Shown here: piece after piece, positions 1 to 64,000 of the stretch
Position numbering within the stretch: the first letter of the stretch is position 1
How the letters are laid out: each line of letters opens with the position of its first letter
Source: Tetraselmis striata
Lineage: Eukaryota; Chlorophyta; Chlorodendrophyceae; Chlorodendrales; Chlorodendraceae
DNA: 64,000 nucleotides
NCBI GenBank assembly: GCA_006384855.1
Contig: VCJN01001349.1
Span: forward strand, 51,213 to 115,212
Direction: 5' to 3'
Translations under genes and position numbers: made by a program
Notes under the pieces: model-generated
The model's input: the letters and a program-made list of their open reading frames with translations, nothing else
Databases searched by the model: none
What the model was told of the DNA's origin: nothing

Positions 1-418
1 GAAATGTTGCAACGCCGGCCCGACGAAAGGGGTCATTCTCAGCGAGCTCTGCATTGTTGAGATGCTCTGTGAAGCGGCGGAGGTCCAACGTCTCTGTGTC
101 GACATCGGGGGCAGCGGCCACAAGTGCTAGAGTGACCTCATCGTGCATGTCGTCATCTTCAGTTACGCTGCCGGGCTCAAAGCAGCCCCTCACAACGTAA
201 TTGCCGCTACTGCCCATCTCCTCGTGGCAGAGTTGAGTGGCGTATCCTAAGACACGCTTGCCCATAGTAGCAGAGATGTCACGGAACCACTGTGTGCCAA
301 GCTTGAGGGCGTCAACCCTTGAAGTCCCCGCTCGTATCTCCCTATTCTTCACCTTGATGAGCTTGTTGTTTTGGACCTTGGTAACTTGCTCGTAGGCCTC
401 CTCAAATATAATAATCAT
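1..418 (-). CDS. Unidentified protein, partial at the window edge
   Basis: An uninterrupted minus-strand frame of 139 codons starts at an ATG at 418 and runs off the left edge with no stop. An in-frame TAA lies four codons upstream, so this is either a true start or the first part of an exon. The N-terminal half is mixed and charged, with the short motif MGKRVLGYATQLCHEE. The C-terminal half is acidic (three consecutive Asp near plus 150). Codons are GC-rich and end in C or G, unlike the AT-rich repeats next to it. I do not recognise the family. A small basic frame at 1430-1638 on the same strand could be an upstream exon. That the segment is coding rests on frame length and composition only. 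Confidence 0.5.
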   Translation of the reverse strand, partial: MIIIFEEAYEQVTKVQNNKLIKVKNREIRAGTSRVDALKLGTQWFRDISATMGKRVLGYATQLCHEEMGSSGNYVVRGCFEPGSVTEDDDMHDEVTLALVAAAPDVDTETLDLRRFTEHLNNAELAENDPFRRAGVATF

Positions 419-434
419 TATTTGTCTGTTTTAG

Positions 435-1215
435 CCCCCCCCCCCCCCCCCGGGGATCGGGGGGTTCCAATTTTCCGGGATTTAGCAACATCAAACATAC
501 TATATTAAATCATGCCTTTGACGGCATCTTGTATAAAATAGCTCCGGAACCGGTACAGGTACGCCTCGTTAACATTCCGCCTCAGGCCGTCGTGTAACCA
601 ACTCCTCATTTTATAGTGTGTTTTAGCCCCCCCCCCCCCCCCCCCCCAGGGTCCCCCTTCGTCCTATGATTTTCAGGGATTCACAAATCATGTTGTCGAC
701 AGTGAGCTAAAGCTAAATCCGTACATGTTTTTTTCGCTACTGGTATCTCATCTCCTGTGGTCGCTTTATGGAGGTATGTTCGTCGTGGTGTGGCACGCGG
801 GAGAAACCTGTACCCCTGCGTGTATAATAGGAATGTGATACGAGATCATTAGGCAGGTCCGATTTAATTTTATGTTTTAGAACCCCCCCTCTGTCCCCCC
901 CCCCCCCCCCCCCCCTCTACTTTATTTATGTTGATCTCATCGTACTTAGTATAACATGCCCAAAGTTGCATAATAGCTACCACTGGCATGACTTTTTTAT
1001 GGTTTCAATACATGGCTGTGTGGAGAAGGGTGTTCCCTGCCATATGCAAGCATAAAATGTAGAGGGGGTGGGGCACTTTTTGGAACCATCACCATATTAC
1101 AGTCAGCATCATGATAAACCAACCATACGGTGGCCTATCCACCCCTCCATGTAATGCTATGCTGCTGCCAAGCTGCTGTATGCCTTGCCTGGATATTAAA
1201 GACTTTCCCTGCGTT
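435..1215. other. Non-coding stretch with three poly-C tracts
   Basis: No convincing reading frame. It holds C runs at 435-451, 627-647 and about 898-915. The first two directly follow the same lead TTTTAG, which suggests copies of one repeat end rather than random slippage. The rest is AT-rich and unremarkable. Confidence 0.6.
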
Positions 1216-1429
1216 CTCTGGACGCTATCCACAGAACCAACAGCATAGTATATTCACGGCGGCGGTGCGGGGCTGAGCCCCCAGCCGCTCATGCACCGCT
1301 CCCAGCCGCCAAGTACTGCTTAAGTACGTGAACATAAAGTTGAGGCCACTTACAAAGTGACCCCCCCCCTCTATTTCTCCGGAAAGTAGAGTACTAAAAC
1401 ATAACATTAACATAACATAACTGCAGAGC

Positions 1430-1638
1430 GCCACAAAATCCAGAAGTATGACGAGGGTGTCCGAAACGCCGCCGGCATGCTTCGCTTTGTTCCTTTCGCC
1501 GTTTCCGAGTTTGGCTCGCTGGCCCCGCACGCTGAGGCTTTCCTGGTGGAGCTCGCGAAAACTAGCCACACACACACTGGCCTTTTCTGCGTGGCGCCGC
1601 CGTTTCTCCTTGCTCATCAACATGGCACATGCAGACAA
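1430..1638 (-). CDS. Possible exon of a basic protein, hypothetical
   Basis: A minus-strand frame begins with an ATG at 1638 and soon reads MSKEKRRRHAEKAS, a strongly basic start of the kind seen in nuclear proteins. It stays polar for about 65 codons and then becomes hydrophobic and AT-rich, as if leaving coding sequence. It lies upstream of the partial gene at 1-418 on the same strand and could be its first exon. No splice junction is certain. Opposite-strand frames also stay open here, so the call is weak. Confidence 0.2.
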
Positions 1639-1815
1639 CGTTCTTGGCGGGGTCGCGGCCGCGCGTGCGGCACGTGATGGTGCTCATGCGCCTGCGTCGC
1701 GTCGCTCGTCGGCATGTGTTGCTACGACCCGGGTCATTGGCTGCAAGCGTCCTCGCCGCGGCTGATAGCCTACCCCGGGGCGGTGGTCCCTAGCAGCTAG
1801 GTTCCTGGCAGCTAA

Positions 1816-1976
1816 GCGACTTCGTGGTTCCCTTGGCTCCTCCTTGGTTCTTGGCTCCCTGTCCTCCTGCTCGACCTTGGTTTCAGGCTTATGTCTCTCT
1901 TTTGCTGGCAACCTTTCATAGTTGCTGTTAGTTCTTTTTGTAGTGCGCATTTGTGAAAGCTCTGATGTAAGATCTT
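1816..1976 (-). repeat. Dispersed 160-bp repeat, copy 1
   Basis: This segment is the reverse complement of 12086-12243, with a few substitutions. The shared part includes GAAACCAAGGTCGAGCAGG and a downstream run of AGGAGCCA-like units. One strand of it reads as a short charged peptide (KPETKVEQED), which could be low-complexity coding sequence carried by a transposon. Boundaries are approximate. Confidence 0.75.
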
Positions 1977-2588
1977 TTTTTTAAACATAACATTAAATCG
2001 GACCTGCCTTACATAGGGTATGTTTGTTTGGCGGTACGGACATATAGGGTATGTACATTAGAACATATATGGAATGTATGTTTAATTCACACGCGTGAAG
2101 GTACTGGTACCCGTACACGAGCGGTGAACAAAGTACAAAGCCACTGCTACTACCGCGACGTCCCTGTACTTCAATATTGTAATTACTGGTACCCGAGTAC
2201 CAATACCTGTCGTCGTAGTTGGCGGCTTGCTGTGGGGATCTGCTTGTTAGTACGATACTGATGGTACCTGTACTGTACTGCTGTTAGGCGGTCGTGGATT
2301 TGTTTTACTGTGGATTTTGCCTGTTTGTAATTCGCACCAGTAGTAGCGATGTTCAAGGGTACCGGTATAAGGACAGGGCGGGCCGCTTCTAGGCGAATAG
2401 CTGTGTTGATCTTTTGGTACTGCGTTTAGCGGTACCCGGGTAGGTGGGTTTGTAAATGGCCTACTTCCTGTATTTTAAATTCATACCAGTACAGGGATTG
2501 TAATTGACACCAGTATACGAGTACATGGTACCAGTACCTGCGGTTTAAGGGTTTTTGTCCTTTTTGTAATTCACACCAGTACCTGCGG

Positions 2589-2664
2589 TGTAAGGATATG
2601 TACCATACAAATCCCCATGTGGGTACCCAGTGCCTGGTGCATTTATTTGCGCGGTATCCTTACA
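2589..2664 (-). repeat. 73-bp TIR miniature element, copy A
   Basis: It starts TGTAAGGATA and ends TATCCTTACA (10-bp terminal inverted repeats), with GGGTACCC near the centre. It is in opposite orientation to copy B at 2709-2781, so the pair forms an inverted repeat around a 44-bp spacer. Confidence 0.8.
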
Positions 2665-2708
2665 TTTGGTGCTTCTACGCACGAATTGGATCCGGGTTCG
2701 ATCCAAAC
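2665..2708 (+). other. Spacer with a tRNA T-arm-like hairpin
   Basis: The spacer between copies A and B contains GGATCCGGGTTCGATCC. This can fold into a 5-bp stem with a 7-base loop and includes the core of a pol III B box (GGTTCGATCC). The same spacer, inverted, lies beside copy D near 10470-10518, so it travels with the repeat. No complete tRNA cloverleaf or A box could be drawn. It may be a degraded tRNA-derived head. Confidence 0.4.
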
Positions 2709-2781
2709 TGTAAGGATGCCGCGCAAAACGCACCAGGCACTGGGTACCCACATGGGGATTTGTGTGGTACATATCCTTACA
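2709..2781 (+). repeat. 73-bp TIR miniature element, copy B
   Basis: It starts TGTAAGGATG and ends TATCCTTACA, and it is the inverted partner of copy A. The interior contains GCGCAAAACGCACCAGGCAC followed by the GGTACC core. Confidence 0.8.
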
Positions 2782-2784
2782 TGC

Positions 2785-3270
2785 GGCCTCAGTGCCTGTC
2801 GTCGTAGTTGGCGGCTCGCTTTGCGGATCAGTTCGGTACTGATGGTACCTGAACTGTATGTACTGCTGTTAGCGGTCGTCGTGGATTTGCTACCCGGTGC
2901 CCCTGTGGATTTGGCCTGTTTGTAATTCGCACCAGTAGCAGTAGCTAGCTGCCGATTTCAGTGGGGCCAGTCCTGTCCCGGGGGCGAAAAAACAAAAGTA
3001 GCTGCCGCAGGGAACCGGTACCAGTTCAGGGTTTGTACTGGTTTTAATTCTGGGGAACTGCCCTTTTTGTAATTCACACCAGTACAGGGTTTGTAATGCG
3101 GGCCGCTTTTTTTTTTTCGCCCCTGGGACAGGACTGGCACCAGTGAAACCCTTGCAGCGTCTCTACGACGGCCGCTTTTAGGCTTGTTGATCTTTTGGTA
3201 CTGCTTTTAGCGGTACCCGGGTAGATAATAAGTCTGACACGGCCTTCCTGTGTTTAAATTCATAACAGTA
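2785..3270. repeat. GGTACC-rich dispersed repeat field
   Basis: Made of short direct repeats also seen at 2400-2580, 9613-9800, 12310-12460 and 51255-51405. They include TTTTTGTAATTCACACCAG, GATCTTTTGGTACTGC and CAGGGTTTGTAATGCGGGCC. GGTACC and its half site GTAC are strongly over-represented. No gene is seen. Copia-1 is inserted at the right end of this field. Confidence 0.6.
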
Positions 3271-3275
3271 CAGAG

Positions 3276-3779
3276 TGTGGGACCCAGGGTACTTCGGTAC
3301 CCTGAATCCGCTTTTTCTCTCTGTGAAATCCGCATTTTTCCAGTGAACAGGTGGCTGCCGTACATGTGCCTAATTTGGACCGTATGGCAAAAGTACGACA
3401 CCCAGTTGTTACCAAAGCATGGCACCTAGGCATCTTTGCGAGTTGCCCTTCTTAGACAGAGAGGTGTCGGTCCTAATTGACACCTAGCCGGCTGGTATAA
3501 ATTGCCAGCCTCGGCTCCTTGTAATTCAATCAACTGCTCTTCCCAGAAATGTTCCGACGCACCCATTCTCTCGTGACAGTGCCACTCAGCCATCACCTCG
3601 GCGACAGCGACTACCTTTCGTCCATCGCCCACGGCTCACAGCAGCCCTTTGCCTTTCCAGCTTGCACCTTGCTTGCTGGCACTCGACGTGATTCGACGCG
3701 TGTACGCCCACTCTCGCCCACTCTCCTCCCATCAGTGACAGTGCCACTCAGCCATCACTTCAATAATCTCCCTCCGACA
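3276..3779 (+). repeat. Copia-1 5' LTR
   Basis: It begins TGTGGGACCC and ends CTCCGACA. The 3' LTR matches it almost base for base, and Copia-2 has a matching LTR at 43642-44129. The close similarity of the two Copia-1 LTRs suggests a fairly recent insertion. Confidence 0.93.
3496..3502 (+). promoter_or_regulatory. TATA box in the 5' LTR
   Basis: TATAAAT lies about two thirds of the way into the LTR and is followed within 35 bases by TTGTAATTCA, a plausible initiation region. The motif is kept in the Copia-2 LTR (minus strand near 43925) but is CATAAAT in the Copia-1 3' LTR. Confidence 0.55.
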
Positions 3780-3958
3780 GGTTTTTGGGCCCTCTCCTTT
3801 GGCACGACGTCTTGACCCATGCCAGAGGCTTCAACCTACGTGTATCTCGACCCTCGACACCTTTCGACGATCGACGGCGCCGTGCGACGAGTTTTTCTTC
3901 CCACCCGCCCTCCCCTACAGTTATACATCCTCTAGCACAAGTGCGCCATCCCTTCGCA

Positions 3959-6475
3959 ATGTCTACCAGCATCAACACCGGCATGATGAACACCCCCCTG
4001 GCCAATCTGGCTCGGCAGAGTGCGATCAAGACCGACCCTGGCGACGCCCCGCCACCGCCAGACTTCCGTGATGATACCAGTTATGACGACACCTTCAGCA
4101 TGGACGAGGCATCAGACAGTGACTCAGGTGACATCCAGCATATCAAGCCAGCTGCAGTGAAGCCAACACTCGACCTCAAGAACGTCCCCATCTGGGACAA
4201 CACCATCTCTACGCGGGACAACGCTCAAGCAATCAAGATCGCTCTCGGCGGCGCCGGCTACTTGGACACCACCAAGGGCAAAGGCACCCGTCAAGAACAA
4301 ATGATCCTTCTGGCAGCCTTGCGCCACGCAACGGCGCATTATCCCATGGCACTAACCATCGTCAACATCATCACCATGGACTCCGGGAAGTGTGGATATA
4401 CAGCATGGAAGACTCTTCTTACTGAGTTTCAGGGCTCAGCCATGGAGGCGCGCAAGCGTCAGCGTCAGCGCGTCCGCGCGTGCCCACCAAACCTCAATTC
4501 CTACAACCCCAGGGACCCGCAGCACACCACCAGGCCCATCGTCGTCTGCAGACGGTGTGGCCGTCCGGGCCATACTCACCATCAGTGTGTGGCCATGCGC
4601 CATGCCAACGGCCTGCGTATCCTGGATGACACCACACCGACCAGCACCATGACCAACCCTCGCTATGACCGCCATCAGCGCGAACCTGCGGAGCGTCGCG
4701 TCAACACCGGCTATGGCCACAACCCGCGCGACAACTACCACCATCAAGAGCCGCCAGGTCAGCATTTCTACAACAACAACCGCAACAATCAGGACAGGCT
4801 CCGGCGGCAGCAGCGTTGGACCAACCAGGGCGGCAACGACGGCAGGCGGCGTCATCAACAGCCAGTCGGCTTCGTCTCCCCGGCTGGACATCATCACCCG
4901 GGGCATCAGCAGGCTGACGACAACTCCAACCAGCGGCCGACGGGACACCAACATGCCTACCCGTTCGTGGGTGTGTCCCCATCGGCACAGCACCACAGCA
5001 GCATGCCCATCATGCTCACCTGCACCACCGCAGCCCCGGGAGGGGCGGCCGCCGGAGCACATGAGGGGGAGGGCGAGGACAGCGCGGAGGATGACTTACA
5101 TGACCCCTGCCACGTCCCCTGCTCCGACTCTTATGACGTCTTCGAGTCCCCGTTCTCACACTCATGGCGTGTCCACCACTCCCGCCCTCACCCCGACGCC
5201 TTCCCGATCTTCGATACCCCCGACATTCCCCCCCGCTGGAACATTTACTCCCATCCCTACCCCCTCGATCCCCCCATCCACCTATTCGACATCAATTCGC
5301 GACGTCCTCAACCCGTCCCCACCCCAGCCCCACCCCTATGCCTAACCTCACCCACATTCGTAGCCTCAGCGGCGTTGGCATCCCACATCCTTCATGCGGA
5401 GCAAGGCGCGCTGCGTGGCGACCCGCCACCAACGCTACCGCTCCTCACCGTTGCGCCAATCCTCCCGCGGCCAACCTCTCTGGTCATCGACCATCTCTTT
5501 TCGCCATGCCATGGCCCATCGGCATCTGAAGTAGAGGCTCAAGTAGAATACGGCTTCACCATCCACAAGATCACCGGCGCCGACCCGTCGCCCGAGGCTC
5601 GTACTATGTGGACACATCGCCTACGTGCCATCGGCGACAAGTACCCGGGCCGTCTGCCCCCATCAGCTTTTCAGGACTGTCATGCCAGGGCCCCCATGGA
5701 CGTCAACGACATCACCATCACGGCGCTAGAGGCCCTTCGCCCGGTCACCCTCATCGTGTCAGGCCCATCGTGTCAACCATGGTCACGTGCGGGTTCACGC
5801 CTTGGCTGGCATGACCATCGCTCTCGGGCCTTTGCTTCCGTCATCGGTTTCATCCGTTTCTACCTGACTACACAGCCCACACCGGTGCGCTACATCGTGG
5901 AGAATGTTCCAGGCGCGTTGGACTTCCCTGAGATACTCTCCTCACTTGGCACCGGCAACATCATGCGTGCGACCGCCTGCGGCTCGGCCGCTCACCGCGA
6001 CACCCTCCTGTGGGCCAATATCGCTTTGCAAACAGACGTCCAGACCTACATCGACAACATCAACGCCATCGAGCTCACCGACCCCGGCCCCTGCGCGTGG
6101 GACCTCTGTCTCTCCGAATTCCCCCATTTTACTCCGGTCGTGACAACTGACTACTTTCCGAAGTTCGTCGACCGCCCCGGCTCATACGCTTTTCGCATGC
6201 AAACCAACGTTCAGCCGGGCACTGGCATGGTCTACGAACATGATGGCCCATGGTCCTGCGCAGACAACGGCAGAATGTGCGAACCCTGTGCAGCTCTAAG
6301 CGCTCGCGCCATGGGCTTTACCTTGGATGATCTGCCCACATCTCACCTTTCCGAGGCGACACTGCGCAAACTTCTCGGCGGTGTCATCGACCTCAACGTC
6401 ATGCGCAACTACACCAAGGCTGTCTCGGGCGCCGCCCCTGCCCCAGTCGTCATCAATGTCTGCCACACGTCATAG
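3959..6475 (+). CDS. Gag fused to a C5-cytosine DNA methyltransferase
   Basis: One open frame of 838 codons; the ATG at 3959 is chosen because MSTSI-type starts align in both copia copies. Order: acidic N-terminus, copia-type Gag helices, CCHC zinc knuckle (CRRCGRPGHTHHQC, near 4550), His/Pro/Asn-rich linker, then methyltransferase from about 5480. Methyltransferase motifs visible: a motif I-like LFSPCHGPS; motif IV PSCQPWS with the catalytic Cys codon at 5771; motif VI YIVENVPG with Glu at 5900; a motif VIII-like GSAAHRD; and a terminal LLGGVIDLNV block resembling motif X. In known families this fold transfers methyl from S-adenosylmethionine to C5 of cytosine in DNA. The product may methylate element or host DNA, or cDNA in the particle; this is inference. 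Compared with Copia-2, Gag has an internal deletion after codons for TEFQGSA. No protease is seen between zinc knuckle and methyltransferase. The subfamily (Dcm-, DNMT1-, DNMT3- or DRM-like) is unresolved. Confidence 0.88.
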   Translation: MSTSINTGMMNTPLANLARQSAIKTDPGDAPPPPDFRDDTSYDDTFSMDEASDSDSGDIQHIKPAAVKPTLDLKNVPIWDNTISTRDNAQAIKIALGGAGYLDTTKGKGTRQEQMILLAALRHATAHYPMALTIVNIITMDSGKCGYTAWKTLLTEFQGSAMEARKRQRQRVRACPPNLNSYNPRDPQHTTRPIVVCRRCGRPGHTHHQCVAMRHANGLRILDDTTPTSTMTNPRYDRHQREPAERRVNTGYGHNPRDNYHHQEPPGQHFYNNNRNNQDRLRRQQRWTNQGGNDGRRRHQQPVGFVSPAGHHHPGHQQADDNSNQRPTGHQHAYPFVGVSPSAQHHSSMPIMLTCTTAAPGGAAAGAHEGEGEDSAEDDLHDPCHVPCSDSYDVFESPFSHSWRVHHSRPHPDAFPIFDTPDIPPRWNIYSHPYPLDPPIHLFDINSRRPQPVPTPAPPLCLTSPTFVASAALASHILHAEQGALRGDPPPTLPLLTVAPILPRPTSLVIDHLFSPCHGPSASEVEAQVEYGFTIHKITGADPSPEARTMWTHRLRAIGDKYPGRLPPSAFQDCHARAPMDVNDITITALEALRPVTLIVSGPSCQPWSRAGSRLGWHDHRSRAFASVIGFIRFYLTTQPTPVRYIVENVPGALDFPEILSSLGTGNIMRATACGSAAHRDTLLWANIALQTDVQTYIDNINAIELTDPGPCAWDLCLSEFPHFTPVVTTDYFPKFVDRPGSYAFRMQTNVQPGTGMVYEHDGPWSCADNGRMCEPCAALSARAMGFTLDDLPTSHLSEATLRKLLGGVIDLNVMRNYTKAVSGAAPAPVVINVCHTS

Positions 6476-6478
6476 CAA

Positions 6479-7066
6479 TTGGCGCGATATATCACCATGC
6501 GCACCATGCATGGACGAGGCCGTCCGCGCCATCCATCAGCTTCATGCGGCAGTGCTCGGCATGGGTCACACCGTTCAACGCATACGTGCCGATCGCAGCG
6601 CAGTCTATACCGGCTCTCCTTTGCGTCAAGCATGTGCCGACCTCAACATCGCGCTGGAGTTTACCGCGTCCCACTCTCATCATCAGGCAGGCCTGGCGGA
6701 GCGCTCTTTCCGCACTATCGGTGAGTGTGCCCAAGCCATGCTCCTCCACGCCGGCCTCGACCGCACCTTTTGGGATTGGGCGTATCTTCACGCCGTCTAT
6801 ATCTCTGCAACCGCCAGTGGAGCTCGTCCGCCAACGCCATACCTTACACGCTGATGACCGGTCGCAAGCCCGACCTCGCCAACCTGCATGTTTTCGGCTG
6901 CGTGGCCCGGGTCAACATACCTGTGACTATGCGGGCAGCCAAGGGCAAAATGACACCTAAATCTTGGCCGGGCATCTATGTTGGCCACCATGAGGACTCA
7001 GCCAGCTACCGCATCTACAACCCTAGCTACCAGGCGCGAAACGGTGACACGCGATGTCATCTTTGA
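6479..7066 (+). pseudogene. Copia-1 integrase remnant
   Basis: The frame shifts directly after the methyltransferase stop. It then reads the C-terminal part of a copia integrase: RADRSAVYT where the DNG motif with the second catalytic Asp is expected, and HHQAGLAERSFRTI around the catalytic Glu. FWDWAYLHAVYI and, after a frameshift near 6840, FGCVARV with PKSWPGIYVGHH complete the usual copia integrase tail. The HHCC zinc finger and first catalytic Asp are missing. The methyltransferase therefore sits where protease and the integrase N-terminus normally lie. Not functional as read. Confidence 0.82.
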
Positions 7067-7429
7067 CGAGGTGACACGACCCTTCTCCAGCACACCAGCA
7101 CTCTCTATGCCTGTCTTCCAGTTTCCCGACGATGACCACCTGCTGGACGAGCCGCAGCCCTTGGACAAGGAGGAGGGGCCCCAAGCACCGCCACCCATGC
7201 CACCATCAACGGCGCTTGCCTCAGCGCAGGGGGGTGGGGGGCACCTCCGCATCAAGACAAGCAATTTTCTTCAGCGTCATCAAGAGGGGGACGCCACAGC
7301 ACTACCAACTCCTCACTCCAGTGAATCGGCGCACATTTCTTCCCCTTATGTCGACCTCGGCGACTACCACCCCACGCTAGTGGCATCCGCCATCGCGGAG
7401 GTTGTGCGCCCCTACCCTGCGCAAATGGC

Positions 7430-8330
7430 CCCCCTCGCCCTACCAGCACCCACTGTCCGCGTGTCCAAGGCGCCGCGCAACTACAAGGAGGCCATCTCCA
7501 GCAATCACTTCGATGATTGGAAACAGTCCATGGACCGAGATATCGCCTCTATCGCCAAGATGGAGACCTTAGTTTTGATCAGCATCCCTGAGCGTCGACA
7601 TGACAACCCATCAGCAATCGTCATACATACGGCGTGGGCCTTCGCGGGAAAAGGACGGCAACCTCATCAAGCGCAAGGCCATAGTGGTCGTCCGCGGCGA
7701 TCAACTTATTGCCGGCGAGAACTATGATGACACCAAGACCTATGCCCCAGTCGTCAGCTTCATCGCCTTGCGCACCACTATTGCTCTCGCAGTTCAACTC
7801 GACTGGGAGCTGTACCAGTTCGACGTCACCTGTGCTTTCCTCAACGCTGACCTCGATGAAGATGTCTACGTCTACCCCCCCCCTCCCCCCCGGCTACGGC
7901 CGCAAGGACCAGGCTTGAAAACTCGTTAAGGCACTCTATGGCCTGCCGCAGGCGCCCAAGGCATGGTTCCTGCGCTTTTCTTCCTTTCTCCGTGACTTCG
8001 GCTTCGTCAGCTCCGAGTGCGATCCAGGCGTATGGACGCTGCTCGCAGTCGATGGATCCCTACTGGCCATCCTATGCGTCTAGGTCGATGACATCATGCC
8101 GGCTACCTCCCCATCGTCCGATATCCAAGAGCGTTTTCAGACTTCTCTCTTCGCTACGTTTAATGCGACCACTGACGGCCTATGCACCTGGCTCCTTGGG
8201 ATGGCCATTGATTGCAAGCCGGGAGGTGTAATCCACCTCCATCAGGAGAAATACATCAACGACATCCTGACTACCTTCAACATGACGGCGTGCACGCCTC
8301 GCCGCCTGCCTTGCACGCCGGATACCAATT
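7430..8330 (+). pseudogene. Copia-1 reverse transcriptase, frameshifted
   Basis: Copia RT blocks in order: NYKEAI and W near 7480-7525, KAIVVVRGDQLIAGENY, TYAPVVSFIALRT, FDVTCAFLNADLDEDVYVYP (first catalytic Asp), then after a frameshift LYGLPQAPKAWF. The YVDD motif reads as stop-VDD: a TAG at 8081-8083 replaces the Tyr codon. At least three frameshifts are present, one beside a C run at 7877-7890. The sequence is unmistakably RT but dead. Confidence 0.88.
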
Positions 8331-8333
8331 TTC

Positions 8334-9050
8334 ATGACCCTACAGGCACGCACCAAACTCTTTCCCTATCCCAATCTTGTTGGCAGCCTTACCTGGTTGG
8401 CTGTCGCATCACGCCCGGACATTGCGTTCGTGGTCGGCCGACTGCGCGCCTACATGGCGTCCCCCACCGAGCGTCACTGGCATATCGCCGTATCGGTGCT
8501 GCGCTACCTCAAGGGCACCCCCAGCCATGGCCTCATTTTCCGGAAGCAACTAAACAACGAGGCGCCTGACTTCCTCTTCTTTGTGGACGCTGATTGGGCA
8601 ACCTTCATGCCCAAATACCGCTCCACTACCGGCTATCTTGCCCTGGTGCATGGTACCCCAGTCGCCTACCGCGCGCAAGTTCAGAAGAGCGTGGCCATGT
8701 CTACTGCCGAGTCGGAGTTCGTGGCGCTCTGCATGGCCTGCAACTGCATGGCCTTTATTCACGTTCTTCTGCGCCTGCTCAACCACCCTACCACTGACCC
8801 GGTACGGGTATGCGAGGACAATCAAGCGTGCATCGTTCAGGTGAAGCATGGTACGATTACAGGCGCGCAAAGCCACATTGACCTCAAGTTTCAGTGTGCA
8901 GCCCATCTCTACCAAGATGGAGTCATCGACATGCACTACACGCCTACCACAGACCAGCTCGCCGATTTCTTCACCAAGGCGCTACCGCTGACTACCTTTC
9001 TTCATTTCCGTGCTTACCCTGATGGGATCATCCGAGGAGCCTTGCGTTGC
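8334..9050 (+). pseudogene. Copia-1 RT end and RNase H
   Basis: A long open stretch gives the copia RT connection (LVGSLTWLAVASRPDIAF, YLKGTPSHGL) and the RNase H domain. RNase H marks are DADWA near 8587, KYRSTTGYLALV, SVAMSTAESEFVAL and the closing HYTPTTDQLADFFTKAL. RNase H removes the RNA strand during reverse transcription. The domain looks intact, but upstream frameshifts cut it off from the rest of Pol. The frame continues into the 3' LTR. Confidence 0.9.
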
Positions 9051-9106
9051 GCCTCTGCCACCATCAGTCTTGCGCCCGCGGGATTCCACAGGATGAGGAG
9101 GGGTAG

Positions 9107-9612
9107 TGTTGGACCCAGCGTACCCCGGTACCCCGAATCCGCATTTTCTCTCTGTGAAATCCGCATTTTTCCAGTGAACAGGTGGCTGCCGTACATGTGC
9201 CTAATTTGGACCGTATGGCAGAAGTACGACACCCAGTTGTTACCAAAGCATGGCACCTAGGCATCTTTGCGAGTTGCCCTTCTTAGACATAGAGGTTTCC
9301 GTCCTAATTGACACCTAGCCGGCTGGCATAAATTGCCAGCCTCGGCTCCTTGTAATTCCGTCAACTGCTCTTCCCAGAAATGTTCCGACTCGCCCATTCT
9401 CTCTCGTGACAGTGCCACTCAGCCATCACCTCGGCGACAGCGACTACCTTTCGTCCATCGCCCACGGCTCACAGCAGCCCTTTGCCTTTCCAGCTTGCAC
9501 CTTGCTTGCTGGCACTTGACGTGATTCGACGCGTGTACGCCCACTCTCGCCGACTCTCCTCCCATCAGTGACAGTGCCACTCAGCCATCACTTCAATAAT
9601 CTCCCTCCGACA
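9107..9612 (+). repeat. Copia-1 3' LTR
   Basis: It begins TGTTGGACCC after the polypurine tract and ends CTCCGACA. It differs from the 5' LTR by scattered substitutions and a few-base indels. Confidence 0.93.
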
Positions 9613-9615
9613 GAG

Positions 9616-10270
9616 GGTTTGTAATTCACACCAGTATACAAGCACAAGGTTTCAGTACCGGTGGCCTCTGTGCCTGTCGTCGTAGTTGGTGGCTCGCTAT
9701 GGGGATATGTTATTACGGTACTGATGGTACCCAATACCTGCGGCCCCGGTACCTGTCGACGAAGTTGGCGGCTCGATGTGTGGATCTGTTAGTACGGTAC
9801 TGATGGTACCAGTACTGTATTGCTGTCAGAGGTCGTGGATTTGTTACCATGTAGTCATGTACTGGCTACCACACCGGTTCGCGTAAGTGCTCCGATATGA
9901 AGACCGTAAACGGGTCTCAAATCCTAGATGTGTAGCTGGCAACGCTTTTTGGCAACGTGGCACGCGCTACGTGCGTAGTATTAGCACGTGACCGCTCGCG
10001 CTCCTCCCTCATCGTCCCGCCGCCAGCTCCATCCTTGCCCGCGACACGCAAGACGAGGCACCTGAACGCCACCAAATGCCTACGTTAGCGCGTTGCTACC
10101 GCGGTATGTGCGTGATGGTGCCGGCCGGTGTGTCCGACTGGCATCGGTGGGGCGGGATGGGTTGGCGAGACGGGTGGTCACGTGGGAGCTGAGTTTTGAT
10201 CAAATGACGTTATATTTGAATGTATCAACCGGATACTAATCACTATTCGTACTCGTTTCGGTAGTTCCAT
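9616..10270. other. Intergenic repeats, no gene
   Basis: The left part resumes the GGTACC-rich repeat field interrupted by Copia-1. The part from about 9890 is GC-rich unique sequence with no frame I can support. Confidence 0.5.
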
Positions 10271-10271
10271 C

Positions 10272-10343
10272 TGTAAGGATACCGCGCAAACGCATCAGGC
10301 ACTGGGTACCCACATGGGGATTTGTGTGGTACATATCCTTACA
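10272..10343 (+). repeat. 73-bp TIR miniature element, copy C
   Basis: Ends are TGTAAGGATA and TATCCTTACA with the GGGTACCC core. It is followed directly by a C run (10348-10366). Confidence 0.8.
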
Positions 10344-10518
10344 CTCCACCCCCCCCCCCCCCCCCCTAGGATGGAGGACCTCCTCCAGCAACGTTTCGGC
10401 TTGAATTCGGTGGCGATCCGAATTGGCCGGGTCGTCCAACATTGCGGGATATCATATCATATTGTATGTTTCTCCGTGGGATCGAACCCGGATCCAATGC
10501 GTGCGTAGAAGCACCAAC

Positions 10519-10591
10519 TGCAAGGATACCGCGCAAAACGCACCAGGCATTGGGTACCCACATGGGGATTTGTGTAGTACATATCCTTACA
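10519..10591 (+). repeat. 73-bp TIR miniature element, copy D
   Basis: Ends are TGCAAGGATA and TATCCTTACA. The tRNA-like spacer lies just upstream (about 10470-10518), inverted relative to its position between copies A and B. Confidence 0.8.
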
Positions 10592-10670
10592 CATCTCAGG
10601 ATTGTTCGCGGATGTGGCGAACGAACGTGATAGTTCACGTTATCTGTATTTTTCCAGACATACCGGTTAC

Positions 10671-10818
10671 AAAAAAACCAGCATTGTTAAAATTTTAGAA
10701 GAAAGAGGAGCATTAGCTTATTCTATTATTGTAGCAGCTACAGCTTCTGACCCGGCACCATTACAGTTTTTAGCTCCTTGTAGTGGATGCGCTATGGGGG
10801 AGTACTTGATAATGGAGT
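10671..10818 (+). pseudogene. atp1: Mitochondrial atp1 fragment inserted in nuclear DNA (NUMT)
   Basis: About 45 codons encode the core of the mitochondrial ATP synthase alpha subunit, including [29 protein letters not shown] and SGCAMGEY. These blocks follow the mitochondrial form: [20 protein letters not shown] differs from the plastid [22 protein letters not shown]. Differences from a working gene are Tyr to Cys in the APYSG block and a one-base frameshift before DNG. After DNG the match stops at an AT-rich run, which may be mitochondrial intron or spacer. AT content and codon use contrast sharply with the GC-rich surroundings. This is a nuclear copy without function. Assembly chimerism is possible but unlikely given smooth flanks. 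Confidence 0.85.
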
Positions 10819-10879
10819 AACTTTAAAAAAATTATTTAATGTGAAAAGGTTAAATAATAAAAAACATCTTTTTATCTCG

Positions 10880-12080
10880 TTCGGACATTAGGCGAGTGAA
10901 GTAAGCAGGTAAGTACAAAGGCACTTAGCGAGCCAAGACAGTGGTTTGGACAGCTAAAGGGGGAAACGGCATGCATGCCTCCTTACACTACTCCTGCTCT
11001 AGGGCACACACCCTCTAACCCAAGCCAGGGCATGTGTGCATGTTCTGCTGGGTCGGTGGCAGCTGATGAGTCGGCCGGGTAGGGGGGCGGCCGGCGCCGC
11101 TACGGTTGGTGCTCGGGGTTGGTGAAAAACCTAGCCAGGCACTACTTGTGGACAGCACCACCGAGTGGCATGTGCCGCCCTCCTACTCGCCATCTCCGCT
11201 CACAGGAAGTCGGGAGTTGTCCCCAGGCCCGTCCGTAGGCTCTGCCACGCCGCGGGACTGTGTCGACTGGCCAAACGCGGGACCGGATGTGCCGATGTAG
11301 GGGCATTTCCACCTCGTAGCCGATCTCGCCGCCCGAATCTCCCTCAGCGGTGCCCAACAAGCCCGTTGCGGCGAGTAGCGCACCCAAACCCACCTCCCTA
11401 GCACTGCCTCCGACTGCTTGCTCGTCGGGGCGGTTGGTGACGTCGCGTAGCGCCGTGCGGGCCCGTTTCGGGATGGGCCAAGCCGATGGAGTAGTCGCAC
11501 CGCGTTCGCCGCTAGCCGTGTGTAAGGCTTTTTTAGCAATCGCTAGCTGCACGAGCTCCTCACCGACGGTCTCGCGCACCACGCGACAAATGGCACGCAC
11601 CAAGCGGTCTAGGGGTCGACGGCAGTCAGTCTAGGGACGTGGGAGGCGGGTGGAGCCGTGGGGGGCGGTCGAGGCGACTCAAAAGGGGTGGTGCGATCGA
11701 ACAGTGCTTTCGCACCGCGGTGATTTGGCTGATTTGGTCAGTATGCACCCATCAATCACCACACCATCATGCCCATTGGTGCGTTACAAGCCCTACCCAT
11801 GAGGGTTAAGCAGCCGGGCTCACACCCTTGAAATACCTAGGGTGCCCTGGCTAGCACTGGGTTTAGTGTGTTTTTGTCCAAAATTGGTCCTGTCCAAAAA
11901 TATGGTTTTCACTCGCTACCTGCCAAGCCCCCGCACCAGCACCCGGCATGGACACAGATATCCGAAACCCGGGGCGGAGATGGCAGTGAGGTTTATAACC
12001 ATCACCGCCGCCGGAAATCGAACACTGAGCCAACCGCATACGAAGCTAACGACATAACGAGGTACTCAGGATTGTTAGTT
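10880..12080. other. No recognised gene
   Basis: GC-rich sequence. A minus-strand frame of 153 codons (11142-11603) has an amphipathic start (RAICRVVRETVGEELVQLA) but no known motif, and opposite-strand frames are equally open. I leave it uncalled. From 11700 the sequence is moderate in GC with no structure I can support. Confidence 0.4.
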
Positions 12081-12085
12081 GTATT

Positions 12086-12243
12086 ACATAAGGGCTTTCA
12101 CAAAAGCGCACTACAAACAGAACTAACAACAGCTATGCAAGGTTGGTAGCAAAAGAGAGACATAAGCCTGAAACCAAGGTCGAGCAGGAGGACAGGGACC
12201 CAAGAACCAAGAAGGAGCCAGGGGAACCACGAAGTCACTTAGG
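12086..12243 (+). repeat. Dispersed 160-bp repeat, copy 2
   Basis: Inverted counterpart of 1816-1976, flanked on both sides by AGGTACTCAGGATTGT (near 12060 and 12240). That flanking direct repeat may mark insertion or local duplication. Confidence 0.75.
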
Positions 12244-12721
12244 TACTCAGGATTGTGACCCCGCTATACGCAGCTTCGACCCCGGGAGGATTTCACTTAG
12301 CGAGTACGCGGGGAACCGGTGTGTCTTTGTAATTCACACCAGGACAGGGTTTGTAATGCGGGCCGCTTTAGGCGGATTGGTCTGTTGATCTTTTAGTACT
12401 ACTTTTGCAGCAGTTGGATTTGTTACGGCCTTTTTGTAATTCACACCAGTACCTGCCATGTTACACACCCAGCGGCCTCGCACGAAATTATTACAAGGTC
12501 AGCAAATCTCCGTATTAAACGGCAGTCCAGCACAGCAAATTCATTAATCGCCAGATGTAGTGTGCAGCAAACCGGATAATCGCTCCTCCTCGGGTGGCAG
12601 ATTTCAATAACCGCTTCTGCCTGGGGCAGCAAATCGGATATGAATTGGCAAAACTTGAAGCGCGGGAAGCCCGCTTCAGGCACGCGTCGCCGCCGAAGGC
12701 GGCCGCTCGGGCCTCCTCGAA

Positions 12722-12757
12722 GGGGGGGGGGGGGGGAGGGGGGGGGGGGGGGGGGGG
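12722..12757 (+). repeat. Poly-G tract
   Basis: Thirty-six bases of G interrupted once by A at about 12737. One of more than two dozen long C/G runs in the window. Confidence 0.9.
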
Positions 12758-12799
12758 CGCATCCCGGGCCCCTCCCTCCCAAGAAGTTTTTTCCGAAAA

Positions 12800-14010
12800 T
12801 GCCCTTTCAGAACGTGATTTTTGGTTGAACGTTCGTGGGTTCATCGTCAAATTGAGAGCGCGGAATATCCGCGAGCGTGAAGCGAGAGAATGACGAATAG
12901 CGAGCAGCGCGTAAGCCAAACTTGTAAAGGGCGGTGGTCGGGACTAGATGGACCTAGAGTGGCCGAGCGACGTCCGCGGTTGTCGAGTCCCAAGGGTCGT
13001 GGGCGGTGGTGAGATGAACCAAAGTGTGATCCACAGCGAATGGACTTAAAATTCGAGCAAGATTAAAGGAGCCGGATATCGGGTACCGGGTGAAATTCCG
13101 TAATCGTACCTCATTTTGAGTACCAAAAGAACTTCTGCGAACATGCTACGGAACAACGAAGCGCGATGATTCGCTACTCCAAGTCGAGCAAGCACGGTTA
13201 GTTACCACCGAATTGTCAATCTTCTCATGAAACGTTTTTATCTTGTCGTGCAAGGTATGTGTCTAGAATCTATGTCTCGGATATTAGCAAAGACGGCTCA
13301 ATAGCCAAGAGACCAGTACGGAATCTGCACAAAATAATACCGAATTAATACGACGAACATGTAAAAATCGGTATCTAGTGGGGCTCTCGGTAGGATGGGT
13401 CTCCGGTGACCCTCTTATTGAGAGGAGGCTGCAAGAGGCATCCCGAGGCCCGTATGTTGATATTCGATTCTTGAGTTTCAACCTGGTGGTTGCCGAGAAC
13501 ATTTGCTTTGTCACGAATCGGTGGTTGTTCGTTATCTATTGCTCGTTAATTCGTAGTCGCGAACCCGTAGTCGATGTAAAACGGTTTAAAAACATACTAA
13601 ATAAGGATTAGTAGTACTAAATCCTTTTGTGGTATCCGTGTGGATCGTCGACGCTTGCCAACTAATCGAGCTTGACCCAGTAGTCGGCCCGGTCGGCAGA
13701 TTTCGTATCCTAACTAGGCACGTTCTGGGCGCGGGCCGCGGGCGCCCCCCACCCGCTATTTCGTTCCTCCATAGCCGCGCAGATCCCAATCTGCACACTT
13801 ACCCCATTTTGCTGATACCAAGGCGACTATCCGAGGCGGACAACTGTACTAGGACACCCAAAGGCGACTTATCCACGGCTCCGTTCGCTTTGGAGGTGAG
13901 TGGTAGCGCGCCAGGCCCGTATCCGGCGTAGGGTGGCGGGAGTCGGCGGTAATTGCCCCACTGAAAGTGCAATACGGCACGACGATCCCTCAGAGGACGT
14001 GACGATAGCC
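12800..14010. other. No recognised gene
   Basis: Medium GC. A 77-codon plus-strand frame at 13378-13611 has no recognisable motif. Nothing else supports a gene, an RNA or a repeat here. Confidence 0.4.
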
Positions 14011-14019
14011 TGTGATGTG

Positions 14020-14363
14020 TGTTAGGGCTACGCCTAGCGACTACCCTAGTACCACCACAAACCTGCGACGCCGAGATTATGGTCAAGTAATCATGATGTA
14101 CTGATATTTCAGCATGCGAGTTATTACAAGTACGGCCACAACCAGACGCCAGTAATATTCCTTGTAACATACAGTACGCGCTACAACTCCTAAATCATCA
14201 TGATACTAGCTGCCTATCCGCGGTACCAAGTCGGACCGCTACATGATATATGTGTAATGCCACCGGCATATATTGTAACAGATTACAGTCAGCAATCAAC
14301 TGAATTCGCGAAACGCTACGGGTAGAGCCATGTTTCACCAAGTATTGCCACGAGTACTTACAC
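14020..14363 (+). repeat. Gypsy-1 5' LTR
   Basis: Nearly identical to 18645-18988. It ends where the TGG of the primer-binding site starts. Confidence 0.92.
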
Positions 14364-14380
14364 TGGTTTCGGCTTCCTGT
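14364..14380 (+). other. Gypsy-1 primer-binding site
   Basis: TGGTTTCGGCTTCCTG directly follows the LTR. The leading TGG pairs with a tRNA CCA end. Gypsy-2 uses the same first nine bases. Confidence 0.6.
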
Positions 14381-14516
14381 TACGATCCATCCCCACCTGC
14401 TGACCCACAGCGACCTGCTCTCGCACGCACGACGATACATTCGCGATTTCGCTCGCCATGCCGACCCTTGTAGCGACTTTGAACCCTTTGACCTTTATCC
14501 GAGTCGCGTGTCGCCA

Positions 14517-15556
14517 TGGCATCGCTCCGGAGCGCCCGTCAAGCCGGTTACCCTCCCGGTGGTCCACCTGCCGAGCAATCTATGCGTCAAATTGTCGAGA
14601 AGAAGATGCTGGAAGCCCGTGTTATGGCGCCAACCCAGACATAGTTCACAACCTCGCCGACGTTCATGACTTCCCGGCATTCAAGGCCTGTCTGGAGAAT
14701 GTCGACAAGGAGATTTCCGACCGCAACAAGCTTTGGGTTCCTGAGATGGAGGCATGGCTCGGTCGCCAACTCAAGACCGATTCTATCGCGGCTCACACCC
14801 ACCAACTTGTGCTCAACAGCCATGAGCTCTACGTTCACATTGTCATGGTCTGCGAGATCCATGACTCACTTCGCCAACTATCAAGACTGGAAACAAGCTT
14901 TCTTCAAGGCCGCTTTTCCCAACGGCATTCAGACAATCGTCGGAAACTACACGCGTGACATCTGCATCAAGCCGAGCGACCCCAAGATGGCTACTTGCTG
15001 TGTCGACTTGCAGCGCAAGCTACAAGCTGCATTTGCTTTGCTGCATGCACCTTTCGCTGTGCCTGAGTACTTGCAAGTGCAAAGTATTTTGCAGGCGATT
15101 CCCAAGCACGAAAGGGCCGAGGTGCAAAAGATGGCTGACCACGCCAACGAGGCTGTCTCGACTCATGAAGTGCTTTTCAGATATCTCTCGGCTATCGACG
15201 AGGAGCACCGCCTCGCTGTCGAGACTGCCAAAAGGAGGCAAGCCAACATCAAAAACCAAAAGCGTCGCTTCGAGGAGTATTCAGGTCGTTGCCACATGCC
15301 GACCTCCACAAACCCGTGGTCACGCAACAACGGAGCATCAACCAGCTCTGCCACGATTCGTCCTACTGCTCACAACAGCTTGCCCAATCGCCCACCAATA
15401 AAGAGTCGCTTCTCTGGTGAGTGCGCCAAATGCGGCAAAAAAGGCCACTCAATTTATGAATGCCGCCATGCGTCTGAACATGACAAAGAACAATTCAAAG
15501 CCAAAGTGGCTGCTAGTAAGCTAGCCAAGCAAATCGACAAGATACGAGTTACATAA
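14517..15556 (+). pseudogene. Gypsy-1 Gag
   Basis: An ATG at 14517 opens a short frame (MASLRSARQ). Frameshifts near 14640 and 14870 then move the reading into a helical capsid-like region (FANYQDWKQAFFKAAFPNG and following). The end carries a CCHC zinc knuckle, CAKCGKKGHSIYEC, near 15420, and a basic tail. Gag packages element RNA into particles. Two frameshifts mean that no full Gag is made from this copy. Confidence 0.8.
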
Positions 15557-15579
15557 AAAACAAATGATGGTGTTGGGCG

Positions 15580-16800
15580 GCATGCCGAACCTGTGCCTCT
15601 CAATGTAATTGAGACAATCGACATTGACATGTCGCCGAGTCCATGCAAACATGCATGCACTGCTAAACTGCCTGCTCAGCCCCTGCATGAGATCGAGGAT
15701 ACAGATGTCGATGTGGTTGAGCATTACACTCCCGCGGCACTGAACCCCTCCGACTCACAACCTGAGCATGAAGCTCATGGGTGTTCCTGTGCTCATTCAC
15801 ACCTCGTTGCCGACATCGAGGACGAGACAGGGCGCAGAGAAAATACAGACAAAATGTCAAAGACAAAAAGATGCATGCTAGACTGCATGCCAAACTGACT
15901 ATCATGCAAAAGAGATCTCGAGTGCGCATAATGCGTACCAAAAGCAATAATCGAAAGAATGACACTGAAACTAATGAATATGCAAAACCAAATGCATATC
16001 CAACTGATGACTCTATTGTGTTTGACCAAGCAGAGACTGAATTATGCCTGTGGTCCAATCACTTTTGATGCCCGTGCCTAAGCATATGATGCTGTCTGTT
16101 CAGATTATTGCAGTGCTGAAAAAACCATTTCTGCAACAGGACATCAAAGGTAAAACTGTGTTCATCAATCCAGTGTATGATGACACAAGCCTGCCCATCT
16201 TGCAACATTTTGAGATACAAAGACAAGAGTCGCCCTTTGACACAAGAGGTATTATTGCTATGCCCAGATGGTCTTCAAAATTAGGACAATCCTAGAAAAC
16301 CGCTGCTTTCAAATATAAGAAAATTCACAGCTACCCGCCTGGAACATATCTGTTTCACACACCCAGCTCAGCAACTGATACTGAACCTATGGGACCTACT
16401 GAGTGGTATGTTGATGTCTACCTGGCTGACTATACTGTTGAAGAACGTTCAGCCCAGGCAATTAATGATGTCGTTACCAGTGAAGAACTCAAAACTATGC
16501 TGGCTGAGCAGCAAGGTAAGGAGTATAAACCAAAAGCCAAGAAGTTCCATCAGTCACGTATGATGACAGAAAAATACCAGCAAGTCTGATCATGATTTAT
16601 TGCTGTTACACCCCACATGTGCTGAATTTACTATAACACCTTCAACACTGGTTGACAGCGGTGCTTCTTTGAACTTTGCCATTGGCACCAAGTACGTCAA
16701 AGAAAATAAAATACCACCTACAACACTTCAAAATAAAGTAAGAGTTATTCTTGCTTATGATAGAATGGTTCTCGCTTCACAAAAAAATCACCCTTGAGTT
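15580..16800 (+). pseudogene. Gypsy-1 linker and aspartic protease
   Basis: Decayed frames follow Gag. The recognisable part is LVDSGASLNFAIGTKYV at about 16645-16700, the DSGA active site of a retroviral-type aspartic protease. Upstream sequence from 15580 to 16600 encodes polar, poorly conserved stretches with stops. AT content rises here relative to Gag. Confidence 0.7.
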
Positions 16801-17159
16801 GAATATCAACAATTACACAATATAGACCCATTGACTTCAATGTCACACCGTTACATAATAATTTCAATCTGGTTTTAGGGATGCAATTCCTGAAACGACA
16901 CAACCCACATGTTGATTGGGAATATGGTCTGATGACATTTCCCACCGGTGTGAAAGTTCCAATGCCAAACAGAGCCCCGCCAGGTTAATGTCAGAATAGT
17001 TCATGATAATGTCATGGCCCGAGAGATTGCCAAGCATGATGACCCTGACACAGTTTTATTTATTCCTGTGCCATTGTTAAACAATACAATATATTAATGC
17101 CACCAAAGAAAGTGATGAGCTCGATATTGATGATGAGATAAATGCAATTGACACTGACC

Positions 17160-17860
17160 AAGTCTGCAGCTTATACAGCTCAGCTCAGAGACTTATTGCG
17201 GAAGCATAAACCAATATGCTCTCCACTTGACAACCTTCCACCATTACACCATGGTCTTGATCATGAAATCCCTCTTGTTCCTGATGCTCAAGTTCCTGCA
17301 TGAAAAATATACAGATTGTCACCTGCAGAAATAGAGGAACTAATAACACAACTGAATGCTTTTCTTGAGAAACAGTTTCTACAGGAGTCCTCTCCATATG
17401 CAGCTCCTGTGCTCTTCGTCCGCAGGGCCAATGGCGGTCTGCGCATGTGCATTGACTACCGTCAAATGAATAAATACACCAAAAAGGTTGAGTTCCATGT
17501 TCCACATGCTGATAGATTATATTTGGACAATATTTACATACATCATGGTCTCAGCAGACGTATCATCTCTGACAGAGATCCCAGGTTTACTTCAGTGTTT
17601 TGGAAATCATTGTTTTAAGCTCTGCAAACTGAGCTAATTATTTCATTCGCTTACTACCCGCAGACTGACGGTCAAACTGAACGCACCCACTGAACTATTG
17701 ATCAAATATTAGGTGCGTTTGTTCACAAGCAACATGACTCTTGGTTTAAGTCATTTGGCTCTTGCTGAATTTTCTTACAATAATTCAGTCCATTCCGCAA
17801 CACATTATGCCCCTTTCGAAGCAATTTATGGCACGAATGCCACTGACACCACCTGATCTG
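17160..17860 (+). pseudogene. Gypsy-1 RT fingers joined to integrase core
   Basis: RT starts normally (YRLSPAEIEELITQL, then LFVRRANGGLRMCIDYRQMN, ending near 17510). It then passes without a break into integrase (HHGLSRRIISDRDPRF, near 17545-17590). The palm with YxDD, RNase H and the integrase zinc finger are deleted. Further on, YYPQTDGQTERTH is followed by a TGA where Asn or Arg is expected, then the C-terminal core HDSWF and LAEFSYNNSVHSATHYAPFE. The join keeps one frame open across the deletion. Confidence 0.85.
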
Positions 17861-18261
17861 ATTGATACTGCCAACCAAGATGCACGCAACGCAGTTGCAA
17901 ATATTCAGGATATTCACATGTTGATTACTGAGCAATTGAAGCTTGCTGATGAATATCAAAAGGTCTATGCCGACCGCAAAACCAGCCATGTTGAGTTCGC
18001 AGAAGGAGACAAAGTCCGGCTCTCGACGGAGCACATGCTTATACGCAACCAGCTGACACACAAGTTCCGACAGCGCTTCATCGGCCCGTACCCGGTCACG
18101 GCCAAGATCTCCAGCCAAGCGTATCGTACTGCGCCTGCCACCAACGTTCGACTGCCAAAACTTGTTTCTCATCAGTCGACTGCGCAGGTGCGTCAACCCA
18201 GACGCACAGCCCGATACAATTTCGTCCTGTGTGGAGCCCGCTGTCGACGAGTTCGTCGCTG

Positions 18262-18410
18262 AACGCGTGCTCGACTTCTCTATCGAGCGCCGCAAGGATT
18301 TGTTCAAGCGGGGACTCTGCCTCGTCTTTCTGGTGCGTTGGCTGAATTACGACTCAAGTCACGACAGTTGGGAGCCATACAACGCGTTGCGACGTATTGA
18401 GGCACGACAC
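18262..18410 (+). pseudogene. Gypsy-1 chromodomain
   Basis: FLVRWLNYDSSHDSWEPYNAL, preceded by LDFSIERRKDLF, is a chromodomain core (LVRW...SWEP) at the integrase C-terminus. In chromoviruses this domain is thought to steer integration to marked chromatin. The upstream stretch at 17960-18180 is the integrase C-terminal barrel. Confidence 0.8.
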
Positions 18411-18644
18411 GACTTCGCGAAGGGTGAGCAGACATATGCACGATACACTACGCTCAAAGAACAATGCCCAACCTGCGAGGGCGCCACCCGTCGAGTTTTC
18501 CGGCGTCCATCCCGGAACGTTAAACATCTACTGCGGCTGTTGTCGTTGTTATATCACGCTTCCACTGCCAACCGACATCTGCGCTAGGCCTTCGGCGACG
18601 CGAACAGACACTTTCCAGCTCGTCATTTTTTAGAGGGGTGGGAA

Positions 18645-18988
18645 TGTTAGGGTTACGCCTAGCGACTACCCTAGTACCACCACAAACCTGCGACGCCGAG
18701 ATTATGGTCAAGTAATCATGACGTACTGATATTTCAGCATGCATGTTATTACTGGTACGGCCACAACCATACGCCAGTAATATTCCTTGTAACATACAGT
18801 ACGCGCTACAACTCCTAAATCATCGAGATACTAGCTGCCTATCCGCGGTACCAAGTCGGACCACTACATGATAGATATGTAATGCCACCGGCATATATTG
18901 TAACAGATTACATTCAGCAATCAACTGAATTCGCGAAACGCTACGAGTAGAGCCATGTTTCACCAAGTATTGCCACGAGTACTTACAC
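18645..18988 (+). repeat. Gypsy-1 3' LTR
   Basis: Preceded by a polypurine tract and followed by the TGTG target duplication. Confidence 0.92.
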
Positions 18989-19049
18989 TGTGCGTCCCCA
19001 TAGGCCAACGCCGCTCGTCCAACGCGACAATCCGGCGTCAAAAGGTGCG

Positions 19050-21888
19050 ATGCCCTCCGACATGTAATTGGGTAGGTGTTGCCTGTGGTGGTTGTGGGAA
19101 TCAGCGGTGTGTATTCTGTGTGTGTGGTGAGTTTCTGAGTGTGTGTTGGTGTATGAGCTGCACCGGCCACAGAGTTAGTGGTGGACAGTGTTCTTGAGTC
19201 AGCTGGCTTGGTTGTGGCTGCGGCGGCTCGCTCAACAGCTTACTGGTGAGAGTTGTTAGACGGGTGGGCTGCATCGTTGTCCGTTTCCCACTCGTTGTCT
19301 GAGCCGTGGGTGCCGGAGAGGCGTTGCTTGCTCTTGCTGCGGTTGCGGGTGGCGCCGTCCGAGCGGCTACGGCCCTAGGCTTCTTATTCTTATGTTTGGC
19401 TGTTGTGGCTGCCTTGCCCTTGCCTGCTGGGGTGGGCTAGCTTGGGTGATGTTCCAGCTGGATGGAGAGGCGTTGTGGGTTGCGCAGCTGGTGCGACTCC
19501 GATGTGAGGCTGGCCAGTTCGGCGGCTATTGCGGGTTGGCTCGCAGGAGAGGACTGTGCAAGCACCTATGTGGTTGCGGTAGTGAGGTGGTGAAGCTCTG
19601 CCAAGCGTTCTGTGGTGCCATTGGGTGTGCCCTCCCGGAATGTGCGGTGCATTGTTGAGCGTTGGGGGAATCGAGGGATATGTCAGCCTGACATGGTGTC
19701 TCTGCTGCCGCACGCTGGTAGGTGTCCACGTCCATGGCGCCGTCGTCGCCCTCGTAGTTGAACTCGAGTTCTTCCTCGTCATCCGCCTGCGCTCTCGGCA
19801 TGGCAATTGCCGGTGAGGCTGTGGCTGTAGGCGCAGGGGCTGGGTGGGCTGTTCCGGGGGCGCGCTCCGTTGCTGCTCCGCAGTGGTCGATGGCTGCCAC
19901 TTCGTCTGCAACCGCTCCTCGCCTCGGTGTTATGTGCTCAAACCCAGGGGGGGAGCGTCGCGGACTTGGGGTGTGGTATGGGCTGCTGGGGTCGCTGGAG
20001 GTGGCAGTTGGATTAGGCCTGCTGGTGGTGGGGCTGGCGATGCGCCTCTCGGTTGGTGCCGGAGCTGGCGCGGCCTTGATCTTCCCGCACGCTGTTGACA
20101 CTCTTGCGCCACTGTTCTGTTCTATCTGTGCCGCGGGTGCCACCGATGATGTTGTGGTGGTGGGCGGTCAGCTGCAGGGTGAGAGTGTAGATTGGGCGTC
20201 CGGCGGCTCGTAGGGCGAGGGACGCTGGGGCGGTCTTCCGGGCCTTCTTACGCAGGCGTATTGCTGCGCGTCGGATTTGGTTGTGTGCAGTGTTGCCTCC
20301 CAGTTCTACCGCCTCCCGGATCGTCTGGCTGAAGGGGTGGATGAGCAGCTCCGAGGGGTCGAACTCGGACTCCGTGAGGTAGATGACGATGGTGCGGAGG
20401 CGTACCGCCCACAGTAGTTCGACGGGGGAAGTGAGGGCCACTGCCAGGCGCAGGGTGTCCGCGAACTCCTCGTCTTCTTGGCCGAGGGAGATGGCGCAGA
20501 GGTTGTCGTCTCCCACGCGCAACAGTGTCGGCTCGGTGTGGTGGTGGTATATCTCGACGCCGAAAGCTGTCATGGTGACCGGCAGCCATTGCGCGTGTTG
20601 CAGCTATGGAGGTGTGTTGATGCGCTCGCTGATGGTAGCTGCGATGGCCTCCGCCAGTTGCTCCACCGTCGGCAGCTCCAGGCTGGCCAGGGGGCCGGTG
20701 CATATCGCTTTGGCCGCCAGTGCGCATCGGAAGAATTGTTTGGATAGTCCTGGGGGCAGTACTCATGGGAGCGGGGTGGTTGGTTGGTCCTCTCGGTCCT
20801 CGATGTGTTCTACTGTGATCGAGATCACTGCTCGGCCCTGCGATTGGTCGCCAAACGGCAGCGCCAATACTGCGTCTCGGCACACGTATTGTAGTAGGTC
20901 CGCCGCATCATGATCAAAGGAGTTCGAGGCGCACCGAGTCGGCTGAGCGGCGGGCTTTCCATACCTCGCGGACCTCCAGGAGGGCCAGTAGTGTGTGGGT
21001 CGGGGGGCAGATGACGGCGTCGTCTGCGTCTGTGTCGGCCACATACTTGGCCCAGGCTCTCACTCCGGCGAGTGCTAGGACGTCTGCTGGTGTCGCCGCC
21101 GGTTGGTATGTCGCCGCTTCGCTTGACTGGGGTTGATCGTACGCTGGGAGGAGGCCCTCCGCCAGGTGCACCCACATGTCGGCCTCAGTGTGGCCTCTGA
21201 ACGAGGGGGAGCGAAGCCACGCCTAGTGCACCGGTCGCTCGATGTCGTCGAGGTGGGGCACTCCGAGCAGGCGGGTGGAGCAGCGGCGCCCCTGGCGGTC
21301 GAGGATCGTTGTGCCCTCTCCTGTCCATTGGGTATGTAGAACGCTCGCGGCTGTTTCTCTGCGGGCCAGTCGGAGGATGACGGGCACGGTGGTGGTGGGG
21401 AGCCTTGTGCCACTCGGTCCAGTGGGGTCGGCGGCGGCGGGCTTAGGGGGGCGGCGAGTCACCACTCTGACGTCTGATGGTAGTATTTGAACGCCGATTT
21501 TGGGGTTGAGGGTGCGGATTAGGTTCGTCACAGTCCGGCCGCGCGACTCCTCGTCCATGGCTTGGTGCTGGGCCACCAGATCGCCGAACAGTAGGGCCAC
21601 ATGGGTGTCATCGTCCGTGCCGGCGGGGAGGCCAGTTAGAAGTAGGCGAGATGGGCGTTGCAGCACGCGTATGTGGCGGAGGGTTGCTGGTGGGAGCTGG
21701 GTGCCGGCGAGTTTTTTTGCAGTTACGACCGTGCGGATTACTGGCTGTTGCACTCTGCCGCCTCGTAGCGCGGCTAGATGAAAGGTGCCGACCCCGGCCT
21801 CTTGTTGCTCCCCAGATGTGTTTGTGTCCATGCTGGCTGTGGTGGTGTCTCCTGGAAGGACCTGCTCTTCACGCCACTGTGGGCGCAA
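19050..21888 (-). pseudogene. Long decayed frame with an RRM-like segment (ORF1-like)
   Basis: Reading the minus strand from an ATG at 21888, about 900 codons can be followed through a few single stops and two frameshifts (near 20930 and 20140). Early on, RLLLTGLPAGTDDDTHVALL and, after a linker, VPVILRLARRETAASVL resemble the RRM-like fold in ORF1 proteins of L1-type non-LTR elements. Further segments are helical and Ala/Leu-rich (LPTVEQLAEAIAATISERI). The end is Pro/Ala-rich with an acidic patch (DDEEELEFNYEGDD). No endonuclease or reverse transcriptase follows; Gypsy-1 begins about 60 bp past the end. It could be an ORF1 left without its ORF2, or a decayed nuclear gene. Confidence 0.45.
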
Positions 21889-22280
21889 GCCGCCAGTTGG
21901 CCTGGTGGTGAGTCGTCCGGTCGTCGGACGGTCTACCGTTTCACAGGAGGATCACGCTACCAGTACAAGTAGGCGCGCCGGCTCGCCCGGATTTAGTACA
22001 TATGCAGTACTTCGCCCGTTGTAAAGGGCCGGCTGGAAAGTGAGAGGTCTAGCACTTTGAATAACATGTGGGATGTCCACTCCAACGGCGTCAGTTTTGT
22101 TGCCCAAGATGGGACAAAGATAGCCGAGGGCGACTAATGGTGTTGCTACGCTTGCTATCAGAGCCCTCGCCACACGACTTCGGTCGGCAACGGTCAACGC
22201 GCTGGAATAGTGCGAGAAATGAGGTTGTTTGTGAGGGATGGCTCCGCGCCATGTACCCGGCAGGGCTAGCCTTTCACAAG

Positions 22281-25200
22281 CGCTTAGCAGAGGAAAGCCT
22301 ACAAGCAATCGTCCAGGTGGACAAGAAAGTCAAGCTTGCGGAAGAGAACTTGGCGTGCGCGGCGCAGGTTCATGCCATGCCATTGGCATGTAGAAGTACT
22401 GTGTTGTCTGCTAACCGTTGTATCGTCTGGTCTTACGTACATAAAACTCGCTTTTGGTGATGGTCGTGTTAGTATGTATGTACACATGTGCTGACAAAGG
22501 AAAACGCCAAGATTGAGGAAGAGCTGATGCGTCTCAAACGGCAACTGAAAAATGCCAACGATGAAGCACCTACACACAAGAAGCGGTTGGACAAGCTGAA
22601 TGCGGCTATCACGCACAGATTCCCGACGTGAGCCTTGTTTCTTGCACTTTGATTGCTCTGCTATAGTACGTTGAACAAAGGTGTGCCGTAGTGCGGTGTG
22701 TTGAAGTGTCACTAACTGTACTTCTTCTTGTGAACTCATGTTCTCCGGAGACTCCAAATCCAAGTTGAAGGCGCCAGCGACAAGATCCGGTGGCTGCTGG
22801 AATCCAAGGAACATCTCAAGAGAGTGACTGCATCACACAATATCCTCGTTGTTCAGCGTATTATTTCAGATTATGGCAAGAGGTGGGATAAACCCTAAAA
22901 AACCCTAAAACCTAAAACCCTAAACCCTAAAACCCTAAAACCCTAAACCATACATGGAAAAGATGGAACACCGTTGTGCTGATCTCACAGCGCAATCAAA
23001 GCAACGGTACATTTGCTGGCTCAGAAGAAGGCCATGCCGAAGCAGGGCATTGCGGATGATGAGCGGCGCAATGTTAACCTTCGGCTTGAGGACATCCATA
23101 ACGTGCATTGCGCTGACTCTTGATGCCATGTAGCATGTGCGCATTGTGGCGGATGTGCCGTGAATTGCTGATGTTTCACGTTGCTCCGCAGCGCGTGTTG
23201 GCCCAACGGCGTGAGCTGTGTGTCGTGGTGGATCAGCTGACAGAGTCTGTGAGCTTGGTAACCTGACACGTGATGGCACCTGGCTGGCAGGGTATGTACA
23301 CAAAATTGCAAGTCCTGCGCTGCAGATGTGCCTCAGTGGAGCCCCTCAGAGTAATGCAGAACGCACGCATGGTCTGTGGGGTTCTGGGAGCGCCCCAAGT
23401 TGTTGGCAGCTATTAAAGAGCCTCGACAGAGCCAGCCCTGCCATTCCGCTTGGATAATCGGCAGATGCCGAAGTTAGCGTCAGGATCGCCCGCATGAGCG
23501 TCAGCTTACATCCAGTTATGGATGAGTTCTATGGCGCATATCTCGGAATCGCGACGATTTCATCGATGTGGACCGAGCGCATGCCCTCCAAGCTGAAGCT
23601 CCAGATTGGAGGCCTCATCTGCGTCAATTCATGGCGCGTCAACTTCTGTATGTACAAGTACAACAGCCTTTCCCGACCGCCATGCACTCAGTCGCGGTGG
23701 AAGGATGTCATGAAGGAGTTGCGGCAAGACGAGAACGCGAATGCAGCTGTGCAAAAGCTGCGGCAGTCTCACCCCTCACACACACAAAAAGCAAGACTGT
23801 CGTAAAAACACAGAGGCGACAAAGGGAGAAAGAAACAATTGTTACAACGTTGTCACCACCCGCCGCTACTTATGCGTATGGCTAGCTCGCAGCTAGGCAC
23901 CACCAAGCGGCACGGGCACTACTAAGCGCGTCACCGTGAAGAGTCATGCCTTGAAGTGTCGAACATGAGGTCGTCGCTTAGAGACCTCCGCACAAGTAGT
24001 TGACACATACATCAGTTTATACACAAGTAAACTACTGATGTTACAGAGGCAGGTGCATAATACATATATGTCCGCTACGGGTACGCACATGCGTATCATC
24101 CCGTAACTACTACTGAACAGTGTACCGGTACCAGTAGGACTCATCTCATGATTCATCATCCACCAGTACTCGTATTGTGGCGCGTGACACACGCGCGCAC
24201 ACACTGTTGTACGATACAGCAGGTACTCGTACATGAATGATGCTACGATCATGCAGTACCCGTACAGAGTATGCCATAATTGTCACACTACATCTCTCCC
24301 CCCTTGACAGTGTGAAATAGCATTCCATGATAGGCAGTTTAATTTGCAGTCGGCACACGTGCCGGATATTTATGCATACGCTTCACAAATTCAGGTGACT
24401 TTATAAAGTCCAACCATTTGGGAGTAGCCATAAAATCCTGCAATGCTATTGTCCTTTTAACATCAAACAAACGATGCCAAACAGGGGCAATAGACTCATC
24501 CGCAAAGTGAACAAGAAATTGCAACTGAGTACCACGTAAACCGGGCATGAAACCGATCTTAACGCTGGTAATCTTGTCAATCTCATACTTATCATCAGAA
24601 TCGTCACCAGTACCAACAAGAAGAGGTACATGCGGGCGCAACGGCGCAGTGGGACATAGTCTCAAGTTATTAACATGAAATACTGGGTGCAACTTAACAC
24701 AAGCAGGTAATTTCAGTCGATAATTATGACCGCCAGCTTTCTCTACAATAGAAAATGGGCCAAGCTGCTTGTCCATCAGCTTTTTGCAAGGCTGACCTTT
24801 GACCTTAAGCAGACGGGTATCCACAGATACTCTATCTCCAACATTGAAGATAGGAGGATTGCGTTGTTGCCACTAGGATGAACAGTCAATTCATCTTTAT
24901 GGACAGCCAACGCTGACTGAACCAACTGCTGGACATCCTTCATATCTTGGATACGTTGCTGAGCATCACGGGAGAATGCTATTGTTGGTCTCGTACCAAA
25001 CAATACATCCGGAGGCGTTTCAGGATTGAAACCATACATAACCTGAAATGGTGCATGCTCAATGCCAAGTGCTTTGTTGGAATTATACGCAAATTTAATC
25101 AATGGTAACTGGCTTACCTGGTTTGAACCATCGAAACAACAAAACGCTCGAGCCAACTCACTGACAATGGCATTTACGCGTTCAGTCAAACCATCTGTTT

Positions 25201-28200
25201 CAGGATGTTGGCCACTAGACATGTTCAATTTAGTGCCAAGTCTTCTCCACAGAGTTTGCCAGAATGCAGACAAGAATCGTGGATCTCTGTCAGAGACAAT
25301 CACACGAGGTATTCCATGCAACCTGAATACTTCCTTCAGAAATAATCCAGTTGCCTGCCCACTTGTCACGTTGACTGTGGTTGGAATAAAATGTGCTTGC
25401 CGGGACAGATGGCAACACACAACCAACATAGTATGAAGTAACTTGACAGTTGAATCAGCGATGCGTCGATTTTTCAGAAATTTTAAAAGAACGGGTTCTA
25501 TATCATTGGCCTACAGTTCCATCAATTGCATTGCCAGCGCTTTGAAGTACCAGCAGCGAGCGTTTGCATTGCCAGCGCTTTGAAGTACCAGAGTTTTTTT
25601 CCATTACCAGCAGCGAGTAGCGAGTACCAGTACTAGCAGCGAGCGTTCGCATCGCCAGCGCTTTGACGTACCAGAATTTTTTCCATTACCAACAGCGAGT
25701 AGCGAGTACCAGTACTCATAGCCTCCCAACCGTGAGATCGTAATCGGACGGCTGTGTAATTAAGGACCGTGGGCGGGCGGGTGGGTGGGTGGATTATAGC
25801 ACTTAGTAGTACATGCCAGTAGATAAGCGCTTTAGTCATGCACTATAGGCCCGATCCGCTGCACTAAACGGGTACCCCTACGGCAATAAAGCTCACCGCC
25901 GAAAAATCGACGCTTCGCTGGATTATAACCATTCTTCTCTGGTAACTCGGTTATAAAATCCAAACCAACCGTATGCCATGGACGTGGCGATACTACTGGT
26001 AAGGGTTGTGTTGGTGCAGGTAGCTGCGGACGTGCCCGAACACGCCAGCACACCGAACATTGCTCACAATAGGTTTCCACGTCATGACGTATGCGTGTCC
26101 ACCATAAACTGTCCAAGGCACGTGCCAAGGCGCTTGCATAAGCACGGTGACCAAAATAATCATGTAGCTCATACAATATCTTATTGATGATGTCACGATC
26201 GGTTGGTATGCAAAGACGTCCATGTCTCAAAAAATAACTATCGTGCTCTACCACATGACCGGACTGCTTCCACCCCCCCCCCCCCCCATAAGGAGTAGAA
26301 CGCGTCCTCTGCATATCCAGCATTAATAAGGCGGAGAATATTGTCATCACGGTTAAGTGACGACGCACTTAGAGCCGACAATACCGCAGTACATGGGCGA
26401 TGTTTACTCGCGAATGATTCAGCCGCGTCCGGCACATCCCCGGTCCAATATAAGCCACCGAAACCAATCGGCTTAAAATCCGGTCTACGTGACAACGGAT
26501 CGGCTTCATTCCACTTGCCCTTTCGGTATGCAAGGGATATGGACCCAACAAACGGCTACAAGTCGCGTACATAGCGCACTTGTCGCCGGTTCAACCTTTT
26601 TGCCGGTCGCCTGAGCAGATGACGTATGGTGTCATGATCTGAGACAACAAGGAATCGACGGCACCCTTCAAGGTAACAACGCCAGTGCTTACTTGATTCA
26701 TAGACAGCCAAAGCTTCCAAATCATAAGCACTGTAGGTATTACCACGCTCAGCTGCATTCAGCTTTCGCCCCCAGTAACTAACTGGTTGAGGACCTCCTC
26801 CTTGGTCCTGCAGGAGAACTGCAGCAAGCCCTACGTTAGACGCATCTGTCGCTACGGTGAACGTCGCATCCGCCCCCATGGAAGGAATGGAAAGACACGG
26901 AGCGGAAATCAGTCGCAGACGAAGGGTCTCAAAGGCTTCGTGACACGCCGGTGACCAGTCAACATGAACTGGTTTAGACTTACGCAATAAGTCAGTCAAT
27001 GGTGCAGTTAAATCACTGAAATGATGAATAACCTTAGAGTAGAAGTTGCAGAATTGTACAAAACTTCTGACTTCACTCTGAGTTTTAGGGACAAGCCAAT
27101 CCCTAACCGCAGCCACTTTGGCCTCAGAAACGGACAATTTACCCTCAGCGACGGTATACCCCAAATAATCCATAGATTGCATACCAAAGAAACATTTCTT
27201 TAACTGCAACGTCAGATTATATTCATTCAGTTTCTCAAAAACTAAACGAAGGTGCTTCTTGAATAAGCATATATTCAATATGCTTATTTGTTGCAACATA
27301 TTAACGAATATATGAATATTCACATACGTGAATATTCACATATTCACATATTATGTGAATATGTGAATACATTCATATATCATCCAGATATACCACCACA
27401 AAGTCACGTAAATATGGTCTCAAGATGTCATTTATCATGCGCTGGACAGTGGCTGGGCATTTTGCACAAACCAAATGGCATTGCAGTCCACTTCCATAGA
27501 CCATCAGGTGTCCGAAACGCTGTCTTGTGGATGTCCTCCTCTGCAATGGCAACCTGCCAATAACCTGATGCTAAATCCAGATGGGTGTAGCAACGGGCAT
27601 TGCGGAGGGAATCCAACGTTTCATCAATTCGTGGCAAAGGATACATATCCTTTCGAGTGACCTCGCTCAGCCCACGAAAATCGACACACAACCGAAGGGA
27701 TCCATCTGCCCTCTTAACAAAAAGGATAGGCGAACCAAACTCAGATTGACTAGGACGAACAACTCCAGCGGCAATTGCATCTTTGAGTTGGCGATCCAAT
27801 TCAGCACGTTCAGCGGGAGACAAACGATTCAGTCTTTGGCGTTTCATCCTGTCAGTTAACTCAATTCTGTGATCCCATGGCCGATGAACATGCGGCCTGT
27901 GGACTGGACGCATAATTTCAGGAAACTCGTCATACAACAAATGACGAATAGCATCCTTTTGCTCTAGTGTCATAGCATTGTGTAAATGCAGGTCAGGATC
28001 ATCTTTTATAACCGACATTTCAACGACATAGAATTCACCCCAAGAATTCTGCTTAGATGCACGAGCAGTTTTGCGCATCAACTTTTGTACCTTAGTGGAA
28101 GTAATCATGCTACATGCAAGAGTACGACCCACTATTACAACAGGTACATGGGTTCCATCCATTAAAGTCATGATACGTTCAGTACCATACTTAATGGTAA

Positions 28201-31200
28201 CTTGCGCTTCATCAAGCCAAGTTAGACCCAACACCATGTCGGAGACTTTGAGCTCACGCAGTATATAAAATACTCGATTCTCAAATACATGTCCTCCAAC
28301 AGACAAAGACACAACTGTTGTATGGCAACATGAGACACGTTGACCATTAGCCAAACGAACAGGTGTTTTAGCTATCAACTTTGGTATCTGCAAGTTGTTT
28401 CTACGCACAAAGTCATCAGATATAAAATCCAAAGATGCCGCATTATCAACTAGTGCATCCACAACGGCATCATCGTTAATAGTCACATTAACTTTTAACA
28501 ATGGCCTGGGGTCATCCCAACGAGTCAAAGAAGCAATCTGATGCAAACTTTGCCTTTGCTTACTCCAAAATGATGGATCAGACACATTGACAGCATCACA
28601 TTCATTTATAGACTCAGATGCACGTTCACCAATACCAACGCTAGAATCTGCAACTTTTGCAGAGTCCACGTTAAAACTCACATTTGGACTTGTGACAGTT
28701 TTAGGTACAAAGTCATCAGGAAAGGCACAATTAGCATCAACTAGCCAAATGTTAACCCCATACTTTTGGGGCTTGACATCTTCCTGGACTGTGGCATTTT
28801 TATTAGACCACCTGGTGAACAAAGGTATCTTTGCCGGGAATTACTGCAGCAGTTTCCAGTGCTTTGTCAAAGCATTGAATCTATCTAATGCAGGCAGTAC
28901 AAACACTCCTACAGTATGTTCTTTGGCCCTATTACGGCATTCCTCAGAAATACTATGTAATAGACTCAGTCATATGCCATGGAGGGTGAATGAACACACG
29001 TTCATTTGACAAGTCGCGCGATAGTATCGAATCTTGTTCTGAACCGAACGGTAAGTTTTGATGGGTATTTAGACCCTCATTATCCGCACACCCCTCCAGC
29101 GTAAACTGGAACATCTTATGTAAGGGTTCAAAGACTCTATCGACCAGTCGCCACTCGGCACTGACTGCAGTCGACCTAGGCATACGGCGCGCCTTATAGC
29201 CTTTCCGCGACGATGAGCCGAAACTTTCCGAGTACCCGTTACATGGGCATCTTGTTCTGAACAGAACGGTAAGTTTCGATGGGTATGTATACTCTCATTA
29301 TCCGCACACCCCTCCAGCGTAAACTGGAACATCTTATGTAAGGGATCAAAGACTCTATCGACCAGTCGCCACTCGGCACTGACTGCAGTCGACCTAGGCA
29401 TATGGCGCGCCTTATAGCCTTTACGCGACGAGGAGCCGAAACTTTCCGAGTACCCGTTACATCAGAGATTACGACATCGTCACTCAAATATGCACTCGTC
29501 ACAGGTATATCGCCATTCAGACGTGCATTAGTCAATAATGCAGATATCTCAGGTGCCAATGACATATCGGCATCAGTAACTTCACAATCACGCGATGCGA
29601 CAGTTACAGGACAGCATGATGTAACACAAACATAATTTACATCCCTATCCACTGAGCTGTTATCAATAGAATGCGGGCACCCCTATTTCATCTTAGGGCA
29701 GTCCCTCAGAAGGTGAGCCTCTCCACATTTAAAGCATGTTTTGGCAGCCATGTGCTTAGCATACTTCTCTGGCTCATGCATTTTGACATGATTAAGATAA
29801 TCAATAATCTTCATGTCATGTGCCATAGAGATTTTACCATTGACCTTCTTGTTGCAAGATTTCAGTCTTTTGGCATTGGTATTGCGGCGTCCATTGCTTG
29901 CGCCTGGTGCAGCATCATCACCATGACTACGCTTGTTCGTGTTGATGATCTTGGACTTCTTCTTGGAGTGCTGCCCACCATTGCCATTACCAGTAGGATG
30001 TCCATTTTCAACTGGCTTAGCCGCATTACCAAGTGGCTTGTTACTACCAACCATTGCCGTTGCATATTGTTGCAGCTCATTGAGGGTCAATGCATGTCCT
30101 GCACGCTTTTGTTCAGTCACAAACTCATGAGCCATCTCCTTAAGTTTAGTATGACTCAGTGCAGATGCAAACTTCAGGGCTAGGAACTCATCAGGGAAGG
30201 TTAGTCTTGTCCTTGCCAGGATGTCATTGAAGGCATGCACAAACTCTCGTTGTGATTCCCTAACTGCCTTGACAAACTCCACAACGTTAATCGGGCGAAG
30301 CTAAGACGACTTCAAGTCGAATCCTTGCCACAAACGTTGAAAGTTGCCACTCAATATTTGCACAGCATATGCAAGTCCGGCAGTAGTCGTCGACTTCAGT
30401 CCCACAGTACCGAGCTGCTCCGGTAGTTCAATAAGCCATACATCCAGCTTAAGAACATCTTCACATTTCTGTTTAGACTGAGCTTGAGCTGATTTTCGCT
30501 GAGACTCAGTCAAATGAGCATTAGGAGTCTCGTACCATGGTACATCAATAATAACCATCTTTCTCATGTCAGTCGCCATCGGATCCACGACTAGATAACG
30601 ATTCACGGGGTCCCAAATAGGTCATTCCCCAGTATCATACCTAAATGCAGACTGCTGAGAGAGCTATGGGTACGAACGATTCATCAAGAAGCCATTTAGT
30701 ACAGACTTATAAATGGCCGCCCAGGAATCACTCACAACAGTATGAATCATGAATGGAGGGTACCACACAGTAGTCGGAACAAGCTTGCCACGACTGTTCA
30801 CTGCAATGCTGACCGAGTACGAATCATCAGACTATGGGTCCAGGGTGATACTCTCAGGAAAGGTACGCTCGACGCCAATCAGAGCATGATCGTCATCAAC
30901 ATCTAATTCCTCACCAGCAACAGCTACTGGTGCAACTAAATGCGACATGACTAGAGCGTGCGACCTGTCTAGCGTGCGCATTTCACTGGCTATCTGCTAG
31001 GATGATAGCCTAGATGCATATAAGAAACATTTCATGTCATCCATGATGAGAACGTCAAACAGTTCTAAGTCGTCCTCAGAGACAAGCAGACCAGTTTCCT
31101 CACGGAGTTTCCGCACAGCCGTGCCGCGCACAGTACTGTCAGATGTTGTCGACTTTCCGACTGGTGTGAAAAGAGTCGATCTAACATTTGGCTCAGTCGT

Positions 31201-32515
31201 TGAGATCACTTGACGTTCGAGAGAGTGACCTTTACCATAAGTGACCACTACAGCCGCACATACCGTAGTAGTCGACAGGTCGACTGAATTCTCCTCGTTG
31301 AGCAGTTGCTCTCAGCTCTTGCCGGCAGACATCATCGACTCAGACATGTCGAACTATTCAGTCGAGGTATCACGAGATGAGCAGTGGAAGCTTAGAATTA
31401 GGAGCGGAACACTAGCTCCGAAACCAGTGCGGCAGTCTCACCCCTCACACACGCAAAAGTCAAGACTGTCGTTAAACCACAGAGGCGACAAAGGGAGAAA
31501 GAAACAATGGTTACAACGTTGTCACCACCCGCCGCTACTTATGCGTCCGGCTAGCTCGCAGCTAGCCACCACCAAGCGGCACGCGCACTGCTAAGCGCGT
31601 CACCGTGGAGAGTCTTGCCTTGAAGTGTCGAACATGAGGTCGTCGCTTAGAGACCTCCGCACAAGTAGTTGACACATACATCAGTTTATACACAAGTAAA
31701 CAACTGATGTTACAGAGGCAGGTGCATAATACATATATGCCCGCTACGGGTACGCACATGCGTATTATCCCGTAACTACTACTGAACAGTGTACCGGTAC
31801 CAGTAGGACTCATCTCATGATTCATCATCCACCAGTACTCGTATTGTGGCGCGTGACACACGCGCGCACACACTGTTGTACGATACAGCAAGTACTCGTA
31901 CATAAATGATGCTACGATCATACAGTACCCGTACAGAGTATGCCATTATTGTCATAAAGCTGCTGGCGGGGTGTCTTATCTCCACAGGTTCATTGCTGCC
32001 TTTGACAGGCAATATGCACAGGTAGTAAGACCCACATCATCTTTTCAGATGCAGTATAAGCAAACAGCTCGATAACCTTATGATATATCTCACGAGTAAG
32101 CGCTGTTCTATGTATGTTGCGGATGTGTGAACGCCAAGCGTTCAGCGAGGCTCAGAGGCTGCGAAGGAGATGCAGCAAATCGAAGCCACTGCTGCCTCTG
32201 TTGTGCGGGATGCTTTGAAGGCATGGCGTACGTGCATCTCCACCATGCTAGAGCAGCATACAAGGGCGCAAGTGCGCTGGGTGCTTGCACATCTGGATGC
32301 TCTCAGTGCCCAAGCCAAGCGGGATAAGGAGAGCTTGATGAAGCGCTATCTGGTCGATACTGCGGCGCTCGACGAGGAGCGGATTGGAGCGTTGGTCTCA
32401 CATGCCATGGCTTCTGAGAGCGTGGAGGGTGTGAGACGCTACCATGGCAACTCAGGTAATCGTATCACTGAATTGGAGTGGCCACAGAAGGCTCCGCTCG
32501 AAACTTGGCCAAATG
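22281..32515 (+). CDS. Coiled-coil protein gene, split by Gypsy-2
   Basis: Exons with matching GT-AG junctions and phases: 22281-22367, 22500-22627, 22751-22882, 22991-23102, 23192-23257, one ending 23657, 23692-23758 continuing at 31961-31969 after the Gypsy-2 insertion, 31988-32021, 32146-32455, and a start at 32489. The peptide is almost all heptad-like helix (RLAEESLQAIVQVDKKVKLA; EELMRLKRQLKNAND; EMQQIEATAASVVRDALKAW). The upstream start lies before 22281 and is unclear. The 3' end is lost where truncated Copia-2 begins near 32525. Joining the exon across Gypsy-2 restores the frame into FIAAFDRQYAQ, which supports one gene. A structural or cytoskeletal role is plausible from the coiled coil only. 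As it stands, the gene is disrupted. Confidence 0.65.
22891..22949 (+). repeat. Interstitial telomere-type repeat
   Basis: About eight units of CCCTAAA, CCCTAAAA and close variants lie within an intron of the coiled-coil gene, just 8 bp after the splice donor at 22883. The mix of 7-mers (plant type) and 8-mers (Chlamydomonas type) is unusual. Confidence 0.9.
23759..24285 (-). repeat. Gypsy-2 3' LTR
   Basis: Matches 31428-31954 with few differences. On the minus strand it begins TGACAATTATGGC and ends CTGCCGCA. Confidence 0.92.
24339..25455 (-). pseudogene. Gypsy-2 integrase core and C-terminal domain
   Basis: Integrase core: VVCCHLSRQAHFIPT, VIVSDRDPRFLSAFWQTL with the second Asp, and GQHPETDGLTERVN with the Glu. 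The IN C-terminal barrel follows (GPFSIVEKAGGHNYRLKLP, HPVFHVNNLRL). The last part (FLVHFADESIAPVWHRLFDV) sits where chromoviruses carry a chromodomain and may be a diverged one. A frameshift near 24850 separates the two halves. The upstream half is cut off by the MITE at 25456. Confidence 0.85.
25456..25920. mobile_element. 465-bp MITE inside Gypsy-2 integrase
   Basis: The left end, CAGCGATGCGTCGATTTTTC, is matched at 19 of 20 positions by the inverted right end at 25901-25920. The integrase frame is interrupted at exactly these points. The interior contains direct repeats of CAGCGAGTAGCGAGTACCAG and GCCAGCGCTTTGA at 25540-25715. No target duplication was evident beyond a possible two bases. 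There is no coding sequence. The superfamily is unknown. Confidence 0.8.
25921..26376 (-). pseudogene. Gypsy-2 integrase zinc-binding region
   Basis: An HHCC finger is visible (ELHDYFGHRAYASAL, then VETYCEQCSVCWRVR), followed by PWHTVGLDFITELPE with the first catalytic Asp. A C run at 26273-26287 disturbs the frame just upstream. The reading stops at the MITE. Confidence 0.85.
26377..27262 (-). pseudogene. Gypsy-2 RT thumb and RNase H
   Basis: RT connection: LKKCFFGMQSMDYLGYTVAE and FVQFCNFYSKVIHHFSDLTA. RNase H: FTVATDASNVGLAAVLLQD with the first Asp, then YSAYDLEALAVYESSKHWR and a closing KGKWNEADPLSRRPDF. These are standard Ty3/gypsy blocks. There is one frameshift near 26560. Confidence 0.88.
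27262..27378. repeat. AT-rich foldback insertion in RT
   Basis: Two nested hairpins: AATAAGCATAT paired with ATATGCTTATT, then a longer one built from repeated AATATTCACATA and TATGTGAATA. It interrupts the RT frame immediately after YLDDI (27379-27390 on the minus strand). It shares the string AATATTCACA with the satellite at 37858-39130. Confidence 0.75.
27379..28822 (-). pseudogene. Gypsy-2 protease and RT
   Basis: Protease: VDALVDNAASLDFISDDFV near 28440, where DNAAS replaces the usual D-[ST]-G-A, so catalysis is doubtful. The fold continues with LANGQRVSC and MVLGLTWL. RT: LSPAERAELDRQLKDA, GSPILFVKRADGSLRLCVDF, YTHLDLASGYWQV, TAMPFGLC. A frameshift follows near 27440, and the catalytic YLDD lies at 27379-27390. 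The first 460 codons after 28822 are open. An RT of this type copies element RNA to DNA in the particle. Confidence 0.9.
29033..29470 (-). repeat. 218-bp tandem duplication in Gypsy-2
   Basis: Two direct copies, starting at 29033 and 29251, share CTTGTTCTGAAC and the string through GAGTACCCGTTACAT. The minus strand encodes a repeated block of about 73 residues (SAEWRLVDRV, FQFTLEGCADNE) between Gag and protease. Confidence 0.85.
29683..30948 (-). pseudogene. Gypsy-2 Gag
   Basis: It starts MSHLVAPVAVAGEELD at 30948 and can be followed in one frame to about 30300 through three stops, then to a stop at 29683 after a small shift. The middle (LPEQLGTVGLKSTT, AVQILSGNFQRLWQG) and later part (FVHAFNDILARTRL, FVTEQKRAGHALTLNELQQY) match the Ty1/copia- and gypsy-wide UBN2/retrotrans_gag style. 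The C-terminus has a CCHC knuckle, CFKCGEAHLLRDC. Three stops in about 110 codons (two TAG and one TGA) indicate decay. Confidence 0.82.
30997..31311 (-). pseudogene. Nudix-like domain upstream of Gag
   Basis: An open minus-strand stretch directly inside the 5' LTR reads VCAAVVVTYGKG, then FTPVGKS, then TAVRKLREETGLLVSEDDLE. This is the layout of a Nudix hydrolase: first beta strand, GG-like turn, then the helix with REE-EE-GL. Against the Nudix consensus (G x5 E x7 REU x EE x GU), the first Glu is Asp, one REE Glu is Lys, and spacing is one residue long. It is therefore degenerate or non-catalytic. It ends at a TAG (30997-30999) and Gag continues downstream in the same frame. Nudix enzymes cleave nucleoside diphosphates linked to another group. 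A role in nucleotide clean-up or RNA-cap chemistry for the element is speculation. Confidence 0.55.
31428..31954 (-). repeat. Gypsy-2 5' LTR
   Basis: Identical in extent to the 3' LTR and followed on the minus strand by the primer-binding site TGGTTTCGGAGCTAGTG. Confidence 0.92.
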
Positions 32516-32524
32516 TAGTGCATG

Positions 32525-33882
32525 GGTAGGCGTGTAGTGCATGCAGATGATGCCGTCTTGGTAGAGTTGGGCCGCATACTGAAACTGGAGGTCAATGTGG
32601 CGTTGCGCGCTTGTAATCATACCATGTTGCACCTGAACGATGCATGCGTGGTTGTCCCCGCATACTCGCACCGGGGGCAGCAGTAGTGGGGTGGAATAAC
32701 CGCCAGACATGTGCAGACCTCGCAGAGCGCCACGAACTCCGCCGCGGCAGTAGACATGGCCACGCTGCCTCCGAACCTGCGCACGGTAGGTGACTGCAGG
32801 GTCATGAAAGTTGGTATTCAGCGTGCAGAGCAGGCGGCGAGGCTTGCTCTCCGTCATGTGAAAGGTAGTCAGAATGTCATTGATGCAGGTTTCCCGATGA
32901 AGATGGAGCACGCCGCCCGATTCGGAGCCGATGAAGCCGAAGTCACGTAGAAAGGAAGAAAAGCGCAGAAACCATGCCTTGGGTGCCTGCGGCAGGTCGT
33001 AGAGTGCCTCAACGGGATTCCAAGCCCGGTTTTTGCGGCCGCAACCGAGGGGGAGGTAGTCATAGGCATCTTCATTTCGGTCGGCGTTGAGGAAAGAACA
33101 GGTGACGTCGAACTGGTAGAGCTCCTAGGTGAGTTGAACCGTGATAGCAATGGTGGTGCGCAAGGCGACGAAGTGAACGACTGGGGCATACGTCTTGGCG
33201 TCATTATAGGCCTCGCGCTTGATGATGTTGCCATTCTCGTGCTGCGCCGCGAAGGCCCACGCCGTCTGTTGGAAGACCGCTGACTCGTTGTTGCGTCGAA
33301 GCTCAAGGACGTTGACCCAGACGAAAAGTGCCATCGTGGTGATAGAGTTTATCTCATGGTTCATGGACTTCTTCCAGTCATCGGGGCGAGTGCTGGGGAT
33401 ATCCTCCTTATAGTTGCGCGGCGCCGTGGACACGCGGACAGTGGATGCGGTAGGGCGAGGGTTGTCCGCCGCGCTGAGTGGGGGCGCACAACCACCGCGA
33501 CCGCGTATGCCACCATTGTTGGGTGGTTATCGCTGAGGTCGACGTACTGGGAAGTCAGTTGTGCCTGTTTGCTGGTGTGAGGAGCCGACAATGCCGTGGC
33601 GTCCCCCTCCTGATGGTGCGGAGGGTGCTGCTCGTTGTGATGTGGAGGTGGGGGCCCCTCATGCGCCGAAGCAAGCGCCGCTGATGGCAGCATGGGCGGC
33701 TGTGCGTGGGGCCCCTCCTGCTGGCTCGAGGGTTGAAACTCGTCCATCAAGTAGTTAGCGTTGGAGAACTGAAAGGCCGGCATAGAGAAAGGCAGGGTCT
33801 TGCGCCCGGTAGCCGGGTTGTAGATGCGGCAGCCACTGAAGGGGCCGGGGTCGGCGAGCTTGATAGCGGCGACGTTGTTGAC
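32525..33882 (-). pseudogene. Copia-2 remnants after the insertion: RT and RNase H pieces
   Basis: The minus strand resumes the methyltransferase for about a dozen codons (VNNVAAIKLADPGP). It then jumps by deletion to the post-integrase linker (CRIYNPATGRK) and continues to RT fragments (NYKEDI, TYAPVVHFVALRTT). After another deletion come RNase H fragments (ACIVQVQHGMI, HIDLQFQYAAQLYQDG). The last copia residues are MHYTPT. Confidence 0.85.
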
Positions 33883-34469
33883 GCACACTGTGAGATTCAG
33901 ATGTGACGCAAGTGTGCCCTACTTGTGACGAACGACGACATACGGGGACGATACGGGACGGACGAGGGACGTGGATTTCATACCGAGTAGCGACGACTAT
34001 CGCGCGCGACCTGTAAAGTACTATATGAATTTATCGTTTCGATAATTTCATCAAATTGATATGCCCACGCGGGCTCGCCTGTCGCGCGCCGACGCGGAGT
34101 ACCCGGGCTAAGTACATGCGGCTGCACATCGCTGCACATCGCTGCACATCGCTGACCCCGCGGTGTGCGGCGATGTGCGGCACGACGGGCGGAGGTGTGG
34201 GCGGATGTAGGTGGTACGGTAGGTGGTAGGCGGTAGGTGGTGTTCGTAGGTGCGCGTTTTAATGCAGCCGCCCTAACTGCTGATGATTGTGTAACGCCCC
34301 AGCACGCGCATGAAGTACGGGGTCGCCTGGCGGTCACCGCCGCTCACCGCTGAACCAAGCGCGGACAGCCGCGCACTCGCATTTGTGCTCCCTGCCGGTG
34401 GTGGGCTACATCCACCCCAACTCTCAACCCCCCCCCCCCCCCCCCCCGCGCGCGCGCGCGGCAGCAGGC

Positions 34470-35922
34470 ATGCCGGGAGAGGGATGGATATCGAGTGTGT
34501 CGAAGAATGGCGTGTACACATGCAAGCACTGCCACGGCATCGTGACGGGCAGTAGTGAAAGGACGGCGCGAGAGCGGCACTTCCGGAAATACCCGAACTG
34601 TAGCCACTCGTTGAAGCGTGCGGCTAAGTTGCACCGCAAGGCCGCCTTATTACAAGCAGCAGCAGCAGGGCGGCAGCAGCAGCAGCAGCGGCGGCAGCGG
34701 CGGCAGCAGGAGTAGCTGCAGCCGTCGGAAACGGCCCGCCGGCGCCGGTCTCGGAGGACGATGTGATGGGTGTGGGGGAGGACCCCGTTGGCGAAGACAG
34801 TATGGACATCGACGCGCCTGCGTGGCCGCCGGCGGACGTGGAAGCTGCCGATGAGGGCGTGATACGGAAAGGCGATCCCGGTGACTTCTACATGAAGGTC
34901 ATCGCCAAGAAGTTCCGGGGAGTATGGCACTACGGCGTGATAACCGGCGTCGTTACCGAGTGGGTGTTGGAGGACTACGGCGGGGCGACCCAGTGGCGCG
35001 CTGTTTTCGAGGACGGTGACATTGTGGACCTTCTGCGTTCAGAGGTGAGTGGGCCCGGCCTGCGTGCTGGTGGCGCCACTCAACTGCGGTTGTATGGAAT
35101 CACACGCACCCGCCCGGTCGGCGTGGCAGGTTGTGGAGGCTATGGCGGCTGCCCAGGATGCGGATGCGGACGGGGAGGCTCGCTTGGCAACCGTCCATGA
35201 AGGCGATGACTTGTCCAGTGAATCACGCACCTTGCCCGGCGTGCGTTCAACACAACCCGGCTGGCGGAGGCCAAGCAGAACACTGGCTGCCATGGCGTGT
35301 GCCATGTGCATGCATGTGGTCCTGGGCTATGTCAGCATGGTCAACCTCTTCCCCCTCGCGCCGTTCCACCTGTTTTTTTTTGGCTTGGGAAGGGACTTCT
35401 GGAGGAAATTTGTCACCGTGCAGGGCCACATTGGATTCCGAGCTATGAAGCAGGAAGACCGGCGCCAAACTTTAGTCCCGATACCCAGCAACTTTGGACG
35501 CGGGTTGCTCCCTTCGTTTGCGGTGTCCAAGAAGTCGAAAGGTAACCCCCCCCCCCCCCCCCCCGGGCGTGGGCGTGGGCGTGGGCGTGACGGCATTCCC
35601 CTCCATGACTGCAGGGTCAGGCAAGGTGACGGTGCAGTCCGGCTGGGTCATGGAGGACTGCTTGCACCACATGGAAACGTTTTCCATTCTTAACGCCGGT
35701 CCGCTGTTCGAGGAGGCCCGGGTGAAGGCGATCATGACCGAGAAGGAACTCGCGTCCCCAGCGGTGGTGCGTTCGGTGTCGCGACTGGCGGTGCTTGGGC
35801 ACATGTACAAGCGCCTGCAAGGAGCTGCGTGGTTCGTCACGCGGTGGGGGTTGCAGAATGTGGTGACGGAGGAGGACGGCCCTGAGCGCAAGGCGCAGGT
35901 GGACGCGCTCACCAGGGAGGGT
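34470..35922 (+). CDS. Transposon protein: BED-like finger, Tudor-like domain, transposase-type C-terminus
   Basis: It starts at the ATG at 34470 (MPGEGWISSVS). A zinc finger CKHCHGIVTGSSERTARERH with a later Cys resembles the BED finger of transposases. A CAG/GCA repeat (34650-34710) causes a frame slip. The next part is acidic (SEDDVMGVGEDPVGEDSMDID) and leads into FRGVWHYGVITGVVTEW and WRAVFEDGDIVDLL, a Tudor/PTM-like fold. Donor at 35045, acceptor at 35130. The second exon has APFHLFFFGLGRDFWRKFV. A third, from about 35615, has SGWVMEDCLHHMETFSIL and a helical end. These last blocks resemble the C-terminal part of CACTA-type transposases. I infer a transposase or accessory protein. The catalytic DDE part was not found. 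Confidence 0.5.
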
Positions 35923-35931
35923 AGGACTCGA

Positions 35932-36014
35932 TACCCAGCGCGGCGCCAAGGCGCGGCGGCCGGGGCAGCGCGGCGCCAAGGCGCGGCGGCCGGGGCAGCG
36001 CGGCGCCAAGGCGA
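35932..36014 (+). repeat. 30-bp tandem repeat
   Basis: GCGCGGCGCCAAGGCGCGGC followed by GGCCGGGGCA is repeated about two and a half times after the third exon of the transposon gene. Confidence 0.9.
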
Positions 36015-36186
36015 GTGGGATGGGCGGGGCAGCGGTTGCTACCGAGTGAGGCGTAGCATCGTTTGCAGTAGCAACGCAGCCTTTCCGGTTGCATAGTGTG
36101 ACACCGCCTGGATGTAACCCAGCAGTACGCGCAAAGTGCAAGTGTTACACGTCCGTGTGCCCCACCCAATGACATTGCGCCCGACC

Positions 36187-36740
36187 TCACTGACGGCATG
36201 TCTCGCTCTCCTTCATCTCCTGGGCCGTCCGCCGCCTCACCCTGCACAGCCTACTAGCCGCGCGTGCCTTCTCGGAAGCCTCACACACGGCGGCGCGAGT
36301 CGCGTCGTGGAACGCGTCCCTGGCATGGCGGAACTCCGCCCTCACCGTGGCCGTGGTCGAGCAGGGGACTGCCCGCTGATGGGTCGCCATGCATGGGTAC
36401 TTGGGGCCGCACAAAGCCGGGGTGCCGTCGCAGCAACACTCCCAGTCCGTCCGTTGGCCGCAGTCCACGCATGACGGGCGTCCGGCCAGGACACGCACAT
36501 GATAGTGCATGTGGCCGCCTCCCGCCACTGCTCGTAGTGCTCCGGTCAACATGGCGACGAGCAAGTCGGCATGTCCCGCAGGTGGCTGCGGGGCGGGTGG
36601 CGCGAGCGCAGCCTCGCTCGCCTCAACAACCCCCTCAGCCCGATCAGTCGCCTCGACCACGGCCTCCTCCGCCTCCTGACGCGGCGCACCAGGCGCATCA
36701 TCGTCGCCTGGCAGGGCGTCCCCCCCCCCGCAACGGCGCC
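36187..36740 (-). CDS. Zinc-finger protein, PiggyBac-tail-like, in the transposon
   Basis: A minus-strand frame of about 180 codons. It opens in an acidic Ala/Glu stretch (EAEEAVVEATDRAEGVVEAS), then Pro/Ala linkers, then RPSCVDCGQRTDWECCCDG followed by a Cys-rich end and ATHQ. The spacing of cysteines and the final His resembles the small zinc ribbon at the C-terminus of PiggyBac-type and related transposases. A helical tail follows (EFRHARDAFHDATRAAVCEA) and a stop at 36187. Upstream frames (to about 37080) are Pro-rich and unresolved because of a G run. It lies opposite to the other transposon genes. Function is unproven; a DNA-binding role is plausible. Confidence 0.4.
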
Positions 36741-37857
36741 GTCGGCGGTGGCCGACGCCGTCGTGGCGGGGTGTTGTGAGGAGGTGGCCCTAGACATAGG
36801 TGGGCCCGGCACTGCCATGTGTTGCTCCACATGCGGTGCGGTTCCTGACGCGACAACTCCGTCGCACAAGTACCGGCGCCGGCACCCCACGCATGCTGGG
36901 CTTACCACCAACCGGCATGTTTCCTTTGGGAGGCGGTTCATCCGCGTCGGAGGTGAGCGGCGGTGCCTGTGTGGGTGTCGATACTGCCCGGCCATTAGGG
37001 CTCCCGCCGCCTGCCGCTCCGCCAACCCACGCCGCGGCGTGTGCTGCGCCCCGCATAGTCGCCTCGAATATATTATACATGACGCGGGGACGGGGGGGGG
37101 GGGGATTCGTGCGTTTCGTATGTCGGCGGAACGGCGTGCGAAGCTGCGGCTGGCGAAGGTGGTGGAAGTAAGCGTGGCGGCGTCGGCGGCGTATTACCGT
37201 GCGTGCATGCGTGCGCAACCCCGCGGCAGCAAGCGCCGGACTCGGCGTGTGCCGGCGGCAGAGCTGCGAAGCCATGGACACGGTACGGGATGCCAAGTCT
37301 GGCTAAGCAACTGCCGAGGCTGGCGGCTTAACCCCCATGTCCGGCGGTTGAGGGACGGAAAGTGCGTAGAAGTTGATCGGCAAAGCGGGCATATAAGCCT
37401 GGCTGTGCTAGGTTCCTATTAAGTAATGGCGGTTTGTGCTAAGTAATTCGTAGGGGTGGACCATGCAGCGCAGGTAGGGGGCGGTATAAATGAGGCCGGG
37501 CACATATACTGCTCCACGAAACGACACTGTCGCACGTGTAGTTGAATAGAAACCCCCCCCCCCCCACCCCCCCGCCGGGTCGGCCCGCCGGGTCGGCCCG
37601 CCGACCCGCCACGGCATGTAATATCTGTCATGCATCGCCGGGGTATGTGTGAGTGGATGCCCCGCCGCCACATCCCCCCCCCCACCCCCCCCCCCCCCCA
37701 CCCCATTTACACTTGTGTACTCATTAAGTTTGGGCTGGTTTCGGAGCAGTACATATACGTATGTATATACATACAATGGAACGTAGGACCTGCGCGGAAA
37801 GAGGCGGGGCTGGCGGAGTGCGTTGGGGGTGCGTAGAGTAGCGTGTTGGTGAGATTC

Positions 37858-39130
37858 GGGGTGCATCGGACGCCGGATGCCCATCCACCCGGCGTTAAAG
37901 ACGCGTAATATTCACACTATATTCACACGTAAATGTGTGAAAACCGGACATTCCGTGCCGGATGGGTGGGAATACGGCGTCCGATGCAGCCAAAACCCCA
38001 GGAACACGTTATTCTATGCACCGCCAATGCACTCCGCCAGCACCGCCTCATTCTCTGTCGATTTCGAAAACGCCTTCACATTATCCACCGCTAATTGCAA
38101 TTGCCACCGTGTAATGTTGTCACGATGTGCGCACACAACAACACTTACTATCGGTTCCGACGCGGATGGAGGCGGGGCTTGCGGAGTGCACTGGCGGTGC
38201 ACAGACTAGCGTGCTGCAGAAAATTGGGGTGCATCGGACGCCGGATGCCCATCCACCCCGCGTAAAAGACGCGTAATATTCACACTATAGTAACACACAA
38301 ATGTGTGAAAACCGGACATTCCGTGCCGGATGGGTGGGAATACGGCGTCCGATGCAGCCAAAACCCCAGCAACACGCTATTCTATGCACCGCCAATGCAC
38401 TCCGCCAGCACCGCCTCATTCTCTGTCGATATCGAAAACGCCTTCACATTATTATCCACCGCTAATTGCAATTGCCACCGTGTAATGTTGTCACGATGTG
38501 CGCACACAACAACACTTACTACCGGTTCCGACGCGGATGGAGGCGGGGCTTGCGGAGTGCGTTGGCGGTGCACAGACTAGCGTGCTGCAAATAATTGGGG
38601 TGCATCGGACGCCGGATGCCCATCCACCCGGCGTAAAAGACGCGTAATATTCACACTATATTCACACGCAAATGTGTGAAAACCGGACATTCCGTGCCGG
38701 ATGGGTGGAAATACGGCGTCCGATGCAGCCAAAACCCCAGCAACACGCTATTCTATGCACCGCCAATGCACTCCGCCAGCACCGCCTCATTCTCTGTCGA
38801 TTTCGAAAACGCCTTCACATTATCCACCGCTAATTGCAATTGCCACCGTGTAATGTTGTCACGATGTGCGCACACAACAACACTTACTATCGGTTCCGAC
38901 GCGGATGGAGGCGGGGCTTGCGGAGTGCGTTGGGGGTGCGTAGAGTAGCGTGCTGCAAATAATTGGGGTGCATCGGACGCCGGATGCCCATCCACCCGGC
39001 GTAAAAGACGCGTAATATTCACACTATATTAACACACAAATGTGTGAAAACCGGACATTCCGTGCCGGATGGGTGGGAATACGGCGTCTGATCCAGCCAA
39101 AACCCCAGGAACACGCTATTCTATGCACCG
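37858..39130 (+). repeat. Satellite array of 370-bp units with stem-loops
   Basis: About three and a half direct units with period 368 to 371 bp (matching points 37933, 38301, 38672, 39040). Each unit has two 32-base arms, beginning TGCATCGGACGCCG and its reverse complement. They flank a core with GCGTAATATTCACACTATA and CACAAATGTGTGAAAACC. The copies are nearly identical, so the array is recent or homogenised. The core string TAATATTCACACTATATT recurs at 39594-39612 outside the array. Confidence 0.92.
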
Positions 39131-39933
39131 CCAATGCACTCCATCCGCAACCCCCGCCTCATTCCCAGTCGTACGTGCTTGTGCACACGCACGGAATGCT
39201 TGCACTGCCGAAACCACTGTCACATACCCCGCTCATTGGGTACCGATTGCGGCGCATGCACGGCTAGATATTTGTTTACATAAACCGGGGGGGGGGGGGG
39301 GGGGGGCACAGTGTGCCGCTACTCACCCTGCATTGGATTAGGGCGACGATTGCAAACAAGATGAGGAGGCGCGAATGAACTGCTCCGAAACCACGCGATG
39401 TGCCCGGTGACCTCCATATCCAGCACGTCCACCGATGCAAGTAATAAGGACAGGACCCCCCCCGCCGCCCCCCCCCCCCCCCCACCCGCCAAAGTGGAGG
39501 AAGTGAAGGAGTACAACCGGAGCATGACGTGATCCATTGTCGCTTATTTACAAGCACGGGCGGTGCTGCCAGACCCGATCGTCTACGGCCGATATAATAT
39601 TCACACTATATTAACATCGGTGCACACCGCCGCACACCGCCGCACAACGCTGCGCGCGCACATTCGTCGCGCACATATACGCGCGCCCTACCGCACATAT
39701 TATCCCGGATTCACTCGGTGAAACCGCGTGTTCATTACGCCGTGCTACTTCAACAATAAACATTGCGAAATTACACCGACACAATGCCGCGCCGACTAGC
39801 TCTTGACAATACGTGCATGTAAATAGTAGTGGCGCGCTGCTCCTCGCCTCCGATGTGTCGTTGACTGCTGCGGAAGGCGGTCGTCGACTGGGTGTTAGTT
39901 TCTCCACCTCGCCCCCCCCCCCCCCCCCCTTCA

Positions 39934-40236
39934 CCGCTCACAGCGCCATGGCAGACCTCGCCCCCCCGGGCAAAAGTGGGCGGCGAGCCTTGTTGTCTCG
40001 CGTGTCCGCGCCGCCGGCATCGAGGAGGACGAGAAAGACATGAGGAAACGCGTGACAAGGTGGGCGCGCAACAAAACACTCCACCCTCCACATTAGCACG
40101 CACCCACTCGTGGCTAACTTGTGCCGCGCGCAGGTTCGTCCGGGAGCGCCGTAAGGCCCACCTCAACGCCAAGGCTTCCACAGTGCCAGCGGCGCAACTC
40201 GTGGTGGCCGAGGAGGCCGCATCCTCAGCCGCTTAA
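39934..40236 (+). CDS. Short transposon exon pair, helical basic peptide
   Basis: After a C-rich tract ending in CTCACAG, one frame reads QKWAASLVVSRVRAAGIEED, then EKDMRKRVTR to a donor at about 40060. An acceptor at 40133 continues with FVRERRKAHLNAKASTVP and ends AEEAASSAA at 40236. The joined part is a basic helix, possibly DNA-binding or a dimerisation region. Start unknown. No family is recognised. Confidence 0.35.
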   Translation, partial: PLTAPWQTSPPRAKVGGEPCCLACPRRRHRGGRERHEETRDKVGAQQNTPPSTLARTHSWLTCAARRFVRERRKAHLNAKASTVPAAQLVVAEEAASSAA

Positions 40237-40345
40237 AGGTGAAACGATTGTGGCTTGTTGTGGGCGTCTGGGCACAGGGGGCGTCCCGACGCCAAGGTAA
40301 GGAAGCTCATGGCGGCGTCGTCGACGGCACAGCCTCCCGGGGTCA

Positions 40346-40552
40346 GTGGTGAAGACACTGACGGATGACAAGAAGCGGAAGAGGCCAGTGAAGAAGCGCC
40401 GAGGTAAGAAACTGACGGTCGCGGAGTCGGAGGCGGAGTCGGAGGCGCAGGCGGAGGCGGAGGCGGAGGCGGAGGCGGAGGCGGAGGCGGAGGCAGCGGG
40501 ATCGTCGAAGCGGAGGGTCCCCCGGGCACGCAAGAACAAGAACAAGCAGTAG
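40346..40552 (+). CDS. Basic/acidic tail: NLS-like Lys run and Glu-Ala repeat
   Basis: The frame reads DDKKRKRPVKKRRGKK, a strong nuclear-localisation-type run. A Glu-Ala repeat coded by a GGCGGA hexamer array (about 40430-40498) follows, then a second basic block (SKRRVPRARKNKNKQ) and a stop. No good ATG is present, so it is probably the last exon of a gene whose upstream exons lie at 39.9-40.2 kb. The hexamer array itself is a length-variable microsatellite. Confidence 0.35.
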   Translation: MVKTLTDDKKRKRPVKKRRGKKLTVAESEAESEAQAEAEAEAEAEAEAEAAGSSKRRVPRARKNKNKQ

Positions 40553-40559
40553 CCCCCGC

Positions 40560-41235
40560 CCCCTTACCCCCCTCCCCTCACTCCCCCGGCGGGACCGGCG
40601 GGCGGCGGGGGGGGGGGGGTGGGGGGGGACCACGCCCGCTCGCCTCCCCCCCCCCCCCCCCCCGCCCCCCGCCACATGCCCCGACGGCAGCTGTCGCGAA
40701 TATTGTAATTCAAACATTCTTCGGCAAACCGCTGCCTGCCCCCGCCCTCCCCCTCGCGAATATTTATGTAACGTGAGCACTCTTTGGCAAAACATGGCAG
40801 CCAAACCGCCCATCTGATGACCTTTGATCGGACGGCTGGCAGGCCCGTTCAGAAGTACTAGCTATAATGTACACAAAATTCCCCAGTGTTACCAAATACG
40901 TACGGCTGCGATTTGCGCTCCCATGTACTAATAGTCGTAGTTATCCACAGGACGACTCGTCATCGCGCCCGGCTTCGTACTAGATACCCGGTACCGGCTT
41001 AATAAATATATCGCGTACTACCCGGTACTACACGGACAACCTTGTACCTTATACGTAAGTGCCATGTAACACTTCACCGGGCTAGTACGACTACCAGAAT
41101 GATGACAAAAAGGATTTATCGCCCGCTGGCAATAACGCCGGATGTACTCGCACGTAACTGGATGGACGTGCCGCCACCAGCAGCAGCCTTCACGGATAAA
41201 TAATAGTCGCTAGTAGTAGTGCTTCGTCACCCGTA
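40560..41235. other. C/G tracts and the transposon right end, no gene
   Basis: G and C runs near 40608-40630 and 40648-40665 can pair with each other. From 40840 the sequence is GTAC-rich and non-coding up to the terminal repeat. Confidence 0.6.
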
Positions 41236-41261
41236 TGTCACATCTGAATCTCACAGTGGCA

Positions 41262-43450
41262 GTTCCGGATGTCTTGCGGCTGAGCGATAATGGTCCACAG
41301 GAGGGTGTCGCGGTGGGCTACCGAGCCGCAAGAGGCCGCGCGCACGATGTTGCATGCGCCAAGTGAGGAGAGTACTTCAGGTAAGGCCAGCACGTCTGGA
41401 AAATTCTGCACAATATAGCGCACTGGTGTGGGCTGAGAAGACAGGTAAAGGCGGGGGAAACCGATGACGGAGGCGAAGGCACGAGAGCGATGGTCCTGCC
41501 AGTCAAGGCGTGAGCCCGTGCGTGACCATGGTTGACACGGTGGACTTGACACGACGAGGGTGAACGAGCGCAGCCGCTCTAGCTCCGTGATGGTGATGTC
41601 GTTGATGTTCATGGGGTTCCCGTCATGAAAACCCTGAAATGCCGATGGAGGCAGGCGGCCCGGGTACTTGTTGCTGATGACCGGTAGGTGATGTGGCCAC
41701 ATAGTGCGAGCCTCCGTTGATGGGTCGGCGCCGATGAACGCGTGGATGGATAAGCCGTATTCCACCACAGCCTCCACCTCAAATGCCGATGGGCCATGAC
41801 ATGGCGAGAAGAGATATTCGATTACCAAAGAAGAGCTTGGCATCTGGAGGAGCGGGCAGCGGTGAGTATCGGGAGCGGCGGTGGCAAGTCTCCACATAGG
41901 GCGCCCTGCCCCGTATGAAGGTCGTGGGCCGCCAGTGCCGCTGATGTTGGTAATGCGGATGAAGCGAGGCATAGAGGTTGAATTGGGGTGGGAATGGGTT
42001 GAGAGCGGAGGTGGCGAGCACGCCATGGGTGTGAGAACGGGAACTTGAAGTTGTCGTCAGAGTTGGAGTAGGGGACGTGCCAGGATTCATGTAATTCATC
42101 GTCTTCGCCGTCCTCGCCCTCCCCCTCCTGCGCTCCGGTGGCTGCCCCTCCTGGGGCGGTGGTGGTGCAGGTGAGCATGACGGGCAGGCCGCTGTGGTGT
42201 GGTGCCAGCGAGGACACACCCATTAACGGGTAGGCCTCCTGGCATCCTGTCGGCTGCTGATCGGAGTCGTTGTTGGCCGGGTGATGTCCGTGGTGGTGAT
42301 GTCCGGCCGGGGAGACGAAGCCGAATGGCTGGTGATGGCGCTGCAGGTCGTCGTTGCCGCTCTGGTTGGGCCAAGGCTGCTGCCGCTGGGGCCCGTTTTG
42401 ATGGTTGTAGTCGTTGCGCATGTTGTGGGTATAGTTGTCGTTGACGTGACACTCCGCGGGCGCACGTTGACAGTGACCATAGCTAGGGTTGTTTACGGTG
42501 CTGAGTGGGTCGGTGTCACCCAGGAGACGCAGGCCGTTGGCATGGCGCCTGGCCATACACTGATGATGAGTATGGCCTGGACGGTCACACCTGATGTAGA
42601 CGATGTTGGGCCTTGTGGCATGTAGTTGGTCCCTAGGGTCGCAGGAGTCGAGGGTTGGCGTGCGTACACCGGCGCGCTGCTGACGTTGACGCGTGCGCGC
42701 CTCCATGTTCTGTCCGGCACTTATGATGGTTGCCAGCCTCTTGATGACATTGGTTGCCGAGATGGTGGCGTCGAGAATGTGATCGTATGCTGGGTGAAGT
42801 CATGGGATGAGGTAGTTGATGGCCACGTACTCGAAAGTCCACTGGCCATGTGCCTTGCGCAACAAATTCCAGCGGTTCCGGTAGCGGCGAACGTACACCT
42901 GAACCGGCTCATTCGGGAGTTGGCCTGCTGTGATTTCTTCCTCCAAGCGCCTGCGCTCCTCTATGGCCGAGCCCTAGGGTTAAGTAAATAGGGCCGTCCA
43001 GGTCGCATGTCCACACTTCTTGGAGTCCATGATGATGATGTCGACGATGGCCAGTGCCATGGGATAATTCGCTGTCGCGTGGCGCAGGACTGCCAGAAGA
43101 ATGAGTTGCTCCTGGTGGGTGCCTTTGCCCTTGGTGGTGTCCAGGTACCCGGCGCTGCTGAGGGAGATCTTGACGGCCTGAGCATTATCACGCGTAGAGA
43201 TGTTCTGGTCCCATACGGGGACCGTCGCGAGGTCGAGTGTCGGCTTTACTGCAGACGGCTTGATCCACTGGATGTCATTGGAGCCACTGTCTGACGCACC
43301 GTGCAGGCTGAAAGCGCCTTATGAACTGGTATCACTGTCACTAAAGTCAGGCGGCGGTAGATCGCTGCTAGGGTCCTTCTTGACCGCACTCCTCCCAGCT
43401 AGATTAGGCAGAGGAGTGTTCATCATGCCGGTGGTGATGCTGGTAGACAT
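41262..43450 (-). pseudogene. Copia-2 Gag and DNA methyltransferase
   Basis: The ATG at 43450 (MSTSITTGMM) matches the Copia-1 start. This copy keeps a Gag segment that Copia-1 has lost (PNEPVQVYVRRYRNRWNLL and following, about 42790-42930). The zinc knuckle has lost its first Cys (IRCDRPGHTHHQC). The methyltransferase starts near 41850 and keeps LFSPCHGPSA, GADPS and motif IV as PPCQPWS (Cys codon at 41535-41537). The ENV motif has become QNF. By eye the domain is about two thirds to three quarters identical to Copia-1. Two frameshifts separate Gag from methyltransferase. It is interrupted at 41261 by the DNA transposon. Confidence 0.88.
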
Positions 43451-43641
43451 TGCGGAAGGATGGCGCACTTGTGCTGGAAGATGTGTGACTGTAGGGGTGG
43501 GCGGGTGGGAAGAAAAATATCGTCGCACGTCGCCGTCGACCGTCGAAAGCTGTCGAGGGTCGAGATACACACAGATTGAAGCCTCTGGCAAGCGTCGAGC
43601 ACGGGGCAAGACGTCGAACCAAAGGAGAGGGCCCAAAAACC

Positions 43642-44129
43642 TGTCGGAGGGAGATTGTCGAAGTGATGGCTGAGTGGCACTGTCATTGATGGGGGGAGAG
43701 TCGACGAGAGTCGCCGTGCACGCGTCGAATCACGTCGAGTGCCATCAAGCAAGATGCAAACTGGGAAGGCAAAGGGCTGCTGTGAGCCGTGGGCGATGGA
43801 CGAAAGGTAGTCGCTGTCGCCGTGGTGATGGCTGAGTGGCACTGTCACGAGAGAGAATGGGTGAGTCGGAACACTTCTGGGAAGAGCAGTTGACTGAATT
43901 ACAAGGAGCCGAGGCTGGCAATTTATACCAGCCGGGTAGGTGTTGACTAGGGTAGACTTTGCACCATCAAAGAAGGCCATCTGGTCAGGGAGAGAAGTCC
44001 AAGTGCCGTACATTGGCACCATGTGGGTGTCTTACATCTTAGGCACATGTACGGCAGTAGCACTTCACAATGCGGATTTCGCAGAGAGAAAATGCGGATT
44101 TAGGGTACCGGGGTACCCTGGGTCCAACA
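43642..44129 (-). repeat. Copia-2 5' LTR
   Basis: On the minus strand it begins TGTTGGACCC and ends CTCCGACA. It keeps TATAAAT. No partner LTR remains at the truncated left end. Confidence 0.9.
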
Positions 44130-44640
44130 CAGGGTATTTGCTTCAAGGGGAACACCCGATTCCTCTCCGCACTTTACATGAAATTAAACTTTCAGTACTT
44201 ACAGTTTTAAAACTTTTGGAGTCGCGCCACGCGCCGCGCGGTATCTCGCGGGCAGCCGTTGGGTTGCGTGCATAGGTTGGGATGACGGCCAAGGCACGTC
44301 CGATACTTTGATGTTGACCACACCGTCGTGGGCATTCTTCAAAGAAGCCCCCCTCCGCCCCCCCTCACCCCCCCCCCCGCCCCCACCTCGCGGCGCCCCG
44401 CCCCCCCCCTCTCCCGTATGCGCATGTTATGGCGCATGAATCGAACCGCGCATGAGGGACTTGCGCGTACCCGGCATCATATACCGTTGTGCCGCTTGTG
44501 CGTGACTTGCCTATCGTCACCTGCGCAACATCGCGCCATATCGCGTTCGCGTTCGAAAATACGTCTCGCCCTCTATGCTTCACTTGATACTATATATGGA
44601 GATGAAAATTCCAATGCATGTACCCTCACTAGCATTCGTC
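44130..44640. other. Flank with C-rich tracts, no gene
   Basis: C-rich runs lie at 44348-44410. There is no supported frame. This may be the 5' end of the MULE that follows. Confidence 0.4.
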
Positions 44641-44649
44641 CCTGAGTAG

Positions 44650-46445
44650 CCTAACCTCGTCAAACTTGGTGGAGACATCGACAGTGACAGTAGTGGTGAC
44701 GACAGTGAGTCTGCCGACGTCTAGCGCCGTCCGACTGGGTGGCCGCGACGACGCAAAAATCGTGAGCGGCCGGAGTTGGGCCACTGCGGTGACAAGAAGG
44801 ACGCCACATTGACAAGCTGATCCATGACAGTGCTTACTTGACCGACCAGTTTGGCATGGCCCTCGGCCTCTTCTCATGTCCCGACAGTTACGTAGTTATA
44901 TATTTGCTAATTGATCTACTTCAAAGTGGCGCCGCACGTTGCATGTGTACATCCAGCGACGGCATCATGACTATCATACTCTCATGTCTCAAAAAATGGG
45001 CACATAACCAGTCTAGGTCTATATTTTGCGTGAGGGCGCGGCGGACTACCACTGAACGTTTTCAACGTTTCGGCGGATCACTAACATCTATCCATGAATG
45101 CGCTTCATCGATGCAGACAATGCAGCTACTGTTGTCGCTGAGTTAGTGTTCGTACATGCATTCATCAAGGGGTGCATCTGGCACATTTGCAAGAACCCGC
45201 GCATTGCATGCCAAGCATATGTGTAACCGCGCCTGGCGGAGGGTGGCTACAAGGAGTTCTCCAAGGCCGTTGCAATCGCGCATATTCAGGTTTGAGGGAG
45301 CATTCAAGCTGGCGTACCAGTCATTTTTGCAGCTCTATCCCGAACGCGCCTCATCCTTGCACAAGGAGCTCACTCACAACACCAAGTATACTGGGCCACA
45401 TGCTACTGCGACGCCTTCGCTGCCGCTTGTTGTTCCACTCAGCGCGGAGAAGTGCAAAACCATTTGCTGAAACGGCACCTCCGCAAGAACTCCCCGCTCT
45501 ACAAGCTGCTGAAGGAGGTCCTGCTCAAGGACAAGCGGGAGGACGCAAAAACGTCTCATGCCGTCGCGCGCACCAGCATGAATCCTTTTTGCCTTTTGGG
45601 GGCCATATTTCGCGAAATATGCCTTCCCTACCATGTATCAAGCATTGAAGCAGATTCATGAGTCGGCTAAATACGGCATTACCCTGTGCAGTATGGAACG
45701 AGATTGTCCATGGATCCCATCAGGTATGCCCTACCCTGATGCCCGTTAAATATCCTAAATGTTTATTGTGCTCGCCCCTGCCCCCGGCCGCAACCCCAAT
45801 GCTGCACACTGCCCTACACCGATCGGCACTAAACCTCGTGAACATTTACTGCCCCGCCCCCCTACCTGCAACCCCAATGCAACGCACTGCCCCTCACAGT
45901 CGCTTAATATCCTGAATATATACCCCTCCGCGCCCAGCCCCGATGCTGCGCACTGCCCTACACCGATATCATTAGTGAACCTCGCCTTATTTGCGTCGAC
46001 CATTGTATGCTTCTGTAAATTTGTACTACTGTTATTACACTAGTGTGTTGGATGCTCTTACTACCTGCCTTGAATGTGTTGCATGCCATACCATTGACGT
46101 TGGTGGTGATGCAGACTTTGCCGACCTTCAGCGCTTTGCTAGCATCAAGAAGGCACTTGCGGGCCTGAATTTCACATCCGCAGCCTCAACGGCGCACGTG
46201 CTCTACGGTGTCTACACCAACCGCACCATCGACCTTGGCCGTATCAACCCCCACTGCTTCCTATAGTGAAAGACAGAATTCAGAGCCGATATTGCTTTTT
46301 AGCTTTCACGTGCACCTGTGCTAACTCTGTCCGCCAAATTGCGTACCTCGTCGGCACATCTGGGCAGTCTTCATCAACTTGCCGAGCGGCTTTTCACTTT
46401 GGGATGATTCATAACCCGTGGTTCAAGCTCATCCGCTACGCGAGG
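44650..46445 (+). pseudogene. MULE-type transposase, decayed
   Basis: Pieces in three frames follow the order of a Mutator-like transposase. LIHDSAYLTDQFGMALGLFS near 44830 is the first DDE Asp block. RFIDADNAATVVAELVFVHA then CIWHICKN (45098-45200) gives the second Asp and the C-x-W-H block. FKLAYQSFLQLYPERASSLH, VYWATCYCDAFAAACCSTQR and NHLLKRHLRK match the region before the catalytic Glu. FTCTCANSV and AAFHFGMIHNPWFK (46310-46425) match a degraded SWIM zinc finger and its tail. Mutator-like transposases cut and paste by a DDE mechanism. Stops and frameshifts occur throughout. No terminal inverted repeats were found. Confidence 0.75.
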
Positions 46446-46534
46446 AGATGCAATTGTTCATCCCCATCGCTTGAGGGACGGACCTGCGTCTTCAAGACTG
46501 CCGCCCCATGCCCGCGTCCCCCGGGCGTGCCTAC

Positions 46535-46700
46535 TCCCGTCTCCCAGCACACACACGTCGCCCGAGTACAGCGCGGCCCGCCCCGGCGCCACGTACTTCA
46601 CCACCTCGCGCCCGCGCTCGCCGTTCACGCGCAGCAGCACCGCAGGCTGCTTGAGTTCCGCCACGTGCCGGAAGCCACTGTCCGCGCCGCCAGGCACAAC
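46535..46700 (-). pseudogene. Gelsolin/severin-type exon (second repeat)
   Basis: A minus-strand exon bounded by CCGCAG at 46701 and a GT donor at 46533-46534. It reads GGADSGFRHVAELKQPAVLL, then RVNGERGREVVKYVAPGRA and LYSGDVCVLGDGS. These are the hallmarks of the second gelsolin repeat in severin/villin proteins (GG-ASGF-HV, RLL-V-G, GDVF-LD). Gelsolin repeats bind, sever and cap actin in a calcium-dependent way. The exon itself is open. The matching first repeat lies 3.8 kb upstream at 50466-50665 and is broken, so the locus is probably a pseudogene. Confidence 0.72.
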
Positions 46701-46929
46701 CTGCGGCGGCACGCCGGAGAGTCAGTTGGCCCCACGCTGGTGATTGCCCCGCCCCTATCCCCACCGGCCGTCGGTCCATGCCGCACAGGCGGGGGGGGAG
46801 GGGGGAGGGGGGGGTCGATACTGCTTGTGTCGTGCCTAGGCATGCATAGGAAGCTCACCCTTTCCATTGGGATGTTTGCGCAGCTACTGATCAGGTATGC
46901 CTCACTCCAGCGCACTCACGATATATAGA

Positions 46930-49049
46930 CGCCCGCCATCATACAACGCGGGTTTTTCATTTCTCAATCGCATACTCCATCTCCCTTTTTGTCTGTGACT
47001 GAAACATATGATGGTGATTATGAATGCCGCAGTTATCATTTTACATACAATACGAATACTTTATTACAGTTCAAGTCGTACCATTTATGGTGTACTGACG
47101 GTATATCACTACTACTACTGTCTATATATTTATCTCTCTACCTATGTATTACTGTGTCACCAGCATTTGATATCACACATATGCAAAAATACATACAATT
47201 CCGCCATAGATAGCATATGATATCGTTTATAATGACATGTCTCTTTGCTATTATGATTGCGCACGCGCGGGTAGTCACTGGGTCACGAAACAATGAAGCG
47301 CACGACATATTATTTTTATATTAACATCATATTGTTATCATAATTTATTGTGTATAAGAATGATGATATCAGCAGCATTGGTATTTATCATGCTCGGATA
47401 CAGCCGATAATTATTTACGCATTTTCAGGCAATACAACGTTTGAGCTGTGTGTGTTTGAGGGGGGGGGGGGGGGGGTAGTTTCAGTTTTGGTTTCGGAGC
47501 CTTTTCAGCGAAGGGATCGGCAGCGTCTCTTATACTCTTGTATTAGCACTGCAATGACGCTGCCGATTAAGGCATCATGATGCAGTAGACAACACTGATG
47601 GGTGCCGCCCGCCCTGCAGTGTGTGCATTGGCCGTACGCCCTGCATCCGGTGGCGGTTCCATTAATAAATTGTCACATTGTTTTATCGGTTCCGAAAAGA
47701 AGCAATTTCTTCACCGCTATATTAACACGAGCAAAAATAACGAAGTGATTGCTTCCACCACAATGCAGACCTATCCATTCCGCCGCCAGCCCCTTACAAA
47801 GGTATATATGCAGACAGCATACATATACCACCCACAACCATGTTCGGTTGTGATGTATGTTCCGGCAACGCAGCAACATCATTCTGACTCACGGCTGCTT
47901 TATTACGGGTTGCTGCTGGTTTCCGAGCAGTTTCAGCAAAATCCCAATGTTCCATTAGTATTGAGTATGTCGCGCGTGAGGTCCCTATCTTTGCTACCCA
48001 AACTGTGTATATATTCACAGGTATATTCATATAGATGACATATAGTCTGCTAGTAATTCCTGTCGCGGAGCCAAAATATGCAGACTTATTTGCTAGTTGG
48101 TGCGATATATCATAAATAACTGTTAGTATTGCGCAATGGTAAGTAGTCTGCGCGGTATCAAATGCTACGGATCGGGGAAGAGGGTGATTCTAAGATGATC
48201 AGATACAAATTAGAAATCGCCACATTTTGAGTTGTAAACCATGCCATGTGCTACTTGTACATAGTCCGTCTTCGCCAGCAGCACTGCAACACCGTGATTT
48301 GGGCTAGAATAGGCATTACACTGGGCAGACTCACCCGTCTATCGGGATGGAAGTACGTTCGGGAATTGGAATAGAATGGAAATGGAAATAGAAAACACAA
48401 AAATGCCCTGATGATTTGACTTTTCTTGAAGTAATAAACTGACAGATACATCAATCATATAATTGCGAATTGCTGATGTCAGATAGCACTGAGGACAGTT
48501 TTTATTATTGTGTATTGCCCATTTTTTCAGGAAAGGTTACATAGTTTCGAAATAGATAGCAAGAAAGGAATGCGGACCAATGCACAATGAGATTACGCTG
48601 ACGATTCCTAAATACGCATTGCTAGTACGATGAGTACAAGGCCTGTATGATAATATATCTTCCTATTTTTACAAGTATTTGAGTAATCAGGTTTATCGCA
48701 AGCAGTTTATTGTAACGTGCTAGAAGGGTGGCAAATTTAGACACGGCCAGGCACCGCCGTTATACATTAATTGCCACGTACGCGCTAGCTAGTAATCCTA
48801 GTATACATGATGCCTGATTCACGAATATTATTACTACACATTAATACAGTTGTATAAAATTTGTGGAAAAGTGTACATCGGTACGCCACATATCACCGCA
48901 CGCCGCGCAGCATGCTGCTTCTCACCAGTGTTGTCAGACCGCCATACCATTGCATGTACTGTATACAAGGATTTGCACCTGACTGGCATGAGGCTGCTGG
49001 AGCAAGTGAGAAGCTGCCATTCACACCGGAAAGAAAATGAAAGAGAGGG

Positions 49050-49092
<43 letters not shown>

Positions 49093-49800
49093 GACAGAGA
49101 CAGAGAGATTGGGCGACCACAATATCACAAAGCTGCACCGCAGCGGGATGATAAATAGAGGGCAACACCGCAGGTGGGCAACAGGGATATGATTGAGAAG
49201 ATATTGCGAGTAAAGCGCTGCTGCTCACCAACAACCAGCAGGGATGAGACGGGATGGAGCCGCTCAATATGCATTTATGTATGCAACGCAATAGCCAGAC
49301 ACTGAGGTTGGTGTTGATAAAAATGCTACATTGCATCACAACAAGCCGCCACATGGCAGCCCCCGCCGCCCGTATCCATTTCACACACCCTCAGGTTTTC
49401 CACCCTACTCAGATTTGTCGTCTCTGCTCATGGGTTTTGCACATGCGCGACACCTTCTAGCCAGCTCAGGTGCCCCGCTTCCCTTGGCATTGATGGTGCA
49501 GGGTGTGGCAAGCTGCCGGCAGCAATATATGGCTCATGGCAGAGAAACTGCGCAGCAGTTGAAGCGGCAGATTCCCGCTCCGCCTCCTGAGACGCTCCCA
49601 TGATGTGAGGGGCAGCCTGTTGTGCGCCACTTAGATACGATGATGGTGCTGCAGGAGCGCCGCTGATTTGGGAACCAGCAGCCACATTGAAACTGCCCAC
49701 AACAGTGCCTGCGGCCGGGCGTTGCGAGTATAAAACATGATCTGTACGGTTCGGCGCAGAATAGATGCCCAGCAAATTTGCGCCACCAAACTTACTACGC
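46930..49800. other. AT-rich block within the gelsolin locus, no gene
   Basis: Base composition changes sharply to AT-rich, with no frame I can support. Two related strings (TTTCGGAGCCTTTTCAGCG near 47490, and a diverged form near 47920) hint at old repeats. A G run lies at 47460-47476. It may be an inserted element within an intron. Confidence 0.45.
49029..49110 (+). repeat. GA microsatellite
   Basis: An array of AGAG with few interruptions, ending in GAGACAGAGACAGAGAG. Confidence 0.95.
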
Positions 49801-50465
49801 TAAATATATATTTGATATCGCCGCGATCGTGAAGGCGCCCAGCGAGGTGGCAGGTTAGGCGGGCGGCGCCCAGGCGACGCTATACCTCAGGTCGCTACCA
49901 TGTCTAGTTAGGTTTCTTCGAGGGTTCGCCGGACGCGCACAGCGTGCTCCGCCAGCGAGCTCAGTGGGCAGGCAACATCGGAAGTAGAGTGGGCGGGGGG
50001 GGAGGGGGGGGGGGGGTCCGAAGCGCAGGCACGTCTAGACATGCGCCACAGACATGCAATAACGAGCCTGGCTGATGCGGATCCAGAAGTCTCCCCCCAC
50101 CCGGCCCAGTAGGATACTGTCCACTATGGAGGACATACTTCCGGTAAAAGTCATAAATAGCTAAAGTTTTCTTTAATTCGCAGCCAATTTATGTGAAGAT
50201 GAGGCTGGTCATGGGCCGCTTGAGGTACGGGTTTTTACCGCTGATTGCCTGCATGCCATCGTCAACTGAATGGCTCGCTGATGGCCGCGCAGCGGTGCTG
50301 CAGCCGCTATCTCCAGTTCTGTCCCGCCCTGTTTGTGTGCACTTTTCAAATACCCCTTCCCTGCATACGCCCCGCCTGCAAACGCAGTCACGAGGGAGCT
50401 GCGACTCCACGATAGTGCGCTCACGCGCGTGCCGAGGTCAACGGGGGGGGGGGGGGGGGGGGGGG

Positions 50466-50665
50466 AGCTTCGTGGAACTGGCCGTATTTAGCTCGCGGCT
50501 ACGGCACCACCTTGAGCTGCTCGATGCGCCACACTTGCACGCCAGGCTCCTTGCCGACGCCGCGCCACTGCGGCTCCCCCGCAGCCGCGGCCGCCTTGAT
50601 TCGCCGCTCCAGGTCGTAAGCCAAGCAGCGCGACGTTCGTGTCGCGCAAGTTAACGCTGGGCGGC
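50466..50665 (-). pseudogene. Gelsolin/severin-type first repeat, broken
   Basis: The minus strand reads VNLRDTNVALLG, then after a one-base shift DLERRIKAAAAAGEP, then WRGVGKEPGVQVWRIEQLKV. This is the start of a severin-like protein and its first gelsolin repeat. The next expected Trp codon is TAG (VP-stop-PRAKYGQFH). The homology ends at a long G run on the plus strand (50442-50465) in place of the calcium-site GDSYIVL block. Frameshift, stop and truncation together indicate loss of function in this copy. Confidence 0.75.
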
Positions 50666-50699
50666 CGCCGCAGCATCATCGCGCGCCGGCTCGGGGGTC

Positions 50700-51180
50700 T
50701 GGGAAGCGCGCCCAGCTGAATGCCCGGGCCAGCGTGTGTTCGTACTGGCTTGCCCGGGCGGACGGGGTTGCTAATAGCGATTATACCGCAGGCCGGGCGC
50801 GGGTGTATTGATAGTCGTCGGAAATGCAGCAGAAGGTGGCAGTTCGGGAACCTCGGGCCCTCGTCGCGTCGGGCCCCTCGGGCCCTCGTCGCGTCGAACC
50901 GCCCCCCGGCCCGTCGGGTCGGTCTGCTAATTTGTGTGCTGTCGTCGTCCTGGACGAAAAATCAAGTGAAGGGCTCGGTCTGTGATTAATTGCGATTTAT
51001 AGTAAAGATTAGCGACTAACACCTCCGAGTGCCCGCACATGCTAGAATAAGTAGTACTGGTAGTGAGGACGACGATGTCGCGGTATTAAAATCCTTACAA
51101 AAATGACATGAAAATGACATCATACTACAGTCGCTAAATGCTCAAATAGTCAATTTATTATTTCATTAACGTTACAGGTA
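50700..51180. other. No gene; short GC-rich direct repeat
   Basis: CCTCGGGCCCTCGTCGCGTC occurs twice in a row near 50850-50900. No other structure is supported. Confidence 0.5.
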
Positions 51181-51254
51181 AGGATTACAGGTAGCAGAGA
51201 AACGATGAACGAGCGACAGCTGCATGGAGATGCGGGAACGCTACCAGTAAAACC

Positions 51255-51405
51255 AGTTTTCTAATTCTGGGGAACTGTCCTTTTTGTAATTCACACCAGT
51301 AAAACCAGTAATTTGTATCGGGATGCGGGCCGCTTTTAGGCGGCTTGCTGTGTTGATTTTCTAATTCTGGGGAACTGCCCTTTTTGTAATTCACACCAGT
51401 AATGG
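51255..51405 (+). repeat. Two copies of the CACACCAG dispersed repeat
   Basis: TTTTCTAATTCTGGGGAACT followed by TTTTTGTAATTCACACCAG occurs at about 51256 and again at 51358. The same string is found near 3050, 48 kb away. Confidence 0.8.
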
Positions 51406-52389
51406 TACGGGTAATAGAGACTAGTACCAGGTAGGGCGAACTTAACCTTTACTTTTGGTACCAGGTAGCGCAGCAGCGACTACGCGCTGACGTACAGCAT
51501 CCGCGTCGTCATGGTTCGATCGCCGCCGCGCCTGCGCTGCGAGCATCGCCCATGCATCATTTCGTACTGCCGGCCAGTAGCACAGCAGGAGACCCACCCA
51601 GCCTACGCACAAAACCCAGCGCACCTCCTCCTCCATCAGCCTCTGCAAGAAGCGACAAGATTCAGGGTGCCGCTCCCGTGTCTCCACCAGTCTCCCGGCT
51701 GTCGGGGTGTCCCCCGCGCCGCTTCGCGACATGCGGCCCGCAGTTGCCGGCCCTCTACTGTCCGGCCCTTGGCCCAATAAGCGCATGGCCCCAGACGCCC
51801 AACCCGGACTCAGCCCAAGCGTCCATCGGCGCGTGGCTCAGTTCATATTTGGCACGAGTCGGTAGGGTGTGGATCACAGGGAGGCCGATCCGGCGGCGGT
51901 TTCACCAGAGGCATTGGGGTTTCGATGGCGGGGCGGCGAACCGCCGGAGTCGTCGAGTCGGCGCGGTCGGACTAGCGGGGGGTGACCATCGGGCACGACC
52001 GACGCGGCAGGGTTTCGGGTCGTTGAGTGTCGGCGGGGCCGACCGGCAGCCGACCGTCGACGCCGATTCCAAGCGTTGCCACTCGATATCGCCCGGACGC
52101 TAACCGCGGTTGCGGAGCCGCCCGACCCCAGCTCCTCCTTAGATACCAGGGCCGCCGGCGGGAGCAGCATGCCGGCCGGCTGGCGCGCATATTGGCATTG
52201 AGCAGGCGGCCTGCTCGGACCATCTGACACGCAGTGTGGTGCGACCTTGTCCACCAGGTGCGCAGAAGCGCATCGATGTCCGGCCAGAGAGTGATGGAAC
52301 GGCAGCGCGAACTGTGAACGTCGGCACGCCGTGAGACGCTGCACGGGTGTGGAAGCGATCGTGACCTTTCCAAGTGCGCATTGCCGGGC

Positions 52390-55300
52390 ATGAGCGCGGA
52401 GGTAGCGCCGCTGCAGGGCGCGCTGCCCCGCGTTTTGTCGTTGTCGATCAATGCTGCTCAAAGTGCGACGTGTCCGTCGCCCGCCAGCGCATTGCGCGAT
52501 GACTTGCTCAACTGGATAGACAGGTATGGCCGAAACTCGTAGTATTTACGCCATTGCAGAATCAAAGCAGAACCCCTCACCAGCTTGCATGCTCCTGACT
52601 GTACCCCTGCGGATCTGCTGCGTTTTATCTAGTCTCGAGAAGGCGCTGCTGCGCACAACAGACAGCGGCGCAGAGGTCGACCAGGCTCTCCAAAAACTGG
52701 CCAAGAGCAAGGCGCAGTTCGAGAGCACCGACGCCTTCTCTGTGTTCCTCACGGCTGGTGCGCCGCAGCCCGTTCTGCCTCACGCCGCCTGCCTGGGTAT
52801 CTACGGGGTTAGTGCACCTGATTCTGCTGGGCGGGGACTCTTTGCTGCGCAGGCGCAATCAAGGAGAAGACGGGCGCCCTCATGCTAGACGCCGCACGAG
52901 CGCTGCGGGGGTGCCAAAGCACATCTGGCTCGTGGGAGCAGGTGCGGTGCCGGAGCAATGCTCCGCTGAACATGGCCATCATTATGTGCTAGACGTGTCG
53001 CGGCAGGATGCGGGCTGGGCTGACTGCATGACAAAGCAGTCAGCTTGGGGAAACGGTGGCAGGAGGTGCTTGCAGTGATCGCTGTCTTTGCACCCGCTGA
53101 TACACTTGGCTCGGTTTGGCCATCAGGAGGTTCTGTCCTTGAGGCATACACTCCAGGAAGAGATCTGGCCCAAATTGGAGGCAGCTGAGGACGTGCTGGA
53201 CGACCAGGTACATTCCACAAGGCCATTCTGAGACAGAGGGGCGAAGTGAGTGGGTGGGTGGGGGGGGGGGGGGGGGGTGGGAGTTGTACGTCTATGTGTC
53301 ATTCCGAATGGTTGCATTGCGGCGGGATGTGCCACACTTCTCCTTATGGCTGTTATTGCTCTGTAGGCGGCGGCACTGCAGTCAGGCGAGCTCTCGGGGG
53401 ATGCCGTCAAGCCAGCTATGCATGAGCTGCTGGAGCAGGTGCCCCCCCATCCTCCCCTGCATGCTACTTACATGCGCTGATTGAGCCGCTGCAGATCCGG
53501 GATGGACCTGTGGCGGGCAGCGCGTAACCAGCTCAAAAGGTTAGCTTGACGTCAGTCGTGTGCGGCTGTTCAGATTGGCGTGAGTCTTGGTGGCGGGCGC
53601 CGCGAGGAGCTGGAGAGCCTCAAGTTTGCGGTGAAGAAGGCGTCCTGGCAGGCTAAGGCGGACAGGTAACACGGGTATACCTCTCCCGGGGTCTAGTGAC
53701 ACAGAAAGGGGGGTGTATACTGTACCATTAAATTGCGTTCGCAGATCACAACAATAATGAATTAGTGTGCACCATTGAGTTAGAGGCACCATGCTATGCT
53801 CGTGGTATATTGTGTTAGCTTTCTAGATGCATGTAGTTCTCTCTCTCTCTCTCTCTCTCCGCGGGCGGGGGACGGGGGAGGGGGTCCAACAACAGTACTT
53901 TACAGGCAACCCAAAGAGTGGTTACGGAAGCCCCGGTTGCTGGCGCCAGCCATTGCCACTGCTCAGCCTCGCGCTGGCTGTGACGTCTCATCGGGGCTCC
54001 CTGACTAACTGTTTGGGGGATGGGGGCGGGTGGCCGGCAGGGACAGCCCCAAGTCCAATCACAGGCACAACGCGCGCGTGGCGCTGCTTCACCAGCTGCT
54101 GGCGACACTGGATAAGGACGCCGCCGCGCAGGTGAGCTGCCTCGCAGGCACAGGGTTGGCGCCTCCCTGCGGCAGCGACGTGCGTGAGAGGGCACGTGGC
54201 AGGCTCCCGGACGCCCTGCCTCATGCCGGCTATCGATCGCTGCCTCTGTGGATGAGGCGGCCTCTGGAGACGTCTCTTACGCTGCACTGAGGGTATGGCA
54301 ATGTGTGGGTGCTGATGCGCTACTGAGAACACTGCGCATAAGAGCGCGCCCTGCTTGTCAGAGGTCCAATGCAGACGAAACTATAGCGAAACTATATTGG
54401 GTGTTCTTACAGGTTGCATGCTGGCCCAATTCGAGGCTTGAATAAGGGGTCTTCTAGGTGCGTCGGCACCCGTGCATCAGCTGTGCCGCTGTGCTGAATG
54501 TCGCGCGCGCTTGGGCAGACGCCCAGCGGTCCGGCGGCAACTCTGCAAGTACATCCATTGGAGAGGGTCAACACTTTTGAGTTCAAGGTGGGTGCATCCG
54601 GGCGGCGGTGCTCGCTGGGTCTGACAGAGGGGCGCAGCAGGGGGGGGGGGGGGGGGGGGGGGGGGGGCTGCGGCAGGCACGTGACGCGCTGCGTGTGCCC
54701 CTGCTCGCTCGCAGGCGCCATTGAGCAGGCAAGACTCGGCGTCCGGGCCCGACACGCCTCGCGCGCACTATCATCCGCCCAGCGAGGTGTCCAAGGAGAC
54801 ACAGGTGCGCCGGCGGGCGGGCACCGTACAGCCCCTCACTGCTCCATGCGCCGCCGATGGATGCGCACCGTCCGCAGTCGCTGACGGCTTGCGTGCGTCT
54901 CCTCACTCCCCCCAGGCTTTCCTCGCGCCGGGATACTTGACGTCCCTGCGCTCCCCGGTGCCGGGAACTGTCGCTGCTGAGGTGCGCTCCGCCGGAGCTT
55001 TTCACCGCGCAAGACCTCCCCCCCCCCCCCCCCCCCCCCCCCCATGCCCTCCCGGCGGCTCTCCAAAAGATCTTTGATGTGCCTCATTGGCCGCACCATC
55101 ATGCGGCATGGCTGACATCCCTTGCTGCCGACTGCTCCGTGGCATGGCAGCAGCAGCAGCAGCCGCGTAGCCTATCGCGGTCGCGGTCGCCGTCGCCGTC
55201 GCCATCCCCGCTGAAGCCAAGCCCCCGCAGATACAGCATGCCGGACGCGCTCAGCACCGCTTCGCTTGCAAGCACCCCGGCTGGCCGGCGCGCCCCGTGC

Positions 55301-58300
55301 CGCAACGACTCTTTCCTGAGCACGCCCGGCTCCGTCACCAGCGTGGCGTCCAGCCGGCGGGCGTCGCGCGCGGGCGAGTCGCGCACTACTGACTTCAGTG
55401 AATTCTACGACTACCACCTCATGGGATCGCCCAGCCTGCAGCGCTCTGTGCCGCCCTCGCCCCCGCCCTCGCCCCCGCCAACCGGCAACCTCACGCCGCG
55501 TCGCCCGCCGCCCCCGCCGCTGAGGCGCCGCACCGACTCCCTGTCCAACTGGGTCGAGGACAGCCTGGCAACAGTAGGCTGCGAGGAGCGCGCGGACGGC
55601 GCCGGGAGCCCCAGCCCCTTCTCGGACGCCGACTCCGGCCACCTCAGCCACATCGCCGGCATGACCGACGCCAACCTCTCCGCCATCACGACGCAGCTGG
55701 AGCTCGAGCCCACGTGGCGTAAGCTGCAGGTGGCGGCGCCTGGCAGCGACTTGCCCTCGCGGCCCGTCACGCCGCCCCAGGACGACGAGGCCGCCTCGCT
55801 GCCGCCGGGCACGTCCATGTCCCCGCAGGTAAGCCAAGTACGAGAGCCAACTCGCTGATATAAGACTCCTTAGTGTAGGCCTCAGATTGGGCTGGCATGC
55901 GACCTATAAGAACATTCGGCATAGTCCCAATATAATTTCTTCAGCCTTTGACCCCTGACAGGCGGGGCAGGTCCTTATTCACAGTGTTCTCATTACCCCT
56001 ATATGGCCCCTTAGTAATGTTATAGACCTCAAACTTGGGCCTGCATCCAACCTATAAGATCGTTTGTCGTAGTCTGCTAAGGTTTCGTCCTCAGATGACC
56101 TCTGTCAGGCAGGGCAGCTCCCTATCCGCAGTGTTCTCAATCCCGTGCCAGCACCCATAGCTGCGCGCCGCTATGCTGGCAATCCTCGGCGCTATTGTGT
56201 GAGGTGGCCCGCGCAGCTCCGCCGCCCTGGGGGCTGCCATGCGCCACCCGGCCACGACGGGCCTGGACAAGCTGGGGCGGGCGGCTCCCTTTGGGGCTCC
56301 CTACTTGGGGAGCTGGCGGCAAGGTATAACGGATAGCTCTGCAGTGGCATGGTATGGTGGGCGACAGGCTGCTTTTGGAGGGCGGATGAGACTGCTTTTG
56401 AGACTGCTTATCGGCGATCAGCGCGTGCAACGGCGGCCGGTGTCTGTGGCGACGTCGCAGGGAAGTGAGAGTGTGTACCGCAGTCTCACACCGCAGGCCA
56501 CTCTATGAGATGACCCGGGGTCTCAGGCACTCCGACTCTGCCCGCAACATTTTGTAATTGGGCTCACGACGCACAAAACTGACGAATTGTTTTGCACCAT
56601 TGAGTCCGACATTCCGCCTTACCGTACAAACACAAACGGTCCGCGGTTGAATAACGTTATTGACCCCCCCCCCCCCCCCCCCCCCACCCGCGCGAAGAGG
56701 TAAAATCTGTCGCAACCGATAAATAAGACAGAATCACGAATACATCATGAATGTTCCGACACAACGGTGCAGAAAAATCATTATTCTTCGGCCTCGCTGA
56801 CCGTATTGTATTCTACGGTATGTGCGCAGGAGATACATTCGTTTATGTCTCTCGAAAGTTAAAGCAGTTCTCCCTTCACGAGGGGTCGGAGGCAACAATA
56901 TATATCAAACCCGAGCGTAGTTATGACATCCGAAGCAATCGTTGTTTACTGGCTGCCCCAGGCACTCCCAACGGCCTCGTCTCGGCCCAGGCTGTTGGCG
57001 TGCCGGGGGGGGGGGGGGGGGGGGTCAATGGAGTGGGGGAATGCTGTGCTAGCTGATGCTGGCTGGCACTGCGCGGGGATCAGGTGGACCCGGCTGTGTT
57101 GGAGCGGGCGCCATCCAGCGGCGTGAAGTGCACCGTGATGAAGATGGAGCAGGCGGCGCAGGACCAGCACCGCATGAGCGAGACACTGCGGCACTGGCTG
57201 AAGCGGGGTGCGCCTTGGCCACCCCTTGTCTCCTTCCCCCGCACTCTCCTGCCTACTGCACCTAGGTGCACCTGTCTGGTCTCCACCATTGGCAAGGGAG
57301 GGGGGGCATCGGACCATAGTTTTGGAGCCTTGGTCACTCCCCTTAGGCTCCTCCCCCCCCCACTCTCCTGCCTACTGCACCTGGGCGTACCCATCTGGTC
57401 TCCACCATTCGCAAAGAGGGGAGGGTGAGGGGGCATCGGACAGTGGTTTTGGAGCCTTGGCCACTCTTCCTTCTCCCCCCCCCCCCCCCCCCCCCTGGCC
57501 ACACACTCTCCTGCCTACTGTGCCTGGTTGCACCTGTCTGGTCTCCACCATTGGCAAGGGGGGGTGTGGGGGGGAGGCATCAGACAATGGTTTCGGAGCC
57601 TTTGCCCGGCTTCCTTTTCCCCTACCCGTCACACTCTTGCCTACTGCGTCTGAGCGCACCTGTCAGATCTCTACCACTGGCAAGGGAGGGGGGGGGGATT
57701 GGACAATGGTTTCGGAGCCTTGACCAGTCCTTCTTTCTTCCTCCCCCCTCTCTCTCTTGCCTACTGCGTCTGGGCGCACCTGTCTGATCTCCACCACTGG
57801 CAGAGGGGAGAGCATTGGACAGTGGTTTCGGAGCCTTTGCCTGGCTTCCTTTTCCCCTACCCTCCACACTCTTGCCTACTGCGTCTGAGCGCACCTATCA
57901 GATCTCTACCACTGGCAAGGGAGGAGGGGGGGGGGGGGGTAGTGGACAATGGTTTCGGAGCCTTGACCAGTCCCCCTTTTTTCCTCCCCCCTCTCCTGCC
58001 TGCCTGCTGCGTCTGGGTGCACCTGTCTGATCTCCACCACTGGCAGAGGGGAGAGCATTGGACAGTGGTTTCGGAGCTATGGCCAGGCTTCCTTTTCCCC
58101 TACCCTCTATACTCTTGCCTACTGCGTCTAGGCGCACCTGTCTGATATGCACCACTGGCAAGGGAGGAGGGGGGGGGGGGGGGTATTGGACAATGGTTTC
58201 GGAGCCTTGACCAGTCCCCCTTTTTTCCTCCCCCCTCTCCCTCCTGCCTACTGCGTCTGGGCGCACCTGTCTGATCTCAACCATTGGCAGAGGGGAGAGC

Positions 58301-61300
58301 ATTGGACAGTGGTTTCGGAGCATCCCCCCCCCCCCCCCCCCTTTACTCTCTTGCCTACTGCACCTGAGCGCAATTATCTGATCACCACTGGCAAGGGAGG
58401 GGGAGTATTGGACAATAGTTTCGGAGCTTTGGCCACTCCCCCTCCCCCCCCTTCCCCCCACATACTCTCCTACCCACTGCGCCTGTGTGCACCTGTGATC
58501 CCCACCATGGTAGAGGGGCCATTGGGAAAATGGTTTCACAGCCTTGGCCAGTCTTTCTTCTCTCCTCCCTTCTACACTCTTGCCTATTACGTCTAGGCGC
58601 ACGTGGCTGGTCTCCGCCATTGGCAAGGCGGAGGGGGGTATTGGACAATGGTTTCGGAGCCTTGACCAGTCCCCCTTTTTTCCTTCCCCCTCACCCTCCT
58701 GCCTACTGCGTCTAGGCGCACCTGTTTGATCTCAACCATTGGCAAAGGGGAGAGGTGGGGCATTGGGCAATGGTTTTGGAGCTTTGGCAACCCCCCTTCT
58801 CTCCGCACTTCGTTTCCCTCCCGCCTACTGCGCCTGTCTGATCTCCACCAATGGCAAAGGGGGGGGGGGGGGGGGGGGGACTGGACAATGGTTTCGGAGC
58901 CAAACGATTGACGCATCCTCGCCGGCGATGTCGATGCCAGAGCCATCAGAGCAGCCGGGCACTGATCGCTACGAGGAGTACTTTGGCGGCGGCACCAGGT
59001 CGCGGTCGCGCACGCCGACGCGGCGGAGCACCATGGCGGATTCCGACATCATCAGCTGCGCCAGCACCCCGAACAAGCTCCGGCCCCATGGGTTGGACTC
59101 CGTGCCGTGGACCCCCCAGGTCCAGCTGCCCCCAGCCTGCCAGCCTCTCCCTTCCCCTACCTGCCCGCCCGGCCATCCAACACGCAGCAGCCTATCCCGC
59201 GGAGCAGTTGCCTTGCGCCCAATGCCACCCAGTTGTCATCTCGGATTTCTTATCTGCGGGCACCGTCGAAGTAGTAGAACACTGCTCTGCCTGCCAGAGA
59301 CCAAATACGGACGAAACTATAGCGGAACTATAGCGAACGTTCTCCTAGGTTGCATGCAAGCCCAATGTCAGGCTTAGAATAAGGGCTCTTGTGAGTGCGG
59401 CGGCACCCGTACTGTACACTACTATGTATACATATAATACACATAGATTTAAGAACACTGTATATATACTGCCATGTACACAGGTGTATACTACTAGCTG
59501 ACCCCCGCTCCACATGTTCGGTCTCCTCATCTCTACTAACCCCCGTCCCTCTCCCTGGGCTTTGTCACAGAGTATCCAGCGCCGCCGCTCCAGCACCAGC
59601 GCCCTCTCTATGCCGACAGGCAGCATGCTATCTGGGCGCACGCCCGCGTCCGCCGCCACCGGCACCCCGCAGGACGTCATCGCCAGCAGCCGCCGCCGGC
59701 AGTCACGCACGCCGCGGGTGCTGGCAAAGAACGAGGAGGTGATGGAGGCGTCCATCCCGATGCTGGTGGACAGCGCGCTGCACGCGGGTGCCATGTCCAC
59801 GCGCCTGGAGTCCCTCCTGGTGAGCGCTCGGCTGCGACACAGGCGGCATCCACCCTGCCAGTACCAAGCCCCCCCCCCCCCCCCCCTTACCCCCCCCCCA
59901 AAAGGGGGCCCGGTCACACGTGCACTACGGGTGCCCAGACGGGAATGAGAACACTACCCTGAAATTTAATACGGTTCGTGGGGTCGAAAGATAAGAAATT
60001 CTTATGAACCTTCGCGTCGGAATATTTGTGATTTATTCTGAATTATATCTGTTTCAATCGTTTTTCCCCTCTTCGCGGGGGGGGGGGGGGGGGGGGTCAA
60101 AAAACAGTATTCATGCGCGGACGGTTTGTGTTTGCACGGTATAAGTAAGACCCTGTCCTGCCTGCCAGAGGTCAAACGTACAAAAACCTATAGTGGAATT
60201 ATAGCGAATGTTCCTGTTGGCTCCCTGCAATCCCAATTTGAGGCGTATTATGAGGGTTCTTATTATTAGGTGCGTTGGCACCCGTCTTGGCATTGCATTA
60301 ACGATCTCACGGTGACGACCGTCAACCATCCGGCCCTTGCCCTTGATGTCGGCTCGCCTAAGCTCGTAGGTTTCGGTCAACTCGATAAACGTGTGCCCAT
60401 TGTTGAGGGCATGCCGCCGGACGCCGCGGGTCGTTGGGTCAATGGCGGTGTTCCGCATCTCGGCTCGAGTGACGGAAAGCGCATCCGCAACGACTCGTAT
60501 GATACCTTCTGCGCAAAGGCGCTGTGCGTTGTCGCGGTCCTGGGACACGTGGCGCAGCTTGTCAGCGGGACGAGCCGGAACATGCGGAGGTCTGTTCTCT
60601 GGTCCGATTGTTGGGACACGTGCGGCGAATTGAAGTGTGCAGCCAAATTGCGGGCGGTAGGCGCGGGGCAAGCGCCCACACGTCGGTGACATGTTACACT
60701 CGAGTTGATGCTTTTGTAGCGGAAAACAAAACCGCCGGTCCCAACAACTGAATACACATGGAGTCACAGCATATTGTCGTTTTTTTACCTCCGCCTGCCC
60801 CGCAACGAGAGGAAAACTGTGCTTGTATTGAAATGCACAAGAATAAATCACGAATACGCCACGGATCTTCCGACTCGATGCCGCAGAACAGTTCATTGTT
60901 TTCCAGCAGACCCATGAACGCAATCAAATGTCATGGGTATTGTGCTGAATTTATTTCCTACCAAGCCGGCGCGTTGTTTGCATCACGAGGAACCACGATG
61001 CAGTATTTACTAAGCGGCTTTCGTCGCCAAGATCGCACAGCGTAGCCGTCGCTCTGTCGTGACCCGAGGCTCCGTGAAGCCCATTGGGCCGCTAGCTTTG
61101 TGAGAGCCGTGTGGTCGCGCTGCGCCCGAGCACCTGGCCGCCCCGCCCGCAATGCCCCGCGCAGGTGCTGGCCAAGATCTGCTGGCCGCCGGAACTGGAG
61201 CCCGCGGAGCTCGACTGCTGCGACGACGCCTCCAAGCGCTTCGTGGCGCGCTGCGACCTGCTGGCCAGCACGGGGCAGCTGCCGGCGCTGGTGCAGCTGC

Positions 61301-63938
61301 TGGCGCTGGAGGATGAGGACGAAGACGACATGCGGGTGGTGAGACAGACCCGCCGCCCAGCTCCGCATGCGCCCCCCCCCCCCCCCCCCCCCCCCCCCCG
61401 GCTGCCATCATACGGCACCTGGCGCAAGCAATGAACCATAAATTAAAGTGTCCCGCATGGACTCATTTGCTCCTGTGGTCTCAATGACTACCGAAGCACA
61501 TGCACATAGGCGGGGAGCAAGCGGTGACCTGGGACTTTCAGACGTGTCTATTGGCTTGTTCTGACTATTCAGTTCGATGAAAATGTCAATTGAATTGTTG
61601 AATCATCGTCCTCGTCATTTACATGCGGTATAATCACGATTTGGGCCAACGGGATTAATTCCCCCCCCCCCCCCCCGGCCCCCTCCACGATACTTATCTG
61701 GAAAGATATCAGAATACACCACCAATACATCCCCGAATCTCCGACTCAAGGCTGCAAACCAGTTCAGAAACATCAGGCATCAGCGCGGTCAAGCTCACCG
61801 GCTGCACTGTGAGGGGGCACTGCTTGGGGACCGGGGCGCCCGCGACCAACTCCTGCCCCTGCCGACACGCCACCCACAGGCGGCGTGCCGCACCATCACG
61901 GGCGCCGCGACCTCGGAGATAGCCTGCGAGCTCGTCATCGAGGCCGGCGCCCCCGAGCTGCTGGTCAACATGCTGTGCACCTCCTGCAACCTGGAGCTGT
62001 TGGAGGCGGCGGTGGTGGCGCTGCTGCAGGTGCCGGCGCCCTCCTTGCTCCCCCCCCCCCCCCCCCCCCGCCTCCCTTCCACCAAAAGATGCGCTTGACC
62101 GCCATCCCTGTGTTTTAAACACTACAGTCCGCCTGACGCAATGCCAATAACCACCCGTACTTTAAATCCACTCGTATGTTATCTTTGATGACGCCGCGCC
62201 ATAATAATATTGGTACCAATAGCGGTACTGGTAATCATATAGTCGTATTGGTACGCTTGCCAAATATCGCAGTTCCTGGTAGCACGGGTGCCCATAGTAT
62301 GACAAGCCTCAAATTCGGCTTGCATGCAACATATATGGAAAGATTTCACGGCCTCTTAATATCGACGGAGCCGGAGCGGGGCTGCTTGAAAAATGCCATA
62401 TTGCTGTGCAAAGCGCTTACAGTCTACACAAACTGTCACAATCCAGTACAGCGGTCGCTACGTTGACACTGCCCATCCCGCACTGTATTACTACTGCATT
62501 ACTACGTCTTGACCACCCTCCCCATATGCGCACCGAGGCATCAACGTCAGCGTCACCATCACCGTACTATACTGGTACCCGGGTACTGGTAACCGGAGCG
62601 GGGACTTTTTTGATTTAATCAAATAAGGTTATCCTATTACAGGCACCGGTTCGACCGGCATTTGCACAGATTTTTTGACATTTAAAATTTGTTAGAACTG
62701 ATCCAAGTTTTGGTCTTGACAAGCCGTCTTTTATACCCGGCATCAAGGAAGGGCCGCCCCCTGACCAACCCGGATGGGTCCGTCAATTAATGCGCGTTCG
62801 GCGGGGCCTCTGTACACGCCACATTGCCATGTTGCACTACACAGGTACCAATATCGACTCGGCCATGTCTTGGGGTTACCTGGTTGGCGCATAAGCTGTT
62901 CGGAGGCTACACAGCCGGCTACAGGAGTACACAATCAAACACCCGCTACATGCCCGCGGCACACACAAACACAAAGCGAAATAAGTCAGCAAACGAAAAG
63001 CGCCGGGATCGCCCGCCACACGGGCGCGTAAGATTACAACAACGCCTCTGCCCCGCTGCCCGGAGGGCCGGCGGGGGGGCGGGGTAGGGGCAAGGGGGGG
63101 CGACGGGGGGGGGGGGGGGGAGGACAACACCAATCTCTCATACATTCGGGACCTAGCCTTCACAGGGTTGCACGCTATGCGCTTTACTTAGTTAGTAACC
63201 CTGTCCGGGTTGGTGCAGCCGGGCAGTAAGTCAGCTGCCCTGTGTAGCATTAAAGACTGAGCAGGCACAAAGTTGAAAGAAACTAAATTTTTTGAATAGC
63301 CCTTCGGGATTAGAACGAGGAAATGGTCTAATGGCTATGCCAGACATACGACTGCAGTTGGCGCGCGAAGTCAAGCACTGGGTCGGCTTCGGTCGGTGGC
63401 CCGGGTCGAACTTTACTTTACCTTTTCCTGCGAATATGAGCCTGCCCTGCCTGCCGGGGTGAAATGCAGGCAAGACTATAGCGGAAGCATAGCGAATGTT
63501 CTTATAGTTGACATGCAAGCCCAATTTGGCGCAAATAAGAATGAGGGTGCCTATTTATTCTTCGGCGCCCGTAGCTACATGCGATCGCGTCGAACTGCAG
63601 ACTAATGACATTTATATTGCCGGCGTCCAACTTGGTAGGACTCTAGCCGCCTCCACGTCCACCTCCGCCCGTGCCACCTGCTCCGCATCAGCTATTACGC
63701 TCATGCCCGCCCCCCCCCCCCTCTCTCCCCTCCCCACCGCCACGCATTCACCGCCTCGTCCATCTGTACCTACTTTCAAACCTCGCCCTCCACCTCCGCC
63801 GCCACGCCGCTCACCGCGCGCCCGTGCTGTTGCCACAGGTGGTCGGCTGCAACGACGAGCGCCTCTTCATCTGCAGCGCCAACTTGGACCTCATCCGCGT
63901 GCTCATCGACCTCATGGAGGCCGCCAAGGACCACCTCG
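52390..63938 (+). CDS. Large multi-exon protein: helical N-terminus, Ser/Arg/Pro-rich middle, ARM-like C-terminus
   Basis: Exons with GT-AG ends and matching phases: 52390-52523, 52633-52757, 52853-52941, 53127-53207, 53367-53438, 53574-53665, 54041-54131, 54203-54292, 54519-54587, 54715-54804, 54916-54981, 55070-55828, 57084-57207, 58941-59119, 59571-59819, 61165-61335, 61880-62029, 63839-63938; it continues past the window. The start MSAEVAPLQ is chosen because upstream frames lack support. Residues up to about 300 are helical (EVDQALQKLAKSKAQFEST; ESLKFAVKKASWQAKAD). The 759-base exon is Ser/Arg/Pro-rich (SRSRSPSPSPSP), likely disordered. The last exons give leucine-rich helices (LPALVQLLALE; CELVIEAGAPELLVNML; LDLIRVLIDLMEAAKDHL) like armadillo repeats. 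I do not recognise the protein; a scaffold role is a guess. A 45-base candidate exon at 53495-53539 holds a stop and is left out. Confidence 0.72.
54345..54475 (+). repeat. Intron repeat family, copy 1
   Basis: About 125 bp running from GTCAGAGGTCCAATGC through ACTATAGCGAAACTATA and TTGCATGC to GCGTCGGCACCCGT. Related copies occur in other introns of the same gene. Confidence 0.75.
54640..54667 (+). repeat. Poly-G tract in an intron
   Basis: Twenty-eight G in a row between two exons. The introns at 55018-55043 and 61372-61399 carry C runs of similar length. Confidence 0.95.
55878..55975 (-). repeat. Intron repeat family, copy 2 (inverted)
   Basis: Starts GCCTCAGATTGGGCTGGCAT and ends near GACAGGCGGGGCAGG; it is the reverse of the family consensus and lacks the GGCACCCGT end. 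Confidence 0.6.
56027..56115 (-). repeat. Intron repeat family, copy 3 (inverted)
   Basis: CCTCAAACTTGGGCCTGCAT through CTGTCAGGCAGGGCAG, in tandem with copy 2. Confidence 0.6.
57230..58905 (+). repeat. Intronic minisatellite, about 14 units of 115-145 bp
   Basis: Each unit contains GCCTACTGCGTCTGGGCGCA or a close variant, then CTGATCTCCACCACTGGCA, a G-rich run, GGACAATGGTTTCGGAGCC and a C-rich run. The array fills the intron between exons ending at 57207 and starting at 58941. Units differ mainly in the length of their G and C runs. Neither strand carries a meaningful protein, although many frames stay open because of the repeat. Confidence 0.93.
59285..59410 (+). repeat. Intron repeat family, copy 4
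   Basis: From CTGCCTGCCAGAGACC through ACTATAGCGGAACTATAGCG to GGCGGCACCCGT; one of the best preserved copies. Confidence 0.78.
60150..60292 (+). repeat. Intron repeat family, copy 5
   Basis: From CCTGCCTGCCAGAGGTC through TATAGTGGAATTATAGCG to GCGTTGGCACCCGT. Confidence 0.75.
62286..62345 (-). repeat. Intron repeat family, copy 6 (inverted, partial)
   Basis: ACGGGTGCCCATAGTATG then AGCCTCAAATTCGGCTTGCA: the right part of the family in reverse. Confidence 0.6.
63440..63580 (+). repeat. Intron repeat family, copy 7
   Basis: From CTGCCCTGCCTGCCGGGG through ACTATAGCGGAAGCATAGCG to TTCGGCGCCCGT, 260 bp before the last exon. Confidence 0.72.
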
Positions 63939-64000
63939 GTGAGCGTGCGGCCGGCGCGAGCCTGAAACCCGCCCCCCCCACTCGCCCCCTTGATTACCCA

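Follow-up and report, generated by a model that had tools for sequence, protein, structure and literature searches.

Why would retrotransposons carry a host-type silencing enzyme and methylate DNA? The question is raised by a 64,000-nucleotide stretch (the window) of contig VCJN01001349.1 of Tetraselmis striata, a core chlorophyte, in which one 838-codon frame was proposed, in a preliminary description made from the sequence alone, to fuse Gag to a cytosine C5-methyltransferase (MTase) inside a Ty1/copia element. The description had mentioned retrotransposon-borne MTases from other algae, and such enzymes have indeed been reported; in the available text of PMC5890265, however, the elements concerned are LINE, DIRS and Gypsy elements, not copia, and the Symbiodinium copia elements described there are without a DNMT. 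The same text describes purifying selection on the Gypsy and DIRS DNMTs and CG methylation by one from DIRS, and the role proposed in its discussion is methylation of the element's own cDNA.

A methyltransferase frame inside a defective copia element

We found that the frame is enclosed by a 6337-bp LTR element (window 3276-9612; Table 1), hereafter copy 1. As had been proposed, a single open reading frame contains both a CCHC knuckle and a C5-MTase domain, the latter matching PF00145 above the cut-off (E=4e-7), and the surrounding element is a genuine Ty1/copia retrotransposon, as seen from its LTRs and its PF25597 and PF07727 matches. Three traits of this superfamily are present: paired LTRs, an RVT_2-type reverse transcriptase (RT), and an integrase ahead of RT (in the order rve-SH3-RVT_2 in the related proteins P0005 and P0017, with a partial integrase in copy 1).

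Table 1. Features of the two copies of the family in the window, with strand and basis of assignment
Feature	Position	Strand	Basis
5' LTR (TG...CA)	3276..3779	+	direct-repeat partner of 3' LTR; ends read from sequence
838-codon Gag-MTase frame (P0001)	3959..6475	+	single open reading frame
Gag, N-terminal part	3959..4480	+	tblastn, 86% identity to P0002 residues 1-175
CCHC zinc knuckle (aa 195-212)	4541..4594	+	PF13917 E=0.011, below cut-off; C-x2-C-x4-H-x4-C visible
C5-MTase domain (aa 507-821)	5477..6421	+	retrotransposon-MTase profile; PF00145 over aa 579-655; model and fold matches
Motif I position, SPCHGPSA replacing the glycine-rich SAM loop	5501..5524	+	row comparison
Catalytic cysteine codon, motif IV (C605)	5771..5773	+	sequence
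Catalytic glutamate codon, motif VI (E648)	5900..5902	+	sequence
Junction; P0002 residues 805-1065 (protease and N-terminal integrase) missing	6473..6512	+	tblastn
Integrase core, C-terminal part	6513..6871	+	tblastn to P0002; rve E=0.073 only
SH3_retrovirus domain	6857..7027	+	PF25597 E=3e-15
Copia reverse transcriptase (RVT_2), split over frames	7645..8350	+	PF07727 E=2e-16 and 5e-4; tblastn to P0017
RT end and RNase H region	8295..8822	+	tblastn to P0017 residues 1234-1417, 78% identity; no Pfam match
Purine-rich tract preceding 3' LTR	9090..9106	+	sequence
3' LTR (TG...CA)	9107..9612	+	repeat pair; tblastn; sequence
Second copy (subfamily B), Gag and MTase	41262..44129	-	5' LTR ~43642-44129; interrupted at 41258
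Second copy, remainder: MTase remnant, SH3 region, RT/RNase H remnants	32525..33885	-	tblastn and sequence

Copy 1 is an old, defective member of a multi-copy Ty1/copia family. Its LTRs differ by 17 substitutions over ~505 sites (8 transitions and 9 transversions, with no CpG excess among the differences evident by eye), indicating that the insertion was not recent. A 5-bp target-site duplication was not found beside the LTRs of this one old copy, where CAGAG faces GAGGG. By tblastn, a Gag segment corresponding to P0002 residues 176-245 is missing after position 4480; the RT has an in-frame stop, and pol is spread over several frames. Because the protease and half of the integrase are missing, copy 1 cannot move on its own proteins or function alone. 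Since the Gag segment, protease and half integrase have been lost, the supposed Gag-MTase fusion is the front part of a truncated polyprotein: Gag and MTase do share a frame, as described, but that frame derives from a Gag-MTase-protease-integrase-RT polyprotein that is deleted here.

Two further repeats were seen around the element. Inverted repeats of 159 bp, 92% complementary and 10.1 kb apart (1812-1970 and 12084-12242), flank it, and it may sit within another terminal-inverted-repeat element. Tandem repeats of 79 bp with CAGTACC/GGTACC motifs occupy 9653-9810, right after the 3' LTR, with a related copy at 2775-2853.

Fuller relatives in Tetraselmis

Relatives were sought in three protein searches, each of which scored only ~8000 candidates sharing most words, so that absence from their results proves little. 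In the first, 36 of 38 matches were named jgi/Tetstr1, which we take to be the JGI code of Tetraselmis striata, as were 22 of 38 in a further one; across both there were 53 distinct Tetstr1 proteins, many of which have the MTase domain at the same place. P0002 (1203 aa) holds Gag, a whole MTase, the protease motif DSGASSH, gag_pre-integrs and rve in one frame. P0005 and P0017 add SH3 and RVT_2 (2e-47 in P0017) to this arrangement and have gapped MTases, that of P0017 being without the stretch from ENV to HRD and that of P0005 without motif I. P0003 has a whole MTase and the protease motif with partial Gag, integrase and RT. The motif DSGASSH occurs in this setting in 14 of the 99 proteins examined, P0002 among them, and is absent from copy 1; no Pfam protease match was obtained in the fuller relatives. 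In no single protein examined are Gag, MTase and pol all complete, these being gene models that may be mis-spliced.

Taken across these proteins, the fuller members of the family encode Gag, then the C5-MTase, then protease, integrase and RT. The published DNMT retrotransposons (PMC5890265) are repeated and have a C5-MTase that shares a frame with proteins of the retroelement, and both features were found here. The preliminary description had allowed that the domain might lie in an unrelated insertion present only in this copy. The defects of copy 1 and its broken pol would suit such a chance insertion, or a recent pseudogene; the MTase, however, has a constant position across many Tetstr1 proteins and a second copy in the window, and P0002 joins it to Gag and pol in one frame, so that we regard the chance of this as negligible. 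Neither of the refuting outcomes named in the preliminary description was obtained, the profile match being significant and the domain occurring in many copies. The identity of the Tetraselmis copia-MTase family, and the facts given here about its members, we consider very probable.

The second copy, on the opposite strand, belongs to what we call subfamily B. No 3' LTR was found for it, and in its MTase ENV is changed to QNF. Subfamily B has the MTase remnant joined to the SH3 region, the integrase being gone; this junction was seen in 8 of the 99 proteins examined, indicating that the deleted form has been repeated. Motif VI glutamate is changed in the subfamily B rows, and the cysteine is changed too in seven of them.

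A 7373-bp element (window 33886-41258) is inserted within the MTase of the second copy. Its terminal inverted repeats (CACTGTGAG...) are 22 bp long and perfect, and TGC is repeated at both flanks; by these features we presume it to be CACTA-like, and a Pfam search of two of its ORFs gave no transposase match.

The copia methyltransferase and its kin in Gypsy elements

Outside Tetraselmis, the single-sequence search matched P0035 (E=1e-18, 30% over 78%) and P0038 (E=2e-14). A search from P0038 returned 29 proteins, itself included (P0035, P0038 and P0040-P0066), of which 21 are annotated with RT, RNase H or integrase domains of Gypsy type and none with RVT_2. Named sources include Closterium sp. 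NIES-54 (P0042, P0059), Haematococcus lacustris (P0060) and Mesvir1 (P0055), presumably Mesostigma viride. These Gypsy-MTase polyproteins resemble the copia family in carrying a homologous MTase module within an LTR-element polyprotein, and differ from it in their Gypsy pol, in a motif I that keeps its glycine, and in their domain orders, such as Gag-PR-MTase-RT-RH-INT (P0045) and RT-RH-MTase-INT-PHD (P0053).

The chromatin-reading PHD finger is listed in 10 of the 29 Gypsy-type proteins (P0041, P0046, P0047, P0049, P0050, P0053, P0054, P0056, P0062 and P0065), and follows the integrase in P0053 and P0050. On the minus strand of the window, at 24776-30282, lie broken remnants of Ty3/Gypsy type in which frames for protease, RT and RNase H were recognized; one frame runs from protease to RT with no MTase in it. 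A 296-aa frame at 14666-15556, with a CCHC knuckle match below the cut-off (E=5e-5), is perhaps another Gag.

Profiles of the copia and Gypsy MTases aligned over 282 columns with 33% identity (hhalign, E=2e-37). Against the PDB, the Gypsy profile matched DNMT3A/B (2.5e-23), then 4onj, labelled DNA methyltransferase (3e-11), with M.HhaI (2.4e-10), HaeIII (3e-9) and DNMT2 (1e-6) lower. The copia-only profile showed no preference for DNMT3 (HaeIII 1.3e-3 vs DNMT3B 2e-3); the nearest solved structures to the predicted model of the copia MTase were DNMT3A/B, favouring DNMT3 modestly. The catalytic domain of mammalian DNMT3A/B is thus nearest to both the Gypsy profile and the copia model, at an identity of ~15-20%; it differs in having PCN in motif IV, and the copia family is without chromatin-reading domains. 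PCN is a feature of the DNMT3 family, and was seen in the DNMT3A/B chains; it is absent from the rows compared, which read PCQ in copia and PCQ or ECQ in the Gypsy rows of alignment A4.

We built an MTase tree of 69 rows and 331 columns, with one DNMT3 row (DNMT3A) and without DNMT1, 2, 5 or 6 rows or an algal host DNMT3. It took in 10 of 54 Tetraselmis rows and 23 locus ORFs picked from the profile-matching ones; P0041 was dropped as too short, and the label 'gyp' is loose, taking in Gag-PR-MTase and metagenome frames without RT. The copia rows grouped as a single clade (100/100), whose stem is 1.92 changes per column long, and copia, Gypsy and DNMT3A stood opposite bacterial and phage MTases across a 100/99 branch. 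Gypsy and copia grouped apart from DNMT3A (94/92, not starred), in a tree whose bootstrap had not settled and whose DNMT3A and copia branches are long. By these profile and tree comparisons, the copia MTase is of the same family as the MTases that Ty3/Gypsy elements carry in green algae, streptophyte algae and metagenomes, and this shared family appears, among solved structures, nearest to DNMT3.

As drawn, copia is nested within Gypsy, weakly (35/86), and a Gypsy-only clade was not rejected (p-AU 0.379); the kinship is therefore supported, and the direction of transfer is not. An exchange of the module between LTR superfamilies is possible. The same p-AU value, from a tree without algal host DNMT3, leaves room for the module having been captured twice from DNMT3-like genes of a host or a virus, once by Gypsy and once by copia; the grouping of copia and Gypsy rows away from DNMT3A speaks against this, and we lean away from two captures while giving them serious weight. 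In the available text of PMC9998398, no DNMT3 is reported in green algae of MMETSP, which leaves Tetraselmis with no obvious host donor; DNMT5a and DNMT6 are reported there in Tetraselmis.

Viral and bacterial origins were considered and rejected. P0001 had no relative in viral contigs; a mixed profile (A1) led to 10 loci, with ORFs of at most 62 bits vs 240-480 for most retrotransposon rows; and among the 75 phage records that P0038 matched, the 15 listed have 27-28% identity and cover 19% of the query. The bacterial search gave 35 loci, of which the best, in a cyanobacterial MAG (L011), looks like algal contamination.

The contig of L011 carries an MTase frame close to P0035, 31% identical to the query and scoring 452 bits with the retrotransposon profile; it is probably an algal contaminant of the MAG.

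Catalytic motifs and the question of activity

In a BLAST-based count, 19 of the 35 rows covering both sites, copy 1 included, keep both the catalytic cysteine and the glutamate; in the other 16, one or both are substituted (14 rows) or there is a gap (2 rows). The motif IV described earlier as PSCQPWS does contain the cysteine; the sequence around it is atypical, however, reading PSC whereas 34 of the 37 rows covering the site have P, and PSC is private to copy 1 among the rows compared. At motif I, FxG reads FSP, with proline at the glycine site in all 22 rows covering it, while this glycine is invariant in the six Gypsy rows of A4. A174-H175-R176 and W181 are mostly kept among the copia rows.

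These substitutions raise the alternative of a pseudo-enzyme, in which the MTase fold would be kept and SAM binding lost, the domain extending Gag with a part for binding nucleic acid or for assembly; DNMT3L, an inactive partner, offers an analogy. The FSP that replaces FxG, with SPCHG around it, is conserved in the family, and SPCHGPSA is identical between copies 1 and 2; motif VIII is AHRDT in copia rows vs AHRxR in Gypsy rows; the copia stem is long; and subfamily B was amplified despite the loss of catalytic residues. All of this would fit a pseudo-enzyme. However, a long-dead domain should have lost cysteine and glutamate sooner, as subfamily B did, and the two persist together in more than half of the rows. 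We consider a pseudo-enzyme unlikely, though well worth weighing.

The ratio dN/dS between copies 1 and 2, two defective copies only, was 0.44 in the MTase (225 codons, Fisher p=2e-5), close to the N-terminal part of Gag (0.37) and lower than the linker (0.70), which would speak for an enzyme. We also considered CpG decay as a trace of methylation, and rejected it: CpG observed/expected was 0.93 in the element vs 0.92 in the window, and this lack of depletion gives no sign of long CG methylation.

Another alternative is that the domain methylates RNA, acting on element RNA or primer tRNA as DNMT2 acts on tRNA. The single-sequence matches of P0001 include Dnmt2 (6fdf, E=0.0075) beside HaeIII (0.0055), its PSCQPWSR resembles PSCQPFTR of the 6fdf chain, and RNA methylation is suggested for SymbioLINE DNMTs in the available text of PMC5890265. 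The resemblance, however, involves the PSC peculiar to copy 1, and profiles of the Gypsy relatives place DNMT2 far below DNMT3 (1e-6 vs 2.5e-23), which makes an RNA methylase very unlikely.

The earlier suggestion that the element in the window may methylate DNA found no support as stated: copy 1 lacks the proteins to move by itself, and the glycine of motif I has been lost across the family. The effects suggested there, milder host damage, marked copies or a counter to host silencing, are conjecture. For the fuller members, an active cDNA methylase is a plausible but tentative reading, which we hold with some doubt.

Discussion

The explanation that we favour, and consider fairly probable, is a copia-family Gag-MTase-pol polyprotein whose DNMT3-near module would methylate the cDNA of the element. 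Beyond the domain order, we infer the following steps. The MTase would be made within the Gag-Pol polyprotein and carried into the virus-like particle, its position between Gag and protease bringing it to where cDNA is made. The element protease would then free the domain, which could methylate cytosines in freshly made cDNA of the element, either ahead of integration or as it takes place. The module itself would have crossed LTR superfamilies, or have been taken twice from related DNMT3-like sources.

Among the closest described systems is KnitGypsy-Dnmt3 of Klebsormidium nitens, which, in a comparison by description with the available text of PMC5890265, is likewise an LTR retrotransposon of a green-lineage alga with a DNMT3-related MTase in a coding frame; it differs in being Gypsy, not copia, and in carrying the MTase within its Pol frame. 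SymbioDIRS-Dnmt3 and SymbioLINE-Dnmt of Symbiodinium, described in the same text, are also retrotransposon-borne C5-MTases, but in DIRS and LINE elements of a dinoflagellate host. CG methylation by SymbioDIRS-Dnmt3 was demonstrated in yeast (PMC5890265).

A passing sentence in PMC12344493 (2025) states that some DNMT3 occur in 'LTR Copia and DIRS' elements. It cites the 2018 paper, which in its available text reports Gypsy, and the section that contains it names no element, host or structure; the wording 'LTR Copia' may reflect a slip, or else an observation not yet published. Tetraselmis has no occurrence in the main text of PMC12344493. Our literature search found no other published statement, in the text available to it, of DNMT3 in copia elements, and no description of a Tetraselmis copia DNMT element in full-text articles, a body that leaves most subscription journals outside. 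Of the other mobile elements with nucleic acid-modifying enzymes, those in the available text of PMC12477816 are Sola transposons with a different, N4C/N6A-type MTase, and those reported in PMC9289625 are orchid Gypsy elements with an m6A demethylase.

A bolder reading would have a DNMT3-like cassette circulating between green-alga Gypsy and copia elements, the elements acting as carriers of de novo methylation in chlorophytes without a host DNMT3 and a new Tetraselmis cofactor loop replacing motif I; we regard this as distinctly unlikely. With a copia family carrying the module, the retrotransposons with a DNMT would extend to one more LTR superfamily and to a host among the core chlorophytes. 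An MTase module common to Gypsy and copia would suggest selection in the elements, not accident. Rows with the catalytic residues preserved and a repeated subfamily that lost them stand side by side in one genome, a natural comparison for the role of the domain.
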